Positions 1 through 64,000 of a DNA stretch of 64,000 nt are shown here, in pieces. Origin of the DNA: Massospora cicadina (Eukaryota; Entomophthoromycota; Entomophthoromycetes; Entomophthorales; Entomophthoraceae); the NCBI GenBank assembly GCA_022478985.1, contig JAKSZP010013326.1, forward strand, positions 62,001 to 126,000, given 5' to 3'. A program made the position numbers and the translations under genes. Position 1 is the first letter of the stretch. The number at the start of each line of letters is the position of its first letter. The notes below the pieces were generated by a model that worked only from the letters and a program-made list of their open reading frames with translations, was not told where the DNA came from and made no database searches.

Positions 1-79
1 CCTTTTCCTGAATCTGAATCAGTTTCTTGGTCCTAAATGAGGTTAATCTGATCCTTCAGCTTTCTTTCCTGACACTGGG
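1..79 (-). pseudogene. Left fragment of an older Gypsy gag (zinc-knuckle tail)
   Basis: On the minus strand this stretch gives a basic, Lys-rich tail (KLKDQIN-like) that matches the end of the gag zinc-knuckle region at 10056-10200. Its other half lies beyond the inserted element, from 12526 on, where the minus strand gives a Cys-rich CRKSG-like knuckle. The two halves are separated exactly by Gypsy A copy 1 and its target duplication (CTGGG at 75-79, CTAGG at 12526-12530). So this is the downstream flank of an older, interrupted gag, and its pol would lie left of the window. Sequence match is by eye; confidence is moderate. Confidence 0.55.
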
Positions 80-1232
80 TGTAAAAATTTACTTGTTGGG
101 TTATTATCAGCAACAACCCTAGTAATCTTTTTACTGCACAGGTTCAGTTTTCTCGTGCACTTCATCACGTTGTTTAATATAATAGATTATTGATTGATAA
201 TAGTATGATGACTATTATCTGTAGTTGCTTATGAATTCTTATATCTCAGCCCAACGCTCGGCCAGTATTTCCAATTAAATACTTGTGATATCATGATCGT
301 AGGGATTTGTTCCCTAGTTCTTTCCAACCTGATCTCTGAGATTCCCTGGTGACAGTATCTTTGGTCCAACACACAGTCAGCAACAATCCCCAATTGTGTC
401 TCCTTCTTCTCTAGATCCCAGCTTAGATCTTTACTCTTTTTTTCTGAGAGTCTTCCAATTATTGCACACAGCAATAATATCCTTGAGAAGAATAGCTTAA
501 TTGAAAGCTGATGATAGTTTACTCTTTAAACTATATACTGGATGAAACAACTTAAAACTATTTATCTGTAATATGACCTAATTATCTGTTTTTTATTATA
601 GTGAATCCTAGGGAATTCATAGTGGGGATTCAGTTGTCTAACCCTCAGTTGACACCTCTTTAATGAAACGGTAGCTGTTGCCATTGAATCACCCATCCTT
701 GTCTCAGCAGTGATGGTATTCCCCATCCTGGCTAGGACTCCATCATTGGAAATCCTCAAGACCTAAATGGAAAAAGTCAGAAAACGTGTCCCTAACATTT
801 TCCTCTCAATCCAAGTGAACCAACTATATTTGGCTAGCAACCTGCTTAGGTAATGGGACTTATTACCCATTAAGGCAGGTCATGCACCAACTGATTGATT
901 TGATAGTTGCAGGTGGCATCACTCGCCTCACAACTTGCTATTCATTCCCAATCAGTTGGTGATAAAACCTGACTGATCCCAATTGGTACACCTGATAGTT
1001 AATCACTATCAGATGCCCCTATTTTGTTGGCAACTCCACCCAATGAGATCTTAAGCATTTGTCTGGATTGATACCCAATGGATATGACCAGGCGAATATC
1101 CCTAAAATCCCCTGAACATAGTTACTCTGAAACTCGGGCTAACCAGATTCCAATTCACTTTGCTACATGAATTTTTCCCCTAGCGATTCCTGGTAATCTA
1201 GCAGGCTGGGAATATGGGCAAAAATCCCAACA
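80..1232 (-). repeat. 3' LTR of Gypsy A copy 1
   Basis: Begins TGTAAAAATTT and ends AATCCCAACA on the plus strand, so on the element strand it runs TGTTGGG...TTTTTACA with TG/CA ends. It is the same length as the partner at 11373-12525, and related to 39179-40311 and 46309-47445. Differences from the partner, for example around 229-420 versus 11520-11730, are largely C/T and G/A changes plus small indels. Predicted ORFs within it have no protein signature. Confidence 0.9.
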
Positions 1233-1249
1233 CATCCCCCCTCTTGCCT
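1233..1249 (-). other. Polypurine tract of Gypsy A copy 1
   Basis: On the minus strand this is GGCAAGAGGGGGGATG, directly abutting the 3' LTR. The same tract abuts the 3' LTR of copy 2 at 46291-46308. This is the expected second-strand primer site of an LTR retrotransposon. A similar purine tract recurs internally near 4712-4730 and 45735-45750, just upstream of the antisense ORF. Confidence 0.75.
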
Positions 1250-1290
1250 AGATTTCCAGCAAGAAAAGGACTGGTGCATGATAATACCAC

Positions 1291-2449
1291 TGTAAGTCCT
1301 GAGGAACATCCTCTGGGCGTCAATCAGGCCATTTTTCTGTTTCTGAGCAAGAAGGTACCAAAGAGGATGGTTATACCCCTCATTACTCAGGGCGATCTCG
1401 CTCACATGGTAGATGAGCACTGGGTAACAGCCCTTCCACTTTTGATCCCACTTCCGGTACCCACACTCTCCTCAGCAGAACTGTTATGAGGAATCAGTGA
1501 AATCTGCACCAAGATTGCCAAAATGTAATTGATTGCAACTAATTCAAGCGTCAATCAGTCCAATTTTTGGACCTCAAATGATTGAAAAGGTATGAAGACC
1601 GATCTATCAGCTGGAATGCCTGACAGTTGCAATTTGGTTAACATGACGATTGAAAAAATCTCCCCCTCCCAAATCCATCAGGCATCACCCCTGATGGGCA
1701 GGTAATAGCATCGGATACCATTGACAAGGTTTTGAAGCTTCCTGCTGGCAAATCATGTGTTGTGCCTGATGCAATGTCACTGACTGAACAAATGGCCCAG
1801 TGACTGAGCATGGGCGGGTTGGGCATTCTGAACTTGTTCCCAACCAAATGGGTCCGCCCATATGTGGGGCGGTCTTGGAGGATTCCTGCCACTTGTCAGG
1901 CCAAACGCTGTTGTGCCAACCATCAGAAACGTAGCTGAGCTTTGGTTTAGACATTTGAGGTTGAACTGACAGCAACTCGGCCTGCTGTCAAATTTTGCAA
2001 TTTTGGTTCCCAGGGAACTAACTCACCCATTCCCAAATAATTTGCCACTTAGGTCAAACTTGTGGGACCTGATCCCAGCTGTTTTTTCTCCAAATCAATG
2101 ACTATTTAATCAATCGCATCACACTGAGAAAATTGTTGGTCAATTCTCCTTCCTTAAATTTTCCATTAAAAACAACCTTCCCCAAAATTCAGTTTTTATA
2201 TGTTGAAAATTAAGCCGCCTTATCCGCCAATGCTCTTGTACCCCTCAGGGTTAATGACTGTGTTTGTCTGGCATTTTATTTTGTGCCTGTATGAGATTCT
2301 GGCTCACTGGCAGATATAGGTGGAGCTCCCTTCCAGTTCCATATTCATCATACCAGCAGAAGTGCCTCTGGCATTCTGGTTTGCCATTTGGGTGCTCTGG
2401 CATCTGGGCTGGCAGGCCAGTCTAATTCTTACTTGCTGTTTGCTTGACA
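1291..2449 (+). repeat. 5' LTR of the deleted chromovirus
   Basis: Starts TGTAAGTCCTGAGG and ends GTTTGCTTGACA. It aligns along its whole length with 3052-4210 and is identical to it in size (1159 bp). Internal landmarks such as GGGTAACAGCCC near 1423 recur in every other copy of this LTR in the window. Short open frames inside are LTR sequence and have no recognisable protein. Confidence 0.9.
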
Positions 2450-2719
2450 TAATCGACCAACCATTAATCTCTACCATTTCCACCTTTCTCATAGATACTG
2501 GAATAGCAATGGTCCCTTCTTTCCAACTGGATCAGGTCATAAAGAAGATTATCTCTGCCATATTAGTCCTGTCCCACTCAAAGCTCCAAACCCATACCCC
2601 ATAGTTGTTGCGGCTATTTTCCCATGTCAGTAGGGTCTGACATCTCAACTTGCAATAAGTTTGCTCCCCCCAAAGCCCAGTAGTTTCCCAGCTGTCGCCC
2701 TTTAAAAAAGCAATTCCCA

Positions 2720-3010
2720 CAGAACTGGAACTGATCATCACCAAAAATGAGGAAGAGGCCAAGGTAGAGGCTATCCTGGCATCCCAGAAATTGTGACGTT
2801 CCGTCCAATATCTAGTGGCCTGGAAAGGGTATCCAGCCTACAAGAACAGTTGGGTCAAGGTGCGCGATTGCACAAATTGCATGGACCTGGTCAAAGTGTT
2901 CCACATATCCCACCCCAAGGTTCTCCGTTCCCCCCCCCAAAAAAAAACCTGCGATGGTAATGGCAATCAAGTTACCCAAGGTTCACAAGAATGTGGCTCT
3001 CATACAGTTT
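2720..3010 (+). pseudogene. Chromodomain remnant of chromovirus pol
   Basis: The plus strand reads a chromodomain core around YLVAWKGYP (about 2810-2835) followed by an NSW-like turn and a DCTNCMDLVK helix, then runs to the polypurine tract. The same segment is found at 58100-58470 on the minus strand (YLVAWKGYPAYQ, DCANCMELVK). Chromodomains at the C-terminus of integrase target chromovirus insertion to marked chromatin; this is established for the family. A TGA stop just before the core and the loss of all upstream pol make it non-functional. Confidence 0.75.
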
Positions 3011-3051
3011 CCTGGTGATGGGGCCCTTCCCTTGGAAAAAGGAAAGGGTAA

Positions 3052-4210
3052 TATAAGTCCTGGGAAATGTCCTCTGGGTGTCGATTGGGCCATTTTTCCA
3101 TTCCTGAGAAAGAAGGTACCAAAGAGGATGGTCATACCCCTTGTTACTCAGGCAATCTTGCTCACATGGTAGATGAGCGCTGGGTAACAGCCCTTCCACT
3201 TTGAATCCCACTTCCAGTACCCACACTCTCCTCAGCAGAACTGTTATGAGGAATCAGTGAAATCTGTGCTAAGATTGCTGAAATGAAATTGATCACAACT
3301 AATTCAAGTGGCAATCATCCTGATGCTCAGATTTCAAATGGTCAAAAAGGTATGAAGACTGATCTATCAGCTGGAATTCCTGAAGGTTGCAATTCAGCTA
3401 AAATGACAATTGAAAAATTCTCCCCCTCCAAAATCCATCAGGCATCACCCCCAATGGGCAGGTAATAGCATTGGGCACCATCGATGAGGTTTTGAAGCTT
3501 CCTGCCAGCAAATTGGGCATTGCACCTGATGCAATGTCACTGACCAAATGAATGGCCCAGCAACCAAGCACAGGTGGGCTGGGCTTTCTGAACCCATTCC
3601 CAACCAAATGGGTCCACCCATATGTGGGGTGGTCTTGGGGGATTCCCGCTGCTTGGTGGGCCAAACGCCATTGTGCCAACTGTTGGAAATGTAGCCGAGC
3701 TTTAGTTCAGATGTTTGAGGTTGAACTGAAATTGACTCAGCCTGCCACCAAATTTTGCAATGTCAGTTCCCAGGGAACTAACCCACCCATTCCCAAATAA
3801 TTCGCCGCTTAGGTCAAACTTGTGGGACCTGATCCCAGCTTGTTTTTCCTCCAAATCAATGACTATTTAATCAATTGCATCACACTGAGAAAATTATTGG
3901 TCAATTCTCCTTCCTTAAATTTTCCATTAAAAACAACCTTCCCCAAGATTCAGTTTTTATATTTTAAAAATTAAGCTGCCTTATCCGCCAAGGCTCTTGT
4001 ACCCCTCAGGGTTAATGACCGTGTTTGTCTGGAATTCTATTTTGTTCCTGTATGAGATTCTGGCTCACCAGCAGATATTGGTGGAACTCCCTTCCAGTTC
4101 CATATTCGTTGTACCAACAGCAGTGCCTCTGGCATTCTGGTTTGCCATTTGGGTGCTCTGGCATCTGGGCTGGCAGGCCAGTCTAATTATTACTTGCTGT
4201 TCACCTGACA
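3052..4210 (+). repeat. 3' LTR of the deleted chromovirus
   Basis: Begins TATAAGTCC, with TG mutated to TA at the first dinucleotide, and ends TTCACCTGACA. It is 1159 bp, matching 1291-2449. It is followed directly by the target duplication ACCAC at 4211-4215. The polypurine tract sits immediately upstream, which identifies it as the 3' LTR of a plus-strand element. Confidence 0.9.
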
Positions 4211-4700
4211 ACCACTTTGGATGCTTGGTCAAATACTTCTTTGGTTCAAGCGGAGTACACTTGTCAATACTCAACGCTGCTCAGGACAACCTTCAGCAAA
4301 TGGCGCTCTTCCTCTTTCTCATCGCTACCACCTTCTCATAGCGCGGTCCCATGATTTACTGTCATGCCAGGATGATTAATTTACTCATGACACTATTAGT
4401 CCCAGGATTCAGTTTTCTCCTGTCAGGGTATGTGACCCGCTGCCATACTCAGGATTTTTGGTCTGGCATCCTTTTTTCCTGATTTTCTCTTTGTCCTAGA
4501 CAAGAGACTCTTGCCATCAATGTTTGTTTCACAGCTCAATTAAGAACACTTATTTATATTTGCTCTTGTTATTTTCTCTCATAACCTCTTGGCTCAAGTC
4601 ATTCCTAATTCTTCTATTGGAGAGCTTATCTCATTAGTTTGAGATTAATTTCTACAAAATTGGAGCTTAATGGATTTTAGAGTGCATAATGTCAACTTCC

Positions 4701-4708
4701 ATATAAGT
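4701..4708 (+). promoter_or_regulatory. TATA-like box before the antisense ORF (copy 1)
   Basis: ATATAAGT lies about 30 nt upstream of the ATG at 4736, on the strand opposite to gag-pol. The equivalent box TATATAAG is conserved in copy 2 at 45756-45763 (minus), at the same distance from its ATG. The spacing resembles that seen before the two host genes in this window. Function is inferred. Confidence 0.4.
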
Positions 4709-4735
4709 CTGACATCCCCCTCTTATCCAGCTCAT

Positions 4736-5692
4736 ATGTCAGATTCTGAGCCGTGATACCAGCAGCTTCTGAATAGTTTGTTTGATAAAGACCTCCAGCT
4801 CTTACAAAAGATGAGTTGGGATGCTTGGTGGGACCTCTTCTATGGTCCTTCCAGGACTCATATGCCTAGTCTGGCGCCAGCAGCTAGTCCTTCCATCAAA
4901 TTACCGGATATGGTAACCAATCCCTCCAAAATCAGGCTTGCAATTGTTTCGAACAACTCTCAGCTGATTCTTCCTCTGCTGTCAATTCCAGAAATGGATT
5001 TTAAACTTTCCTGGATTTGGCTCCTTTCGCTGATGCACCAACCATCATCATAGATGCTCTAGAGATTATGCCATTTGCTCTTGATTGCTCATATCTTGCC
5101 AGGTCAGACCTGCCTTCTGAGTTCCTCTTCTGACTTGGAAAATATTACAAACCTGCTGTTCTGGCTACCAATCTCACCATTAGTAACAGTATTCATTTCA
5201 AGCTCCCCTATGCTGAACCAGGCACAAAGTCACTGAGGCTTTGTCCCTAGCACTGAATCCCTCTGATCTTGATACCATCCTGGATTGGGATACCACCACT
5301 TATGCTCTTCGCTTTGCTGGCCAAGTTCTTCAAAGTTGGTCCACAAAGCTTCCAGCCTTGCCTGAGTTTTACTGCTCCTTCAGCTTTAGCTTCTGAGAAG
5401 CCTGTAGTCATCACTTGCAGGATGCCATTTGTTCCCTGCACAACTATCTCTTCGCCGGCGCTTCCCATCAGTATCTTCTGATGATGACATTGGTAGAGGG
5501 CATGATTTGGCAACCCCGTCAAGCATCCCTTGTTTGCTGCTGGCCCATATGTCTGGTGTTCTTGATGAAGCCCATCATCAGGCGCTCAAGATTAATATTT
5601 TGGCTTTGGTACCATATTGTGATTACTCAGAGTTATTCACCAATTGCCTCTTCTTAAACTGTTGCTTTCCTCCACGCTCTGGGGTTTTGTGA
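4736..5692 (+). pseudogene. Antisense ORF (aORF) carried by Gypsy A copy 1
   Basis: Runs opposite to the element's gag-pol, between integrase and 3' LTR. The ATG at 4736 (MSDSEP...) is followed by a frame that, allowing for several stops and frameshifts, reaches a stop at about 5692 (ending FPPRSGVL). Copy 2 has the same arrangement at 45727-44769 (ending FPPHSGVS), giving nearly equal lengths of about 957 and 959 bp. Conserved blocks include MVTNPSK, LLSI..LDFK, APEIMP and HMSGVLDEAH. No known domain is recognised; the later half looks helical and hydrophobic. Retaining the same start, stop and motifs in two decayed copies argues that it was once a real gene. Plant Tat-lineage Gypsy elements carry antisense ORFs in this position, which is the closest parallel I know. 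Confidence 0.6.
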
Positions 5693-5889
5693 TTGGCTTC
5701 ATCTGACATCTCAATTTCCCTTCCCCTAGTTGCTTTCTCACAGGGCTCTGTGCCCGCTCAAAGAATGTGGTTTAGTGTAGGTCTAGACCTCACTAGCATC
5801 CAATCTCACATTGATTTTGATGGGCTGTTCATTACTACTACAATCCATCCTCCCTCCCCCAAGAGATAACATAGGCGGAATCATCCCCA

Positions 5890-6180
5890 TATTGAGGACA
5901 ATTAATAAAAATAAAATTTTTTAAAATTATATCAGTTTTTACTATGCAGTTTATAATCTTTTTTTTCCAATACAGTTTTATCAATTTTTTTATTCTTCTT
6001 TTTTCCATGGGACTTGACCTTGTTTCAGTTCAGCGGTCCATCTTTTTCCCCCAAACTGGGTCCTGGGTACTTAAACCTGCCAGTTTTCTATGGTTCAGAG
6101 GTCCTTTTTTCAGACTTGACCTAATCATCAGGACATGACCAACTTAATGATTCATTGGTCCTTTGGGAACTCTTTTATTT
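5890..6180 (-). repeat. Degenerate tandem block downstream of integrase
   Basis: On the minus strand this contains repeats of a GGACCTCTGAACC motif spaced roughly 40-55 nt, separated by T- and A-rich tracts. The same block lies after integrase in copy 2 (44260-44460) and is duplicated ahead of pol there (41225-41440). It has no sustained coding frame. The role is unknown; it could be a spacer or an internal ribosome or packaging feature. Confidence 0.5.
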
Positions 6181-6184
6181 TTCA

Positions 6185-7376
6185 TCAATCCAATGCTTCA
6201 TAAACTTAGCGTGGACTCAATTCACAACTCTTCCATCCAAGAGATTCTTGATGGAGTAGGCATCAGTTGCCATCTTGGCGATAATCTCAAATGGACCTGA
6301 CCACAATGCATCGAGTTTGTTTCTTCTTCCAAAACCATGTTATCACAATAGGCAACTCTTTCACCTATTTGATATTCTGCTAAGGCCTGTCAGTTCTTAT
6401 CATCCATCAATTTCGCTTGTATCCTTTTCTTCAACATAGTATTGAATGCTTGCAATTGCATATCAATTAGGATATTTGTCAGGCATTAAAATATTGCTCA
6501 GCACTCATCCCCAACGTAGGTTCCACCACCAAGTATAAAATCGGTGGCAACGCAGCCTTCCTCACATATAACAACTCAAACAGCATCTTTCCCATCACCA
6601 TATGATAACTGATATTGTAGGCAAACATCACCAAACTCAGGTATGTTTCCCATGCAGAAGTTCTTCCTACGACCAGCTTCCTCAGCGTTGCAGCCAGCGT
6701 TCCATTCACCCGTTCTACCAGTCCATTCATCTCCAGCTGGTAAGGTACTGACATGACTCCTCTGATCCCCATTATCTCATTCAATCTCATGATCATATGA
6801 GATGTGAAGTTGGTCCCATTATCACTAAGCAGGACCTGCGGACATCCATGTCAATACACTACTTGATCCAGGATGAACCTTGCGGTGCTGGTAGCATCTA
6901 CTTTTGTTAGGGCCTTCATCTCAACCCATCTCATCAGATGGTCAATGTCAACTATAATGTAATTGACTCCCCCTGTTCTATTGTCAGCAGTCCCATCACA
7001 TCAATGAACACCATGTGCCAGGAAAATCCAGGGTGGAACAGTTGGTACAGTTGTATTCTTATGTGGTTTGTGCAGCTGGCACTCCACGCAACGAGCTAGA
7101 TAATCCATGACATCATAGTTGATGGATTCTTAGTAATAGTACTAGTGAATATGATCAGTTGTTTTCCTCAGGCCTCCATGCCCAACAACCTTGTGAGCTG
7201 CTTGCACTATAGCTGCTCTTTCTGATGGCTTCATGAATAATAACTGCTTCCCATTGATCATCTTCGTACTTGTCCATCCATAGTCTCAGTGTTTTCCATC
7301 GCTTTCTGAAGTGCATCTTGGATTTCTTGGGGCTCATTCCTGATTTCTTTGTCAACCATTCTCTGGAATAGCTCAT
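6185..7376 (-). pseudogene. Integrase of Gypsy A copy 1, broken
   Basis: Reading on the minus strand there is a linker from RNase H, an N-terminal zinc-binding-like region (CVECQLHKPHKN near 7060-7100), the catalytic core with LLSDNGTNFTSH (about 6800-6840) and NGLVERVNGTL (about 6690-6730), then a C-terminal GPF-type segment (AYSIKNLLDGRVVN near 6205-6260). This is the DD(35)E integrase that inserts the cDNA into host DNA. The second Asp and the Glu are visible. Several stops, including one before the N-terminal zinc region and one near 6860, break it. The region 6479-6796 remains open as a 105-residue piece. Confidence 0.75.
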
Positions 7377-8900
7377 CCGCCTATGGGTATGCCATCTGGA
7401 CCATTAATAACCATAATAAACCATCTGCATTCTGGTGAGAAGCCCCTGCTCAGTGGACAATCTTGTAATCATAAGCCTGGAGCTTAAGTGCCCATTGGGC
7501 CAGTCATCCTTCTGGCTCTCTCAAATTGTGAAGCCAACGCAGCAAAGAATGGTCTGTCACCATTAAAAGTGCATTCCATGGATGTACACCCAAAACTGCT
7601 TACATGCGTTAATGACCACAAGGCATTCACACTCAATCATGGTGTAGTTCCTCTCAGCGGCTGAGAGTGTCCAGCTCACATATGCCACCGGATGTTTGTC
7701 CCCAAGTTTGTCTACTTGGCTTAATACAGCACTGATTGCTGTCAATGAAGCATTAGTTTAAATAATAAACTCTCAATCAAAATTCAGATATTTTAGAATT
7801 GGAGAATCTATTAAATACTGGCGTAGCCCATTGAAGGAGTCCTGGGCCTCTTCATTCCACATGAATCCTATTTTGGATCCTTCAATAAATGGAATAAAGA
7901 CTCAGCTATTTGGGCAAAGTCCCAAATAAATCTTCTATAGTATCTGACCATCCCAAGGAACACTTGGATGTCTTGGGCACTCTTTGGCATTGCCATCCAT
8001 TCTGTGGCTTCTATCTTCTGGTTTTTTAGCTGCAATCCACTGGAGTTGATTACCAATCCCAGATATTCCAACTTTTTTTAAAGAATTGGCACTTTCTCAG
8101 CTTAATCTTCAAGTTAGCCATGGAAAGTCTCTTAAATACGTCTTCCAAGTGGTGTAGGTGATCAGTAAATGTCCTACTGAACACGTTTATATTGTCCAGA
8201 TATACCAGAACACACAATAACTTCAAGTTGCTCAATATCACATCCATGGCCCTCTGAAAAGTTGCAGGCGCATTACATAGACCCTGGGGCATCCTCATCA
8301 GTTGGTATAGCCCCTGTGCGGTAATAATTGCACATTTTTCCTGGTCTTCTTTTGGCAAGTCAATCCGCTAATATCCCAAGATCAGATTCATCGTGGAGAA
8401 TTACTTTGCTTCTCCTAATCAATCTAGCGCATTGTCAATCCTTGGTAGGGGATACGAATCCTTCTTTGTAATTTTATTCAGCTTCCAGTAGTCAATCACC
8501 ACCTGGTTGGATCTATCCTTTTTCTTCACAATCAGAATTAAGCTTTCCCAGGGACTTGATAATGTAACTAGAAGCCCATGCTTCACTAGTTTGCTGATTT
8601 CATCCTCCACTACCGCTTTGGCAGCTTTCAATTGTCATATTGGTCTCATCCTGATTAAGAAAATTTTCCTCAGTGTTGACCTTGTAGATCACATCTCATG
8701 CGCATCCCAAAATTGTGGTCATCCTGAGTGAACACTTCCCAATACTTTTTGAATAGTTTGAGCACCTCCTCTTGCTGGCCTTCTGACAGATCAGCAAGCT
8801 GCTCTTGACCAACCAATAGGTTGATGCTCTCAGTTACCCTGGCTGATAATCCCATCTTATCATTAGTCCTAAAATAGTTTAATCTCCTCAATTCAGCCAT
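7377..8900 (-). pseudogene. Reverse transcriptase and RNase H of Gypsy A copy 1, broken
   Basis: Four open pieces in order: a leader (8900-8670; EEVLKLFKKYWEVFTQDD), RT fingers (8631-8419; IVKKKD, VVIDYWKLNKIT), palm (8358-8050; GLCNAPATFQRAMD, VYLDNINVFS) and connection (8071-7868; FLGMVRYYRRFI). RNase H follows at 7745-7563 (HPVAYVSWTLSAAERNY, ECLVV). Motif A reads STMN instead of STMD and is followed by an in-frame TAG where copy 2 has TGG; both are G-to-A changes. The YxDD box is YLDN. RT converts the genomic RNA to cDNA; this copy cannot. Confidence 0.85.
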
Positions 8901-9161
8901 TGGGATCAGATGAACAAATGTAATGATCTGATTCCTCTTGGTCTTCTTTGGGTTTTCACTTAACTTTACCAGGAGAACTTAAATTTCTCCATGGCCCAGC
9001 ATTAGTATCCCAGGAGCCACCCAAGGCTCCACTCTGGACTTCTTCCAGGGGCTTCTGACCTCCCCATACAACAGCTCAGGTATCCCCAACGATAACCCCA
9101 TGTTGACTATCATCTGCAATCCTGGCAGTATGGTCCTCTAATTCTTGATCCTCAATGAAAT

Positions 9162-9613
9162 TCAATGGTTCTCTAGGATTTCTGCCAGCATTTTGCATCT
9201 CTTCCTACCAACTAATTGGTACCAAATTGGGACAGTGCCATCATTGTATATTAGATTGATAAAGTTGTTTCTCCAATTCTGCAGAGCTTCACCATCCTTC
9301 TGATATACCAATGATAACGTCTGACCCAATATGGTCAACATATTATCCTCAAAGTTACATTTAACTCTGTATTTGCATAAAAACTCCATTCTGATCAGAA
9401 TGTCATAGATTTGGTTGTTCAAAGCTATTGCTGGTGCAGATACCACCAACAACCCAAATCATAGTGGCAACACTCTATTACTCCACAGGAGACGGTGGTG
9501 TTCATCCCAGCTGTCCTGTATTCCTTCTTATGTTTTAAGTCAGGTGAGATCTTCATCCTCTTTACCAGCTTGATTAAGACAATATTGATGGGCGCTCCGC
9601 TGTCAACAATCAC
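9162..9613 (-). pseudogene. Retropepsin-type protease of Gypsy A copy 1, frameshifted
   Basis: The catalytic triad appears as IVDSGAPINIV (about 9580-9613), an Asp-Ser-Gly aspartic protease site. A frameshift near 9440 moves to a second frame with a flap-like segment and NNQIYDILIRMEFL, the conserved region after the flap. The family enzyme works as a dimer to cut Gag-Pol. It lies between gag and RT as expected. It is inactive as written because of the frameshift. Confidence 0.7.
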
Positions 9614-10055
9614 CCTTTCGCTTACTCAATTAACTTGTATTTCTATAAATGTATACTCAGAGTATTGCAGTATAGTGTTTACTGAGTGAATAGCAGCATT
9701 ATTAGCTGAATTGAGGGTGTGAATAATTTGCGCCAATAAATCAGGAAATGATTTCTTTATCACGCTGAGGGGATCAACAATTTGGCCTCATCTAATCAGA
9801 CATCAGATAATTCTTCAGGATTCTTGGTGGTTCAAATCTTGTCCACCAGTTGTTGGGCGTATGGCTGGGCAACTTCCTTAATTATATTGGGGTCAATTCT
9901 CTTCACCCCAGCTCTGGTCACGGCATTTACATCCAAATTGACCACTTGATACAGCTGATCCTGCTTGTCATCTATGAACAGGTCGCTGATATCAATTTCC
10001 TTGGTCATAATGTTGGGAGAAAAAGGCTTCTCCGCAGCTCTAGACTGTTCCCCAT

Positions 10056-11029
10056 CTAGGCTGTGGGCCCTTTTCCTGATTCCTTGGTGGCTTCTGACTT
10101 TTTTGCCTGGACCACATTGATCTGATCCTTCAGCTTCTTACAGTGCACAGTGAAATATCCTTTCCCACCACATTGGTAGTAGACCTTTTCCTTCTTATTC
10201 AACTGTCTGAATTCTTTGGGCTTATTTACTGGCACAGTTTGATTGGTCATATCTTTAGCTCCCTCATTTTCCTTCATAGAATTTGTATTGCATACTTGAT
10301 TAGATTTGAAGCTTCTATTTGGGGCATCAAATGTCACTCCCAAAATTTTCAAATTATCTACCACTTGTGAGGTATTTATTTCCATTGTAAACATGGAAGA
10401 CATCATGCAATGTAAATTGTGATAGGGCTTGAGGTCCACTTGCAAGGCGATTCTGGCATCAAAGTCATCCAGTACTTTCACTCTGACTAGGATCTGTGAC
10501 TCCTGGTAAAACCAATCCATGAAGCTAGCTAGAGACTCATCTTTATGGAACTGGATTCCCATAAATTCATGTTTGCACTTTGACATGTGCATCAGACTCC
10601 TGAACTCTTTCATGATGGCCACCTTTGCCTCAGCATATGACCAGCTGTCCCCCTCCAGGTGAGGTAACACTAAGTCTGACAGTCAGTGTCTAGGCAATTC
10701 ATGACCATCAACGCCTTTTGACAATCCCCATAGCCATACATGGTCATGTCAAACAGTTGGATATATGCTGAGGCGTTATCCTGATGGAACGTTGGCAATT
10801 TCAGCGTTGCCTTAAATTCCTCCAAGTTATTTTTGACCAATTCTCTCAGTTTGGCCACTTGGCTAACTTGAGAAGTGACTTCAGGCATCATCTCCAAAAT
10901 GGCAGAAAAAGCAGGTGGCATGTTCCTTGGGGTATTTGACTTCCCAAGTATTGTGCAAGGACTTCTTTCTTTGGCATCACTTGCCATATTGGGCTCACAA
11001 GCATATTTGTGAGCTTTAAGTTCCTCCAC
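10056..11029 (-). pseudogene. Gag of Gypsy A copy 1, frameshifted
   Basis: Two pieces (11029-10670 and 10670-10056) join at a one-base deletion relative to the related gag at 13040-13060. Capsid-like motifs are LPTFHQDNASAYI, MNCLDTDCQ, LPHLEGDSWSYAEAK and DWFYQESQIL. The nucleocapsid knuckle reads YYQCGGKGYFTVHC: the first Cys and the His of a CCHC box are both Tyr, changes explained by single G-to-A and C-to-T mutations. Gag normally packages element RNA into particles. It sits directly downstream of the 5' LTR (11373-12525), with about 340 bp of leader. Confidence 0.8.
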
Positions 11030-11355
11030 CTGTTTGATTAGTCACTCTATATCCATGCTGAAATTTCTCAAATGAACATGATCCACTTCTTGCTCCATTT
11101 TCAGGTATAAGACCTCTCAAACAAGGTCCCCTTCTTTCTTCTTCAACGAAGTTACTTTCCTAAGTAACTTGTTCTCAAAGCTTGCAACATTATCTATCCC
11201 TTCCTCCACCTTGGTGACTCGTTCTTCCAAGGCCATAAATTTTCAATGGTCCACTGAGTTTAGGCGTTCTGGTTCACAGTGGCTAACTCAGTCCACAGTT
11301 TGCATAACTCATTTTTGTATGAAATTTTTATAAATTCTTCAATTCAACTACCCCC

Positions 11356-11372
11356 TGTAGTGAGCATCAACT
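11356..11372 (-). other. Primer-binding region of Gypsy A copy 1
   Basis: On the minus strand the 5' LTR ends TTTTACA and is followed by AGTTGATGCTCACTACAGG. Copy 2 has AGTTGGTGCTCACTAAAGG at 40312-40330 and the older relic TTGGTACTCACTACA at 13742-13756. The conserved (T)TGGTGCTCACTA core two bases after the LTR is the probable tRNA primer site. The tRNA is not identified. Confidence 0.55.
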
Positions 11373-12525
11373 TGTAAAATTTACTTGTTAGTTTATTATT
11401 GGCAACAAACCTAGTAATCTTTTTACTGCACAGTTTCAGTTTCCTCATGCACTTTGTCACATTGTATAATATAATAGATTATTGATTGATAATAGTATGA
11501 TGACTATTATCCATAGTTGAGTATGAATTCTTATATCTTGGCGCAACACTTGGCCAGTATTTCCAATTAAATACTTGTGATATCATGATCATAGGGATTT
11601 GTTCCCTTATTCTGTCCAATTTGATCTTTGCTGAGATTTCCTAGTGACAGTATCTCTGGTCCAACACACAGTCAGCAGCAATCCCCAATTGTGTCTCCTT
11701 CTCTAGATCCCAGCTCAGATCTTTACTCTTTTCTCTAAGAGTCTTCCAATTATCGCACACAGCAATAATATCCTTAAGAAGAATATCACAATTGAAAGCT
11801 GATGATAGTTTACTCTTTAAATTATATACTGGATGCAACAACTTAGAACTATATTTCTGTAATATGATCTAATTATCTGTTTTTTATTATAGTGAATCCT
11901 AGGGAATTTATAGTGAGGATTCAGTTGTCTAACCCTCAGTTGACACCTCTTCAATGAAACGGTAGCTGTTGCCATTGAATCACCCATCCTTGTCTCAGCA
12001 GCAATGGTTTTTCCCCATCCTGGCTAGGATTCCATCATTGTACATCCTCAAGACCTAAAATGGAAAGAGTCAGAAAACGTGTCCCTACCGTTTTTCCTCT
12101 CAATCCAATTGAAACAACCATATTTGGCTAGTAACCTGCTTAGATAATGGGACTTATTATCCATTAAGGCAGGTCACACACCAACCAATCAATTTTCTAG
12201 TTGCAGGTGGCATCACTCGCCTTGCAACTTGCTATTCATTCCCAATCAGTCAGTGATGAAACCCAACTGATCCCAATTGTTACAACTGATAGTTAATCAC
12301 TATCAGATGCCCCTATTTTGTTGGCAACTCCACCCAATGAGATCTTAAGCATTTGTCTGGATTGATACCCAATGGATATGACCAGACAAATATCCCAAAA
12401 TCCTCCAATTGTAGTTACTTTGAAACTTGGGCCAACAGATTTCCAATTCACTTTGCCTTAGGGAGTTTTCCCCTAGCAATTCCTGGTAATCTAGCAGGCT
12501 GGGAATATGGGCAAAAATCCCAACA
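11373..12525 (-). repeat. 5' LTR of Gypsy A copy 1
   Basis: 1153 bp with TG/CA ends, aligning throughout with 80-1232. It is followed at 12526-12530 by CTAGG, the target duplication partner of CTGGG at 75-79. The single difference is a G/A transition. Its promoter would drive gag-pol leftwards. Confidence 0.9.
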
Positions 12526-13189
12526 CTAGGTAATTACATAGCCAGACTTCCTACATTAGAAGCAGCAGATTGACAATTTATCTGCTAATAGTGAACTTTG
12601 GGTTTACTTTCCATCACAATTCAGCTCTTAGATTCTTTAGATGGTTCAGCAAATTTGACAATATTTTTAGTTTTTGTTTGAATTACTTTAAAAGTGTGAT
12701 TAAGAGCATCAAACGTGGCTCCAAGCATCTTCAGATGGTCCACCATCTGAGAGGTCATTGTTTGAGTCACTACCGCTGCCACAATAATCTAATGCAATTT
12801 TAGTAGGGATTAAGTCCCAACTGCATGGCTATACATGCATCAAAGTCAGTCAACACATTCACTCCTGCCAAGATCTGGGCTTCTTGATAAAACCAGTTGG
12901 CAAAACTAGCCAAGGTCTCATCCTTGAGAAATTGAATACCCATGAACTCTTGTTTATGATTCACCATCTGAGTAGGGCTTCCAAACTCCAGCATAATGGC
13001 TGCTTTTGCTTCCATGTATGACCAATTGTCCCCATTGAGGTGAGGTAGCACCAGATTTTGGCAGTCAGTGCTAAGGCAGTTCATTATGGTCATCACTTTT
13101 TGATAGTCCACATAGCTGAACTTGGTTATCTCAAATAGGCAAAAAAATGCTGGGGTGTTATCCCAGTGAAAGGTGGGAAATTTTGGCAT
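12526..13189 (-). pseudogene. Gag of an older Gypsy relic interrupted by copy 1
   Basis: 13189-12800 is open for 129 codons and aligns with gag of copy 1: FPTFHWDNTPAFF, MNCLSTDCQNLVLPHL, EFMGIQFLKDETLASF, WFYQEAQIL. It then degrades towards 12526 with a Cys-rich knuckle-like remnant, and continues at 79-1 beyond the inserted element. Gag identity comes only from similarity to the better-preserved copy in this window. It represents a sister family rather than family A, because its LTR (from 13757) differs. Confidence 0.7.
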
Positions 13190-13756
13190 ATTTCAAAATC
13201 TATCAGTTGCTCCACTTATAGAAGATCCTGAGCCAGCTACTCGAGAGCCATATGAGTGACTTTGAGAGTCATTTCTGACACACCAGCAAATGGTTTAGGC
13301 ATGTTTCAGGGTGGAGAGATCTTACTGCTTGGTGTTTCACATACCTTTGCTTCAGCATCATTTACCTCAAATTGTTTGCAATCACATTGGTGTTTTTCCA
13401 ATTCCTCAATATGCTTAGCCATTTTTGTCATCTCCACATGAAACCACTGGATGTGTTCTCAATCTGCTTCCCATTCAGTTTTTTGAAATAAAATTTCTTT
13501 GACAAGTTTGCCCTCTTTTTCTTCAAAGAGGCAACTTTTCCACACAGGTCATTATTCACCATTCCTAATTGTTTGAGCATCTCTTCCACATTGATCATAT
13601 GCTCCTCTAAGGTACTAACCTCAGCTTGAGATGCTTATCTGAGCACATTTTTATTGACATCCTGTAGTTCCGCCCAGAGCTTCTGAAGCTCTTCCTTATA
13701 AAATATTATTAAATTAGCTTTTTGATAACTCAACTACTTCTTGTAGTGAGTACCAA
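13190..13756 (-). other. Leader and gag N-terminal remnant of the older Gypsy relic
   Basis: On the minus strand there are broken coiled-coil-like stretches rich in Leu, Glu and Lys, then the conserved leader next to the LTR (TTGGTACTCACTACA... at 13742-13756), the counterpart of the primer site in family A. There is no intact frame longer than about 60 codons on the element strand. Confidence 0.5.
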
Positions 13757-14690
13757 TGTTAAAATCTTTGGCTTGGTTGGTTGCTTGCTTCTGGCCCTAG
13801 ATTTCAACTGCACAGATTTGTGGATACTTGCATTGATTAATAATATGAACTGGGGCAATATTAGTATAAAGACTATTATTTTGGTTGATTGCCCAAAAGC
13901 CACATTGAGTGAATTGTTCAATGCTAGACAGGTGCTTTGTTTTAAAGATGTTCTGGTACTGGTAGGGAACACTTTCCTTATTTTCTTCTTAAAGAGCCAA
14001 GTGTAGACTTGATAGTAATAACCTAAGGATATCTGATCCTTGCACTCTTCTCTTAAGAGTAATATTAAAACAACCAATGTTAAAATAACTTAGTTAATAT
14101 CAAGTTTGAATCTGTTTTTATTAAGGAATAATTTGGGGTTTTTATAGTTAGAATTGCACACAATTTTTCAGCTGTCTGCTGGAAACTAATTGTGATCATA
14201 CTAGTTTGATCCTCAAGTATTAGGCACCAAATCTTGTCAGGTACCATTGCCTTGGGTTTTCTAGGCAGCATAATCCTCAGTTGTTTGGTGACCAAACATT
14301 TGGTATTAGGGACTCAAAACCAATTGTTTTAGCTGATGATGATTCCACTCTTCCTCTAGCATTCAAACATTTTGATAGTTTCCAATGACTCCAATTTATT
14401 CTACTCTGAATGATTCTCTATAATTTGACTATTGGATGTTATTCCCATATCAAATTATTGCTTGATTTTTTTGGGGATGATGCCCAACAATAATCTCATC
14501 AGTCAGTGGCCTCAAATGTTATCAGGGATGATGCCTGACAATAATTCATTAGTTGGTAGCCTCAAATATCATTGGGGATGATGCCCAACAATAATCCCAT
14601 CAATTGGCCACTGTTGCCAATCCTATACAATTATAACTTAATTGTCAAACTATTAATTGATTAAAATGTTGGATTATGTGGTCATCTGAA
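13757..14690 (-). repeat. Probable 5' LTR of the older Gypsy relic
   Basis: Starts TGTTAAAATC immediately after the primer-like site, as in family A where TGTAAAATTT follows it. No second copy lies in the window, so the outer boundary is uncertain; it is placed before a repeat tail shared with 34330-34500. The sequence has no similarity by eye to family A or chromovirus LTRs beyond the start. It contains the three-copy repeat at 14471-14615. Confidence 0.4.
14471..14615 (+). repeat. Tandem repeat, about 51 bp x 3
   Basis: Three imperfect head-to-tail units, each opening GGGGATGATGCCCAACAATAAT, start near 14473, 14524 and 14574. Each unit includes a GGGNNNNNNCCC-type inverted motif. The differences between units are mainly transitions. 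It could be a variable-number block inside an LTR. Confidence 0.7.
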
Positions 14691-14840
14691 ATTCTGACAG
14701 TGAGTTAGCGGTTTCCACCCCTGCATGGTTGGAAGTTTTTGTTTTGTCTTCCTGTTCATACTTTTGATTGGGTTCTTTTGTCTTTTTTTTGATTTTTGGT
14801 ACTGTCTGTCCCCTGGTCAGTGTACCTCAAATAAAATTTA
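14690..14840 (+). repeat. LINE/SINE-type 3' tail relic
   Basis: A segment ending CCCCTGGTCAG, TGTACCTCAAATAAAAT at about 14812-14836. The same ending terminates the SINE at 16071-16098 and a second relic at 34330-34500. The match continues past the CTCA into AATAAA, so it behaves as a transcript tail and not as an LTR end. The upstream part (TTAGCGGTTTCCACCCC) is shared with 34333-34360. Confidence 0.45.
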
Positions 14841-15351
14841 AAGTTAGTTGAAGTTGATTAGTAGTTTGGAAGATGTGTCAAAAATGTCCAATTTAATAAT
14901 CTGTATTAACATATTGTTGACTGGCAATTTTATACAGAAACTGTCATGTCACCGGCTAATATTTTGTAATTGAATATGGAAGTAAATTTAAACATTCTAA
15001 ATAAACTCCAATAAATTTTATTGTACTGAATGAAATGAAATTAAACTTTGGACATATTTTTGTATAACTTTTAATTTTTACTTTTAATTTTTGTTTGGCA
15101 TCATATCATTGACAGATGATGAGTTAACTTATCACCGGTCAACAATGTAATAAAAGCAAGTGTACATGTGCATGATGCCCAGCCAAAACTACAGCAGGTA
15201 GAGATTTTTAAAATTTTAGATATAGGTGGACAGGAGGGGGTCCGTATGCACCTCATAGCCAGATTTTTAATTTTCATAGTAAAATAAAAAGTTTTATATA
15301 TAACAAGTAAAATTTTTATATATATTTAATGGAAATCAGTATATTGTTAGG

Positions 15352-15670
15352 CCGAGAAGTTTGATATTCGGTTGATTCGGTAGTCTAATGGTTTTATTGA
15401 GCGGTTGGTGGTTTAGGGTTGATTAAGCTTAACAGTTTTAATAAAGAAGTTAGTGATTGTTGATTCGATAAGTTAATTGGTTTTGATAAGTGGCTGGTGA
15501 TTTTGGTTGTTTCGATACATTTAGTTTTGGTTTACGAAGCGGTTGGTGATTAGTTGTTTTGGTATCTAATGGTTTTAACCAAGTGGTTTAGTGGTTTAGT
15601 TAATTCAATAGGTTTAATTGGGTATGGCTGAATGGTTAGTAATTTTATATTGATTCAGTATAATTTGATT
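15352..15670 (+). repeat. Degenerate minisatellite, about 45 bp x 7
   Basis: About seven diverged units of 44-49 bp run head to tail, each with a TGGTTTT start, a GCGGTTGGTGATT-like centre and a TTGATTCGATAAG-like end. The strand is strongly G/T over C/A. It has no coding potential and no match elsewhere in the window. TTTAGGG occurs by chance within one unit; this is not a telomere array. Confidence 0.65.
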
Positions 15671-15820
15671 ACTTAATTTTATCAATAACCATCTACCAAT
15701 ATAAAAAAGAATTGATTAGGATCATCAGGTAAACTTTAAGCCCACAAACAAATCTGTGTTAAACTGGGTATCAACAAGGATTAGCCTAAAATATAATTTA
15801 CAAAAGTATCAGTCTGTTGA

Positions 15821-16110
15821 GGGGGATACCCAAGTGGTAGAATAGGGTCCTCTACCACTGCCTCCCCAAGTTCGATTCCAGTACAGGAACTTTGGGTAGG
15901 GGATGACTGACTGTGTTGGCATTGCGCACCAATGCCCCGAACTGAGATAGCGAATAGCAAAGGCGGTCCATGGAGTTCCTGGCCTATCATATGCCGCGCA
16001 TGGAGGTTTTCCGGATTTTATCCTCCTTTCCCGCTCATTCGATTTCCCCTCAATCGGTGCGGTATTGTCCCCAGGTCAGCCCACCTCAAATAAAATTAAA
16101 ATTAAATTAA
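15821..16110 (+). mobile_element. tRNA-derived SINE
   Basis: The head resembles a tRNA gene with internal RNA polymerase III promoters: an A-box-like TACCCAAGTGG at 15827-15837 and a near-perfect B box AGTTCGATTCC at 15869-15879, 31 nt apart. The body (about 15890-16060) is unrelated to tRNA. The tail CCCAGGTCAGCCCACCTCAA then AATAAAATTAAA resembles the 3' end of the LINE at 22172-22210 (minus). Polymerase III transcription and mobilisation in trans by a LINE with a matching tail are established for SINEs; the partner assignment is my inference. No clear target duplication is seen. Confidence 0.7.
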
Positions 16111-16149
16111 GAAAGTTAGATTGTAACCTCCTCTAGAATGACTTGATCT

Positions 16150-16505
16150 ACCTAAAAAAATTGGGGAAAAAAACCTCCTTTAAAAAGGCACTAAAAAGTA
16201 TGAAATAATTGAGAAATTATGCCTCTGCAATAAAACCCTTTTTGAAGTTGGTGCCAGCTTCCAACCTGACTTACAGAATTTGCTCACAAATACAAATTAT
16301 ATATTATGTCTGGATTGGGTCCAAGTGTAAATTATAAGCAACTTAGAATATACAGTGCTGAGTATATACTATGAATACCTGTTATAAGTCAGTTAAAATA
16401 TGGCACTGACTTCAAAAGGGTTTTATTGCGGAGCCATAATTTCTCAATTATTTCATACCCTTTCAAGTTTTTTTAAAGGAGGGTCCTTTTTTAAACAAAA
16501 AAAAT
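16150..16505 (+). repeat. Fold-back (MITE-like) repeat, copy 1
   Basis: The ends are long inverted repeats: AACCTCCTTTAAAAAGGCAC... with CAATAAAACCCTTTT on the left, and the reverse complement (AAAGGGTTTTATTG... TTTAAAGGAGG) on the right. Arms are about 110 bp around a central part with GGATTGGGTCCAAGTG. The copies at 21292-21645 and 27558-27890 have the central part in the opposite orientation. It could form a large cruciform or hairpin RNA. Confidence 0.75.
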
Positions 16506-16724
16506 TTTAATAAGGTTCTTTCTTTCCTAAAAACTTTGCCACCAGTTCTTTTTTCCCAAAGATTTAGTGCATTCTAAAAGTAGATCTTCTTTCCAATTTT
16601 ATTAAAAAATTCCTATATTATATATCTTTTTTGAACTCTCACTATTTCTCTATAAAAATAAACTCAATATATATATTATATATAGTATCTTATGCACAAA
16701 TATACTAATAATTCATTTTATTAA

Positions 16725-17060
16725 ATACAGTTGATTTTGTTGGTCAAAACATGCTAACTTTACTGATTGCTATCTACAATAATTCATTTTTCAAATTTAA
16801 TTGTTTTATTGGTCAATCAATGCTAAATTTACTGATCGCCATCTATAATAATTTATATTAATAAATCTATTTGATATATTAGTCAATTTATGCTAAATTT
16901 ACTGATCGCGATCTGCAGCAATTCATTTTATTAAATTTAGTTGATTTTATTGGTCATTCTATGGTAAATTTACTGTCCGCCATCAAAAATAATTCAATTT
17001 ATCAAATTTAGAAGATTTTATTGGTCAAATTATGCAAAACGATCGCCAACTATAATTTAA
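16725..17060 (+). repeat. 70-bp minisatellite, about 5 units
   Basis: Units repeat every 69-71 bp, with TTGGTCAA starts near 16740, 16811, 16879, 16950 and 17019. Each contains TGCTAAATTTACTGATCGCC and AATAATTCATTTTATTAAAT. The same unit is found inverted at 21690-22080, as two or three copies at 35880-36060 and as one copy at 28460-28530. Confidence 0.8.
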
Positions 17061-17404
17061 GCTCGTCACGCGATGAACCCATACTGCCTGTATTTTGAAC
17101 ATGCCCCCAGCCATAGGACATATAACATGTCAAAAAGGTGTAATTGGTACACTTTTAATTTAAATCTAAATTTCAATGTCGTATTAAAAGCCTTCCAACG
17201 ATTACAATACTAAACTCTTGCATCACAAGGGACTGTTAATTGTGTTAACGAGTTGATTCCAGCTTGTACATTGGTATCTATCAGTCACCAAAGTATCCAT
17301 CCCGATACCATTACCCACTCCTTTTAGGATTCAATTGGGTTTGATTTTTCGATAGATGACCATTCTACTCTTAATAATTTTAAATCCTAGCTTTATACAA
17401 GTTC

Positions 17405-17540
17405 ATCGTTAATACGTTCGTCGCCATATCAACCTAAATATGGGTGATGGGGTGACGAATTAACGAATAATTCGTAGGTTTAGCATCGCTAATAGCAATT
17501 TAAAATATGGCGTTTTAAATGAGATCGAAGTGGTAAAAAA
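17405..17540 (+). repeat. Hairpin-bearing repeat left of the tyrosinase gene
   Basis: Contains an imperfect palindrome around CGTTCGTCGCC ... AAATATGGGTG ... GGTGACGAA (about 17415-17455). It aligns for about 135 bp in direct orientation with 21155-21290, right of the gene. A partial motif GGCGACGAACGTGTTAAC also occurs at 17879-17896. It could be a mobile-element end or a conserved regulatory hairpin; no coding frame. Confidence 0.55.
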
Positions 17541-18882
17541 ACCACCCAAACCCACCATTGGAGCTCAGAAGTACGTAAGAAAAAGGCGCGCAAACCGAAG
17601 TTTCTAGTTGCGCGAGTAGAGGTTTAGATTAAAACAAAATAAAATTTAAAATTTTTTAATTATACTATACTTTCTATTAGTTTAATTTTTACGATAGAAT
17701 ATTATATTATATTACAGCTTATTAAGGTATTCATTAAAACTGTCCAAATATATTTGTGGTGATTTTGAACAATTGGGACAATAGGATAGATTCTTTTATT
17801 TTTTTTCTCGCTTCCTGGTATTCGACAATTTGTCAGTCACATTTGGACCCCGTGAGAAACTCAATTGAATCACGCTGGGCGACGAACGTGTTAACAGGTT
17901 GAAACTATAATTCTATCTTTTTAGGGTACGAGGTTCCCCTTCCCAGTTTAACAGTTGATATTATGCCAATCAATACCCTGGATAATCTACTTTAAACTGT
18001 AACCATAAAACATCCTAGCTTGCCCAATTATCCTGGCATCACTAGGTAAGTTGGTGATGGGGACTTTCAATTAAGGCCATCACCGTAAATTTTTATGGTT
18101 GGGGTAACTTTTTAAAGGGTATGGGGTAGAGTAATACTTTATTTAAAACATTAGGGTTGATTAAAGTGAACTTGGATGATCCTTTAAGTTCGAGTTGAAG
18201 GCTAAACAAAATCGCTTACGATTGGTGTAAGGTTTAGGGACCAGATGGTTGGTTTTGGTAAACGGATCGAATTAAAAGCTTAATTGAGCCCCAGATGGAT
18301 TGTTAAGGGTTTATGAGATTTTATGCGAAATCAAATTGGAGGTGGAATTAATAAATTGGTTGGGGGTAAAAAATCCTTACCGACCTTGGCTTCTCAGGTG
18401 AGCTCATAGCCTATGGGGATGCATTTCGGCTGGGTTCAGATAGTGACCACTTTCCGATTAGGTTCAATTTGAATGGCTTAAACTATCAACTCGTCGAATC
18501 AACATTGCCAAAGTGGATTTAACGTTCCCATACCGTTTGGGGTGAAATTAATCTGATCTCATCATTTTTATAAAAGCCATTTAACGTTATGAGCATGTAT
18601 GGTAGCATAGTCATAACTAGTTTGAATTACCCCACATTCATCAACCGAACTGTCCGCTTGAATTATCAACTTTATGGCAGGGATGTTTAAACGGTAATTT
18701 TAATGGGGTTGATTTCACGTAGTTATTTTTAGCCCATGTAGATTTTAATAGGCGGCCAACCAAACCAGCTTCGTGATGGAGGTTAAGCGTCAAAGTAGAC
18801 AAGATTAAAGGGCAGGGTTATTAGGTACCGGTATTTCCGATCGCATTGGGGATGCAAACAATTGATTGAAGCCAGGATGGGA
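17541..18882. other. Unique non-coding region upstream of tyrosinase
   Basis: About 1.3 kb without a transposon match to the rest of the window and without a sustained open frame. It has a TATAAAAG at 18569-18576, too distant to be the core promoter of the gene at 18914. It probably holds upstream regulatory sequence. Confidence 0.4.
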
Positions 18883-18890
18883 TATATTAA
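18883..18890 (+). promoter_or_regulatory. TATA-like box of the tyrosinase gene
   Basis: TATATTAA sits 24 nt upstream of the ATG at 18914. The other host gene (53277-54016) and both antisense ORFs have a TATA-like box 27-34 nt before their ATG, so a very short 5' leader appears usual here. Position-based inference. Confidence 0.45.
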
Positions 18891-18913
18891 CGGTTGAAGT
18901 TAAGGAGGCAAGT

Positions 18914-20245
18914 ATGAAGCTTCTAGGGTGGTTGCTTAACTTTGGGTTGGTGGTATCGCAGAATTGTAGCCATGTGGCCACCCGCAAGGATGCTTCGAAA
19001 ATGAGGCCTGATGAGTGGAAGCAGTACTACTCCGCCTTCAGGACTCTGGCCAATGGTGGGCAGAAATCCGTATTGCATAGGCTCACCAGCTCACACGTCC
19101 AGTTGGCAAGTCAGATCCACGGGGATCTCAGCTTCCTCCCTTGGCACCGTCACTTTCTTTATGAATTCCAGCGGGAGCTGTTAAAGGTGAATAATAGCCT
19201 CATCTTGCCGTACTGGAATTGGACAAATGACGCCACAGAACCCCACCAATCGATAGTGTTCAATTATCTGGGTAAAAACGGTGTGGGTTCAGACAACTGC
19301 GTCAATTTTGGGATCGGCAATGGTGTGCTTAACGTCACCGCCACCTCCCAGGGCACAAGCCAACGGTGCCTTCAGCGCAATTTTGATTCCGAAGAAAAGA
19401 TCTCCCCCTTCATTGCACTGGTGGGGGTGCAGGAACTATTTGAACAGAGTGATTTTTGGGAGTTCTCTCGACGCCTTGAGTTTACCCATGCCTACCCTCA
19501 CAACAACTTGGGTGGGGACATGGCCACCATGTCGGCTCCAAACGATCCAATCTTCTGGCTACATCACGCCATGGTCGATCGCATCTACGCCAGTTGGCAA
19601 AAAAAGGGCAACAATCTTAGAAAATACCCCAAGGAGAATGTGAATGATCTCCTGCTTGAATACAACGTCAATGTCAGTAGCACCTTTGATACCGCCGCCT
19701 ACCCTTACTGCTATCGATATGACAGTTATATCGATTATCCACTACCCGGCCGCCAAACCAGCCAACCTACAAACTCTGGCCCCGATGGCCGTCCTAACTC
19801 AGACTCAAACATCTCAAACAGTGAGCCTGTTTCAGGCGGCGAGTCAAAAAGTGACGGCTCTGGCAATATAACACTATTCCGACGGCATTTCAAACAGAAC
19901 GAATTTACCCCCACGGTATCGCTACAAATCCAACCCGGCATCACCCTAACCATCGACCTCACGAAGCTCACCAACCAAACCTCCACGTGGGCTTTACTTC
20001 AACGCATCTGCCCAGCCGCAATCTGCCCCACCAACCCCCACATAGCCAACAAGCAATTCACCCCACTGCCAAGACCCATCCATCAAGACTGGATCACCAG
20101 CAACCGTTACCCTATCCTCAACTTCCGATACTTGGAAGTCAAGTATGCCATCCTCCTCTACAATCGAAACCTCCGCATAGCAAACAAGCTGAGCTCCAAA
20201 GCTAAAAGGTGCAAACCTAAGCGGTCGGTACTGGGGAAGTACTGA
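18914..20245 (+). CDS. Secreted tyrosinase-like type-3 copper protein
   Basis: 443 residues, intronless. Start chosen at 18914: it is the first in-frame ATG (the frame extends upstream only to a TTG) and gives a signal peptide (MKLLGWLLNFGLVVS). CuA ligands are His61, His69 (SQIHGD) and His78 (FLPWHRHFL). LPYWNW is at 99-104. CuB is FTHAYPHNNLGGDM (His192, His196) and DPIFWLHHAMVDR (His217/218). The family binds a dicopper centre and oxidises phenols with oxygen, feeding melanin or cuticle phenol chemistry. A Ser/Asn/Pro/Gly-rich linker (about 276-319) leads to a C-terminal region (320-443) that I do not recognise, possibly a lid or localisation domain. All copper ligands are present, so it looks functional. 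GC content is higher than in its surroundings. It could be a catechol oxidase rather than a true tyrosinase. Confidence 0.93.
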   Translation: MKLLGWLLNFGLVVSQNCSHVATRKDASKMRPDEWKQYYSAFRTLANGGQKSVLHRLTSSHVQLASQIHGDLSFLPWHRHFLYEFQRELLKVNNSLILPYWNWTNDATEPHQSIVFNYLGKNGVGSDNCVNFGIGNGVLNVTATSQGTSQRCLQRNFDSEEKISPFIALVGVQELFEQSDFWEFSRRLEFTHAYPHNNLGGDMATMSAPNDPIFWLHHAMVDRIYASWQKKGNNLRKYPKENVNDLLLEYNVNVSSTFDTAAYPYCYRYDSYIDYPLPGRQTSQPTNSGPDGRPNSDSNISNSEPVSGGESKSDGSGNITLFRRHFKQNEFTPTVSLQIQPGITLTIDLTKLTNQTSTWALLQRICPAAICPTNPHIANKQFTPLPRPIHQDWITSNRYPILNFRYLEVKYAILLYNRNLRIANKLSSKAKRCKPKRSVLGKY

Positions 20246-21154
20246 TCTCCCCTTCATCCCGTATCCTCGCTATTCAATTTCAAATTAATCCCTACATCAC
20301 CTAGCCATCCTCGAATTGATCCCTCTCTTCTTTCTCTCTATACATCAGATTATATATCGACCCATGATTTTATACCTCCTGATAGATTTCAAACTTCCTG
20401 ATTTAATTTTGCCAAAAGGTCGAATAAAGTTTTGGTTAGTTAACTATCTATACGGATGATGGATAAATTTAAACGGCTAAGGTTGATAGCTAGGGGTTAA
20501 GCTGATCCCATCGGTTTACCAATAATTTCCAAATTTGTAAGCAAGCTCGATTACCCCATTCCAATAACTTAGTTCGCTACCCGGATAAATAATTATACCC
20601 AATCAACTTTAGCCAAATCGAACTACCTGTTAGACAGGTGCTTAAAGGTGAGTAAAAGGTTAGAGTATCGATGATATCGTGACATCACTAAGTGCAGATA
20701 CAACTTTTCCCCTTCACTAAATAAGCAACCCTTAATGAACTTTTAAAATACTAGGAAAATAATGAACCGATCCCAATGACCCGAAGATCCCCAAATCTTT
20801 ATCCCAATGGAAAACTAAAACTCTAGTTCCCCAATTGATTCATTTTGTATAACCAACCAACAAATTTTAAGGGGCGAGCTTCCCCTCGCTTTTAAACATG
20901 AGGCCGATCCATCTCTAGATATGAGCTCCCTAATAAATTTAGGATCGGTGATATAACCATACCACCAATGGAATCGGGTTATAGTAAGGTAACTGATTTA
21001 AATACCCCTCCAGGCTGGATCTGGGTATTATATCTTCAGATAGCTTTCCATGGATAACGGGTTGGGTAGGGTTAGTTCTCAAGGTCTCAAAGGTATAGTT
21101 TTTATAGGGTATATGTTTTAGAAACTCCGAAATTGAATTTAGAATCGGGGATTT
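20246..21154. other. Non-coding region downstream of tyrosinase
   Basis: About 0.9 kb with no open frame of note and no repeat shared with the rest of the window. A candidate polyadenylation signal AATAAA lies at 20423-20428, about 180 nt after the stop codon. Nothing else can be supported. Confidence 0.4.
20423..20428 (+). terminator. Candidate polyadenylation signal of the tyrosinase gene
   Basis: AATAAA followed by a GT-rich stretch (GTTTTGGTTAGTTAAC), about 178 nt after the stop codon. Consistent with a eukaryotic cleavage and polyadenylation site; not tested. Confidence 0.4.
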
Positions 21155-21290
21155 ATCCTAACACGTTCGTCCCCATGTCACCCAAATATGGGTGACGGGG
21201 CGACGAAAGTGTTAACCAAATTGTAAATTTAGCATCGTTAATACCAATTTAAAATATTACGTTTTAGATGAGATTGAAGTGGTAAAAAAT
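21155..21290 (+). repeat. Hairpin-bearing repeat right of the tyrosinase gene
   Basis: Direct-orientation partner of 17405-17540. The palindrome is better preserved here: CGTTCGTCCCCATGTCACCC, a short AAATA loop, then the complementary GGGTGACGGGGCGACGAA (about 21167-21212). It is followed by a shared tail through AGATTGAAGTGGTAAAAA, where the fold-back repeat begins. Confidence 0.6.
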
Positions 21291-21291
21291 T

Positions 21292-21645
21292 TTGGTAAAA
21301 AAAGAACCTCCTTTAAAAAAACTTGAAAGGGTATGGAATAGTCGAGAAATTATGGCTCCGCAATAAAACCCTTTTTGAAGTTGGGCCATATTTTAACTGA
21401 CTTATAATAGGCCTTTATAATATCTATACTCAGAACTGTATATCCTAAGTTGCTTATAGTTTACACTTGGACCCAATCCAGAAATAAGATATAATTTGTG
21501 TTTGTGAGCAAACTTCTATAATTCAGTTTATTATATGACGCTAACTTCAAAAAGGGTTTTATTGAGTAGGCTTAATTTCTCAATTATTTAATACTCTTTA
21601 GAGCTTTTTTAAAGGAGGTTCTTTTTTCCCAAAATATTTTTGGTA
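21292..21645 (-). repeat. Fold-back (MITE-like) repeat, copy 2
   Basis: Same inverted-arm structure as copy 1, with CCTCCTTTAAAAAA and its complement at the ends and CAATAAAACCCTTTTTGAAG inside each arm. The central part (TTGGACCCAATCCAG) is inverted relative to 16150-16505. It directly abuts the conserved end of the right-hand minisatellite unit. Confidence 0.75.
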
Positions 21646-22080
21646 TATGTCCTATGGCTGGAGGGTATATTCAAAAGCCAGGCAGAATGGGATCGTAGTG
21701 GGGTGAGTTTAAATCATTATATTTGGCTATCACTTTGCATAATTTGACTAATAAAATCACCTTGATTTATCAAAATGAATTATTTTAGATAGTAAACAGT
21801 AAATTTGGCATGGACTGACCAATTAAATTAACTAAATTTAATAAATTTAATTACTGTAGATGGCAATCAGTAAATTTAGCATACATTGACTAAATAAAAT
21901 CACCTTAATTTATTAAAATGAAGTAATTTAGATAGCAAACAGTAAATTTAACATGGATTGACCTATTAAATCAACTAAATTTATTGATTTAAGTACTGTA
22001 GATGGCAGTCAGTAAATTTAGCATAGATTGAGCAATAAAATTAGCTAAATTTAATAAAATGAATTATTAGTATACTTGTT
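21646..22080 (-). repeat. Minisatellite unit, inverted copy right of tyrosinase
   Basis: Reverse-complement copy of 16725-17137: the conserved end (TATGTCCTATGGCTGG at about 21655) comes first, then about five 65-75 bp units with TAAATTTAGCAT and TTGACCAATAAA-like motifs. The spacer continues to 22171, where the LINE is inserted, and resumes at 27478. Confidence 0.75.
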
Positions 22081-22154
22081 TAAGAGATATTATATATAAT
22101 ATATATAATGAGTTTTATTTTATAGAGAAATAGTGAGGGTTTAAAAATGATTTA

Positions 22155-22171
22155 TACATATAGGTATTTTT
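22155..22171. repeat. Target duplication of the LINE (left copy)
   Basis: TACATATAGGTATTTTT is identical at 27461-27477. A 17-bp perfect direct repeat is the size expected from target-primed reverse transcription. It defines the LINE limits as 22172-27460. Confidence 0.9.
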
Positions 22172-22424
22172 AAAATTTTAAATTTAAATTTATTGCGGGA
22201 AAGCTGACCATGGGACGGACACTTCTGAATATGACTCAGGACAGATAAACTTAATACTGGGGGAGGCACCCCAGAGAAGCGATGCTATCTTTTGTTGCCA
22301 GCGGGAATGCCACTTATGGGGAGGGGGAGGGAATGTGTGAAGGGGCCGTAGCCACTATTGAGCACATGTGGAGGAAGGGGTCTGATTTGATGAACCAGAC
22401 TGGGAACCAGGAGGAGACCAGCTG

Positions 22425-24668
22425 TCAGCAACATGGTGGGAGGAAACCAAACATCCACGCTTGAAAGTGGTCCACCAAATGAGACCAGAATCTGTGGACA
22501 GTTTCTGGGAGGGTGGGGGTGGAGCCTGCAATGGCATCTAAGACAATCATGTGGATGGTCCACATGGCGATTGCAACCACCAGAGCATGGAGGGAGGGTG
22601 GAAGGGAGGAGGCCATTGATAGAGCAAACATATCTCTTGATAGACTGAAGGGATGTGTTTGATCCTGGCCCAGCAGACGTTGAACTTCACGCCATATCAC
22701 TTTAGAGGTGGGGCACTTCTCCAGGCGGTGGAACAGCGTTCCATACTGGCCGCACATGACACAGGATGAGTGTAAAGCATTAGAGCACTCAGCTGTATAA
22801 TACACCTGCCTCAGGCAGCACCACACATAGGAGCAGACTTGAGGCTGCAACAGAGGGTGATGTACATATTTCCAGATTGTTTTTTGGGTCTCAATGGAAT
22901 AAGGGATGTCCATCATGTCCAGGTAGTCCACCCTGGATAGGACATGGGGCTGAATGGGGATCACGCCATCATGGATGGGTAGCCCCTGTACCTCTTGTGT
23001 GAACTGAGGAGAGGGGTGGCCTCTTTGGGTTGTATGTCCGCTAATACAAATTCTCCACTCTGCGCTCCACATGAAGAGTAGGATTCGTTTGTAGTGGGTT
23101 TTTGTCCCGTGAGGACCTGTGGCCAATGTGTGTGATGTGAGGTATTTCATCAGGGAGTGGGGGTTTGATGGATTGTTGAGGCCCAAGGCTCAGGAGAAGT
23201 TGGAGCAGGCTGCGCGGGACCAGTGTTGGGATGGGAGTGTGGGAGTGGTGATGGCCGCAATCCAGGTGCCCAGGATCTTGGCAGCATGGGCTTTGAAGTC
23301 AAGCAGGCCCATGCCACCATGATGATGAGGGCCAAACATGACCTCTAGCCGCACTGGTGGAGGGCGGCCTGACCAAAGCCATCCTTGCAGCAAGGCATAC
23401 AATGATTTGAAGAAGCTTGGGGAGAAGGGGATGGCGTGGGCTCCAAACCAGACTTTGGATAGGAGCATAGAGTTGGCTAAAACAACCCTGCCAGTCAGGG
23501 AAGTAGGGTGGGCTCTGAGAGAGGCGATTTGCTTCATCACGTTGTCCAGTATACGCCACTCCATTACTGCTGACGCATATCCACCTGCCTCCATCCACAT
23601 GCCCAGATGGCGCACCGGTCCTATGGTAGGGCGTGGCATGAAGGGGAGCACCAGTGGAGCGGTGTGTGTTGAGTTAGTAAGGCATGGACGTGGGCGAGCA
23701 GATGGGCTGGGTTGGGAACTAATTGCTGGGGCCCAGCAGTTCTGAAAGCAACCAAGGAGGATGATTTCAGTTTTGGAGGCGTTCAGTGCCGCGTTGCTTA
23801 CCCAGGAATATTCCTGGCTGAGAGCTTCAAGCGTGCATGCATCTTGATTATTAGACACCCCAACCACACAATCATCTGTGAACGCCAATATTTTGACTGG
23901 GGCTTGGCCCAGCACATGGACCCCAGTGAGTTGGGCATTCACATTTCGCAGTAGTGGGTCAAGGCTGAAGTTGTATAAGAGTGGGCTGAAGGGGTCCCCT
24001 TGTCTCAAGCCCCTTTGAGGGCGGACTACTTCTGTTAGGAAGCCAGGGCCACGCACTGCCATTGTTTCAGATTCTGTGAGCAGCATCACCCAGTTGATGA
24101 AGCGAGGGGGTAGGCAGAATTGATGGAGGCAGGCCCTTAGGTATTCCCAGTTTACTCTATCATAGGCCTTTTGTTGGTCCAAGAATACAAGTGCCCCAGA
24201 GGCTGTGGACTGACATATATTAGCCACAGAGTGCACATTATCCCAAATCGACCTTCTGGGGGTGAAACCAAATTGTTCTGGGGAGATGGTGGCAGATGCT
24301 ACAGTCCTTAATCGGTTAGCCATAATTTTTGTTAAAATTTTAGTGTCTGTGTTTGTTAGAGAAATGGGGCGCCAGTTGGCTAAGTCAAGCTTATCCCCTT
24401 TCTTGAAGAGTGTGACAGTAAAGGCCTCATGTCCTCCTGGTAGGAGGCGCGTTTCCAACAGGCTTTGGTTAAGTGAGGCAAGCAGAAGTGGAGATATATA
24501 TTTGAAATATTTTTTGTAGAACTCATATGGAATGCCATCTGGGCCTGGGCATTTTTGGTTTGGCGCACTGCAAATGGCTGTCCATAATTCATTTGGAGTA
24601 ATTAAATTCATTATTTCCGGGTATCGGAAAATGGTGCAGATATGAGCTCGGTTGAGAAATTCCACCAC
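22425..24668 (-). pseudogene. LINE ORF2: reverse transcriptase and C-terminal zinc region
   Basis: RT runs from 24668: CPGPDGIPYEFYKKY, TLFKKGDKLDLANWRPISL, KIMANRLR, LVFLDQQKAYDRVNW (catalytic Asp), GLRQGDPFSPLLYN and the active-site box LAFTDDCVVG (FxDD with Thr in place of the usual Ala/Val). One stop codon just after 23190 separates it from the rest, which continues in the same frame from 23186: the thumb/connection and a Cys-rich finger CVMCGQYGTLFHRLEKCP (about 22690-22750), the zinc finger typical of the C-terminus of such RTs. The enzyme copies its own RNA at a nicked target. Apart from that stop, 2.2 kb of this frame is open. Confidence 0.92.
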
Positions 24669-24770
24669 TTCAACTGGCTGAATTGGTTCAGCTCAGTACA
24701 ACTTGGAGTAATATTTTTGCATTTCGATTGCCACTTCAGCTGGTGTATCTGCAATAGAATTATCCGATCT

Positions 24771-25157
24771 TCACATCTGTGTGCAGGCCACACTCTGGCA
24801 TGGTGTAAAATTTTTTTTAAAGAAATATGCGGTGCACTTGTCGCCTTTAGTGATGTGTGTGGCCCTATATTGGACACAAACCCGATGTTTGTGTTGCCTT
24901 TCAAGTGCGTTGAGGTGGGCAGCTGCCTCAGCCCACTTCCGGCCCCATGCAGGGCTGTATCCTGTAGCTGGAATGTTGGACTCCAAGTGTGACAATTCTG
25001 CCAGAGCGCGCGAGATAACTGCCAATGTGGCTCGTGAGCGTCTGGAGGAGAGATGGTGAGAGTGGCGGATGGTGTCTTCTTTGAAAGTTGCCCATGTGGA
25101 AATGGGGTCCGCGCAAAATGGTGCAACAAACTTTTTTGCCAAAGTTGCCTCTTCCAC
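24771..25157 (-). pseudogene. LINE ORF2 linker between endonuclease and RT
   Basis: A 128-residue open piece rich in Ala, His and Arg (SRALAEL, AWGRKWAEAAAHL, KGDKCTAYFFKK) that corresponds to the helical linker preceding RT in LINE ORF2; a motif close to GDKCTAYFF is commonly found just upstream of LINE RT. The frame differs from its neighbours, so at least one frameshift lies on each side. Confidence 0.65.
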
Positions 25158-25309
25158 TTATGTGGAAAATCCTGGCAATGCGAGCTCGGGGGGCAGATTT
25201 TGCACCAATGTGGGGCCTTAGCAACTGTGACAGGTAGGTGGTATGTTATTGAGACCAGTCAATGGTTGGAGAATTCCATTTTTGTTGTTGTGAAGTGGGA
25301 GATGTGGGG

Positions 25310-26221
25310 TTAGAATTTCGCCAGCATTAGAATAAGGTCAATGCGGGTCATGGACCTTAATTGGCCGTTGTGGATGTGGGGATGCATCATGTTTTTGAGC
25401 AGTGGGGCATGTCGCAGCAGCACATCCATTAACCCAAGGGTGGCCTTTAGAACGCGTAGTTCAACGTGACCCTGTGGGGCATGGGGTGAGGGAGGCCATC
25501 AGTCCGTTGGTGAGGTTAGCCAACAGTTCATGTCGCTGACTAGGAAAGAATCAGGGGGTAGCAGGAGGGATTTGACTGACAAGAAAAATTCCTGACGCTC
25601 GTGTGCACCATTTGGGGCATAAATGTTGATGATTGCGTGCACTATGTCAGCCCATGAGAAGGTGACGACAAGCACTCAGCCATTTAGGAATGTTTCTGAG
25701 GATACAAATTTGAAAAAATTATTTTTCTGAATTAGCACCCCACAGTGCTTTGACCAAAAGGATAGGGATAGGAGGAGCATTGTTTTCCAAGTTTCCTCAG
25801 AACCTCGTGGACAGTGGGACTCCTGGATGTCCAGGATATCCAAGGGTAAATTGTGTTGTAAAAAACTCAGTTTCCTAGCCCAGGATGGGGAGGCCTTGAG
25901 TCCAGCGATATTCAACATCCCTAAAGTGAAGGCTTCCCCCATCGCACCTAAGGTGCAAGAGGGTGGGCCCCCGGGCCCACCAGCCTCTTCTAGGTCCCCA
26001 TGGGCTTTCACAGCAGTGCGGGTGTTAGCAGCAACGCTATCAGAGTTTTTGTTGATTTTTGCAGAAAGAGTTGCATTGGCTTTGGCCTTCACTTTTTGTT
26101 TTCCTGACATCAGATGAATTTTTTGTGGTGCAGATGAGTTTGGTGCACCATTGAGCAGGTCAAAATTTTTTTTTTCAGTTGGGATAGGTCCCAAGTCAGT
26201 TTCAACTGGAGCTTTGTGCAA
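25310..26221 (-). pseudogene. LINE ORF2: AP-type endonuclease domain
   Basis: 26221-25676 is open. It begins with a Lys/Ala/Gly-rich leader and then LGMLNIAGLKASP, LDILDIQESHCP (catalytic Glu) and GVLIQKNNFF. After a TGA the same frame continues with INIYAPNGAHERQEFF, FLVSDMNCW (Asp/Asn metal and catalytic site) and MTRIDLI. These are the ordered motifs of APE-like endonucleases that nick the target DNA. At least two stops interrupt the domain. Confidence 0.85.
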
Positions 26222-26292
26222 CGATTGGGTGAGATTGAGTCTCCCATCAGATCCTCAGATTGAGTGGCCCACTCAGCATGAGCTTCCCAATC

Positions 26293-27326
26293 TTATTGGT
26301 TGATGGATTCCTGAATTGCTTCCGCCACAAAGGTTTCCATATCCTCCTGGCGTTGTGAGTGTGGGATAGCGGTGGTGGCCTTGTCCGTTTCCTTGGCTGC
26401 AGCCCTATGGGCCTGCTTAGCCTTTTTCCGTTCTTGCGGAGAGATAGGCTTTACCAATAGGTAGCAGCCTTGTGCTCCCCACGGGAAAGCATCCTTGGTG
26501 CTTGTGGTTGGTTCGTAGTGCGCCAATCCATTGGCCATGGCCGCTGAGGGGTGCTCTTGGAATGTGACGCCCTCCTTGATGGGGCATGCATGCGCCTTGT
26601 GGCTGAACGCATCACAGTGGGTGCAAATGGGGGGCGCGCTGTCCACGGTCACCCAGAATGGGTGGGTGGTATGCCCTGTGATATCAATAAAAGTGGAGTG
26701 TGGGATCTGGGTTAGGCCCTTCATGATCTCCTCAGTTGGGGTCAGAACTGCGATGGCTTTGCTGGTGCACAGGTGTGGCATCAGCGTGAAGCATTGCATT
26801 TCAAAAGATTGTATTTCACCATATATGGTGAGACCATCTTTCAGGTGTTGTTCCAAAATGTCACGTTTTACCATAATAGGCAAAAAGTCAAACGTGAGGA
26901 AAATTTGGTTTGATTTTGTCCATCTGGTGCATTTGGTTTTGACAACCCATTGCCCTTTGGGGAGGTCAATCACTATGTGCACTGCTGCAGCCTCATCTGC
27001 TGCTTTTTTGCTCTTGAAACCTAGGTCCAGCCAACCGTGTGACATGGAGTGAGGTGCAACGTACACCGCGGTCAGGAAAATTTTGTGTACATCTTCATAA
27101 AATTTTTCCCATAAGGCCATTTTTTGGATGTCCAGATACACGCAGACTCCAAATTCCACCGACAAAAGTGGTTGGGAGTGTGGCGTGTTGATGTACTGGT
27201 TGCATCATGCTTGCCATGTGAGTATCTCTGGGGAAATTGTAACTGCTGGTTTTTTAAGATTTTTGTCAATTCCGCCAGATTCTCTGGGGCGTTTTTGAAC
27301 GTTGGAGGCCGCAGGCCTTCCACCAC
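26293..27326 (-). pseudogene. LINE ORF1 (RNA-binding, zinc-knuckle protein)
   Basis: 27326 starts an N-terminal piece (MVEGLRPPTF..., to 27072). The main body is open in another frame from 27165 to 26293 (290 residues). It contains an RRM-like alternation of strands and helices and a CCHC-type knuckle CTHCDAFSHKAHACP (about 26570-26620), then a Lys/Ala-rich tail. LINE ORF1 proteins coat the element RNA and act as chaperones. One frameshift separates start and body. Confidence 0.8.
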
Positions 27327-27460
27327 TTGCTCATCTTACCTTGCTTGCCCAACTGCTCCCTGACATGGGTGCAGACTAATCTCCTCTGTGAGATTATCAA
27401 ACTAGATTCAGTCTTAAATTGAATAGCTTGCAAAAGTGTTTACAACGAGAAAGAAAAGTT

Positions 27461-27477
27461 TACATATAGGTATTTTT
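27461..27477. repeat. Target duplication of the LINE (right copy)
   Basis: Identical to 22155-22171 over all 17 bases; the flanking bases differ. Beyond it the interrupted spacer resumes (AGATCTACTTTTAGAATGCA), matching the reverse complement of 16565-16590. Confidence 0.9.
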
Positions 27478-27539
27478 TAATAGAATCAAAAAAGATCTAC
27501 TTTTAGAATGCACTAATCTTTTTGGAAAGAAAAGAACTA

Positions 27540-27890
27540 TGGGTAAAGTTTTTTAGGAAAAAAGAAACTCCTTTAAAAAAGCTCTAAAAAGCATAAAATA
27601 ATTAAGAAATTAAGCCTGCTCAATAAAACCCTTTTTGAAGTTGGGCCATATTTTACTGACTTATAATAGACCTTTATAATATCTATATTCCACACTGTAT
27701 ATTCTAAGTTGCTTATAGTTTACACTTGGACCCAATCCAGACATAAGATATAATTTGTGTTTGTGAGAAAAATTTTATAAGTCAGGTTGGAAGATAACAC
27801 TGACTTCAAAAAGAGTTTTATTGAGGAATCATATTTTCTCAATTATTTCATACTTCTTAGAGCTTTTTTTAAAGGAGGTTATTTTTACAC
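27540..27890 (-). repeat. Fold-back (MITE-like) repeat, copy 3
   Basis: Begins with CTCCTTTAAAAAAGCTC and ends with AGCTTTTTTTAAAGGAGG, with CAATAAAACCCTTTTTGAAG in the left arm and a central TTGGACCCAATCCAGAC. It is the outer end of the inverted right-hand unit that starts at 21646. Confidence 0.75.
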
Positions 27891-28380
27891 CAAAAAATTT
27901 TTATTTGGGGTTTATCCTATAAAAAAATGCGTCTTAAAGGCCATCAGTGTAGTAATTGACTATCTTTGGACTTGATGTAATTTTATGGTCATGGTATTTT
28001 AAACAAATTCTAACTTCTAAATTATTTGCCTATGAGGTTTTGACATCCATATATAATATAATATAATCAAGTTAGATCAGTAAGATGATTTTTAGCTTCT
28101 TATGTACAAAAATATGGTACCATATAACTCTTAAGCTCAAGTTAGTAAGGTGTGAACCTTTTTTAGTAGACCTAAAGTTTAGCTGGTAAATACTCCAGAT
28201 GTAGGTTAGCATGTTGTTATCATGATACCTTATATTTGGTCAAGCTCTCAGTAAGGCCATCAAATCAGATAATTTAGAGTAGCTGTTAGAAAGTTATGAC
28301 CCAGTTTAAAAATGACAGCTCTTTGATTAAACCATATATAAAATTTGAGCCATGATCCATAATGGTTAATTGAGGTCTAA
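27891..28380. other. AT-rich intergenic stretch
   Basis: No sustained open frame and no repeat that I can match elsewhere in the window apart from short AT-rich words. Nothing else is supported. Confidence 0.3.
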
Positions 28381-28384
28381 ACTT

Positions 28385-28600
28385 TTGATAGATATCCTAT
28401 AGCTGGTTGTAAGTTCAATTCAAAAATCTGGGCAACGGTATGGTATCCTAGTGTGATAGTTTAAGTTATTATAGGTGGCTGCCATTTAGTTTATCATATA
28501 TTTAATCAAATAATATCAACTAAAATTTAATATTTTTTGTAAAAAAACAACTTTGAAAATGCGCTAAAAAGTATGAAATACTAGATAAAAATGCACTTAA
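28385..28600 (-). repeat. Short copy of the minisatellite unit (single repeat)
   Basis: Reverse orientation: the conserved end (ATATCCTATAGCTGG at about 28394) is followed by one minisatellite-like unit and then a fragment of the fold-back arm (GCGCTAAAAAGTATGAAATA at about 28561). It shows that unit number varies from one to five between copies in this window. Confidence 0.5.
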
Positions 28601-29170
28601 TATTGGGACCATCTAGTACTAAAAAATGCACTTAATATGAGATCTTTTAATAATAAGTGCACTTAAAAAGTATAAAGTAATGGGTAAAAAGTATAAATAC
28701 CACATGGGAGCAAAATTTAAGTTGCATTGATAAAAACACTTGTCCTTAACTTAACTGGGTGCTCTGATTTTATATCTGAAGTTAGTTTTCCTCTGCAAGC
28801 TACATGTTTTTTTGCAATTTGCTTTTAACAACCTTTCACATTTATAAAAATTAGAATTTTTCAACATTTATCTCAACTTATAAATATAGGATAATATCTT
28901 AATCACCTTTGTGGGAACAATATAAGTTATTTGAACACAAAAACATGAAATGGTATACAATTAAACTTACAGTTTTTGGAATACAAAAAATAAAATCACT
29001 TACTTTGAGTATAAATATAATATAAACACCATTAAATAAATATAATTTTTAACTATAGCATTTATAGATACATACAGATAAAAGATATTTAACTAATGCA
29101 GCAACATGATATAGAGGGTATGAAAAACTTATTTAGATAAGAATCTGCACTTGTAGCTCTTACATTTGTG
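28601..29170. other. AT-rich intergenic stretch
   Basis: No coding signature. Short repeats of TGCACTTAATAT and AAAAAGTATAAA at 28600-28700 look like decay products of the fold-back arm. Confidence 0.3.
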
Positions 29171-29174
29171 GACT

Positions 29175-29640
29175 TGCTTAGGATGGTTTCATTTGATGCT
29201 CCAGCAGTAGTCTGCCATCATATGCATGTCCCATCACCCTTGATAATGCTCCATTTTATTCAGGTCCTGATGGAAGCATTCCCCCTGCTCATCACTAATA
29301 TCCTCAAGGTTTTCAGGAAATTGATCAGGATAGCTATTCAGAAAGTATATTTTATTACTCATGTTGCATCCAAGCTTGCAAAATACCTTTAGCATCCTTT
29401 GAACCAGAAGTACATAGTTTTCTGCCTTCTTGTTACCAAGGTTTTTGGTTAATAACTACTACAAAAGATATCCATGTTTTTTACTCCTTTTGATCCATCT
29501 TCCTGACAAATTCCTTATCACTTATAAGGGGCTAAATATGAGGACCATTAAACATACCTGCTTTTATTTTCAAATGGCAGACCAGGAAAAGCAGAAACAA
29601 TGGGTTAAAAACTCTTGTTTTAGTGTAAAGCAAAAATCTG
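29175..29640 (-). pseudogene. Relic of a domain seen in animal repeat-borne proteins
   Basis: The minus strand reads KAGMFNGPHI, SDKEFVRKMD, NLGNKKAENYVLLVQRML, LGCNMSNKIYFL, FPENLEDISDEQGECFHQD, YQG-WDMHMMADYCWSIK, with five or so in-frame stops and no frameshift needed over about 130 codons from 29570 to 29175. From memory this resembles an unnamed family widespread in insect and cnidarian gene predictions, with the same NMS-K-HFL, FPEN, SDEQGE-FHQD and ADYCW landmarks. I do not know its biochemical role; it may be part of a transposon protein. It lies next to, but does not belong to, the Gypsy relic at 29800 onward. Confidence 0.6.
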
Positions 29641-29779
29641 TGACAGCAATAAAGAGATATTGTATGAAAACTAGAACATTCAGCACAAAAATTAAAAATT
29701 GTCAACAGCAATTGAAACTCATATTGGATGGAAACTAGAGCATGTACAGGGAAACTGACTTCATATTTGGAATCAACAA

Positions 29780-30130
29780 TGCCAAAAGCATATAAGCAGT
29801 TGGATCATCTCATGCAACAGAAAATTTTTTTGTTCCCCTCTGTAGTTTATATTGACCCAGTTGAATCCATACTTCCTTTATACAATTAGATTTGGTCTTA
29901 AGGGCTTGAGGATGGGACCAACAACTTATGATTGAGTAGCTTGTAACTTCATAGGCAATCATCCCTTTATTTGCTTTCAAATGGCATATCGGTCACTTAC
30001 TGATTGGTGGTTGATCTTTAACGTTGACCTTATGAACTATATTTTTGGTGCATCCGAGATCATAATCGCCTTGCTTGAACACTCCAGAATATCATTCAAT
30101 AAATTTAGGGCCATGATACTTCTTTTATTC
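29780..30130 (-). pseudogene. Start of RT in a degraded Gypsy relic
   Basis: The minus strand gives HKVNVKDQPPI near 30010-30050 followed by decayed sequence whose spacing matches the region before the RT fingers in Gypsy A copy 1 (HKV... then KAT-E). No catalytic motif survives. It is assigned by order: protease region and gag of the same relic follow at higher coordinates on the same strand. Confidence 0.4.
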
Positions 30131-30179
30131 TGAGATCCTCATCAGCTTGTCCTAATTGAGTACAGCTAGGTTTGCTAGT

Positions 30180-30960
30180 AATTATGGCTCATCAGGTAAT
30201 CCTATTTTGTTTAAAATATTAAATGTGTGAAAAGATAAGAGCTCTGTAGTAGGGAATAAATGTGCAAAAGCCACTACTTGATCTTTTTCTATCTGTATTG
30301 GCCTATCCAGGAGGTTGGTTACCAGTAGCTGACTTTTGCCATGGTTTGGGATTAAAAACCCAGGTGCTATGTAGGGTTCATTTTGGCCTTTGTCCCAGGG
30401 TGGAAGAATTTCATCCTACAGATAGTCAGGAATATCCAAGGTAAGGCCAGTCCCAATGATGCACTATTCTTTGGAATTCACAACCATTTGTGTTTGCACC
30501 ATTAAATTAATCCTCTGACTTTCTTCAATTTGGGCCAGCAGCAGATAGGAATGTTTATCAACCTGTTGATAATTTATGGGAATAACATCTGCATAGATCA
30601 AACTAATATAGTCATTCTTCTTGGTCAGAAAAGGTTCCCCTTTCTGATGGTAGAACAATGGTAAAGTTTGCCCCAAAATGTTAAAAGTATTGTTTTGAAA
30701 ATTTTACAAGATCTCATGCTTTCACATGAAGTCAGTGCCAATCAAAATTTTATAATTCTGATTAGGCAAAACTATGGCCGGTACAGTGGCAATAATGGAA
30801 CTGAATCTTAAGGGTAAGGCGCTATAGGCACCTTAAGATATAGTGATATGTAGGCCCACAATCCCATAAAACTTATTATGATCTACATTGGGGCAAGCCT
30901 TAATTTTTTCATGAATTTTATGGAAACATTAGTTGGAGGCCCACTATCAATAATAGCTCA
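30180..30960 (-). pseudogene. Protease region of the degraded Gypsy relic
   Basis: 30676-30464 is open and aligns with the part after the protease flap in copy 1 (LGQTLPLFYHQKGE versus LGQTLSLVYQKDGE; NDYISLIYADVIPINYQ versus NNFINLIYNDGTVPIWYQ). An Asp-Ser-Gly-like triad is expected near 30930-30960, where the sequence is too decayed to call. The segment at 30180-30430 gives the linker towards RT. Confidence 0.55.
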
Positions 30961-31539
30961 AACTTTTACTTGGTTCACCCAAATATCAGCATAAGTGCAA
31001 TCAGAATAGGAAAAAATATTGTTTAAATAATAAATGGCAGTAAAGGGTGGTTACCCTGGCAGGGTAATTCCTGTTTTCACCCTAGTGCAGGTTTTGTTCA
31101 ATACAAGTTTGAAACCTGTACTGGATTGAAAAATTCTCAGTATAGTATTTATCTCAAGGTTACCCACAACAAATACTTTTTTCTTTTTTTCTTTTTTAAT
31201 AAATGGCAGCGTCATTTCCTAAATTAAAGAATTGCAAAAGCTGTTCAGTCCTAATGCTAAAAAAGGTAGTTCAGCTACTTTGGGGAATCATAACTTGATG
31301 GTAGCCATGAGGATCAAAATATTATCATTGTTAAAGGAATATTGGCTTCTATGTGCACTGTTGGGGCTTGCATCTTATTCAGATAGGGTCACACCACCTT
31401 TTTAATCATTTTAGGCTCAGGAGCCCTTGCTTGTGAGCGGGTTACTGCAAAAACATGGTCAGGGGTAATATAAGTGAAGGTAGAGTTAGATTGTTCCACA
31501 TATACTCTGCCCAATTTTTTTTCAGACAGGATAGTTGTT

Positions 31540-32240
31540 CATTGGCAGGGACAACTACATTTATTTTGTTGAATTTAGTGTGGTAGAACTAAAAAATATG
31601 GCCATATTTTCCACACTTGTAGCAGATAACCTGATTTTGCATGTTGCTTTTGTAAAGTTTTTTGAACAAACTAACTCAAACTTTGGAGTTGGCCCCCACT
31701 CATTCTTTATCCAGGGATTTTCCTTCATAACCCATAGGGATAGTGTTGGTGTTGTGAAAGATCTTGTTAGAGGCATTGAAGGGGGCATCACAAACATGTA
31801 AAAATTGGCCATTTGAGCTGTCTTCATATCTGCAGTCAGCGCAGGGATCATGGCCCAATTTAGCTCTTTATGTTTGCACAGTTCCGACTTTATAGCAGTC
31901 CAGGCATCAAAATAAGTTAATTCTCCTGTACCCATAAGTATCTGTGCTTTCTGATAGAAGCAAATGGCAAAGGCTTCAATAGACTCATCATACTAGAACT
32001 GAATTCCAAGAAACTCTTTTTTACGGTTGTAGAGGTTCTCTGAACTGCCAAACTCCCCTATTAATGCAACCTTTGCTTCTATATAAATACATTTACTGGC
32101 AACTAAATGGGGCAGAATGATATTTTGGCTCACCGTAACAAGGCAAATTTACTATAATAACCACCTTCTGGTGATCCCTGCACCCAACCATGACCATCTC
32201 AAACAACTTAGAATGCCATGATATTGTTATTTTGAAGCTC
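31540..32240 (-). pseudogene. Gag C-terminal half of the degraded Gypsy relic
   Basis: 31935-31561 is open for 124 codons (AWTAIKSELCKHKELNW, SFTTPTLSLWVM). Just beyond, a Cys/His cluster near 31590-31620 could be the knuckle. Upstream at 31960-32120, motifs for FYQKAQIL and EFLGIQF-like sequence match gag of copy 1 with stops. It would have been an RNA-packaging structural protein. Confidence 0.5.
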
Positions 32241-32534
32241 CAGCAGTTTTGGAGTTGCCCAAAATTCCAATGGTCTCAGTGGAATTGCTGCCAATTTTTG
32301 TCTGCCCACTGGTAGTTTGCATAGAGGAGGAAGAGCGCCATATGGGGAGCAGCTGGGGTTCTTTTCATCTTTTGTAGAGTTCCTCAACTAGAATAAGTGA
32401 AACTTTCATTTCCATATGAGAAACTTTTTAAAACAAAAGATACACTTTCAGGATCCTTGCGACCACGGCCAGTGTCCCATTTTATATTAGAAAATAATTG
32501 GTGATGGTTTTTCCCACTTCTTGTGGCCATATTT

Positions 32535-32774
32535 TCATGCCTTCAACCCTCTGTACTTTTGCCATAGTTCTTCTAGTTCCTTGGTAAGGTAGTAGAGTTG
32601 GTCAGTATTATTGTCCATGGTCTTTACTAACAACATGACTTGATCTTTTGCTTCAATCATATCTGAGCCCTGCTTCATCATAATACCCTCTATTGCAGCA
32701 AAACATCCTGTTAATTCTCCTTGCTTCTGAGATATAGAATCAAAATCTGTAACTTTCAAGTCCCAATAACTCAT
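32535..32774 (-). pseudogene. Coiled-coil N-terminal gag remnant
   Basis: 79 codons (MSYWDLKVTDFD...) with heptad-like Leu, Met and Val spacing and many Glu, Asp, Gln and Lys residues (LVKTMDNNTDQLYYLTKEL). Position between the LTR-proximal leader and the capsid part suggests a gag N-terminal coiled coil. No closer match is recognised. Confidence 0.4.
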
Positions 32775-33073
32775 TCTAAATTTCCTTAACCTCAGCTTGT
32801 TTGTGAGTTTTTATGTCACTGGATGACAGGTAGAGCTTTGCAACTTCTTCATTAACATCTTTAAGCTGTTTTATGAGATATTGGATAGACTCAATCATCT
32901 TCATAGCTGTTTACATTCCACCATTTTTTAGGTCCACAACCTCAGGAGTTCTTCATACTTTTCCCTCATTTTTGCCACTCCTCTTTTCACTCAATGGTTT
33001 TACACTCATTCTCTTAACTCAATAACTTAAGGACAACATCATCCCAAAACCCACATGTAGTAAGCTTCACTTG

Positions 33074-34330
33074 TTGAAAGTGGTTACTGCACAGGTTTTT
33101 AGGGGTTTAGTACTTAGCTAATATAACTTTCCTATATGATGACAGAGAACAAAAAACTAAGCTAATAAAGGTTCAGTTAACAATTGACCATTGTTCACTA
33201 TAGTATCTAGGCAAGTTTCAACCTAAACTAAATAAAACTAATTACTATAAAATCTAGTATACCAAGAACAAGAAATTTTATTAGCAAATAATCTCATATA
33301 TATAGTATTCTGGCACCCTAAAGCCCTCCCATTAAGATTCTTGGCATATGGTTCCCAGGAATAGCTTTAAACTCATTGACCTGCAGCTTCTGCATGCCAT
33401 TAGTAAGAACTTCTTTTGACTTGATTTCCCAGGCTAGGTATCCTGACCTCAAGCTGGTAGACTATTGGGGATCTTCCCTGAAAAATCAAGGAAGTCTTAT
33501 ATTCAAGGTGGGTTGACCTTGGGACAAATATACCACACTTATAATTTTTCTAGCTAGTACAAGTTTCAAGCTCAAAAACTGCATTAGGGTGGAAGCAGTT
33601 TTACCTGCCCAGATAACCACCCATAAAATTAAGGAAGTCTTAATCTTCAAATTAACTATAAATACTAAATTGGAGCTCCCTTCCTTAGAAGCCTAAAATT
33701 ATTGTTACTAATATATTATAATGGGAATCATTTCCAATTAATTCACTAGTATTAAACTAATTAAAAAACACAATATGGTTAAATTCTAACATTATTTTGA
33801 TACTAAAACTCAACTATTGCAGAATGTTCCAAAGACTGATGCTGAACCATACATCAGTGACTATCACTTGCCATGGCTGCAGCTTCCTCACATGAAATAC
33901 TCACTAAAAATTTCTCCACAATGCAACCTTAAATTCATTTGCCATTCTGACATCAAAAATTTTCTTTGATTAGATTTCACTAAATTTTTATTCACTGGAA
34001 AATTTGAGATTGAAGCTGTACAAAGATTCAGATCCAACTATAATACAACTTTACATTAGATTATGGTTTAATACAAAAGATTCACCCCTGAAAAGGCCTT
34101 AGCGTTTTCCCATTTACCTGATGACTGCATTGATGCTGAACATCACCATGCTAAATATTTTGAGGCCCTCAACATGGCCCCAATTGAAGTATTATAACTC
34201 CTTTTGCATGCCTTACATCACTCTGTGGATGCCCCATGCCTTAACTTTCTGCCTTAATCAGGACCAGATTCAGCATCAGCTTAGGTAACAAAATGTTACT
34301 CAATCACCTTTTCCTCTGCCATGAAAGTTT
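33074..34330 (-). repeat. Probable LTR of the degraded Gypsy relic
   Basis: Begins TGTTGAAAGTGGTTACTGCACAG, immediately after a GTAGTAAGCTTCACT leader that resembles the primer region of the other Gypsy copies (GTAGTGAGCATCAACT). The outer limit is not defined because no partner LTR is present; it ends before the shared tail at 34330-34500. Assignment is by position and by similarity of the first bases. Confidence 0.35.
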
Positions 34331-34500
34331 AGCAGTTTACCGCTTCCACACCTGGTTGGTGTGTTTTTATTTTTTTTGTTTTTTTTGTTATAGTATGCTC
34401 ATTTAGGTATTTTGGTTTGTTAGTTATAGCTTTATATATTGTTTTTTTCCTTAAGCACTCAGTAGTTCCTGTTTTCTGGCCAGCTTACCTCAAATAAACA
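34330..34500 (+). repeat. LINE/SINE-type 3' tail relic, second copy
   Basis: Shares CGCTTCCACACCTGGTTGG at its start and TCTGGCCAGCTTACCTCAA plus AATAAA at its end with 14690-14840. The last 25 bases also match the SINE tail at 16071-16098. Long T-rich runs lie in between. Confidence 0.45.
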
Positions 34501-35865
34501 AAAAGAATAGCATAAACCTATGTCTTACTTGGAAAGAGTTTTGTTGTAGACCAGTGTTATTAAATGGTCAATTAATTAACTTTTAACTTAAGAAAGGTAA
34601 AGTTTGAGTGCAAGTAAATTTAAATTTCAAGTTATTACCCAGATAGAGCTGATTTAAGCTTCCTTAGCTTTCCTTGGAATGTGGGGATTTAATTTGAGGT
34701 TTTATTAGTACCATGAAAAATTATTTTACAATACCTCAAAAATTATAGACATATTATTATCAAAATAAAGTGGAGAACATTCAATTGGGTACCTGCTATA
34801 GCATGTAAAGTTTTATTGGGATATGTTCAATAGTTTCTGAGATTACTGCAAACAATATCAATTCCTTAGAACTTTACCTATATAGATAGAAGAAAAGATT
34901 AAGTGGAGTAAAGCTCTCTGGTTAGTATGATTTACTAGGTCTTAAAATTCTATAAACTCTTTAGCTGAATACCAAGTATAGGCAAATGCCAGCTGTTAAC
35001 TTGCTAGCTTAAGTTCAGTGAGAAGGTACTAAATCTTGGTACTTATTTGAAAAATAGAGTATCTTAGGCTATGACTTGTTGAATAGGATTTAAGTTGACA
35101 TTAACACTTTCATGATTTTTTACATATATGCATTCAAAAATGTGGGCTTAATTAAATTTAAAAACGCATATATGGATCCAAAATATAACGGTTAAGTAAA
35201 TCTAGAAATGTATATATGCATCCAAGAAATAAGGGTTCTGTTATGCATTTTATAATTACAAAACCTTCATTTCTTTGATGCATCAATGCATTTTAATATT
35301 TACAGATGCCCCAATTTTTGGGTGCATATATGCAGAAAATCATTGAGAGGGTTAATACTAGCTATAGTTCATGTATCTAACTTATATCAATTAGCATTAA
35401 ATGCAAAAAATTCACTTGGAGTAAAATCACTCATTGATTTGAATATGTTTTTAAATTTGCTTCCATATTGGGAGGCAATTTGAAAACTGATAACAAAATT
35501 GGGGGATACAATTTGGTGTTGCAGTTACATATCTATCATTTACATCCAAAATTAAATTACACTTGATAGCTAAAAAAATCAAAGATTTGTTTATATATAG
35601 ATTAGGTAGCATATTAGTTGTGGTGGTTTAGAAAAATCATCTTATAAATAAATCATTAAAACAAATGTTCTCAACACCTACTCCTAGACTATTTACCAAT
35701 CTCAGATAAACTTGACACAAAGCTTCTATGAAATATATATAATTGTTCAGTTGACTTGATTAGTCCAATGTTTCAGGTACAAAGTTGGCAGTTTTTACTT
35801 ATAGTTTTTATTATTTAGTTGATATTATAAAGCAATTATATGGTAAACTTTCAGATAACTAACTA
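34501..35865. other. AT-rich intergenic stretch
   Basis: About 1.4 kb with only short chance frames. An ATATATGCATCCAAAA-like motif recurs three times at 35123-35230, a weak tandem arrangement. Nothing coding is supported. Confidence 0.35.
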
Positions 35866-35879
35866 TATTACCTCAATTT

Positions 35880-36141
35880 ATTTATTTGGTTGCTTTAATT
35901 TGTCAATCTATACTAAATTTACAGATTGCCATCTACAATAATTCATTTTAGATCTATTTTTAATTGTCCTTTATATACTAAAATTTACTGATTAATATCT
36001 ACAATAAATCATTTTAGATCTAGTTGATTTAATTGGTCAACCTGTGCAAAAACAGTCCACACCTATAATAATTTAGGCTTGTCAGTTATGATCTCATTCT
36101 TTGAACTTACCCCCAGCCATAGGACATATATCATGTCAAAA
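35880..36141 (+). repeat. Minisatellite and conserved end at the Helentron 5' flank
   Basis: Two to three units with CTAAATTTACAGATTGCCAT and AATAATTCATTTTAGATCTA motifs, then TTACCCCCAGCCATAGGACA plus TATATCATGTCAAAAA ending at 36141. This matches 16870-17137 closely and in the same orientation, after which the two sequences diverge. It links the non-autonomous units to the Helentron. Confidence 0.65.
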
Positions 36142-36159
36142 ATTAAAATATATAATGTA

Positions 36160-36730
36160 ATGTTGGCCTATACTCACCAAAAGCCAAATCAAAATATAGA
36201 GATCATATACATCTGGAAAGAGCTTCTCAAGAGAAATCTAGTGATACCCATAATCACCATATGACAGAGTGAAGCGGTGCTGGAAACATAAAGAATCAAG
36301 GTGTCTGAGAGGATTAATAATGGCATCACTACATCTGCAGCTGGGGCAGCTGAGCCTATGAAAGTGGATAATGTAATCACTTCTATATCAATGCTGGACT
36401 GTATAGACATTGATTGTGTGCAATCGCCAATTATAAAGACACATTGGGCAGCAGCTAGTGCACAATTCACTATTACATTTATCAACAATTCATTCAGACA
36501 TAAGTGTGATGTGTGTTACTGTCTATAGTTTCTGCGCTCATTGAAGCCACAAAAGGAAAAAACTTACTGCTGCTTAGTAATACTTTCCCAGAAGAGGCAG
36601 TGGTAGACTTTAAACTGTGTGGTACATATATAGGAAATCACTGGACTCGGACAAAGTGCCCACATTGTCATATTTGAATGGATTTGTGTATCCATCTAAG
36701 CAACATGGGTTACCCAAATTAGATCCAATC
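36160..36730 (+). pseudogene. Helentron Rep/helicase protein, N-terminal segment
   Basis: 36301-36528 is open and includes FINNSFRHKCDVCYCL, matching the N-terminal Cys cluster of Helitron proteins. After a frameshift, 36617-36730 reads VPTLSYLNGFVYPSKQHGLP and KLDPI. The LTR at 36731 interrupts the sequence right after KLDPI; homology resumes at 37891 with an LPFMQI motif. Confidence 0.75.
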
Positions 36731-37885
36731 TGTCAGGCAAACAACGAGTTAGAATTAGACTGGCCTTCCAGTCCAGATGCTGGAGCACCCAGATGGCAAA
36801 CCAGAATGCCAAAGGCACTGCTGCTGGTACAATGGATATGAAACTAGAAAGGAGGTTCACTAATACCTGCTGGTGAGCCAGAACCTTGTATAGGCACATA
36901 TTAAATACCAGATGAATATGGCCGTTAACCCCAAGAGGTGTGTGAATGTCAGTGGGAAAAGCAGTTTATTTTTAAATATAAATAAACTGAATTTTGGGAA
37001 AGGTTTTTAATGGAAAATTTAAGGAAGAAAAATTGACTAACAATTTTTTTCAGTGCAATTCAACTGATTAAATAGTGGTCAATTGATGAGGAAACAAGCT
37101 GGGATTGGGTCCCTTAAGTTTGACAAACCAGCGAATTATTTGTTGATGGGGGCTGATAAGCTCAATGGGAACTGACATTGAAGGATTCAGCAGCAGGCTG
37201 AGTTACTGTCAGTTCAACCTTGAATGCCTGAACTGAGGCTCAACTGAGTTTCTGACAGTTAGCATGAAAGCATATGACCCAATGAGCAGTGGGAATCCCC
37301 CAAGGCCAACCCATGTAGGGGTGATCCCAATTGATTGGGAATGGGTTCAGGATGCCCAATCTGCCCACTCCCAGTCGCTGGGCCATTTTTTTGGTCAAAA
37401 ACATTGCATCAGCTGCAACTCCTGATTTACCATAAGGAGCTTCAAACTATTTTCAATGGTATCTGATGCTACTACCTGCACATCGGGGATGATTCCTGAC
37501 AATTTTAAGAGGGGGTTAATTTTGATGATTACACTGCTGGGAAAATCAAAATTGTTGGCAATTCCAGCCAATAACTCAATCTTCATCCCTCTTGGGCTAT
37601 GCGGATTCTGATTGTCATGCATAATTTCCATCACTTTTGGAGCAATTGATTTTAATTTGGCAATCTCAGCACAGATTTCTATAATCTGTCTAATAAGTTC
37701 AGCCGTGGTAAGTGAAGGTACTGGGGGAGGGGTCCAGAGAGGGAAGGCTGTTACCCAACGCTCGTCTACCACATGGGTGAAGTCACCCTGGGTGACGAGG
37801 GGCATGGCCACCCTCTTCAGACCCTTTTTCTCAGAAATGGGAATAGTGACTGATCTACGCACAGGGGATGTTCCCTGGACTTACA
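36731..37885 (-). mobile_element. Solo chromovirus LTR inside the Helentron
   Basis: 1155 bp with TGTCAGGC... start and ...CTGGACTTACA end, flanked by a perfect 5-bp duplication CAATC (36726-36730 and 37886-37890). It is oriented opposite to the Helentron and is the same LTR family as 1291-2449. Removing it with one CAATC restores continuous coding through PKLDPI and SPHLPFM. Solo LTRs arise by recombination between the two LTRs of one element. The longest frame inside it on the minus strand (37395-37862) has no recognised function. Confidence 0.93.
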
Positions 37886-38103
37886 CAATCAGTGCACATC
37901 TAGTATCACCACATCTGCCATTCATGCAGATATGTCAGTTGCATTACAATAGCAGCTATGGCATCATTGGACAAGTTATTAATGTACCTATTGATCTGGA
38001 CAAAATGGTGGAACAGCTACTGCATCAATTGGATGATGATCAGGCGTTCAATGTCAATATCAAGAAGGAAATGATACATAAAGCTACATATCTGAGCGGG
38101 TGA
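37612..38103 (+). other. Chimeric open frame across LTR and Helentron
   Basis: A 163-codon frame opens in antisense LTR sequence (37612-37885) and continues in frame into genuine Helentron Rep sequence (37886-38103, LPFMQICQL onward). It is a by-product of the insertion and the target duplication. No evidence of expression; recorded because it looks like a plausible gene to automated tools. Confidence 0.6.
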
Positions 38104-39178
38104 TCAAAATTTCAGTGGTAAAAGCTTGGTTACTATTCTTACTTGGTCAACCATTGTATAAACATTACAAGATCACAGTAAACTGATATTCATTTAATGC
38201 TAACATAGTAATCAGTTGTGTGTCAGCCAATGCCACTGGTGATGATCTGATTGAGTATTAACAGTGTGACAGCAGTGCACCAGAGTCAGAGGCTCTACTT
38301 GCAAGGCAGCACACTATGCTGTGAAATGAGGAAAATTGTTTCAACATTGCTCTGGGCCAGCACTTAACTCCGCTGAACATTATTTACAACGTGTATACCA
38401 AAGAACTATTGTTCTCTGTGATATACTACAGTATATCAGGCCGTTCAACTTGATTTTCACATTACCCCATTCATGATCACAATAAGCGAGATATGAAGAA
38501 GTGGTTTTTGTGGTGTCACACCCAAGCACATTTTGTACATGGCCATGAAAATTATGCGGCTGCATGTCATTGAAGGAATATACATTATGTTCTGATGCTT
38601 ATGACAAACTGCTAAATCACTCACAAAATGCTAGGATTGTATGCTCCTCAATGAGTGTGTAGATAAGAACCTTTCATTTCTCAAATCTTTACCAAATTCC
38701 GTGCAGTATTGATTGGATCACAAAAAGAATCTTTTCACAATGATATGCCAGCTGAGCAAGCCATCAATGTTTCTTACACTGAGTGCCAATGAATACATTG
38801 GCCAAATCTTCTCAAGATAATGCATGAGTTGAGTGATGCATTTACCAATGCAAGCGTAACTGATTCACTAGTAGATTTAACTTGATCCATCTGCAGTCAC
38901 TTGGTCAACAAAGATTTCATTATGTGTTGCTTCTATTTCAATAAATTGGTAGACTGTGTGATGGCGTTGCTGAAAGCCAAGGGTAAGATGTATCCTTTTA
39001 GCAAGTATCATGTTGTGGCCTTTTTTCAATGAATTAAATTTCAACACCATGGCAGTCTGCATGTGCACATCCTTTTGTGGCTCAATTGTGATTATCATGA
39101 GCCCATGTCTGAAAATATGCCTAATACCATTCAACTGGTTACCAATCTGTGTTCTGTTAGTCATAATAATTTGCCAGG
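37886..39178 (+). pseudogene. Helentron Rep: HUH nuclease segment
   Basis: Reads PHLPFMQICQL, YGIIGQVINVPIDLDKMVEQL (37905-38010), then a degraded stretch with NIAPGQHLTPLNIIYNVY, NDMPAEQAINVS and SLVDLT motifs, and finally the HUH motif: GSLHVHILLWLN with His-Val-His codons at 39060-39068, followed by SENMPNTIQLVTNLCSVS. HUH His residues bind the metal for the Tyr nuclease. The Gypsy insertion at 39179 cuts the protein just after NNLP. Multiple stops and frame changes lie between motifs. Confidence 0.8.
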
Positions 39179-40311
39179 TGTTGATTTTTGCCCATATTCC
39201 CAGCCTGCTAAATTACCTGGTATTGCTAGGGGAAAATTCCCTAAGGCGAAGTGAATCATAAATTGGTTGGCCCAAGTTTTGGAAGAACTAAGTTTGGTGG
39301 ATTTTGTGATATTCACCTGGTCATATCCATCGGGGATCAATCTGGATGAATACTTAAGATCTCATTGGGTGGAGTTGCTGATGAAATAGGGGCATTTGAT
39401 AGTGATTAACTATCAGGTGTATTAATTGGGATTGGTCAGGTTTCATCACTGACTTTTTGAGAATGAATAGTAAGTTGCAAGGTGAGTGATGCTGCCTGCA
39501 ACTAGCGAATCAATCAGTTGGTGAGTGACCTGCCATAATGGGTAATAAGTCCCATTACCTAAGCAGGTCTCTAGCCAATTACAGTTGGTTCACTTGGATC
39601 GAGAGGAAAATGTTAGGGACACGTTTTCTGACTATTTCCATTTAGGTCTTGAGGATGTCCAATGACAGAATCCTGGCCAGGATGGGGAAGACCATTGCTG
39701 CTGAGATGAGGATGGGTGATTCAATGGCAACAGCTGCCGTTTCATAAAAGAGGTGTCAACTGAGGGTTAGACAGCTGAATTCCCCGCTATATAATTCCCT
39801 AGGATTTACTATATAAAAAAGTAACTTTACAGAGTTTAGACTTTACAGTAATATTATCAAGTCGGTGTATAGTTAGACTATCAGCTTCTATTGTATTGTT
39901 CTATCTCAAGGATATTTACTGCAGAAGGCAATAATTGGAAGACTCTCAGAGAGAAGAGTAAAGACCCGAGTGGAGATCTAGAGATGAAGGAACTACAATC
40001 AGGGTTAGCTGCCAACTGTGTGTTGGGCTGAGAGAGACTGTCACCAGGGTATCTTAGCGAAGATTGGGTGGACAAGAGTATAGGGAACAAATCCCTACAA
40101 GTACAACTTCAAGAGTATTTAATTAGAAGTACTGGCTGATCGTTGAGCCAAAATATAGTTCAATCTCAGCTATGGATAATAGTCTCCATACTATTATCAA
40201 TTAATTATACATTCTATACAATGAAATGAAGTGCACGAGGAAATTGAACTGTGCAGTAGAAAGGTTACTGGGTTGCTTAACGATAACAACCAAAGAGAGT
40301 AAATTTTTACA
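39179..40311 (+). repeat. 5' LTR of Gypsy A copy 2
   Basis: Starts TGTTGATTTTTGCCCATATT and ends AAATTTTTACA; 1133 bp. It aligns throughout with 46309-47445 and, inverted, with 80-1232. The two LTRs of this copy look much closer to each other than the two of copy 1, so this insertion is probably younger. Confidence 0.92.
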
Positions 40312-41493
40312 AGTTGGTGCTCACTAAAGGGGTAGTTGAGTTGAAGAATATAGAAAATGATGTTCCATGAAGATGTTTCCAACTTTAAAAATAAGTTACT
40401 GAAGGGAGTAACAAAGATAGAATGTGAAGAGGATCACGTTCAGTGGCGTTCACTCAGCTCAGCAGTGGAGCTCTGTGTGAAGCAAAATAAAGATACTCAA
40501 GTTTAGGGAAAGGACTTGCAGCCTAGATATGAACTATCTAATGCTGCAAGGAAACCAGTTCCGCTGGACATCTACTTGAGATGAAGAGTATCAGCAGGGC
40601 CAACTTGGGTTGGAATTGGGCTTACTGGAAATAGTCCTGAGGAGCAGTAGAATCAACTCAGGCTGAAATTGGATCCGCTTTAAATAGTCCTGAGGTGAGA
40701 GTATTTAGTTGAGGCATTGGATGGAATAGGAAGTAATCAATCCAGAGAATTAGATTGCCATACCAATGAAGATACAAAAACAAAAATAGGAAATAATTAA
40801 TCCAAGTTAGTTGAGGAAATCATGTGACTTAATAACACTCAATCACTAGTCAGAAGTTGCTGGAGACAAGTTCATCAATTCAGGAGAAATTGGATGAATC
40901 TAATGAGGCCAGAACGACCTGTGTAATCAAGGGTAGCCACAAAGGCTGAAAATCGTTTTCAAGAAAAAAATGATCCAGATAATTGGACAAAACTGTTGTC
41001 TAATGAGATATGAGGATCCAAAAGCATCAGTTGCCAAATAAGAGATGAAATTAGGGCCTGTTGGACGAATAACCTGTTGCAATTAAAGTCCTTATAATTA
41101 AGAGTATTGCCAAAGTCAGCAAGTATAGCCTATACGTGAAGAGACAGCACTGCTGGTCATATAGTGAGAAAGGGCAACACTAATTGGAAGTATTGAGCCT
41201 AAGAGAAAATAGCTGCAATGTTCCCAGAGGACCTCTGAACCATTAAATGGTTGTGTCCTGAGATTTTGGTCAAGTCCTAGAAGAGGACCACTGAACCAAA
41301 TGGTTGGTTAAATCTTAAAAGGATAAGATTCAGAACCATTATAACTGGTAGGTTTAAGTACCTAGGACCCAGTTTGGATGAAGGGGAAAAGAAGGACCTC
41401 TGAAACTTTTTGTAGGTTGCAAGTCCCATTGCAAAAGAAAAATACAAAAAAAATATAAAAAATTAAAATATCGATTTTTATGGTCTATGAGTT
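40312..41493 (+). other. Leader of Gypsy A copy 2 with missing gag and protease
   Basis: The primer-like site AGTTGGTGCTCACTAAAGG opens at 40312. No gag or protease homology follows. Instead there is non-coding sequence with paired ATAGTCCTGAGG motifs (40629, 40685), then at 41225-41460 a block with GGACCTCTGAACCATT-type repeats that duplicates 44260-44460. This suggests template switching or recombination removed gag and protease. Confidence 0.55.
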
Positions 41494-42840
41494 TTGGACC
41501 TAAGAAGCAACAAGAAATCCCAACGGCCAGATGGAGGAAGTTCCACTCTTGATGAGATGAAATTATTGGCTGGGGTAACCAAAAGTATCAACCTATTAGT
41601 TGATCGAGAGCAGCTTGCTGATCTGCCAGAAGACCAGCAGGAGGAGGTGCTCAAACTATTCAAGAAATATTGGGAAGTGTTAACTCAGGACAACCACAAT
41701 TTGGGATGCACACGAGATGTGATCCACAAGGTTGACACCAGGGAAAATTTACTAATAAGGATGAGACTGATCCAAAGATTGAAAGCCACTGAAGCAGTAG
41801 TGGAGGATGAAATCAGCAAACTAGTGAATTTTGGGCTTCTAGTTCCATCATTAAGTCCCTGGGCGAGTCCAATTCTGATTGTAAAGAAGAAGGATGGATC
41901 CAACCGGGTAGTGATTGACTACCAAAGGCTGAACAAAATTATGAAGACGGATTTGTATCCCCTACTGAGGATTGATGATGTGCTGGATTGTTTAGGAGAA
42001 GCGAAGTATTTCTCCACAATGGATCTGATCTCAGGATATTGGCAGATTGACTTGCCAAAGGAAGACCAAGAAAAATGCATGATTATTACTGCACAGAGAT
42101 ATACCAACCAACGAGGATGCCTCAGGGTCTATTCAATGCGCCTGCAACGTTTCAGAAAGCTATGGATGTAATATTAAGTGATTTGAAGTTGTTGTGCATC
42201 TTGGTATATCTGGACAATATCAACGTGTTCAGTAGGACGTTTACTGATCACCTGCACCACTTGGAAGAAGTATCTAAGCAACTGTCCATGGATAACCTGA
42301 AGATCAAGCCAAGGAAATGCCACTTCTTTAAGAAAGAGTTGGAATACCTGAGATTCATAATCAACCACAGTGGATTGCAGCCACAAACCCAGAAGATAGC
42401 AATTATAGAGCATATGGCTGTACTGAAGAGTGTCTGAGACATCCAAGTGTTCCTTGGGATGGTCAGATACTATAGAAAATTTATTTGGGACTTCGCCTGA
42501 ATAGCTGAGCCATTCTTCCATTTATTAAAGGATCAGAAAAAAGGACTTGTATGGAATGAAGAGGCCCAGGACTCCTTCAATGAGTTACGCCAGTATTTGA
42601 TAGATTTGTCAATTCTGAAATATCTGAATTTCATATTGAGAGTTTATTATACATGTTGATGCTTCATTGATGGCGATTGGCTCCATACTGAGCCAAGTAG
42701 ACGAACTTGGGGACAAACATCCGGTGGCATATGTGAGCTGGGCACTCTCAGCTGCTGAGAGGAACTACACTGTGATTGAGCAGGAATGCCTTGCGGTCAT
42801 TTATGCATGCAAGCAATTTTGGGTGTACATCCATTAAACG
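41494..42840 (+). pseudogene. RT and RNase H of Gypsy A copy 2
   Basis: 41494-42171 is open for 225 codons: EEVLKLFKKYWEVLTQD, IVKKKDGSNRVVIDYQRL and YFSTMDLISGYWQID with motif A Asp intact. A frameshift near 42090 moves to 42075-42437: QGLFNAPATFQKAMD, LVYLDNINVFS and HFFKKELEYL. RNase H follows (about 42650-42840: HVDASL, HPVAYVSWALSAAERNY, QECLAVI) with stops. The active-site box is YLDN, as in copy 1, so the second catalytic Asp is replaced in both copies. Confidence 0.85.
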
Positions 42841-42999
42841 CACTTTGAGGTGGTAATGGACCACTCTTCGCTGTGTTGGCTGCAAAATTTAAGAGAACTG
42901 GAAGAATGACTGGCCTGATGGGTACTTAATCTTCAGGCTTATGAAAATGGGATATTCCACTGAGCAGGGGCTTCTCATCAGAATGCAGATGGCTTATCA

Positions 43000-44245
43000 C
43001 AGCTGCCAATGGTCAAGTTGGTATACCCGCAGGTGGATGAGCTATTCCAGAGAATGGTCGAAGGAAAACTTGAGGATGAGCCCTGAGAAATCCAAGGTGC
43101 GCTTTGAAAAGTGATGGAAAACACTGAGACTATGGATGGAAAAGTATTCAAGATGATCAATTGGAAGTGGCTATTATTCCCAAAACCTTTGGAAAGAGAA
43201 GATATAGTACAAGCAGCTCACAAGTTTGTCAGGCATGGAGGCTTGAGGAAAACAACTGACCATGTTTGCCAGTATTATTACTGGGAATTGATCAACTATG
43301 ATGTCACAGATTATCTGGCTTGTTGCGTGGAGTGCCAGCTGCACAAACCACACAAGAATACAATGGGATACTGACTGGTCCAATCTGGATTCACCTGGCA
43401 CATGGTGTCCATTGACGTGATGGGACCGCTGATGATGAGCACTGGGGGAGTCAAGTACATCATAATTGCCATTGACCATCTAATAATGTTGGTCGAGATG
43501 AAGGCCCTAACCAGAGTAGATGCTACCAGTACTGTGAGGTTCATCCTGGATCAAGTGGTATACTTGCATAGATGTCCACAGGTCCTGCTTAGTGACAATG
43601 GGACCAACTTCACATCTCATGTGATCCTGAGGTTAAATGAAATAATGGGGATCCGAGGAGTCATGTCAGTACCATACTGGCCAAAGATGAATGGGCTGGT
43701 AGAATGGGTCAATGGAACGCTGGCCACAACGCTGAGGAACCTAGTCACAGGTAGAACTTCTACATGGGGCATGTACCTGAGTTCAGTGATGTTTGCCTAT
43801 GACATTAGTCATCATATGGCATGGGAAAGACACCATTTGAATTATTATACAGAAGAAAGGCCGCATTGCCGCCGATTTTATAACCAGTGGTGGAACCTAC
43901 GTTGGGGATGAGTACTGAGCAATACTTGAACCAACTGATGTTTATCCTGATTTTTATGCAATTGCAAGCATTGAATACAACCTTTAAGAAAAGGATATGA
44001 GTGAAATCGACGGATGACAAGAAATGACTGGCATTAGAAGAATATTGAATATGGGAAAGAGTTGCCTATTGCAATATGCATGGTTTTGAATGAAGAAACA
44101 AATTAGCTGTGTTTTGGTTGGGTCCATTTAAAGTAATCACCAAGACGGTGGACAATGCTTACTCCATCAAGAATCTCTTGGATGGAAGAGTTGTGAATTG
44201 AGTCCACGCTAAGTATATGAAGCATTGGATCAATGAAAAAAATAA
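43000..44245 (+). pseudogene. Integrase of Gypsy A copy 2
   Basis: 43111-43374 has the zinc-binding HHCC region (AAHKFVRHGG...CVECQLHKPHKN). The catalytic core runs 43402-43911: MVSIDVMGPL (first Asp), VLLSDNGTNFTSH (second Asp) and NGLVEWVNGTLATTL (Glu), with expected DD(35)E spacing. The C-terminal GPF-type domain (GPFKVITKTVDNAYSIKNLL) is at 44125-44190, ending KYMKHWI. Stops separate the three parts. No chromodomain follows, unlike the other Gypsy family in this window. Confidence 0.85.
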
Positions 44246-44259
44246 AAGAGTTCTTGAAG

Positions 44260-44520
44260 GACCAATGAACCATTAAGTTGGTCATGTCCTGATGATTAGG
44301 TCAAGTTCAAAAAAGGACCTCTGAACCAATCTAGATGGTTAAGTCTGAAAAAAGGACCTCTGAACCATGGAAAATTGGCCGGTTTAAGTACCCAGGACCC
44401 AGTTTGGGAAAAAAAGATGGACTGCTGAACTGAAACAAGGTCAAGTCCTATAGTAAAAAAGAAGAATAAAGATAAAGAATTTGATAAAAGATATTGGAAA
44501 AAAGCTTATAAACTGCATAG
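44260..44520 (+). repeat. Tandem block after integrase, duplicated at 41225
   Basis: Three to four repeats of AGGACCTCTGAACCA about 40-54 bp apart, followed by GGTTTAAGTACCCAGGACCC and an A-rich tract. It matches 41225-41460 within the same element and 5890-6180 (minus) in copy 1. Non-coding. Confidence 0.6.
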
Positions 44521-44768
44521 AAAAAAACTGATATAGTTTTATATTTTTATTTTCATTAATTGTCCTTGATACAGGGATGATTCCGCCTATGTCACCTCTT
44601 GGGGAAGGGAGGATGGATTGCGGTAGGAATGAACATCCCATTGAAATTGATATGAAATCAGACGCTAATGAGGGTGAGACCTACACAAAACTATGTTTTT
44701 TGAGTGGACGCCGAGCCCTGAGAAAAAGTGACTAGGGGAAGGGAAATTGAGATGTCAGAGGAAGCCAA

Positions 44769-45727
44769 TCATGAAACCCCAGAGTGGGGAGGAAAGCAAT
44801 AGTATAAAAAGAGGCAACTGGTGGATAAACCCAAGTAATCCTGATATGGCACTGGAGCTGAAAGATTTGTCCTGAGCACTTGCCAATGGGCTTCATCAAG
44901 GACACCAGACATGTGGGCTGGCAACAAGGAAGGGATGCTCAATGGGGGTTGCCAAATCATGCCCCCTATCAACACCATCAGAAGAAGATACCAATGGGAA
45001 GCGCCGAAGAAGAGGTAGTTGTGCAAAGAGCAGATTAAATCCTGCAAGTGGTGACTACAGGCTTCTTGGAAGCTAAAGCTGAATGAACGGTGGAATCCAG
45101 GTGAGGCTGGAAGCTTCATGTACCAACTTTGAAGAACTTGGCCAGCAAAACAAAGAGCATATGCGGCAGTATACCAACCCAGAAGGTTATCAAGATCAGA
45201 GGGATTCAGCGCTAAAGTCAGAGCCTTGGTGACTTGGGCCCGGAGTTCAGTGTAAGGGAGCTCAAAGTGAATACTGTTACCAATTGAGAGCTCAGAGACC
45301 AGAACAGCGGGTTTGTAAAATTGACCAAGTTGAAAAGAAACTCAGGGAGCAGGTCTGACCTGGCAAGAAACAAATGATCCAGAGCAACTGGCATAATCTC
45401 TGGAGCATCTATGATGATGTTTGAAGCATCAGCAAAAGGAGCTAAATCCAGGAGAGTTTTGAAGTCCAACTTTGAAATTGACAGCAGAGGAAAAGTCAGC
45501 CAAGAGTTGTTCAAAACAATAGCCAGCCTGGTTTTGGAGGGATTAGTTACCATTTCTGATAATTCAGTGGAAGGACTAGCCGCTTGTGCAAGATTAGGCG
45601 TATGAGTCCTGGAAGGACTATAAAAGAGGTTCCGTCAAGCATCCTGACTCATCTGCTGGAAGAGATGGAGGTCTGGATAAGATAAACTATTGAGGAGCTG
45701 TTGGTAGTGCGACTTGGAATTTGACAT
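44769..45727 (-). pseudogene. Antisense ORF (aORF) carried by Gypsy A copy 2
   Basis: ATG at 45727-45725 (MSNSKSHYQQLL...), stop after FPPHSGVS at 44769. Better kept than in copy 1: 45553-45218 (111 codons) and 45119-44769 (116 codons) are open. Conserved features are MVTNPSKTRLAIV, PLLSI, LLDLAPFADA, APEIMP, a hydrophobic HLQDLICSLHNYLFFG segment and HMSGVLDEAH. It carries its own TATA-like box at 45756-45763. No family recognised; a structural, membrane-associated or regulatory role cannot be distinguished. A few stops and one or two frameshifts remain. Confidence 0.6.
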
Positions 45728-45755
45728 ATGAGCTGGACAAGAGGGGGATGTCAGA

Positions 45756-45763
45756 CTTATATA
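45756..45763 (-). promoter_or_regulatory. TATA-like box before the antisense ORF (copy 2)
   Basis: TATATAAG on the minus strand, 29 nt upstream of the ATG at 45727, next to a second purine tract (AAGAGGGGGATG at 45739-45750). Conserved with copy 1 at 4701-4708. Confidence 0.4.
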
Positions 45764-46290
45764 GAAGTTGACAAAATGCACTATACAATCCAATAAAGCT
45801 CCAATTTTGGGGAAATTAATCTCAAAATTAATGAGATAAGCTCTCCAAGGGAAGAATTAATAATGACTTATGCCAAGAGGTTATGAGCAAAATAACAAGG
45901 GCGAATAAGAAATAAGTTTTCTTAATTATGCCATGAAATGAACATTGATGGCAAGAGTCTCCTGTCTAGAACAAGGAGAAAATCAGGAAATCAAGGACGC
46001 TGGACCAAGAATCCTGAATATGACATTGGGTCATATACCCTGACAGGGGGAAAACCAGATCCTGGGACTAATACCATCATAAGTAAATCAATCAGCCCAG
46101 CACGATAGCAGGTCATGGGGACCGCTCTCTGAGAAGGCAGTAGCGAGGAGGAAGAGGAAGCTTGCCATATGCCAAAGGTCATCAAGCAGCTTTGAGTATT
46201 GATGAGTGTACTCCGCTTGAACCAATGAAGTATTTGACCAGGTGTCTGAAGTGGTGTTCTCATGCCCTGGTCCTTTTCTCGTTGGAAATC

Positions 46291-46308
46291 TAGGCAAGAG
46301 GGGGGATG
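46291..46308 (+). other. Polypurine tract of Gypsy A copy 2
   Basis: AGGCAAGAGGGGGGATG directly abuts the 3' LTR start at 46309, identical in kind to 1233-1249 (minus). Confidence 0.8.
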
Positions 46309-47445
46309 TGTTGGGATTTTTGCCCATATTCCCAGCCTGCTAGATTACCTGGTATTGCTAGAAGAAAATTCCCTAAGGCGAAGTGAATCAGAAATTGGTT
46401 GGCCTGAGTTTCGGAAAAACTATGTTTGGGGGATTTTGGGATATTTGCCAGGTCATATCCATCTGGGATTGATCCAGATGAATACTTAAGATCTCATTGG
46501 GTGGAGTTGCCAACGAAATAGGGGCATTTGATAGTGATTAACTATTAGGTGTAATAATTGGGATTGGTCAGGTTTCATCACTGACTGATTGGGAATGAAT
46601 AGTAAGTTGCAAGGTGAGTGATGCTGCCTGCAACTAGCAAATCAATCAGTTGGTGAGTGACCTGCCATAATGGGTAACAAGTCCCATTACCTAAGCAGGT
46701 CTCTAGCCAATTATGGTTGGTTCACTTGGATCAAGAGGAAAACGTTAGGGACAAGTTATCCGACTCTTTCCATTTGAGGTCTCAAGGATGTCCAATGACA
46801 GAATCCTAGCCAGGATGGGGAAGACCATTGCTGCTGAGACGAGGATGGGTGATTCAATGGCAACAGCTGCCGTTTTTATAAAAGAGGTGTCAACTGAGGG
46901 TTAGACAGCTGAATTCCCCGCTATATAATTCCCTAGGATTTACTATAATAAAAAAGTAACTTTACAGTTACTAGACTTTACAGTAATATTATCAATTCAG
47001 TGTATAGTTAGACTATCAGCTTCTATTGTATTGTTCTATCTCAAGGATATTATTGCAGAATGCAATAATTGGAAGACTCTCAGAGAGAAGAGTAAAGACC
47101 CGAGTGGGGATCTAGAGATGAAGGAACTACAATCAGGGTTAGCTGCCAACTGTGTGTTGGGCTGAGAGAGACTGTCTAGGGTATCTTAGTGAAGATTGGG
47201 TGGACAAGAGTATAGGGAACGAATCCCTACAAGTACAACTTCAAGAGTATTTAATCAGAAATACTGGCTGAGCGTTGGGCCAAAATATAGTTCAATCTCA
47301 ACTATGGATAATAGTCTCCATACTATTATCAATTAATTATACATTTTTATACAACGCGATGAAGTGCATAAGGAAATTGAACCTGTGCAGTAGAAAGGTT
47401 ACTGGGTTGCTTACCGGTAACAACCAAAGAGAGTAAATTTTTACA
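46309..47445 (+). repeat. 3' LTR of Gypsy A copy 2
   Basis: TGTTGGGATTTTTGCCCATA to AAATTTTTACA, 1137 bp, aligning with 39179-40311. Followed by TCAAG, the probable decayed target duplication, then Helentron Rep sequence. Confidence 0.92.
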
Positions 47446-48020
47446 TCAAGTGATCAGTACAACAATCAAGTTCACCAACATACACTTACTTGTACCAAAC
47501 GAGGTGAAACAACATGCCGCTTCAATATACCCTACTGGCTGATGATCAAGACACAAGTGCTACTGCCAATGTTAAAAGCTGATGGTCGTTGCAGTGGTTT
47601 CCAACTAAAGGCAGCTAAACTGCACAAGCTACTAGAGGAAAAACATTATGACACACTTGGCAAGTTCTATATTGACAATAATATAACAAAGGCACAGCAC
47701 TTGAATATAATCCAATATATGTTAAATCAGCCAACATTGATGTTTAGTGTGACTTCACGGAGATTTATTTTGACACTTTCAATCCATGGATTGCACAAAC
47801 AATGGGCTCTAATAGCGACTTGCAGTTCATACTTGAAGAGTACAGCTGTGCAGCTTATGTAGTTGAGTATGTTAATAGATCAAATTGAGGCATTAGCCAT
47901 CTATATTGTGAGATAATGAAGTTACACCATGAATACCCAGAGAAAGAATATCTACAGTTGTTGAAACAACTCAGCATGAAGTTACTTAACATAGTTGAGA
48001 TGTCATCATAAGAGGCTGCC
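47446..48020 (+). pseudogene. Helentron Rep, C-terminal segment
   Basis: Resumes with SDQYNNQVHQHTLTCTKRG, CRFNIPYW and KTQVLLPML (47446-47570), then 47542-47862 is open for 106 codons (TLGKFYIDNNITKAQHLNI). It continues with NSDLQFILEEYSCAAYVVEYVNRS and EMSS-EAA just before the LTR at 48021. The DLQF...AAYVV-YV segment is the stretch carrying the nuclease Tyr residues in Helitron Reps. Confidence 0.78.
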
Positions 48021-49449
48021 TGTCATAGAAACGGCAGAAGAAGTTTAGACTGACCTGCCAGTCAGGGTGCATAAGCACCCAAAAAGCAAGCCAGAATGCC
48101 AGAGGCATTGCTGACTGAATGAAGTTGTATAGAGCTGGGCATTGGGAAATGACAAATAATTGGTGTAGGACAACAGTGAATATGATGCTGAGAAGAAACT
48201 AAATTGAGGCTGCCCCAGACCCTGGAGGTCTTAATGCAGGGGGTGGAATCACAGAAATAGTTTCAATAAGTTTACCAGTATATAGGGTTGTCTAAACTGG
48301 GGAGATAAGGAGGCGATCCTTGCTTGAAGATGGTGGACATAAGGTCACAAGATTCCAGTATAAAGTTTTCAAAAGTTCATAACACCAGGGTTAAATTGCT
48401 AGAAGTATCTAGCTCACTGAATCCAATCTGACAGTTAGGGGCCATAGTGACCATGAACACTGGTAGAGCCTATCTGGTGTATGGACTGATGGGCCACCAG
48501 GTAAAAGCTATCGGGGATGTGGCCAGAAGTAAATCAACTAGATAAAAATTGATTGGTTTTTGGAGGCAAAATTTCATTGCAAAGGAAAAGGAAGAAAATT
48601 GACCAACAATTTTCTCAGTGCAATGCAACTGATTAAATAGTGGTCAATTGGTGTGGGGATAAGCTAGGTTTGGGACCCTCAATTTCAACCTTACTGGCAA
48701 ATTATTTGGGAATGGGGCAAATAAGTTCACTGGGAACTGACATCAAAGAATTTGGCAGCAGGACAAGTCACTGTCAGTTTGACCTTGAATGTCCAAACTG
48801 AGGCTCAGCTACATTTCTGGTGGTTGGCACAATGAGGTTTGGCCCAATGAGCAGCGGGAATCCCCAAGGCCACCCCATGTAGGAGCAGGCACATTTGGTT
48901 GGGAACAGGTTTGGGATGCCTAACTCACCCATGCCTGGTTGCTGGGCTGTTCATTCAGTCAGAAGCATTGCATTGGACACAACTCTCAATTTCTAGCAGG
49001 GAGCTTCAAAACCTTGTCAATGGTGCCTGATGCTGTTACCTGCCCATTGGGGATGATCCCTGACAATTTTGGGAGGGGGTGATTTTTTGATAGTGATGTT
49101 GGCTAAACAAAAACTGTCAGCAATTCCAGCCAATAGATTAGTCTTCATACCTTCTTGACCATTTGAAATCCAAACATCGGGCTGCTTGCCACTCAATTTT
49201 GTTCCAATCAATTTCATTTTGGCAATCTCATTGCAGATTTTACTAATTCCCCATAACAGTTATGCTGAGGTGAGTGTGGGTACCAGGGGAGGGATCTGAA
49301 ATGGAAGAGCTGTTACCCAGTGCTCATCTACCACGTGGGCAAGATCGCCCTGAGTAATGAGGGTTACAGCCATCCTCTTCAAAACCTTCTTGCTCAGGAA
49401 TGGGCAAATGGCCTGATCAATGCCCAGGGGATGTTCCTTGGGACTTACA
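48021..49449 (-). mobile_element. Long-form chromovirus LTR inside the Helentron
   Basis: 1429 bp, TGTCATAG... to ...GGGACTTACA, flanked by CTGCC (48016-48020) and CTGCA (49450-49454). Setting it aside joins EAA to WYLLHQKMS, as expected for a Helentron. Its outer parts match the 1.16-kb LTRs, but the 48110-48560 block differs and instead matches 63500-63960 inverted, defining a longer subfamily. No internal region is attached, so it is a solo LTR. Confidence 0.88.
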
Positions 49450-51690
49450 CTGCATGGTACTTGCTTCACCAAAAAATGAGTATAGTCAGCGTTGACGTTG
49501 TTTACATTCCTACTGTTTAACCACATGTGATACAGAAGGCTTGCAAGAATAAGGCTGTGATGGACAGAGAACAGTTAGACGAGAACAGCACCAACATCTG
49601 GACTAAAACAATGATTCAGTGTTATGAGGATAGGCCCACGGAGTTAGAGTTGATATGCTAAGCTGGCTTTGTCACTTGGTATATGGCTGTTGGTAACAAA
49701 AAAGAGAAAACGTCAAGGGGACAACAATAACATAGAGTGCAGTGAAGACAACGAGGATGACACAGAGGACATTAATGCATATTCAATCACATAGCATAAA
49801 AGAGACTGTTGTAGGGTTATACACTACACATTTTACAAGACTGATGATATTGTAAACCACAAATGAGAGATGGTCACGTTATATCTACCATTTTTCTGTG
49901 AGGCAGTTGATATAATTGACCATAACACATTTATGGAGAATTATGATGTCAGAGAGGCTGAGATAATGGAGAAGCGCAAACAATATAAATTGAGCACTGA
50001 TATCAAACGTGTGGTCAAGAAACTGCAGCAGATGTGCAAACAGTTTGATGATGAAGATCCATTGGGTGCCCGCAATCAGCGGGAGGAGTTTGTGAAAAGT
50101 CTAGTACAGCAAGGTGGTGTAGAGAATGCAGATGTTTTTTGATGCTTCAACTATGGTGACATCCATGTCTGAAGTTCACCGGTGATCAAATGCAATAGCC
50201 AGAGCTGACTTCTGTCACATGATGCATAGTACTAACTCTAGTCAATGAGAGATACTTCTGGAGGCAACACATCACTTACACACTTAAATTGGAACCAATC
50301 CAGGTTTTCTTCACCAGCCCTGCCAGTAGTGGTAAGACCTATGTGCTGAAACTTGCAATGGAAATATACAATCAGTTCACAGTGCAACACAACTACTTGA
50401 CCAACGTGTTTGTAGCGTGTGCCTCCACTGGCAAAGCTGCCATCAATATCTAAGGCATAACCATGCATTCTGCTTTCAAAATTACAAAATCACATCGGAC
50501 TGGCACAATGTTATAAGAGATTCTGAAAAATTACAGAAATATGTTTGCTGGTGTAAAATGCGTGATAATTGACGAGGTTAGCGTGTTGGATCAGATGTGT
50601 TGAATAAGATCAACTTATGTCTGTAGGAGATCACTGGCATGCATGATCAACCATTTGGTGGCATGAATGTTTTTTCTGCAGTGGCTTTTGCCAACTGCCA
50701 CCAGTTAACGCTACACCTGTTTATTGAGCCCCACGCAGCATGATTTTTGGTGCAGCGCTCTGGCAATTGTTAAACTACTATACACTTCATCAAGTAATGC
50801 GGCAAAGCAATTCTACGCTCTTTGCTGTACTTACTAAAGTTGGCAACGGAGAGTGACTCAATGTTGATGAAATTAAACTCAGAGTTGCAATTCAGAACCC
50901 AACGTTGGTGTAATACAAGCTTGATTGGTGTTGTACATTTGTATCATCAAAATCATAGCATGGACTCATACAACAGCAGTGCTATTGTGACAGAGACATA
51001 TGGCGTTGTGACGACACTTTGATTGGCTACAAGAATCACACTGAAGCCGCTACAGCCCAACAAAAGCTTCACAAAATGAGTGTCATCAATTGGGTGGACT
51101 GCCCTATAAGATCCCACTTGCAGTGGGTTACCCTTACGTGATTACAACTAACATTGATGTTGAGGATGTCATAGTGAATGGCGCGATTGGTGTATTAAAA
51201 ATATAGAGCTGCTCAGTGAAGATGAGCACTTTGCGGAGTTAGAGGCACAGAACAAACTGTCAACATCTGTGGCTACACACAAATAGTGACTCAGACTATG
51301 GATTGAATTCCCACTTGAGATGATGGGCCAGTGATGTCAACTCAAAGCTAAGCCACATGTAATCTGCAAGTGTGAGGTTCTTGACTTCAAGTGGACACCA
51401 ATAACAACGTGCAGTGCCAACATACCACTCAGTCTGATGATCAAATGCCACCGAATACAGTTTCCCATCATGCCAGAGTGTGTGTATCATGATACACAGA
51501 TCTCAAGGATGCACTTTTGATCAAGTTATGTACCAATATGATAAATTACAGCAAAACCAACTAGTTTATGCGGCTTTGAGTTATGTCACATCATTAGATG
51601 GCCTTTATATTATCAATGCCCAAAACGATTTCAAGTTTTATCATGGATTTGGTCAGGCATCTCCTAAAGTTAGAGAGATATGAGATGAGT
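49450..51690 (+). pseudogene. Helentron PIF1-type helicase
   Basis: Starts WYLLHQKMSIVSVDVVYIPT, then a linker (49870-50142 open for 90 codons). Helicase motifs follow: Walker A FFTSPASSGKTYVLKLAM (GKT at 50331-50339, two Gly of the usual GPAGSGKT changed to Ser), CASTGKAAINI and MHSAFKI, Walker B VIIDEVSVLDQM (about 50557-50595), FGGMNVF, TLHQVMRQ (about 50785), and the last motifs MIHRSQGCTFDQVMYQYD and LVYAALSYVTSLDGLYI (51480-51620). It unwinds DNA during rolling-circle transposition. Many stops between motifs. Confidence 0.85.
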
Positions 51691-51699
51691 ACCAGTGAC

Positions 51700-52502
51700 T
51701 GGCCCAACATCCACTGCTGACACTAGTTTCACAAGTAAAAAAGCTTTGTGATTATGTTCCTGATCAGCGTTGTCTTATACTTATCACCACTAATAATGCA
51801 CAAAGCTTGGTCACGCACTCAGAAGACATCTCTACCGATTCCATTATCAACCAATCTGATTACTTGGCAATTAGCGAGATGTGGATGTAAGATTTTAAGC
51901 CAATGCAGGTGTCTGGCTTTAATATGAATTCATATTGCAACACCGCTAAGTGCAGACAAACTGCAACTACATCATTGGTGGCAGAATCATCAAGTCATAT
52001 AGCTGGTGGAGTCACCATATATCGCAACATCAATATCTTCACTGATTGTAACAGAGTTAACTTTGATATTTCCAAGATGAATTTGCAGATCAAAGACCCA
52101 AAGGTTGGTGATGTCTGTCTAGTAAACGTAACAGTCAATGGCATCTTTAGATTCATACTTGGGTGTGTGTACATCCATCCAGGCACAGTATTAGCAGAAA
52201 TTAAGCTCTGTATGTTAAGATCGCTGTTAAAGTACTCTAAAAACATTAAGATTATAACCGAATATGAGCCAGATCTCACTACACCAATCATGATGGTTGG
52301 AGACTTTAATGTTAATGTCTCGCAAGACCATTCGTTGCCCGACTTCATGCTCAGCGAGTTTAATTTGTCTTACATCAAAACTTCTCCAACAACGCTAGGT
52401 AATACATGTATTGATTTAACGTTTACCAGGATTTCGATGTATCCTGTATGCCATTTGTTTTGTACTTTTTGTATCACAGACCCATCATTAATGAAGTTAT
52501 AA
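51700..52502 (+). pseudogene. Helentron AP-type endonuclease domain
   Basis: 51903-52502 is open for 199 codons. It has SSHIAGGVTIYRNI, then a strand-rich core (FRFILGCVYIHPG), PIMMVGDFNVNVSQD (metal-binding and catalytic Asp/Asn of the exonuclease-endonuclease-phosphatase fold) and TCIDLTFTRI, where the usual catalytic His is not visible. The upstream catalytic Glu region is at 51860-51890 (YLAISEMWM, the usual ETW site). This domain downstream of the helicase distinguishes Helentrons from plain Helitrons. Confidence 0.82.
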
Positions 52503-53276
52503 CACAGTAATTATTTGTTTACTTGATTTCTTTCCTGAACCCGACGAAAGGAAAATGTTGGCATCACAAATAAAACATGGAAATCCGAAGAACTTCTTAG
52601 TGTTCAAAAATGATTATGACACATAATATGCTCAAAGAAAATATTACCCGTTATGTACACGTTTATGTACACGTATTCACGTAAAACACACGGCCGTGTC
52701 CATGACACAGCCACATCCCAATTTTTTAAGTTCACTCGAGTATAGATATCTTAAATAAATACCTTTTAAGGCCAAAATATTAAGATTTTAAAGTATAATT
52801 TAAATAAGTTACTTGTCGATATGAATTAGGATCTGATACTCAAATTTTATTCAAAAAATTGCACTATCTGGAAATGGGTGAATAAAGTAACTATTCATAG
52901 AAAGTCAACGGCTTAGGTTAGACTTGGCGCTTATTTAATTCCTTTCCCTTCCTTTCACTTTGTTCTTTCCCTTTCTTTTGGATTTGACCACCATGAGCAA
53001 TTCAGTTCCCTCTAAAAAACATATTAGCAAACTAAAAATCCATAAATATCTTACGAGAACTACACTTGATTGATTTTGGATGAGGCAGAAGGGCTGATTT
53101 AACTTGGTTTGACGAAGTTGGAGGTGAGCAGCTTTGAGCCAAGCTTCGTTAAAGGTCTGTCGGATGATGTTTCCAAAGGCTGAGAATCCAAGGCATCATT
53201 CTCTATTCTTTCATAAGCCCCCAGTTGACTGCCGAGGGGTTGAGCTGAAGAAAATTCGGGCGATAAACAGGCTGAA
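52503..53276. other. Helentron 3' flank and intergenic region
   Basis: Includes the perfect 12-bp palindrome ACACGGCCGTGT at 52688-52699 and an adjacent GTGTC-CAT-GACAC stem at 52696-52708, about 190 bp after the endonuclease stop: a candidate Helentron 3' hairpin. The motif CACGTTTATGTACACGTATT nearby has internal repeats. From 52710 to 53276 nothing coding is supported. Confidence 0.4.
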
Positions 53277-54016
53277 TCACAGAAATTTGAGCATTCCTTC
53301 TAGATTTAATGGCTTTGAGATACAAGCACACACCTCCAAACTGCTGCATGGTTTCGAATATTCACTAAGAGAACGGTAGGAGATAGTAGGTACCATTGCA
53401 TGATTTCCTAAACCTTCAAACTGTTCCTCAGGTTCCAACGATTGCGGAATAGTACATTTTTCGAAATTTTCGTGCGCATCATAATGGCCAACAAATATTT
53501 GACAGCGCTGAGGTAAAATCATATAAGTGACTTCTTGCAAAAATTCAGGCGTGAATGACCTGGCTTTAAAGGTAGCTGCCCAAAAACTAACGTATGCTTC
53601 AGGCTGAATAATGATCATTTGACTAGATTGCTTGGATGACTCCATGATAAACCCATTTGATAATTCTGGAATTTCTTCATAGGGAAGGTTTGCCAACTCA
53701 CTGAGCGAAACTTCATTAGGCTTAATATCCTCGGCAGAAGGGGAAGAATCCAAAAGCCTACCATGAGAGGCGATCACAGTTAAATTGGAGGGTTGGGCCA
53801 ACACGGGGAGCTCCTGGTAATCAAATTGGGTCCAGTAAAGCTTGACTCACCTGTTGTCCGCCCTAAAACTGAAACATGCAATTAAAATAAAGTTTGATAC
53901 TTACGCTTAGATCTATTGGGTCGACTACGTGGAATAGTGCACAATAAGCAGGATCCAAGAGTTGCAGCACAACTAGTAATTCCTATTTCAAGAGCAATAA
54001 GTAAGGTAGCTGGCAT
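53277..54016 (-). CDS. Uncharacterised membrane-anchored or secreted protein, two exons
   Basis: Exon 1 is 54016-53905 (ATG, 112 nt). The intron is 53904-53846 (59 nt, GTAAGT...GTGAG), and exon 2 is 53845-53277. The join keeps the frame and gives 681 nt, 226 residues plus stop. This acceptor was chosen because the nearer AG sites put exon 2 into frames with early stops. Residues 1-28 (MPATLLIALEIG...GSCLLC) form a hydrophobic segment followed by a basic stretch (PRSRPNRSK), fitting a signal anchor. The rest is soluble and acidic (EEIPEL, SFTPEFLQEV, YDAHENFEKC) with several Cys near the end. No family recognised and no transposon similarity; low repeat content around it suggests a host gene. 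Splicing is predicted, not shown. Confidence 0.6.
53846..53904 (-). other. Predicted 59-nt intron
   Basis: Donor GTAAGTATC at 53904, acceptor GTGAG ending at 53846. A pyrimidine-rich ATGTTTCAGTTTTAG stretch lies upstream of the acceptor. Competing acceptors after TTTCAG, TTTTAG or ACAACAG would break the frame. The small size is typical of intron-poor fungi. Confidence 0.5.
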
Positions 54017-54042
54017 TTTTAATTGAGTTGAGACATCTGAGC

Positions 54043-54050
54043 TATTTATA
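54043..54050 (-). promoter_or_regulatory. TATA box of the two-exon gene
   Basis: TATAAATA on the minus strand ends 27 nt upstream of the ATG at 54016, leaving a 5' leader of only a few bases if transcription starts at the usual distance. Confidence 0.5.
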
Positions 54051-55490
54051 GTCAGCCAACTTCGTAGTAAAGTGGATGTTTAAAATGATTTGCTATAAAA
54101 TAGATTGCGATTGAGGAATAGCTTTGCATGGCTTGCGTCATTTTTAGAATCCAACCTTTACCTTATGGTTGCTGTAATAGTAAATTGTAATTGAAGCTTT
54201 GATTTATGATATCCTTCGCTGCACTTCTTGAATTCGATTTAATTTAGTCCAATTCATTCATATAATTTACTATTGGATTCTTAATCGAATGCATCAAAGC
54301 ATCTAGACCCATAGTAAACAAATTCTTAAAGCATCACAAATTATTCTATTCTACACTCGATCTTACCCAATAAGCTTGTCAGTTTATCCAAATTTATGGT
54401 GTTGACACAACCATAGTTTGTTTAAGTAAAAGAACTGCCAAACCAATCATGTCAATTCAATAACAATATGATGATTGATTATTAACACTTTCATATCCGG
54501 TGACACAACATGCTGCCACCAGCAACTAACGTTGGCTTGCATGTGACATGTTGGTGTCACCTGACATTATGTGTTAGTTCTCAAACCACATTGGCTCTAT
54601 TTTTAAGTTTGCAAGCCATTAAAATATCTATTGTTTGGTTAAAATCAACAACTTTAAGCCTTTGTCTTATTCCTTCAACTATACATTTTGGCATTTTAAC
54701 ATTTTTACTGAAAATCAAATATTCATATGTTTTAAATCGCTTAAACAATACCTCAACTACATATTTTATTAAACCTACTAGGTTGGCTTATTTCACCAAT
54801 ATTACCTACAAATTAAAATTTACTATGTTCAAAAATAAAAAAAGATATCATTAAAGATAATTATTAATCTTAATTATTCCAAAGCAACTCCCTGTCTTAT
54901 AAAAGGGCTATTTCATATAATATGCTGTAATTATATTGTTATTATAATTATAAGTTACTTGCATTGTGTTTAGCCTGGTTATCCAAATATCTCCTTTCAA
55001 ATACTTCTAAAGTGAATTACCTTTCTAATAGTAGTTTGTATTATATAATTATATACAGTCAGATGGTACTACCTTATAAAGATCTTTACAAAAAAATCTC
55101 TAATTTTTCATGCAAACAATAGTAACAGTTAAACCAGAGTAAATAATTTTTTTATAAAAATGGATAAGAATAAATAATTATTAAGCTTAATACTGCCTCA
55201 TATATGTTGTTTTAGGAGGTAAGATTAGAGTTATATAAATAGTTCTTGTATGAATTATCTAGCCCAATTTAAAAAACCCCATAGGGTTCTTTAAAAACAT
55301 ATATAAGTTCATAACTTTAATTATAGACTTATTCTCAGTTTACTCAAAAAGTTAGACTAAACTTATAAAATATCAAAATCATAGCACAGAATAATATTAG
55401 TTTTAATAAATTATAGAATTTACTAAGTAAAGAGAATATTAGAGAAAAATAAGTTTATAAAAGGTAAGATAGAACCAAAGTAGTGTTGTA
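54051..55490. other. AT-rich intergenic stretch
   Basis: About 1.4 kb, very AT-rich. Only one frame over 100 codons (54510-54854, +), of biased hydrophobic and Lys/Asn composition and no recognisable motif; probably fortuitous. Part of it is the promoter side of the gene at 53277-54016. Confidence 0.35.
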
Positions 55491-56862
55491 GGAATCCAAC
55501 TTAGGTATGCTCACTGGTGCTTATGCTGCTGGATCCCACAAAAGTTTTTAATAAAATTTAAATAAAATTACTAATAAAAACTATGGTTTTATCATTTTTT
55601 ATTAAAAGAGTGGGGGTTTCAACAAAAAGCAATCCTTTCTCAATATTTGATGATTTATATTTTACTGATTTTGAGGGTTGGAGAGATTTGAGGATAGTTT
55701 TGGAATAGCTGCAATGCATTCTGAATTAGGCAATATAAGATTATCTCCTATCAGATTGGAGGAGAGGTGAGTTACAGTTTAGGAAATTTAAAATTGGGGT
55801 TGTGGGGCAGGATATACTCATGCAGCAAGGTTTTGATATACTGCAGCCAATCACTGTTAGAGAAATTACTTTCACCTTGGGGGACCTCCACCATGCCTAT
55901 AAAAGGGGGTGGTCCCCACGTAGGTGTTGTGAAGGACTTGGCAAAGGTTGGGGGAGTACCTTCCGCTGGTTGCCCCAAAGTATGTTGTGCAATCACAAAA
56001 TAAGATTGTTTGATTTTACTGATATTGCCCATGTGGGTTTCAAACTGAGGTTATTCTGGTTAATGGGGTTCCACCAAAAATTGGGCAGGGTCTTTTGGCC
56101 AATTTCCCAAGATTTTTACTATCATCAAAATCACTCATAATAGCATTGGACAATTGCAAATGGCTGACATTTCCCTTTTTTTGGCTGAACTTGACCTAAA
56201 ATATTCTTATTTTTCAGCTGCAAAGGCAAATGTCTGACAAGTGTAATGAAACTTTAATAATATTGAATGAAAATAATAGGACAAAGCCCACAACATTCTT
56301 CCAAAGCTGATAGGTATCAGCAATGCCAACAAAAGCAAAATCCCAAGTATAACTAATCATTTTATAAGGTAAATTAGGCTACAAAATGTGGCCCAGAAAA
56401 CCATATGTAATTTCAAGATGAGATTCTCTCAAAATTATAGAGGCTTAAATAATGAACATTGAAAATGGGATGTATTATGGGGAAACACACCTAAAGGTAG
56501 GCAGAAATTCTAGCTGCACCATCAGATCAAAAAATTACTGATCTGATAGATGGTCTGGCATACTGAAAGATCTGGCATTATAAACTGATGGAAGTTCTGT
56601 TAAGCTCCAGAAAATTAAGTGCTCATTGTCTAGTCCTATTATAAGACAAATGCTATACTTAACACCAGTTTCATAATATTATCACCTCATAAGCTGGAGC
56701 CATTATAGGGATACCATTTTTCGTGGTTTGACAATGCTGTGCCTAAGAAGGCCAACATTCAATATTTACAATAGTCTGAGACTCAAAGCAAGTATTTTAT
56801 TTAATTTGGTGTGCTAAGTCACGCTTAGGTCTCATCAACTGTAGTATCCTTTCTATGGTAAG
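55491..56862. other. Decayed repeat-like region
   Basis: Overlapping frames on both strands at 55767-56140. The minus-strand one contains AKSFTTPTWGPPPF, echoing SFTTPTLSLW in the gag relic at 31561-31935, so a decayed Gypsy gag is possible. The remainder (56150-56862) shows no coding signature. Confidence 0.3.
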
Positions 56863-58085
56863 TGTTAGGAAGATAGCAAGTTAACTTTTGACCAACCTGC
56901 CAATTAAAGTGCTGAAGCACCCAAATGATAAGTCTGAATGCCAGTGGCACTGCCTTTTGAGCAACTGTTATGATCCAGGAAGGAATTTTGTCACTGGATG
57001 CTCATGTGCCATAATTGTGTATAAAAACCTTGCAAAGAACCAGTTGAACATGGCCATGGGCTTCATGTGTTGTGAAAAATAGGTGGGAAGAGTGGTTTGA
57101 ATTTGAACATAATAAAAAACTGGAATTGGGTAGAGGGATTTTTATTATAAGTTAAATAAAGAAAATTTACCAACAGTTTCTTCAGTGTGATCAACTGATT
57201 TATATAGTGTTCAATGTTGTAGTTTGTCAAAGCATGGATTGGGGACCTCAAATTTTGACCCAACTCAGAAAATTTTATAGGAGGGGAAAAATATCAACTT
57301 CAATCTGAACTGACATCAAAAGAATCAGCGGCAAGCTTAGTCACTAAAAGTTCATCCATGAATGCCTGACTCAAAGCTTTACTGCATTTATGGTGGTTAG
57401 CGCAATGGCGTTTGGCATGACAGGCAACAGGGATCCACCAGGGCCACCCCACATAGGGGTGGTCCCAGTGGGTCAGAAACAGTTTCAGGATGACTAACCC
57501 GCCTGTGCCCAGTTGCTGGGCGTTCATTCAGCCAAGCAGGATTTCTTGAGTGATAATCCCAATTTTTGTAATGAGGGTTTCAAATTCTTGGCAACAATTC
57601 CCAATGGTGATACATGCCCATCAGGGACAAAGCCCAACTAATTCAAGAGGAATTTAGGGTCAGCAACTGTACTTCTTGATGGCTCAATTTCATCATCAAC
57701 TTTGACTAAAAATTCATTATTTGACCCCTTCCAGCTATGAGTTTCACACCCATCAGGCTTTAAACATGTATATTTTGGACATTTTGACTCTAATTTTGAG
57801 AATTCTGCGCCATCAGCTTTATGGCTTTCCATCTAGCTTGTAGGGATGTTGATTTTTGATAATTTCAGCAAAGATTTCCTCTATTTGGTGAACTAACTTG
57901 GCATAGCAAGTGCGGGAATTGAGGAGGAATCTTCAGAGGGAGTGCCATTAACAAGCACTCATCTACCACATGGGCGAGGTTTCCCTGTTTGACAAGGGGT
58001 ACAGCTGCCCTCTTTGGACCAGTTTTTGTTAGAAAATGGAAAAATCTCTTAATTCATGCAGTGGGGACATTCCCCTGAACTTACA
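56863..58085 (-). repeat. 3' LTR of a truncated chromovirus
   Basis: TGTTAGGAAGATAGCAAG at the left end and CCCCTGAACTTACA at the right; 1223 bp. On the minus strand it starts TGTAAGTTCAGGGGAATGTC, as in 1291. The purine tract AAAAAGGAAAGGGTAA (58086-58101 on the minus strand) immediately precedes it, marking it as the 3' LTR of a minus-strand element whose coding region lies to the right. Confidence 0.85.
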
Positions 58086-58099
58086 TTACCCTTTCCTTT

Positions 58100-58486
58100 T
58101 TCCAGAGGAGGGGTGCCAACACTGGGAAATGCATGAGGGCTACATTCTTGTAAGCCTTGGGCAACTTGCTTGCCATCAAAGCTGCAACCTTTGCAGGAGG
58201 ATGGGTAGCATCAGGATAGGACACGTGGAAAGCCTTAACCAGTTCCATGCAGTTCGCGCAATCATGGGCTTTTACCAGCTGTTTGATAAGCTGGATAACC
58301 CTTCCATGCAACGAGATACTGAACTGACCTCCAAGATCTGCAGGATGCTAAAATGGTCTCCAATTCGGCCTCCTCCACATCCTCAATCAATATCAGCTCA
58401 GGATTTGAGGGGATAGTCCCCTTAAATGTGGACATCTGAGATGCATGGAAAACTGGATGTTGTTTCCAGTGAGATGACAAATTCAA
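58100..58486 (-). pseudogene. Integrase C-terminus with chromodomain (chromovirus)
   Basis: 58486-58262 is open: HPVFHASQMSTFKGTIPSN (the usual FHVS-LK motif before a chromodomain), PELILIEDVEEAELETILAS, then the chromodomain core RSVQYLVAWKGYPAY. A frame change leads to HDCANCMELVKAFHVSYPD (58311-58240) and a basic tail to the purine tract. Chromodomains bind methylated histone tails and steer integration into heterochromatin, as established for chromoviruses. This copy is the fuller reference for the remnant at 2720-3010. Confidence 0.82.
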
Positions 58487-58859
58487 TTAGAAAGCACCAT
58501 TCCCCAAATCCTCCTCCACCAAGTGAGACCTAAACTCTTGATTGCAAACTTCGGGGAGTGTACCTGCATCTGAAAATGGTGCATATCAAGCATGACATAT
58601 GAACCCACCACAATGTTATGAGCAGGAATCTACTTCCAATCTGCAAAATTCTTGTAGTTGCCAAAACCTTAGTAAGATTCTCCCACATTAAGGACTGGGT
58701 AGACTGAATATGTTCTGCAAGATCCACACCAGATGGGACCTCTGGCTGCAGAAAAGGACCTACTAAAAATGAGGGGTTATACCCCAAAATCTCTTATAAG
58801 GGGAAAACACCATAGGGCATGCATTCCATTATTTTAAGTGAATTGAGCGAGAGGAAGGT

Positions 58860-59353
58860 CATTGGCTAAGGTATCCTGCATGTCTGAAACATAGAAGCGC
58901 AAGTACAGTTCATAGATATGATTAACACGCTCAGTTTGTCCATCAGACTGGGAATGATATGCTGTGGATCAACAGAGTGTAACTTTTGAAATTGATAAAA
59001 GCTCATTCCAGAACTGCGCTGTATACTGGGCCCCACAGTCGCTAATAATATCTGTAGAAGACCAAACACAGAAAACACATGGCGCATGAAGAGACAGGCA
59101 GTTTATTCTAAAGAAATGGCGCGAGCAAAGGATAAATAGGGAAAATTTTGTAAATTGATTAACCACTCTATCACTGAAGTAAACCCGTTAGAAAAGGTAA
59201 GTTCAACATTAAAATCATGGGCACCAATGTCCATGGACCCTCAGCCTGTTGTAACGGGTGAAGGAGACCATTTCTTCCTGAATAATCTGACTTGGCCCAT
59301 GGCAGGTAACGTAATTGGTGATCCAGGTTGGTACATCTTTTGATAAGCCTCAC
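58860..59353 (-). pseudogene. Chromovirus integrase core, broken
   Basis: 59166-58969 reads MVNQFTKFSLFI, then DIISDCGAQYTAQFWNELL (second catalytic Asp, with Cys replacing the usual Arg or His after it). The region before 58900 in another frame gives [20 protein letters not shown] (catalytic Glu). The spacing fits a DD(35)E core. The first Asp lies near 59190-59240 (MVSFTRYNRLR side) in degraded sequence. Frameshifts at about 59000 and 59170. Confidence 0.75.
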
Positions 59354-59531
59354 CTAATTATAGATACACTTAGTCAAGTCAATACATTTCTTATTACCCA
59401 GATGGCTGACTGTGGGGGTTGTGATGAGCCTAAAACACTCAACTATAACAAGAGGAACCCACAACCATGACAGAAATGAATAAGACCCCCACCAAGGAGT
59501 ATAGGGAATTCTTATGAGCTGGGAGGGACAT

Positions 59532-59750
59532 TCATTCCAAAAGCTCCACTCCTTTGGGACAGGTCTTTTGGGCTGCTAACACCAATGAAATAAGAAGCGC
59601 ATCTGGAGCCAAGTCCACTGATGAGACCATGAGAAGAATGATGGATAAGATCTGGGTGTGAGGGTTGATGGTAACAAGATCCACCTCATCTGGACTGACA
59701 GGGCAATGTGCGGGGTTACAGCTTAAGAAGTCAGTAAGAACATTTAACAC
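59532..59750 (-). pseudogene. End of RNase H and linker (chromovirus)
   Basis: NVLTDFLSCNPAHCPVSPDE resembles the conserved ADALSR motif that ends Ty3/Gypsy RNase H. It is followed by an acidic and hydrophobic linker towards integrase. Open for 72 codons. Confidence 0.55.
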
Positions 59751-59884
59751 CCCTTTTTACAAACTAATATTTGAAGTTAAAGCTACACAAATCATGATAG
59801 GTTTGAGCTTGCCTGTGTGCAAACTTATGTGATTTGCGGAAATAGAGAAGGGCTTGATCCACTCTTTGGCCCTACTTTAAGAAC

Positions 59885-61430
59885 GACTGGTGGGTATTCA
59901 TGTTCCTAGAAAACCCCCACCTGCACCATATCCTTTGCTGATGACACAGCAGTGACAGTTGGATGTAAGAAGTACCTAGACCTGGCCATGGAGGCCCTGG
60001 ATTGCTACTCCAAGGCGTCCAATGCAAAATTTTAATATTTCTAAAACCGTTATAGTGCAAGTTGGTACCCACATATTTTCCTCCACCTTTTGGTTTGGAA
60101 CCTACCTGGGACACCTTTCTGCACCTAGGTGTCCTCACCACACCACAAGGGGTTGCAATCAAGGATAATGAGGACCGCTTTCTTAATGCAATAAACTCTC
60201 ATGTAGCTAGCTGGAGCTGCTGGCATATCACCCCCAGGGACGCGCCCTGATGGCGAATGTTTTTCTTCTATCAAAGCTGGTTTCTCGCTCATGTCTACCC
60301 CTTTATGGACAGTTTTTACATGAGGTTGAATGTGATACTTCGCTGTTGGATATGGGGATCCAACCACCCACCCACAGCTCTGACCACAATATCCTGACCC
60401 CACAGTGAGGTTGGCCTAGGTCTTTTGGACACTAGGTCTCATACCACTTCAATACTGACGGGATTCCTTAAGCCCATCATTTTCTGGGATATGACTCCAA
60501 TGCTGCAATGGGCTCCAGCCTTACGCCAGGGTTTAGCAGCCTCTCTAGGGCTCCCATGAACCTCACCTAAAGCTGTGGGAGAGTGGCTAACAAACCATCC
60601 AGGACAACGCCTCAAACCTTCATCAAGTTTTTACTAGAATCAGGCTCTCCTTGCACTTAATAGGGCAGGAGTACAGGTGTACCATACCTTCACTTATAAA
60701 AGGAGTGGCCCTGGGATCAGCCCCCAGCATCACACCCTGGTCCACAATGGGAGGATTGTTATTTCCCACCTCCACCCTTTGGACAGACCCCCAATGTGGC
60801 CTCGTCTCCTTGGACTTTTACCACCCGCTGTGGAATGTGATCTCAAGGCGCTCTGGAAGGAAGTTACCCATCCTGTTCTCTCAGCAAAAATGTCAAATAC
60901 ACTGTGGCATGCTCTACACTGCTCATACAGGACAGGGGATCGAACTGGTCCCACCTTCCAGCACAAGGGTTGCCCACGATGTGCAGAGCTGACAGACACC
61001 CACCTCCACCGCTTCTTTACTTACCCCCTCATAGCCCCTTTCTGGAGCAAGGTCTGCGAACTCCTGCGAGCAGAACCCTGGGTAGTGCACCCTGATCAGG
61101 ACTTCATGTTCAAACTCTCACTCCCCAATTGCTCCCAATCATTAAGGGTCCTGGCATTTGGTGTAGTGATATGAACTATTCATAATTCATATCTTCGCGC
61201 CACTTTTGACTCCACTCTGTGGATGCTGCCCCATACGATCACTCACTTTCAGGTTCATTTTGAGATGTCTGAGAGTATTTACCATGTTGCCATGGGCCAA
61301 TAGGTCAGTTCAAGTGGACACCTGGCTCTGGCAAAGCTTTTCCCCACCCTTTATTGACACCTCCGCTTACCCCTGCCTTTGCCTCAAGCTCTTAGGAGCT
61401 CAGGCATGATTAGATAAAGATCGGTGTATC
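59885..61430 (+). mobile_element. 5'-truncated LINE fragment
   Basis: Starts within RT at the catalytic box: TISFADDTAVTVGCKKYLDLAM (59930-60000), then the thumb region (60060-60660, broken) and a C-terminal part open at 60677-61174 (165 codons) with LWHALHCSYRTGDR, CPRCAELTDTHLHRFFTYP (C-terminal Cys/His finger) and FWSKVCELL. It is the same LINE type as 22172-27460 but a different family by sequence (FADD versus FTDD). 5' truncation is usual for target-primed insertion. It cuts the chromovirus at about 59880. Confidence 0.8.
60677..61174 (+). pseudogene. LINE ORF2 C-terminal zinc region (truncated copy)
   Basis: 165 open codons. The Cys/His cluster CPRCAELTDTHLHRFF corresponds to CVMCGQYGTLFHRLEKC of the longer LINE. 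The N-terminal RT is missing beyond the FADD box, so no enzyme can be made. Confidence 0.7.
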
Positions 61431-61513
61431 CCCCTTTAGGTTGGGACTACCTAGTGCTAAAATGAAAAGTTGCTTACATTTATTATGACATCTTTCAGTA
61501 ATTTGATTACACT

Positions 61514-61822
61514 ATGAATATTATATTTCTATATGGAAAAGATCTAAGTACTAGTTTTAATTCTTTGGATCAATTCAGACATCACAATTTCAGTCTAACA
61601 TTTTTAAAGTGCTGCTTAGTAACAATGTCAAGAATCAACGATTATGCTGGTAGAGAGAGCATATATGAAGTGGATTTCCAATTGCAAGGAGATCTTTTCC
61701 AGGTGATAGCTGTGAGAGCCTACTTCAAAAACTACTTTAGTGAGCCTGTGAAGAGCTATAAATATTTGATAATTCAGGGTGCTCTCTTTTTCTTAGATAA
61801 AAAACCCTATTTCAATATTTGA
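61514..61822 (+). CDS. Short unidentified open frame
   Basis: 102 codons (MNIIFLYGKD...), with a second Met at residue 38 (MSRINDYAGRESIYEVDF). The end, YFKNYFSEPVKSYKYLIIQG, has balanced composition. No family recognised and no match elsewhere in the window. It may be a small host exon, a decayed transposon frame or chance; the AT-rich DNA downstream shows no continuation. Confidence 0.25.
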   Translation: MNIIFLYGKDLSTSFNSLDQFRHHNFSLTFLKCCLVTMSRINDYAGRESIYEVDFQLQGDLFQVIAVRAYFKNYFSEPVKSYKYLIIQGALFFLDKKPYFNI

Positions 61823-62592
61823 ATTTTTTTATAGCTTTTAGGTCAAGGTTACTGTCCTCAAACAGTACCTTATTGTTGTGTGCATAACTTGTGCATTGGA
61901 AATATGTCGCCCCTATGTCAATTTCAACTTTTGGTGCTCACCATAGAGACACATTTTATTTCCCTGTACACCATCTTTATTATTTATGAAACCCAATAAA
62001 CTAGCTGAGGACTACTTCCTGGAGAAAGTTTCCAACCTTTATATGCTGAAGTAGCTGGCCACGAGGGCTAGCCAAATAAGTTTGACAAAACTTTTGAACT
62101 ATGTGAAGATTTGAATTCTTGCATTGGAATAATTTAAGATATTATAAGGTCATGATTGTTAAGTGAATGATTTAGTAAGAAGTAGGGAAGTTCATAACGC
62201 TGACTTGATGGCCTCTATAAAGGTAAGAATGGAGATGCACACTCCACTACTATGTTGTACCAGGAGTTCAATTCCTCGCATCATGAAATTAAATGTAGGG
62301 ACAGAAAGTAAGATCTTTAATAATTGAGAATATCCTATCAAAAGGAGATCTTCTGACCGCTATCTAAAAGTTTGATAACATTGAACCTACATTGAGTGCA
62401 TAATTCTGCCATTTTAATGAAATAATGGAATAATATAGAGGTATTATTCACCAGGATCTTTTTAAATGCTGACAGGTCTGTTATGGGTAAATGATATGAT
62501 AGTTAATACAGATTGTCATAATAAAACAGAGCATCATGAAGCCAAGAGGACCAAGCTGAAAACCTGCCTGACCCGAGCATACCTGGACCAAC
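61823..62592. other. AT-rich intergenic stretch
   Basis: No coding signature. A tRNA-like block at 62203-62287 has a B-box-like AGTTCAATTCC and a GGAG/CTCC stem around a seven-base loop, but no convincing A box or D arm. Confidence 0.3.
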
Positions 62593-64000
62593 TTTAAGTC
62601 CCAGGGAACGTCCCCTGTGTGTCAATTGAGGCCTCTTCCCGTTTCTGAGTAAAAAGGCTCTGAAGAGGGTGGCTGTACCCCTCTGTTAGCCAAAGTGACC
62701 TCAACCACATGGTAGATGAGCGCTGGGTAACATCCCTCCCTCTTCAGATCCATCTCCTGGTGCCCACACTCACCTCAGTTGAACAAGTACGTCTGATCAG
62801 GGAAATCTGCACCAAGATCGCTGAACTAAAGTTGATTGGTCCAAAAATGAGTGGAAACAAGCCTGATGATCAGAATCCACATAGTTTATAAAGGTCAAAG
62901 ATTGATTCATCAGCTGGAATCGCTGACAGTTTTGATTTGGCCAACACCACAATTGTCAAAATTAATCCCCTCACAAAATCGTTGGGGATAATCCCTGACA
63001 TGCGGGTAGTTGCACCAGACACTATTGACAATAATTCAAAGATCCCTTCTGGCAAATTGGGAGTTGTGGCTGATGCAACACTTTTGACTGAACGAATGGC
63101 CCAGTGACTGGGCACAGGTGGGTTGGGCATCCTAAACCTGTTCCCAACCAATTGGGACTGCCCCTATGTGGGGTGGCCCTGGGGGATTCCCAATGCATGT
63201 TGGGCCAGATTCTGTCATGAAAACCATTAGAAACGCAGTTGAGCCTCAGTTTGGGCATTTGAGGGCAAACAGACAGTGACTCAGCCTGCCACCAGATTCT
63301 TTGATGTCAGTTCCCATTGAGCTTATCTTCCCCAATTCCAAAAATTCGCTGTTTAGTTAGAAATTGAGGGTCCCAAACCCTGCTTATTCTTGGATCAATT
63401 GACCACTATTTAATCAGTTGCATCGCACTGAGAAAATTGTTGGTCAACTTTCTTCACTTTCCATTACAATAAAATTTGCCTCTGAAAACTATCAGTTTTT
63501 AATTTTATTGATATCGCTCTAGCTACATTCCCAATGGCTTATCTCTGGTGGCCTGTCGGTCCCTATACTGGATGGTCTTTACCAGTACTGATGGTCACTA
63601 TGACCCCTACCATCATCAACTGGATTCAGTGAGCTAGATACTTCTGGAAATTCAATCCTGATATTTTAAACATCCGCCAACAAAATAATGGGATCTTGTG
63701 GCCTTACATCCACCATTTCCAAGCAAGGATCCGCCCCCTTGTCTCCTAGTTGAATTAAACCCACCCACCGGTGACCTTGTAGAAAATATACCTATGGTAC
63801 CACCCCCTTAAGCAAGACCTCCAGGGTCTGGGGCAGCCTCAATTTAGTTTGTTCTCAACATCATGTTCACTGTTGCCCTACACCAATAATTTGTCATTTC
63901 CCAATGCTCAGCTCCATACAAATTCATTCAGTCAGCAATGCCTCTGGCATTCTGGCTTGCTTTATGGGTGTTTACTCATCTCAACTGGCAGGCCAGTCTA
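62593..64000 (+). repeat. Chromovirus LTR, long subfamily, running off the window
   Basis: Begins TTTAAGTCCCAGGGAACG (TG changed to TT) and reaches ATCTCAACTGGCAGGCCAGT at the window end, where other copies have about 20 more bases. It aligns with the reverse complement of 49449-48021, including the subfamily-specific block (63500-63960). No polypurine tract precedes it, so it is a 5' LTR or a solo LTR. Confidence 0.85.

Follow-up and report, generated by a model that had tools for sequence, protein, structure and literature searches.

Helentrons are rolling-circle transposons whose single protein combines a HUH/tyrosine replication initiator (Rep), a PIF1 helicase and a C-terminal AP-type endonuclease. 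Helitron-type elements move between distant hosts by routes that are guesses, and precedents are known for transfer between animals and microsporidia. The element described here, from the cicada-parasitic fungus Massospora cicadina, has the same Rep-helicase-endonuclease order as the Helentrons of arthropods (Trichonephila, Timema, mosquitoes), but differs from them in its fungal genome, in the decay of all 20 longer copies examined and in a 5' tandem array. The Helitron2 elements of Fusarium and other Pezizomycotina likewise have fungal hosts, a Rep-helicase and asymmetric terminal inverted repeats; no endonuclease domain was detected in the fungal elements surveyed in that work, whereas the M. 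cicadina Helentron has one (PMC5148889). Arthropod rolling-circle elements have also been described in fungal-type insect parasites and read as horizontal transfer: a Hel1 transcript is known from Entomophthora muscae (Han et al. 2019, PMC6544945), and Nosema bombycis carries Lep1 Helitrons (PMC4038834). These are short canonical Helitron sequences, known as one transcript or three copies, whereas the M. cicadina element is protein-coding, has a chromosomal context and is present in tens of copies. The earlier hint that Entomophthora could carry insect Helitrons consists of one transcript (PMC6544945), which could be host RNA. Beyond its anatomy, the main point of the present element is its arthropod affinity in the genome of an insect-killing fungus.

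Anatomy and limits of the element

The window is the whole stretch of 64,000 nucleotides that was analysed (assembly GCA_022478985.1, contig JAKSZP010013326.1, positions 62,001 to 126,000, forward strand). It contains a dead Helentron copy, broken by three inserts, with the following parts:

35434..52727, + strand: Helentron copy, outer limits (6,443 bp with the three inserts excluded)
35873..36142, + strand: 5' tandem array of ~66-70-bp repeats, inside the element and also in other copies
36304..36730, + strand: S1, N-terminal coding part with CDVC and YPSKQHGLP (tblastn, P0137 and P0151)
37886..39178, + strand: S2, DUF6570-like part and HUH part of Rep (profile matches, tblastn)
47446..48020, + strand: S3, Rep part containing CRFNIPYW and, at 47856-47870, the tyrosine pair Y..EY; 53-56% identical to P0137
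49450..52502, + strand: S4, comprising the linker, the PIF1 helicase at about 50292-51640 and the endonuclease, open at 51891-52502

The Helentron motifs listed in the first-pass annotation were found on the + strand in the order given there, and tblastn with the 1,753-aa homologue P0137 placed S1, S2, S3 and S4 on that strand, colinear with a full-length Helentron protein. The proposal of a Helentron with HUH Rep, PIF1 helicase and endonuclease is supported by four lines of evidence: (i) a PIF1 helicase match in S4 (PF05970, E 7.7e-19), above its cut-off; (ii) two ordered Helitron_like_N stretches in two frames of S2 (E 0.002 and 0.003), both below the curated cut-off, the Rep domain being traced by colinear tblastn matches through both the HUH motif (HVH codons at 39060-39068) and the tyrosine pair; (iii) C-terminal homology to the AP-type endonuclease of arthropod Rep-helicase-endonuclease proteins, the endonuclease frame of the window copy giving no Pfam match; and (iv) Helentron-type termini. 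The DUF6570 profile also matched S2 below its cut-off (E 0.0011), and S1 is 59% identical to the spider protein P0008 over 86 aa. The copy lacks the intact frame of an active transposon: S2 has several stops and frame shifts, and S4 was read through 19 in-frame stops and 10 frame changes.

The ends were set at 35434 and 52727 because copies in the same genome place them there: L038, L047, L048 and L049 align without the inserts from window position 35433-35495 to 52727-52730, and their flanks beyond are unrelated. The span first given, 35870..52710 with 5.9 kb of element, was too short: the element begins 436 bp earlier and measures 6.44 kb without inserts. The array at 35873-36142 had been considered as a separate repeat beside the element; the genome copies place it inside.

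Termini and target site

The following terminal features were recognised:

35434..35449, + strand: 5' terminus, TT followed by a degraded palindromic subterminal repeat (10/14 to GACGTGAATACGTC)
52670..52683, + strand: 3' subterminal repeat CACGTATTCACGTA (12/14), inverted relative to the 5' repeat and 44 nt before the end
52688..52716, + strand: 3' hairpin with a 3-nt loop and a 13-pair stem counting G-T, 11 nt from the end

With Helentron termini as presented by Thomas et al. 2014 (PMC4067079) the element shares the palindromic subterminal inverted repeats, lying 2 nt inside the 5' end and 44 nt inside the 3' end, the 3' hairpin and possibly a T-rich target; here the 5' flank is T-rich, with at least 3 T among its last 6 bases, in 9/13 copies. 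The 5' repeat matches at 10-14 of 14 positions in 13 sequences (the window and 12/20 loci; L048 does not fit, the duplicate L051 was omitted and the remaining loci are unscored). The 3' repeat, within the ~38-60 nt from the 3' end expected of Helentrons, matches at 9/14 or better 44-45 nt from the end in 14/20 loci (window 12), the best match lying elsewhere in the other six; 12/14 or better was reached in 4/5000 random 90-mers of the window, a set that may include the element's own repeat. A 3' end motif is common to 20/20 endonuclease loci, the window's included, and six T close the 3' end in 17/20. The 13-pair stem supplies the 3' palindrome of Helentrons, although the folding energy of the 101-nt stretch is not significant (z -1.5; 20/200 shuffles as good).

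No target duplication was seen by eye in L038, L047 and L049; the window's two flanks have TCACTC in common, offset on the 3' side. By analogy with its relatives, the element would have moved by nicking at its termini, unwinding and copying one strand, and inserting in T-rich sites without target duplication. Canonical Helitrons (Helitron1) end in 5' TC and 3' CTRR, whereas this element ends in TTGACG... and ...CCCAATTTTTT; a Helitron2 would lack the endonuclease, which is present here. Comparison of the two ends for long subterminal repeats, made with the earlier 5' end, gave nothing above shuffles, and tRNA genes were not found beside four 3' ends. A junction of a 3' end and a 5' end at L071 was rejected as a head-to-tail tandem, the following sequence matching the inner end of the array in reverse.

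Three inserts and the order of insertion

The inserts that separate the coding parts are the following:

36731..37885, strand not assigned: insert 1, single LTR-like unit TGTCA...TTACA, duplication CAATC/CAATC
39179..47445, + strand: insert 2, Ty3-type LTR retrotransposon, flanks CCAGG/TCAAG; LTRs 39179-40311 and 46310-47445 (93.8% identical, K2P 0.065); reverse transcriptase 41491-42171 (RVT_1, E 8e-08); integrase 43375-43911 (rve, E 2e-06, below its cut-off)
48021..49449, strand not assigned: insert 3, single LTR-like unit of the insert 1 family, duplication CTGCC/CTGCA

Homology resumes beyond each insert, as first noticed, and P0137 is colinear across all three breaks. Indeed (i) at insert 1, residue 153 stops at 36730 and the next match (137-223) starts from 37840, overlapping the insert end, while P0143 and P0147 restart at 37888; (ii) at insert 2, residue 575 stops at 39179 and 576 restarts at 47452; (iii) at insert 3, residue 766 stops at 48020 and 766 restarts at 49452. 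In the other genomic copies, the check that had been suggested, the pieces are contiguous and all three inserts absent: S1 and S2 lie within 10 bp in 17/18 loci holding both, S2 and S3 within 17 bp in 16/16 and S3 and S4 within 10 bp in 14/14, in a survey of 20 same-genome loci where L050 and L051 are one insertion counted twice. The three inserts are therefore real, but only the Ty3 element is bounded by two LTRs. The perfect duplication at insert 1 and the near-perfect one at insert 3 (4/5) were correctly described, whereas CCAGG/TCAAG agree at 3/5, for which the chance of 3/5 or more is about 0.11; thus the empty sites, not the duplication, settle insertion.

Insert 2 has paired LTRs, reverse transcriptase before integrase and a purine tract ahead of the 3' LTR. 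Elements of this kind make up 73% of the transposable-element sequence in M. cicadina (PMC9584336), and nothing notable distinguishes it from other Ty3 LTR elements of Entomophthorales. Relatives of insert 1 lie in the window at 1291-2449, 3054-4210, 48021-49449, 62595-64000 and about 56883-58085, and a complete small LTR element is nested in another Ty3 copy. The Helentron is supported as the oldest layer, as had been supposed, by the nesting and by the divergence of S4 among five Helentron copies (K2P 0.111-0.150), against 0.065 for the Ty3 LTR pair.

Copies and decay in the genome

The endonuclease is found at no fewer than 84 places on 81 contigs of the 1.47-Gb genome, the window's included. 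A first look had returned 2,432 candidates, a figure that does not serve as a copy number, since scoring covered 40 of them and the query includes the tandem array with its diverged relatives in the window. All 20 other longer loci examined contain stops and are decayed. C>T change reaches 34% at CpG, against 5-12% at other C, in the copies compared, so that C-to-T decay is strongest at CpG; cytosine methylation would leave such a pattern. The divergences are those of a family that probably expanded in one main burst, a reading that may be biased because the dated copies were chosen by likeness to the window's 5' part.

Arthropod relatives and probable origin

Among 16 endonuclease matches, 14 carry organism names (13 spider and one Rhodnius), and in a second set of 52 matches 31 are named. 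The identity of the endonuclease rises to 75% with spider copies and, over 48 residues, to 88% with Rhodnius. All 45 named relatives are arthropod, and no named fungal protein occurs in either set, which come from annotated proteins and metagenomes, with comparison at the protein level; repeat-masked fungal genomes could hide fungal relatives, and the 23 others, without organism name (2/16 and 21/52), might be fungal. A tree with 39 of the 52 relatives, in which 16 rows, P0137 and P0139 among them, likewise lack a name, groups the window copy with Trichonephila and P0139 (support 100/98). In a tree of the fast-evolving linker (136 columns), 12 fungal rows join four rows of the stick insect Timema (100/100), the Timema rows as a group of their own being weakly supported (60/68). 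Identity between fungus and Timema is 69-72%, against 47-55% between Timema and spiders. AU tests against Timema plus spider without the fungus gave only p 0.048 and 0.037, for groups chosen after seeing the tree.

We infer an arthropod donor, and arthropod to fungus as the most likely direction, because the closest known relatives sit in insects and spiders. Most probably, then, the Helentron came by horizontal transfer from an arthropod, burst and decayed in the fungus and was later cut by LTR elements. The lineage would have entered an entomophthoralean fungus, directly or via an intermediate; one main burst would have followed, then methylation-like C-to-T decay, and last the window copy would have been broken by two single LTR-like units and one Ty3 element. 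A virus was considered as the vector: the endonuclease query on viral contigs gave no relative, and the full-protein profile gave at least 25 loci with PIF1-type matches of 23-32%, none indicating a viral vector.

The tree by itself does not give the direction, the branch between the fungal and Timema nodes being short (0.095). That short branch would suit the reverse course, in which the Helentron has long been in fungi, whether entomophthoralean or other zygomycetes, and such parasites passed it to insects and spiders, as would the unnamed rows, if fungal, and the Helentron proteins reported from fungi, with Mucor circinelloides included in the endonuclease alignment of PMC4067079. This course is nevertheless unlikely: the fungal rows, from one genome, form one star-like group (99/94), which is surrounded by diverse spider, mosquito, ant, wasp and butterfly copies in the 39-relative tree, and the matches include no named fungal protein.

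The assembly was made from spores removed from cicada bodies (PMC9584336), and sequencing fungi from cadavers could yield contigs of insect DNA or chimeras. Such an artefact is very improbable here, as the Ty3 and small-LTR families cutting the Helentron also adjoin a tyrosinase on the same contig; this open reading frame, 16 kb upstream, is of entomophthoralean type (its six best named matches are in Entomophthora muscae, 33-49% identity). Insert-family sequence occurs in 5/20 other Helentron loci, the endonuclease is spread over the many contigs counted above and, a weak point, the CpG depletion of S2 (0.21) and S4 (0.42) brackets that of the whole window (0.30). Fungal contamination of arthropod assemblies is argued against by two contexts: the Helentron fragment of the Timema protein P0183 adjoins sequence that matches DNA polymerase delta subunit 3 chains, and in a spider a fragment is part of a gene named GABA-B receptor subunit.

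An ordinary, vertically inherited fungal Helentron serving as a safe target for LTR elements has the anatomy and layering right but is scarcely tenable given the arthropod affinity and the lack of a fungal relative among the matches; the repeated safe target of the first-pass annotation is unsupported, as the same LTR families occur elsewhere in the window and LTR elements there also insert into each other.

With transfer from an arthropod as the preferred reading, entomophthoralean parasites might even take up and amplify host Helentrons and act as go-betweens in their patchy spread among spiders, stick insects and bugs, a rather doubtful extension. As M. cicadina carries a protein-coding arthropod-type Helentron in its chromosomes, in multiple copies and with fungal LTR elements layered over it, host-to-fungus transfer becomes directly testable in cicadas and other Entomophthorales. 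Some endonuclease frames elsewhere in the genome are without a stop, so that not every copy need be dead.

Structure of the Helentron and of its insertions

The coding sequence of the Helentron, a decayed rolling-circle element (35434-52727, +), is split by three inserts into four pieces, S1 to S4, the last of which comprises the linker, the PIF1 helicase and the endonuclease.

Features of the window
1291-4210, minus strand: complete small LTR element (1.16-kb LTR, 604 bp, LTR)
18866-20242: tyrosinase ORF
ends at 36730, plus strand: S1, Helentron piece
36731-37885: insert 1, single LTR-like unit
37886-39178, plus strand: S2, Helentron piece
39179-47445: insert 2, Ty3-type element (LTRs 93.8% identical, K2P 0.065)
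47446-48020, plus strand: S3, Helentron piece
48021-49449: insert 3, single LTR-like unit of the same family as insert 1
49450-52502, plus strand: S4, Helentron piece

The order of the four pieces on one strand, proposed in the first-pass annotation, was borne out by tblastn, as all are colinear with a 1,753-aa homologue (P0137). Indeed, the matches to this protein pass from residue 575 to 576 across insert 2, stop and resume at residue 766 across insert 3, and end at residue 153 and restart at 137 around insert 1, where the second match overlaps the insert end. Of the profiles expected by that annotation, PIF1 is found in S4 (E 7.7e-19), but Helitron_like_N is represented by two weak stretches, in order, in S2 and nowhere else. 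DUF6570 weakly matches the start of S2. The endonuclease frame of the window itself has no Pfam match; its homologues are part of arthropod Rep-helicase-endonuclease proteins. The S4 read used as query is interrupted by 19 in-frame stops and changes frame 10 times, so this copy is dead.

The reading of a Helentron lying beneath three younger insertions holds, but the three inserts had all been described as LTR-bounded, and only insert 2, in which reverse transcriptase and integrase are arranged in Ty3 order, has two LTRs. Inserts 1 and 3 (73% identity over 870 bp) are lone units of a family whose complete member is the element at 1291-4210, which has a perfect GTGGT duplication and sits in another Ty3 copy. 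Likewise, of the 5-bp duplications said to be perfect or near-perfect, that of insert 1 is perfect and that of insert 3 matches at 4/5 positions, but that of insert 2 at 3/5. The notion of the Helentron as a 'safe target' for LTR elements is not supported. Open frames on the minus strand were also observed: insert 1 has one of 161 aa, and insert 3 has one of 80 aa and one of 104 aa, the longer extending beyond the insert end. In the Ty3 insert, two antisense frames (190 and 138 aa; 44769-45634) occupy the stretch that separates the integrase from the 3' LTR; the 138-aa frame has no Pfam match. A LINE-type element (22425-27204, -; reverse transcriptase, E 2.5e-33) is present, with more long frames around it.

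Other copies and element termini

The assembly containing the window (1.470 Gb, 16,968 contigs) provided 20 Helentron loci, retrieved from scored places; two of them (L050 and L051) are one insertion counted twice, with identical flanks. S1 and S2 are at most 10 bp apart in 17 of the 18 loci holding both (in L040 the first part of S2 is missing), S2 and S3 at most 17 bp apart in 16/16, and S3 and S4 contiguous in 14/14. The additional copies needed to fix the ends were found: L038, L047, L048 and L049 span the element insert-free, starting at positions equivalent to 35433, 35434, 35495 and 35452, respectively, and ending at 52727-52730. The 5' end is TT-GACGTGAATACGTC (10-14 of 14 matches in the 13 sequences scored, including the window; L048 was excluded for its poor fit), and the 3' end motif ...CACAGCCACACCCCAATTTTTT occurs with 0-4 mismatches in all 20 endonuclease loci, window included. 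In 14/20 loci, an inverted subterminal repeat is found 44-45 nt before the 3' end. These termini are those of Helentrons according to Thomas et al. 2014 (PMC4067079).

Flanks past the 3' end differ among loci, except for a ~110-bp sequence directly past it, common to four loci (L055, L058, L062 and L064), which begins near GTTTGGCCGAG (GTTTTTCTGAG in L062) and may be a favoured target repeat. It has a tRNA-like look, but ARAGORN found no tRNA gene in it at these loci.

The endonuclease search of the assembly gave at least 150 scored matches among 250 candidates, at no fewer than 101 places. At least 84 of these, on 81 contigs and including the window, have at least 54% identity, and at least 15 match at 27-39%, the longest open frame among them having 595 aa (contigs C2955, C9428, C4554, C8181 and 11 others); the latter may belong to another Helentron family or to LINE endonucleases. 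Two dispersed units, 80% alike, lie at 16602-17127 (+) and about 21641-22174 (-). Both contain about 70-bp tandem repeats, ending CCATAGGACAT..., and since these repeats are ~70-75% like the Helentron 5' array and an outer palindrome (GACAT...ATGTC) beside A/T runs is similar to the Helentron subterminal repeat, the units may be non-autonomous Helentron relatives.

Age and decay of the copies

Five copies of S4, window included, are K2P 0.111-0.150 apart, and the mean among 16 copies of S2 is 0.154, with one identical pair. Most departures from the majority base are G>A or C>T changes, and the C>T fraction is 34% at CpG, against 12% at CA and 5-8% at CT or CC. This fits a single burst followed by methylation-type decay, though copies resembling the window had been chosen. 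At 0.065 between its LTRs, the Ty3 insert postdates that burst. Stops occur within the matched parts of all 20 loci; some endonuclease frames elsewhere in the assembly are stop-free.

Arthropod affinity and candidate horizontal transfer

The endonuclease has 16 protein relatives: 13 from the spider Trichonephila (57-78% identity, the matched parts spanning 27-95% of the query), one from Rhodnius and two from JGI without organism name. S4 has 52 relatives, and all 31 with an organism name are arthropod (Trichonephila, Parnassius, mosquitoes, Temnothorax, Cotesia, Microplitis, Timema, Spodoptera); 21 are unnamed. In a tree built from the window copy and 39 of the 52 (16 of those 39 unnamed), the S4 of the window groups with Trichonephila and the unnamed relative P0139 (100/98), inside a broader arthropod and unnamed set. 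Timema was omitted there because its rows span 7-20% of the query. Over the fast linker, identity of the window copy is 69-72% with Timema and 49% with Trichonephila, and that between Timema and Trichonephila is 47-55%. In a linker tree of 29 rows, with the 11/20 fungal loci of sufficient length and 17/52 relatives, the 12 fungal rows group together (99/94) and are joined by four Timema rows (100/100), with the spider outside; the AU test against the alternative was marginal (p 0.048 and 0.037). Across the 20 fungal loci, endonuclease identity is 64-75% with two Trichonephila proteins and, over about 48 residues, 63-88% with Rhodnius.

Contamination, on the fungal or the arthropod side, was considered as the source of this likeness. 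The LTR families cutting the Helentron, however, also adjoin the tyrosinase, whose top six matches, self aside, are from Entomophthora muscae (33-49% identity); next, among the best 120 of 300, come unnamed rows and other early-diverging fungi. On the arthropod side, the Helentron fragment of the Timema protein P0183 adjoins a match to DNA polymerase delta subunit 3 chains, presumably human, and the Trichonephila protein P0005 is named as a GABA-B receptor subunit. The arthropod affinity, which is what makes the finding interesting, is read here as a candidate horizontal transfer of the Helentron into an insect parasite.

In published work, the Helitrons surveyed in Pezizomycotina are without endonuclease (PMC5148889); fungal Helentron proteins are on record, with Mucor circinelloides within an endonuclease alignment (PMC4067079). 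Microsporidia and animals are reported to have exchanged transposons horizontally (PMC4202319), the Lep1 Helitrons of Nosema being one case (PMC4038834). The genome of Massospora cicadina measures 1.489 Gb (GC 41%, 92% TE; PMC9584336) and that of E. muscae 1.03 Gb (PMC11105155). A single Hel1 transcript from E. muscae has been taken as a hint (PMC6544945); neither 'Helitron' nor 'horizontal' occurs in the main text of the E. muscae genome paper (PMC11105155), and no description of this transfer was found among the open-access papers on Helentrons or Helitrons in Entomophthora and on horizontal transfer in Massospora, mostly at the level of titles and abstract openings. Four Timema protein models (P0179, P0182, P0183 and P0186) have one Helentron linker fragment in common, for which exonisation or intron retention is possible.
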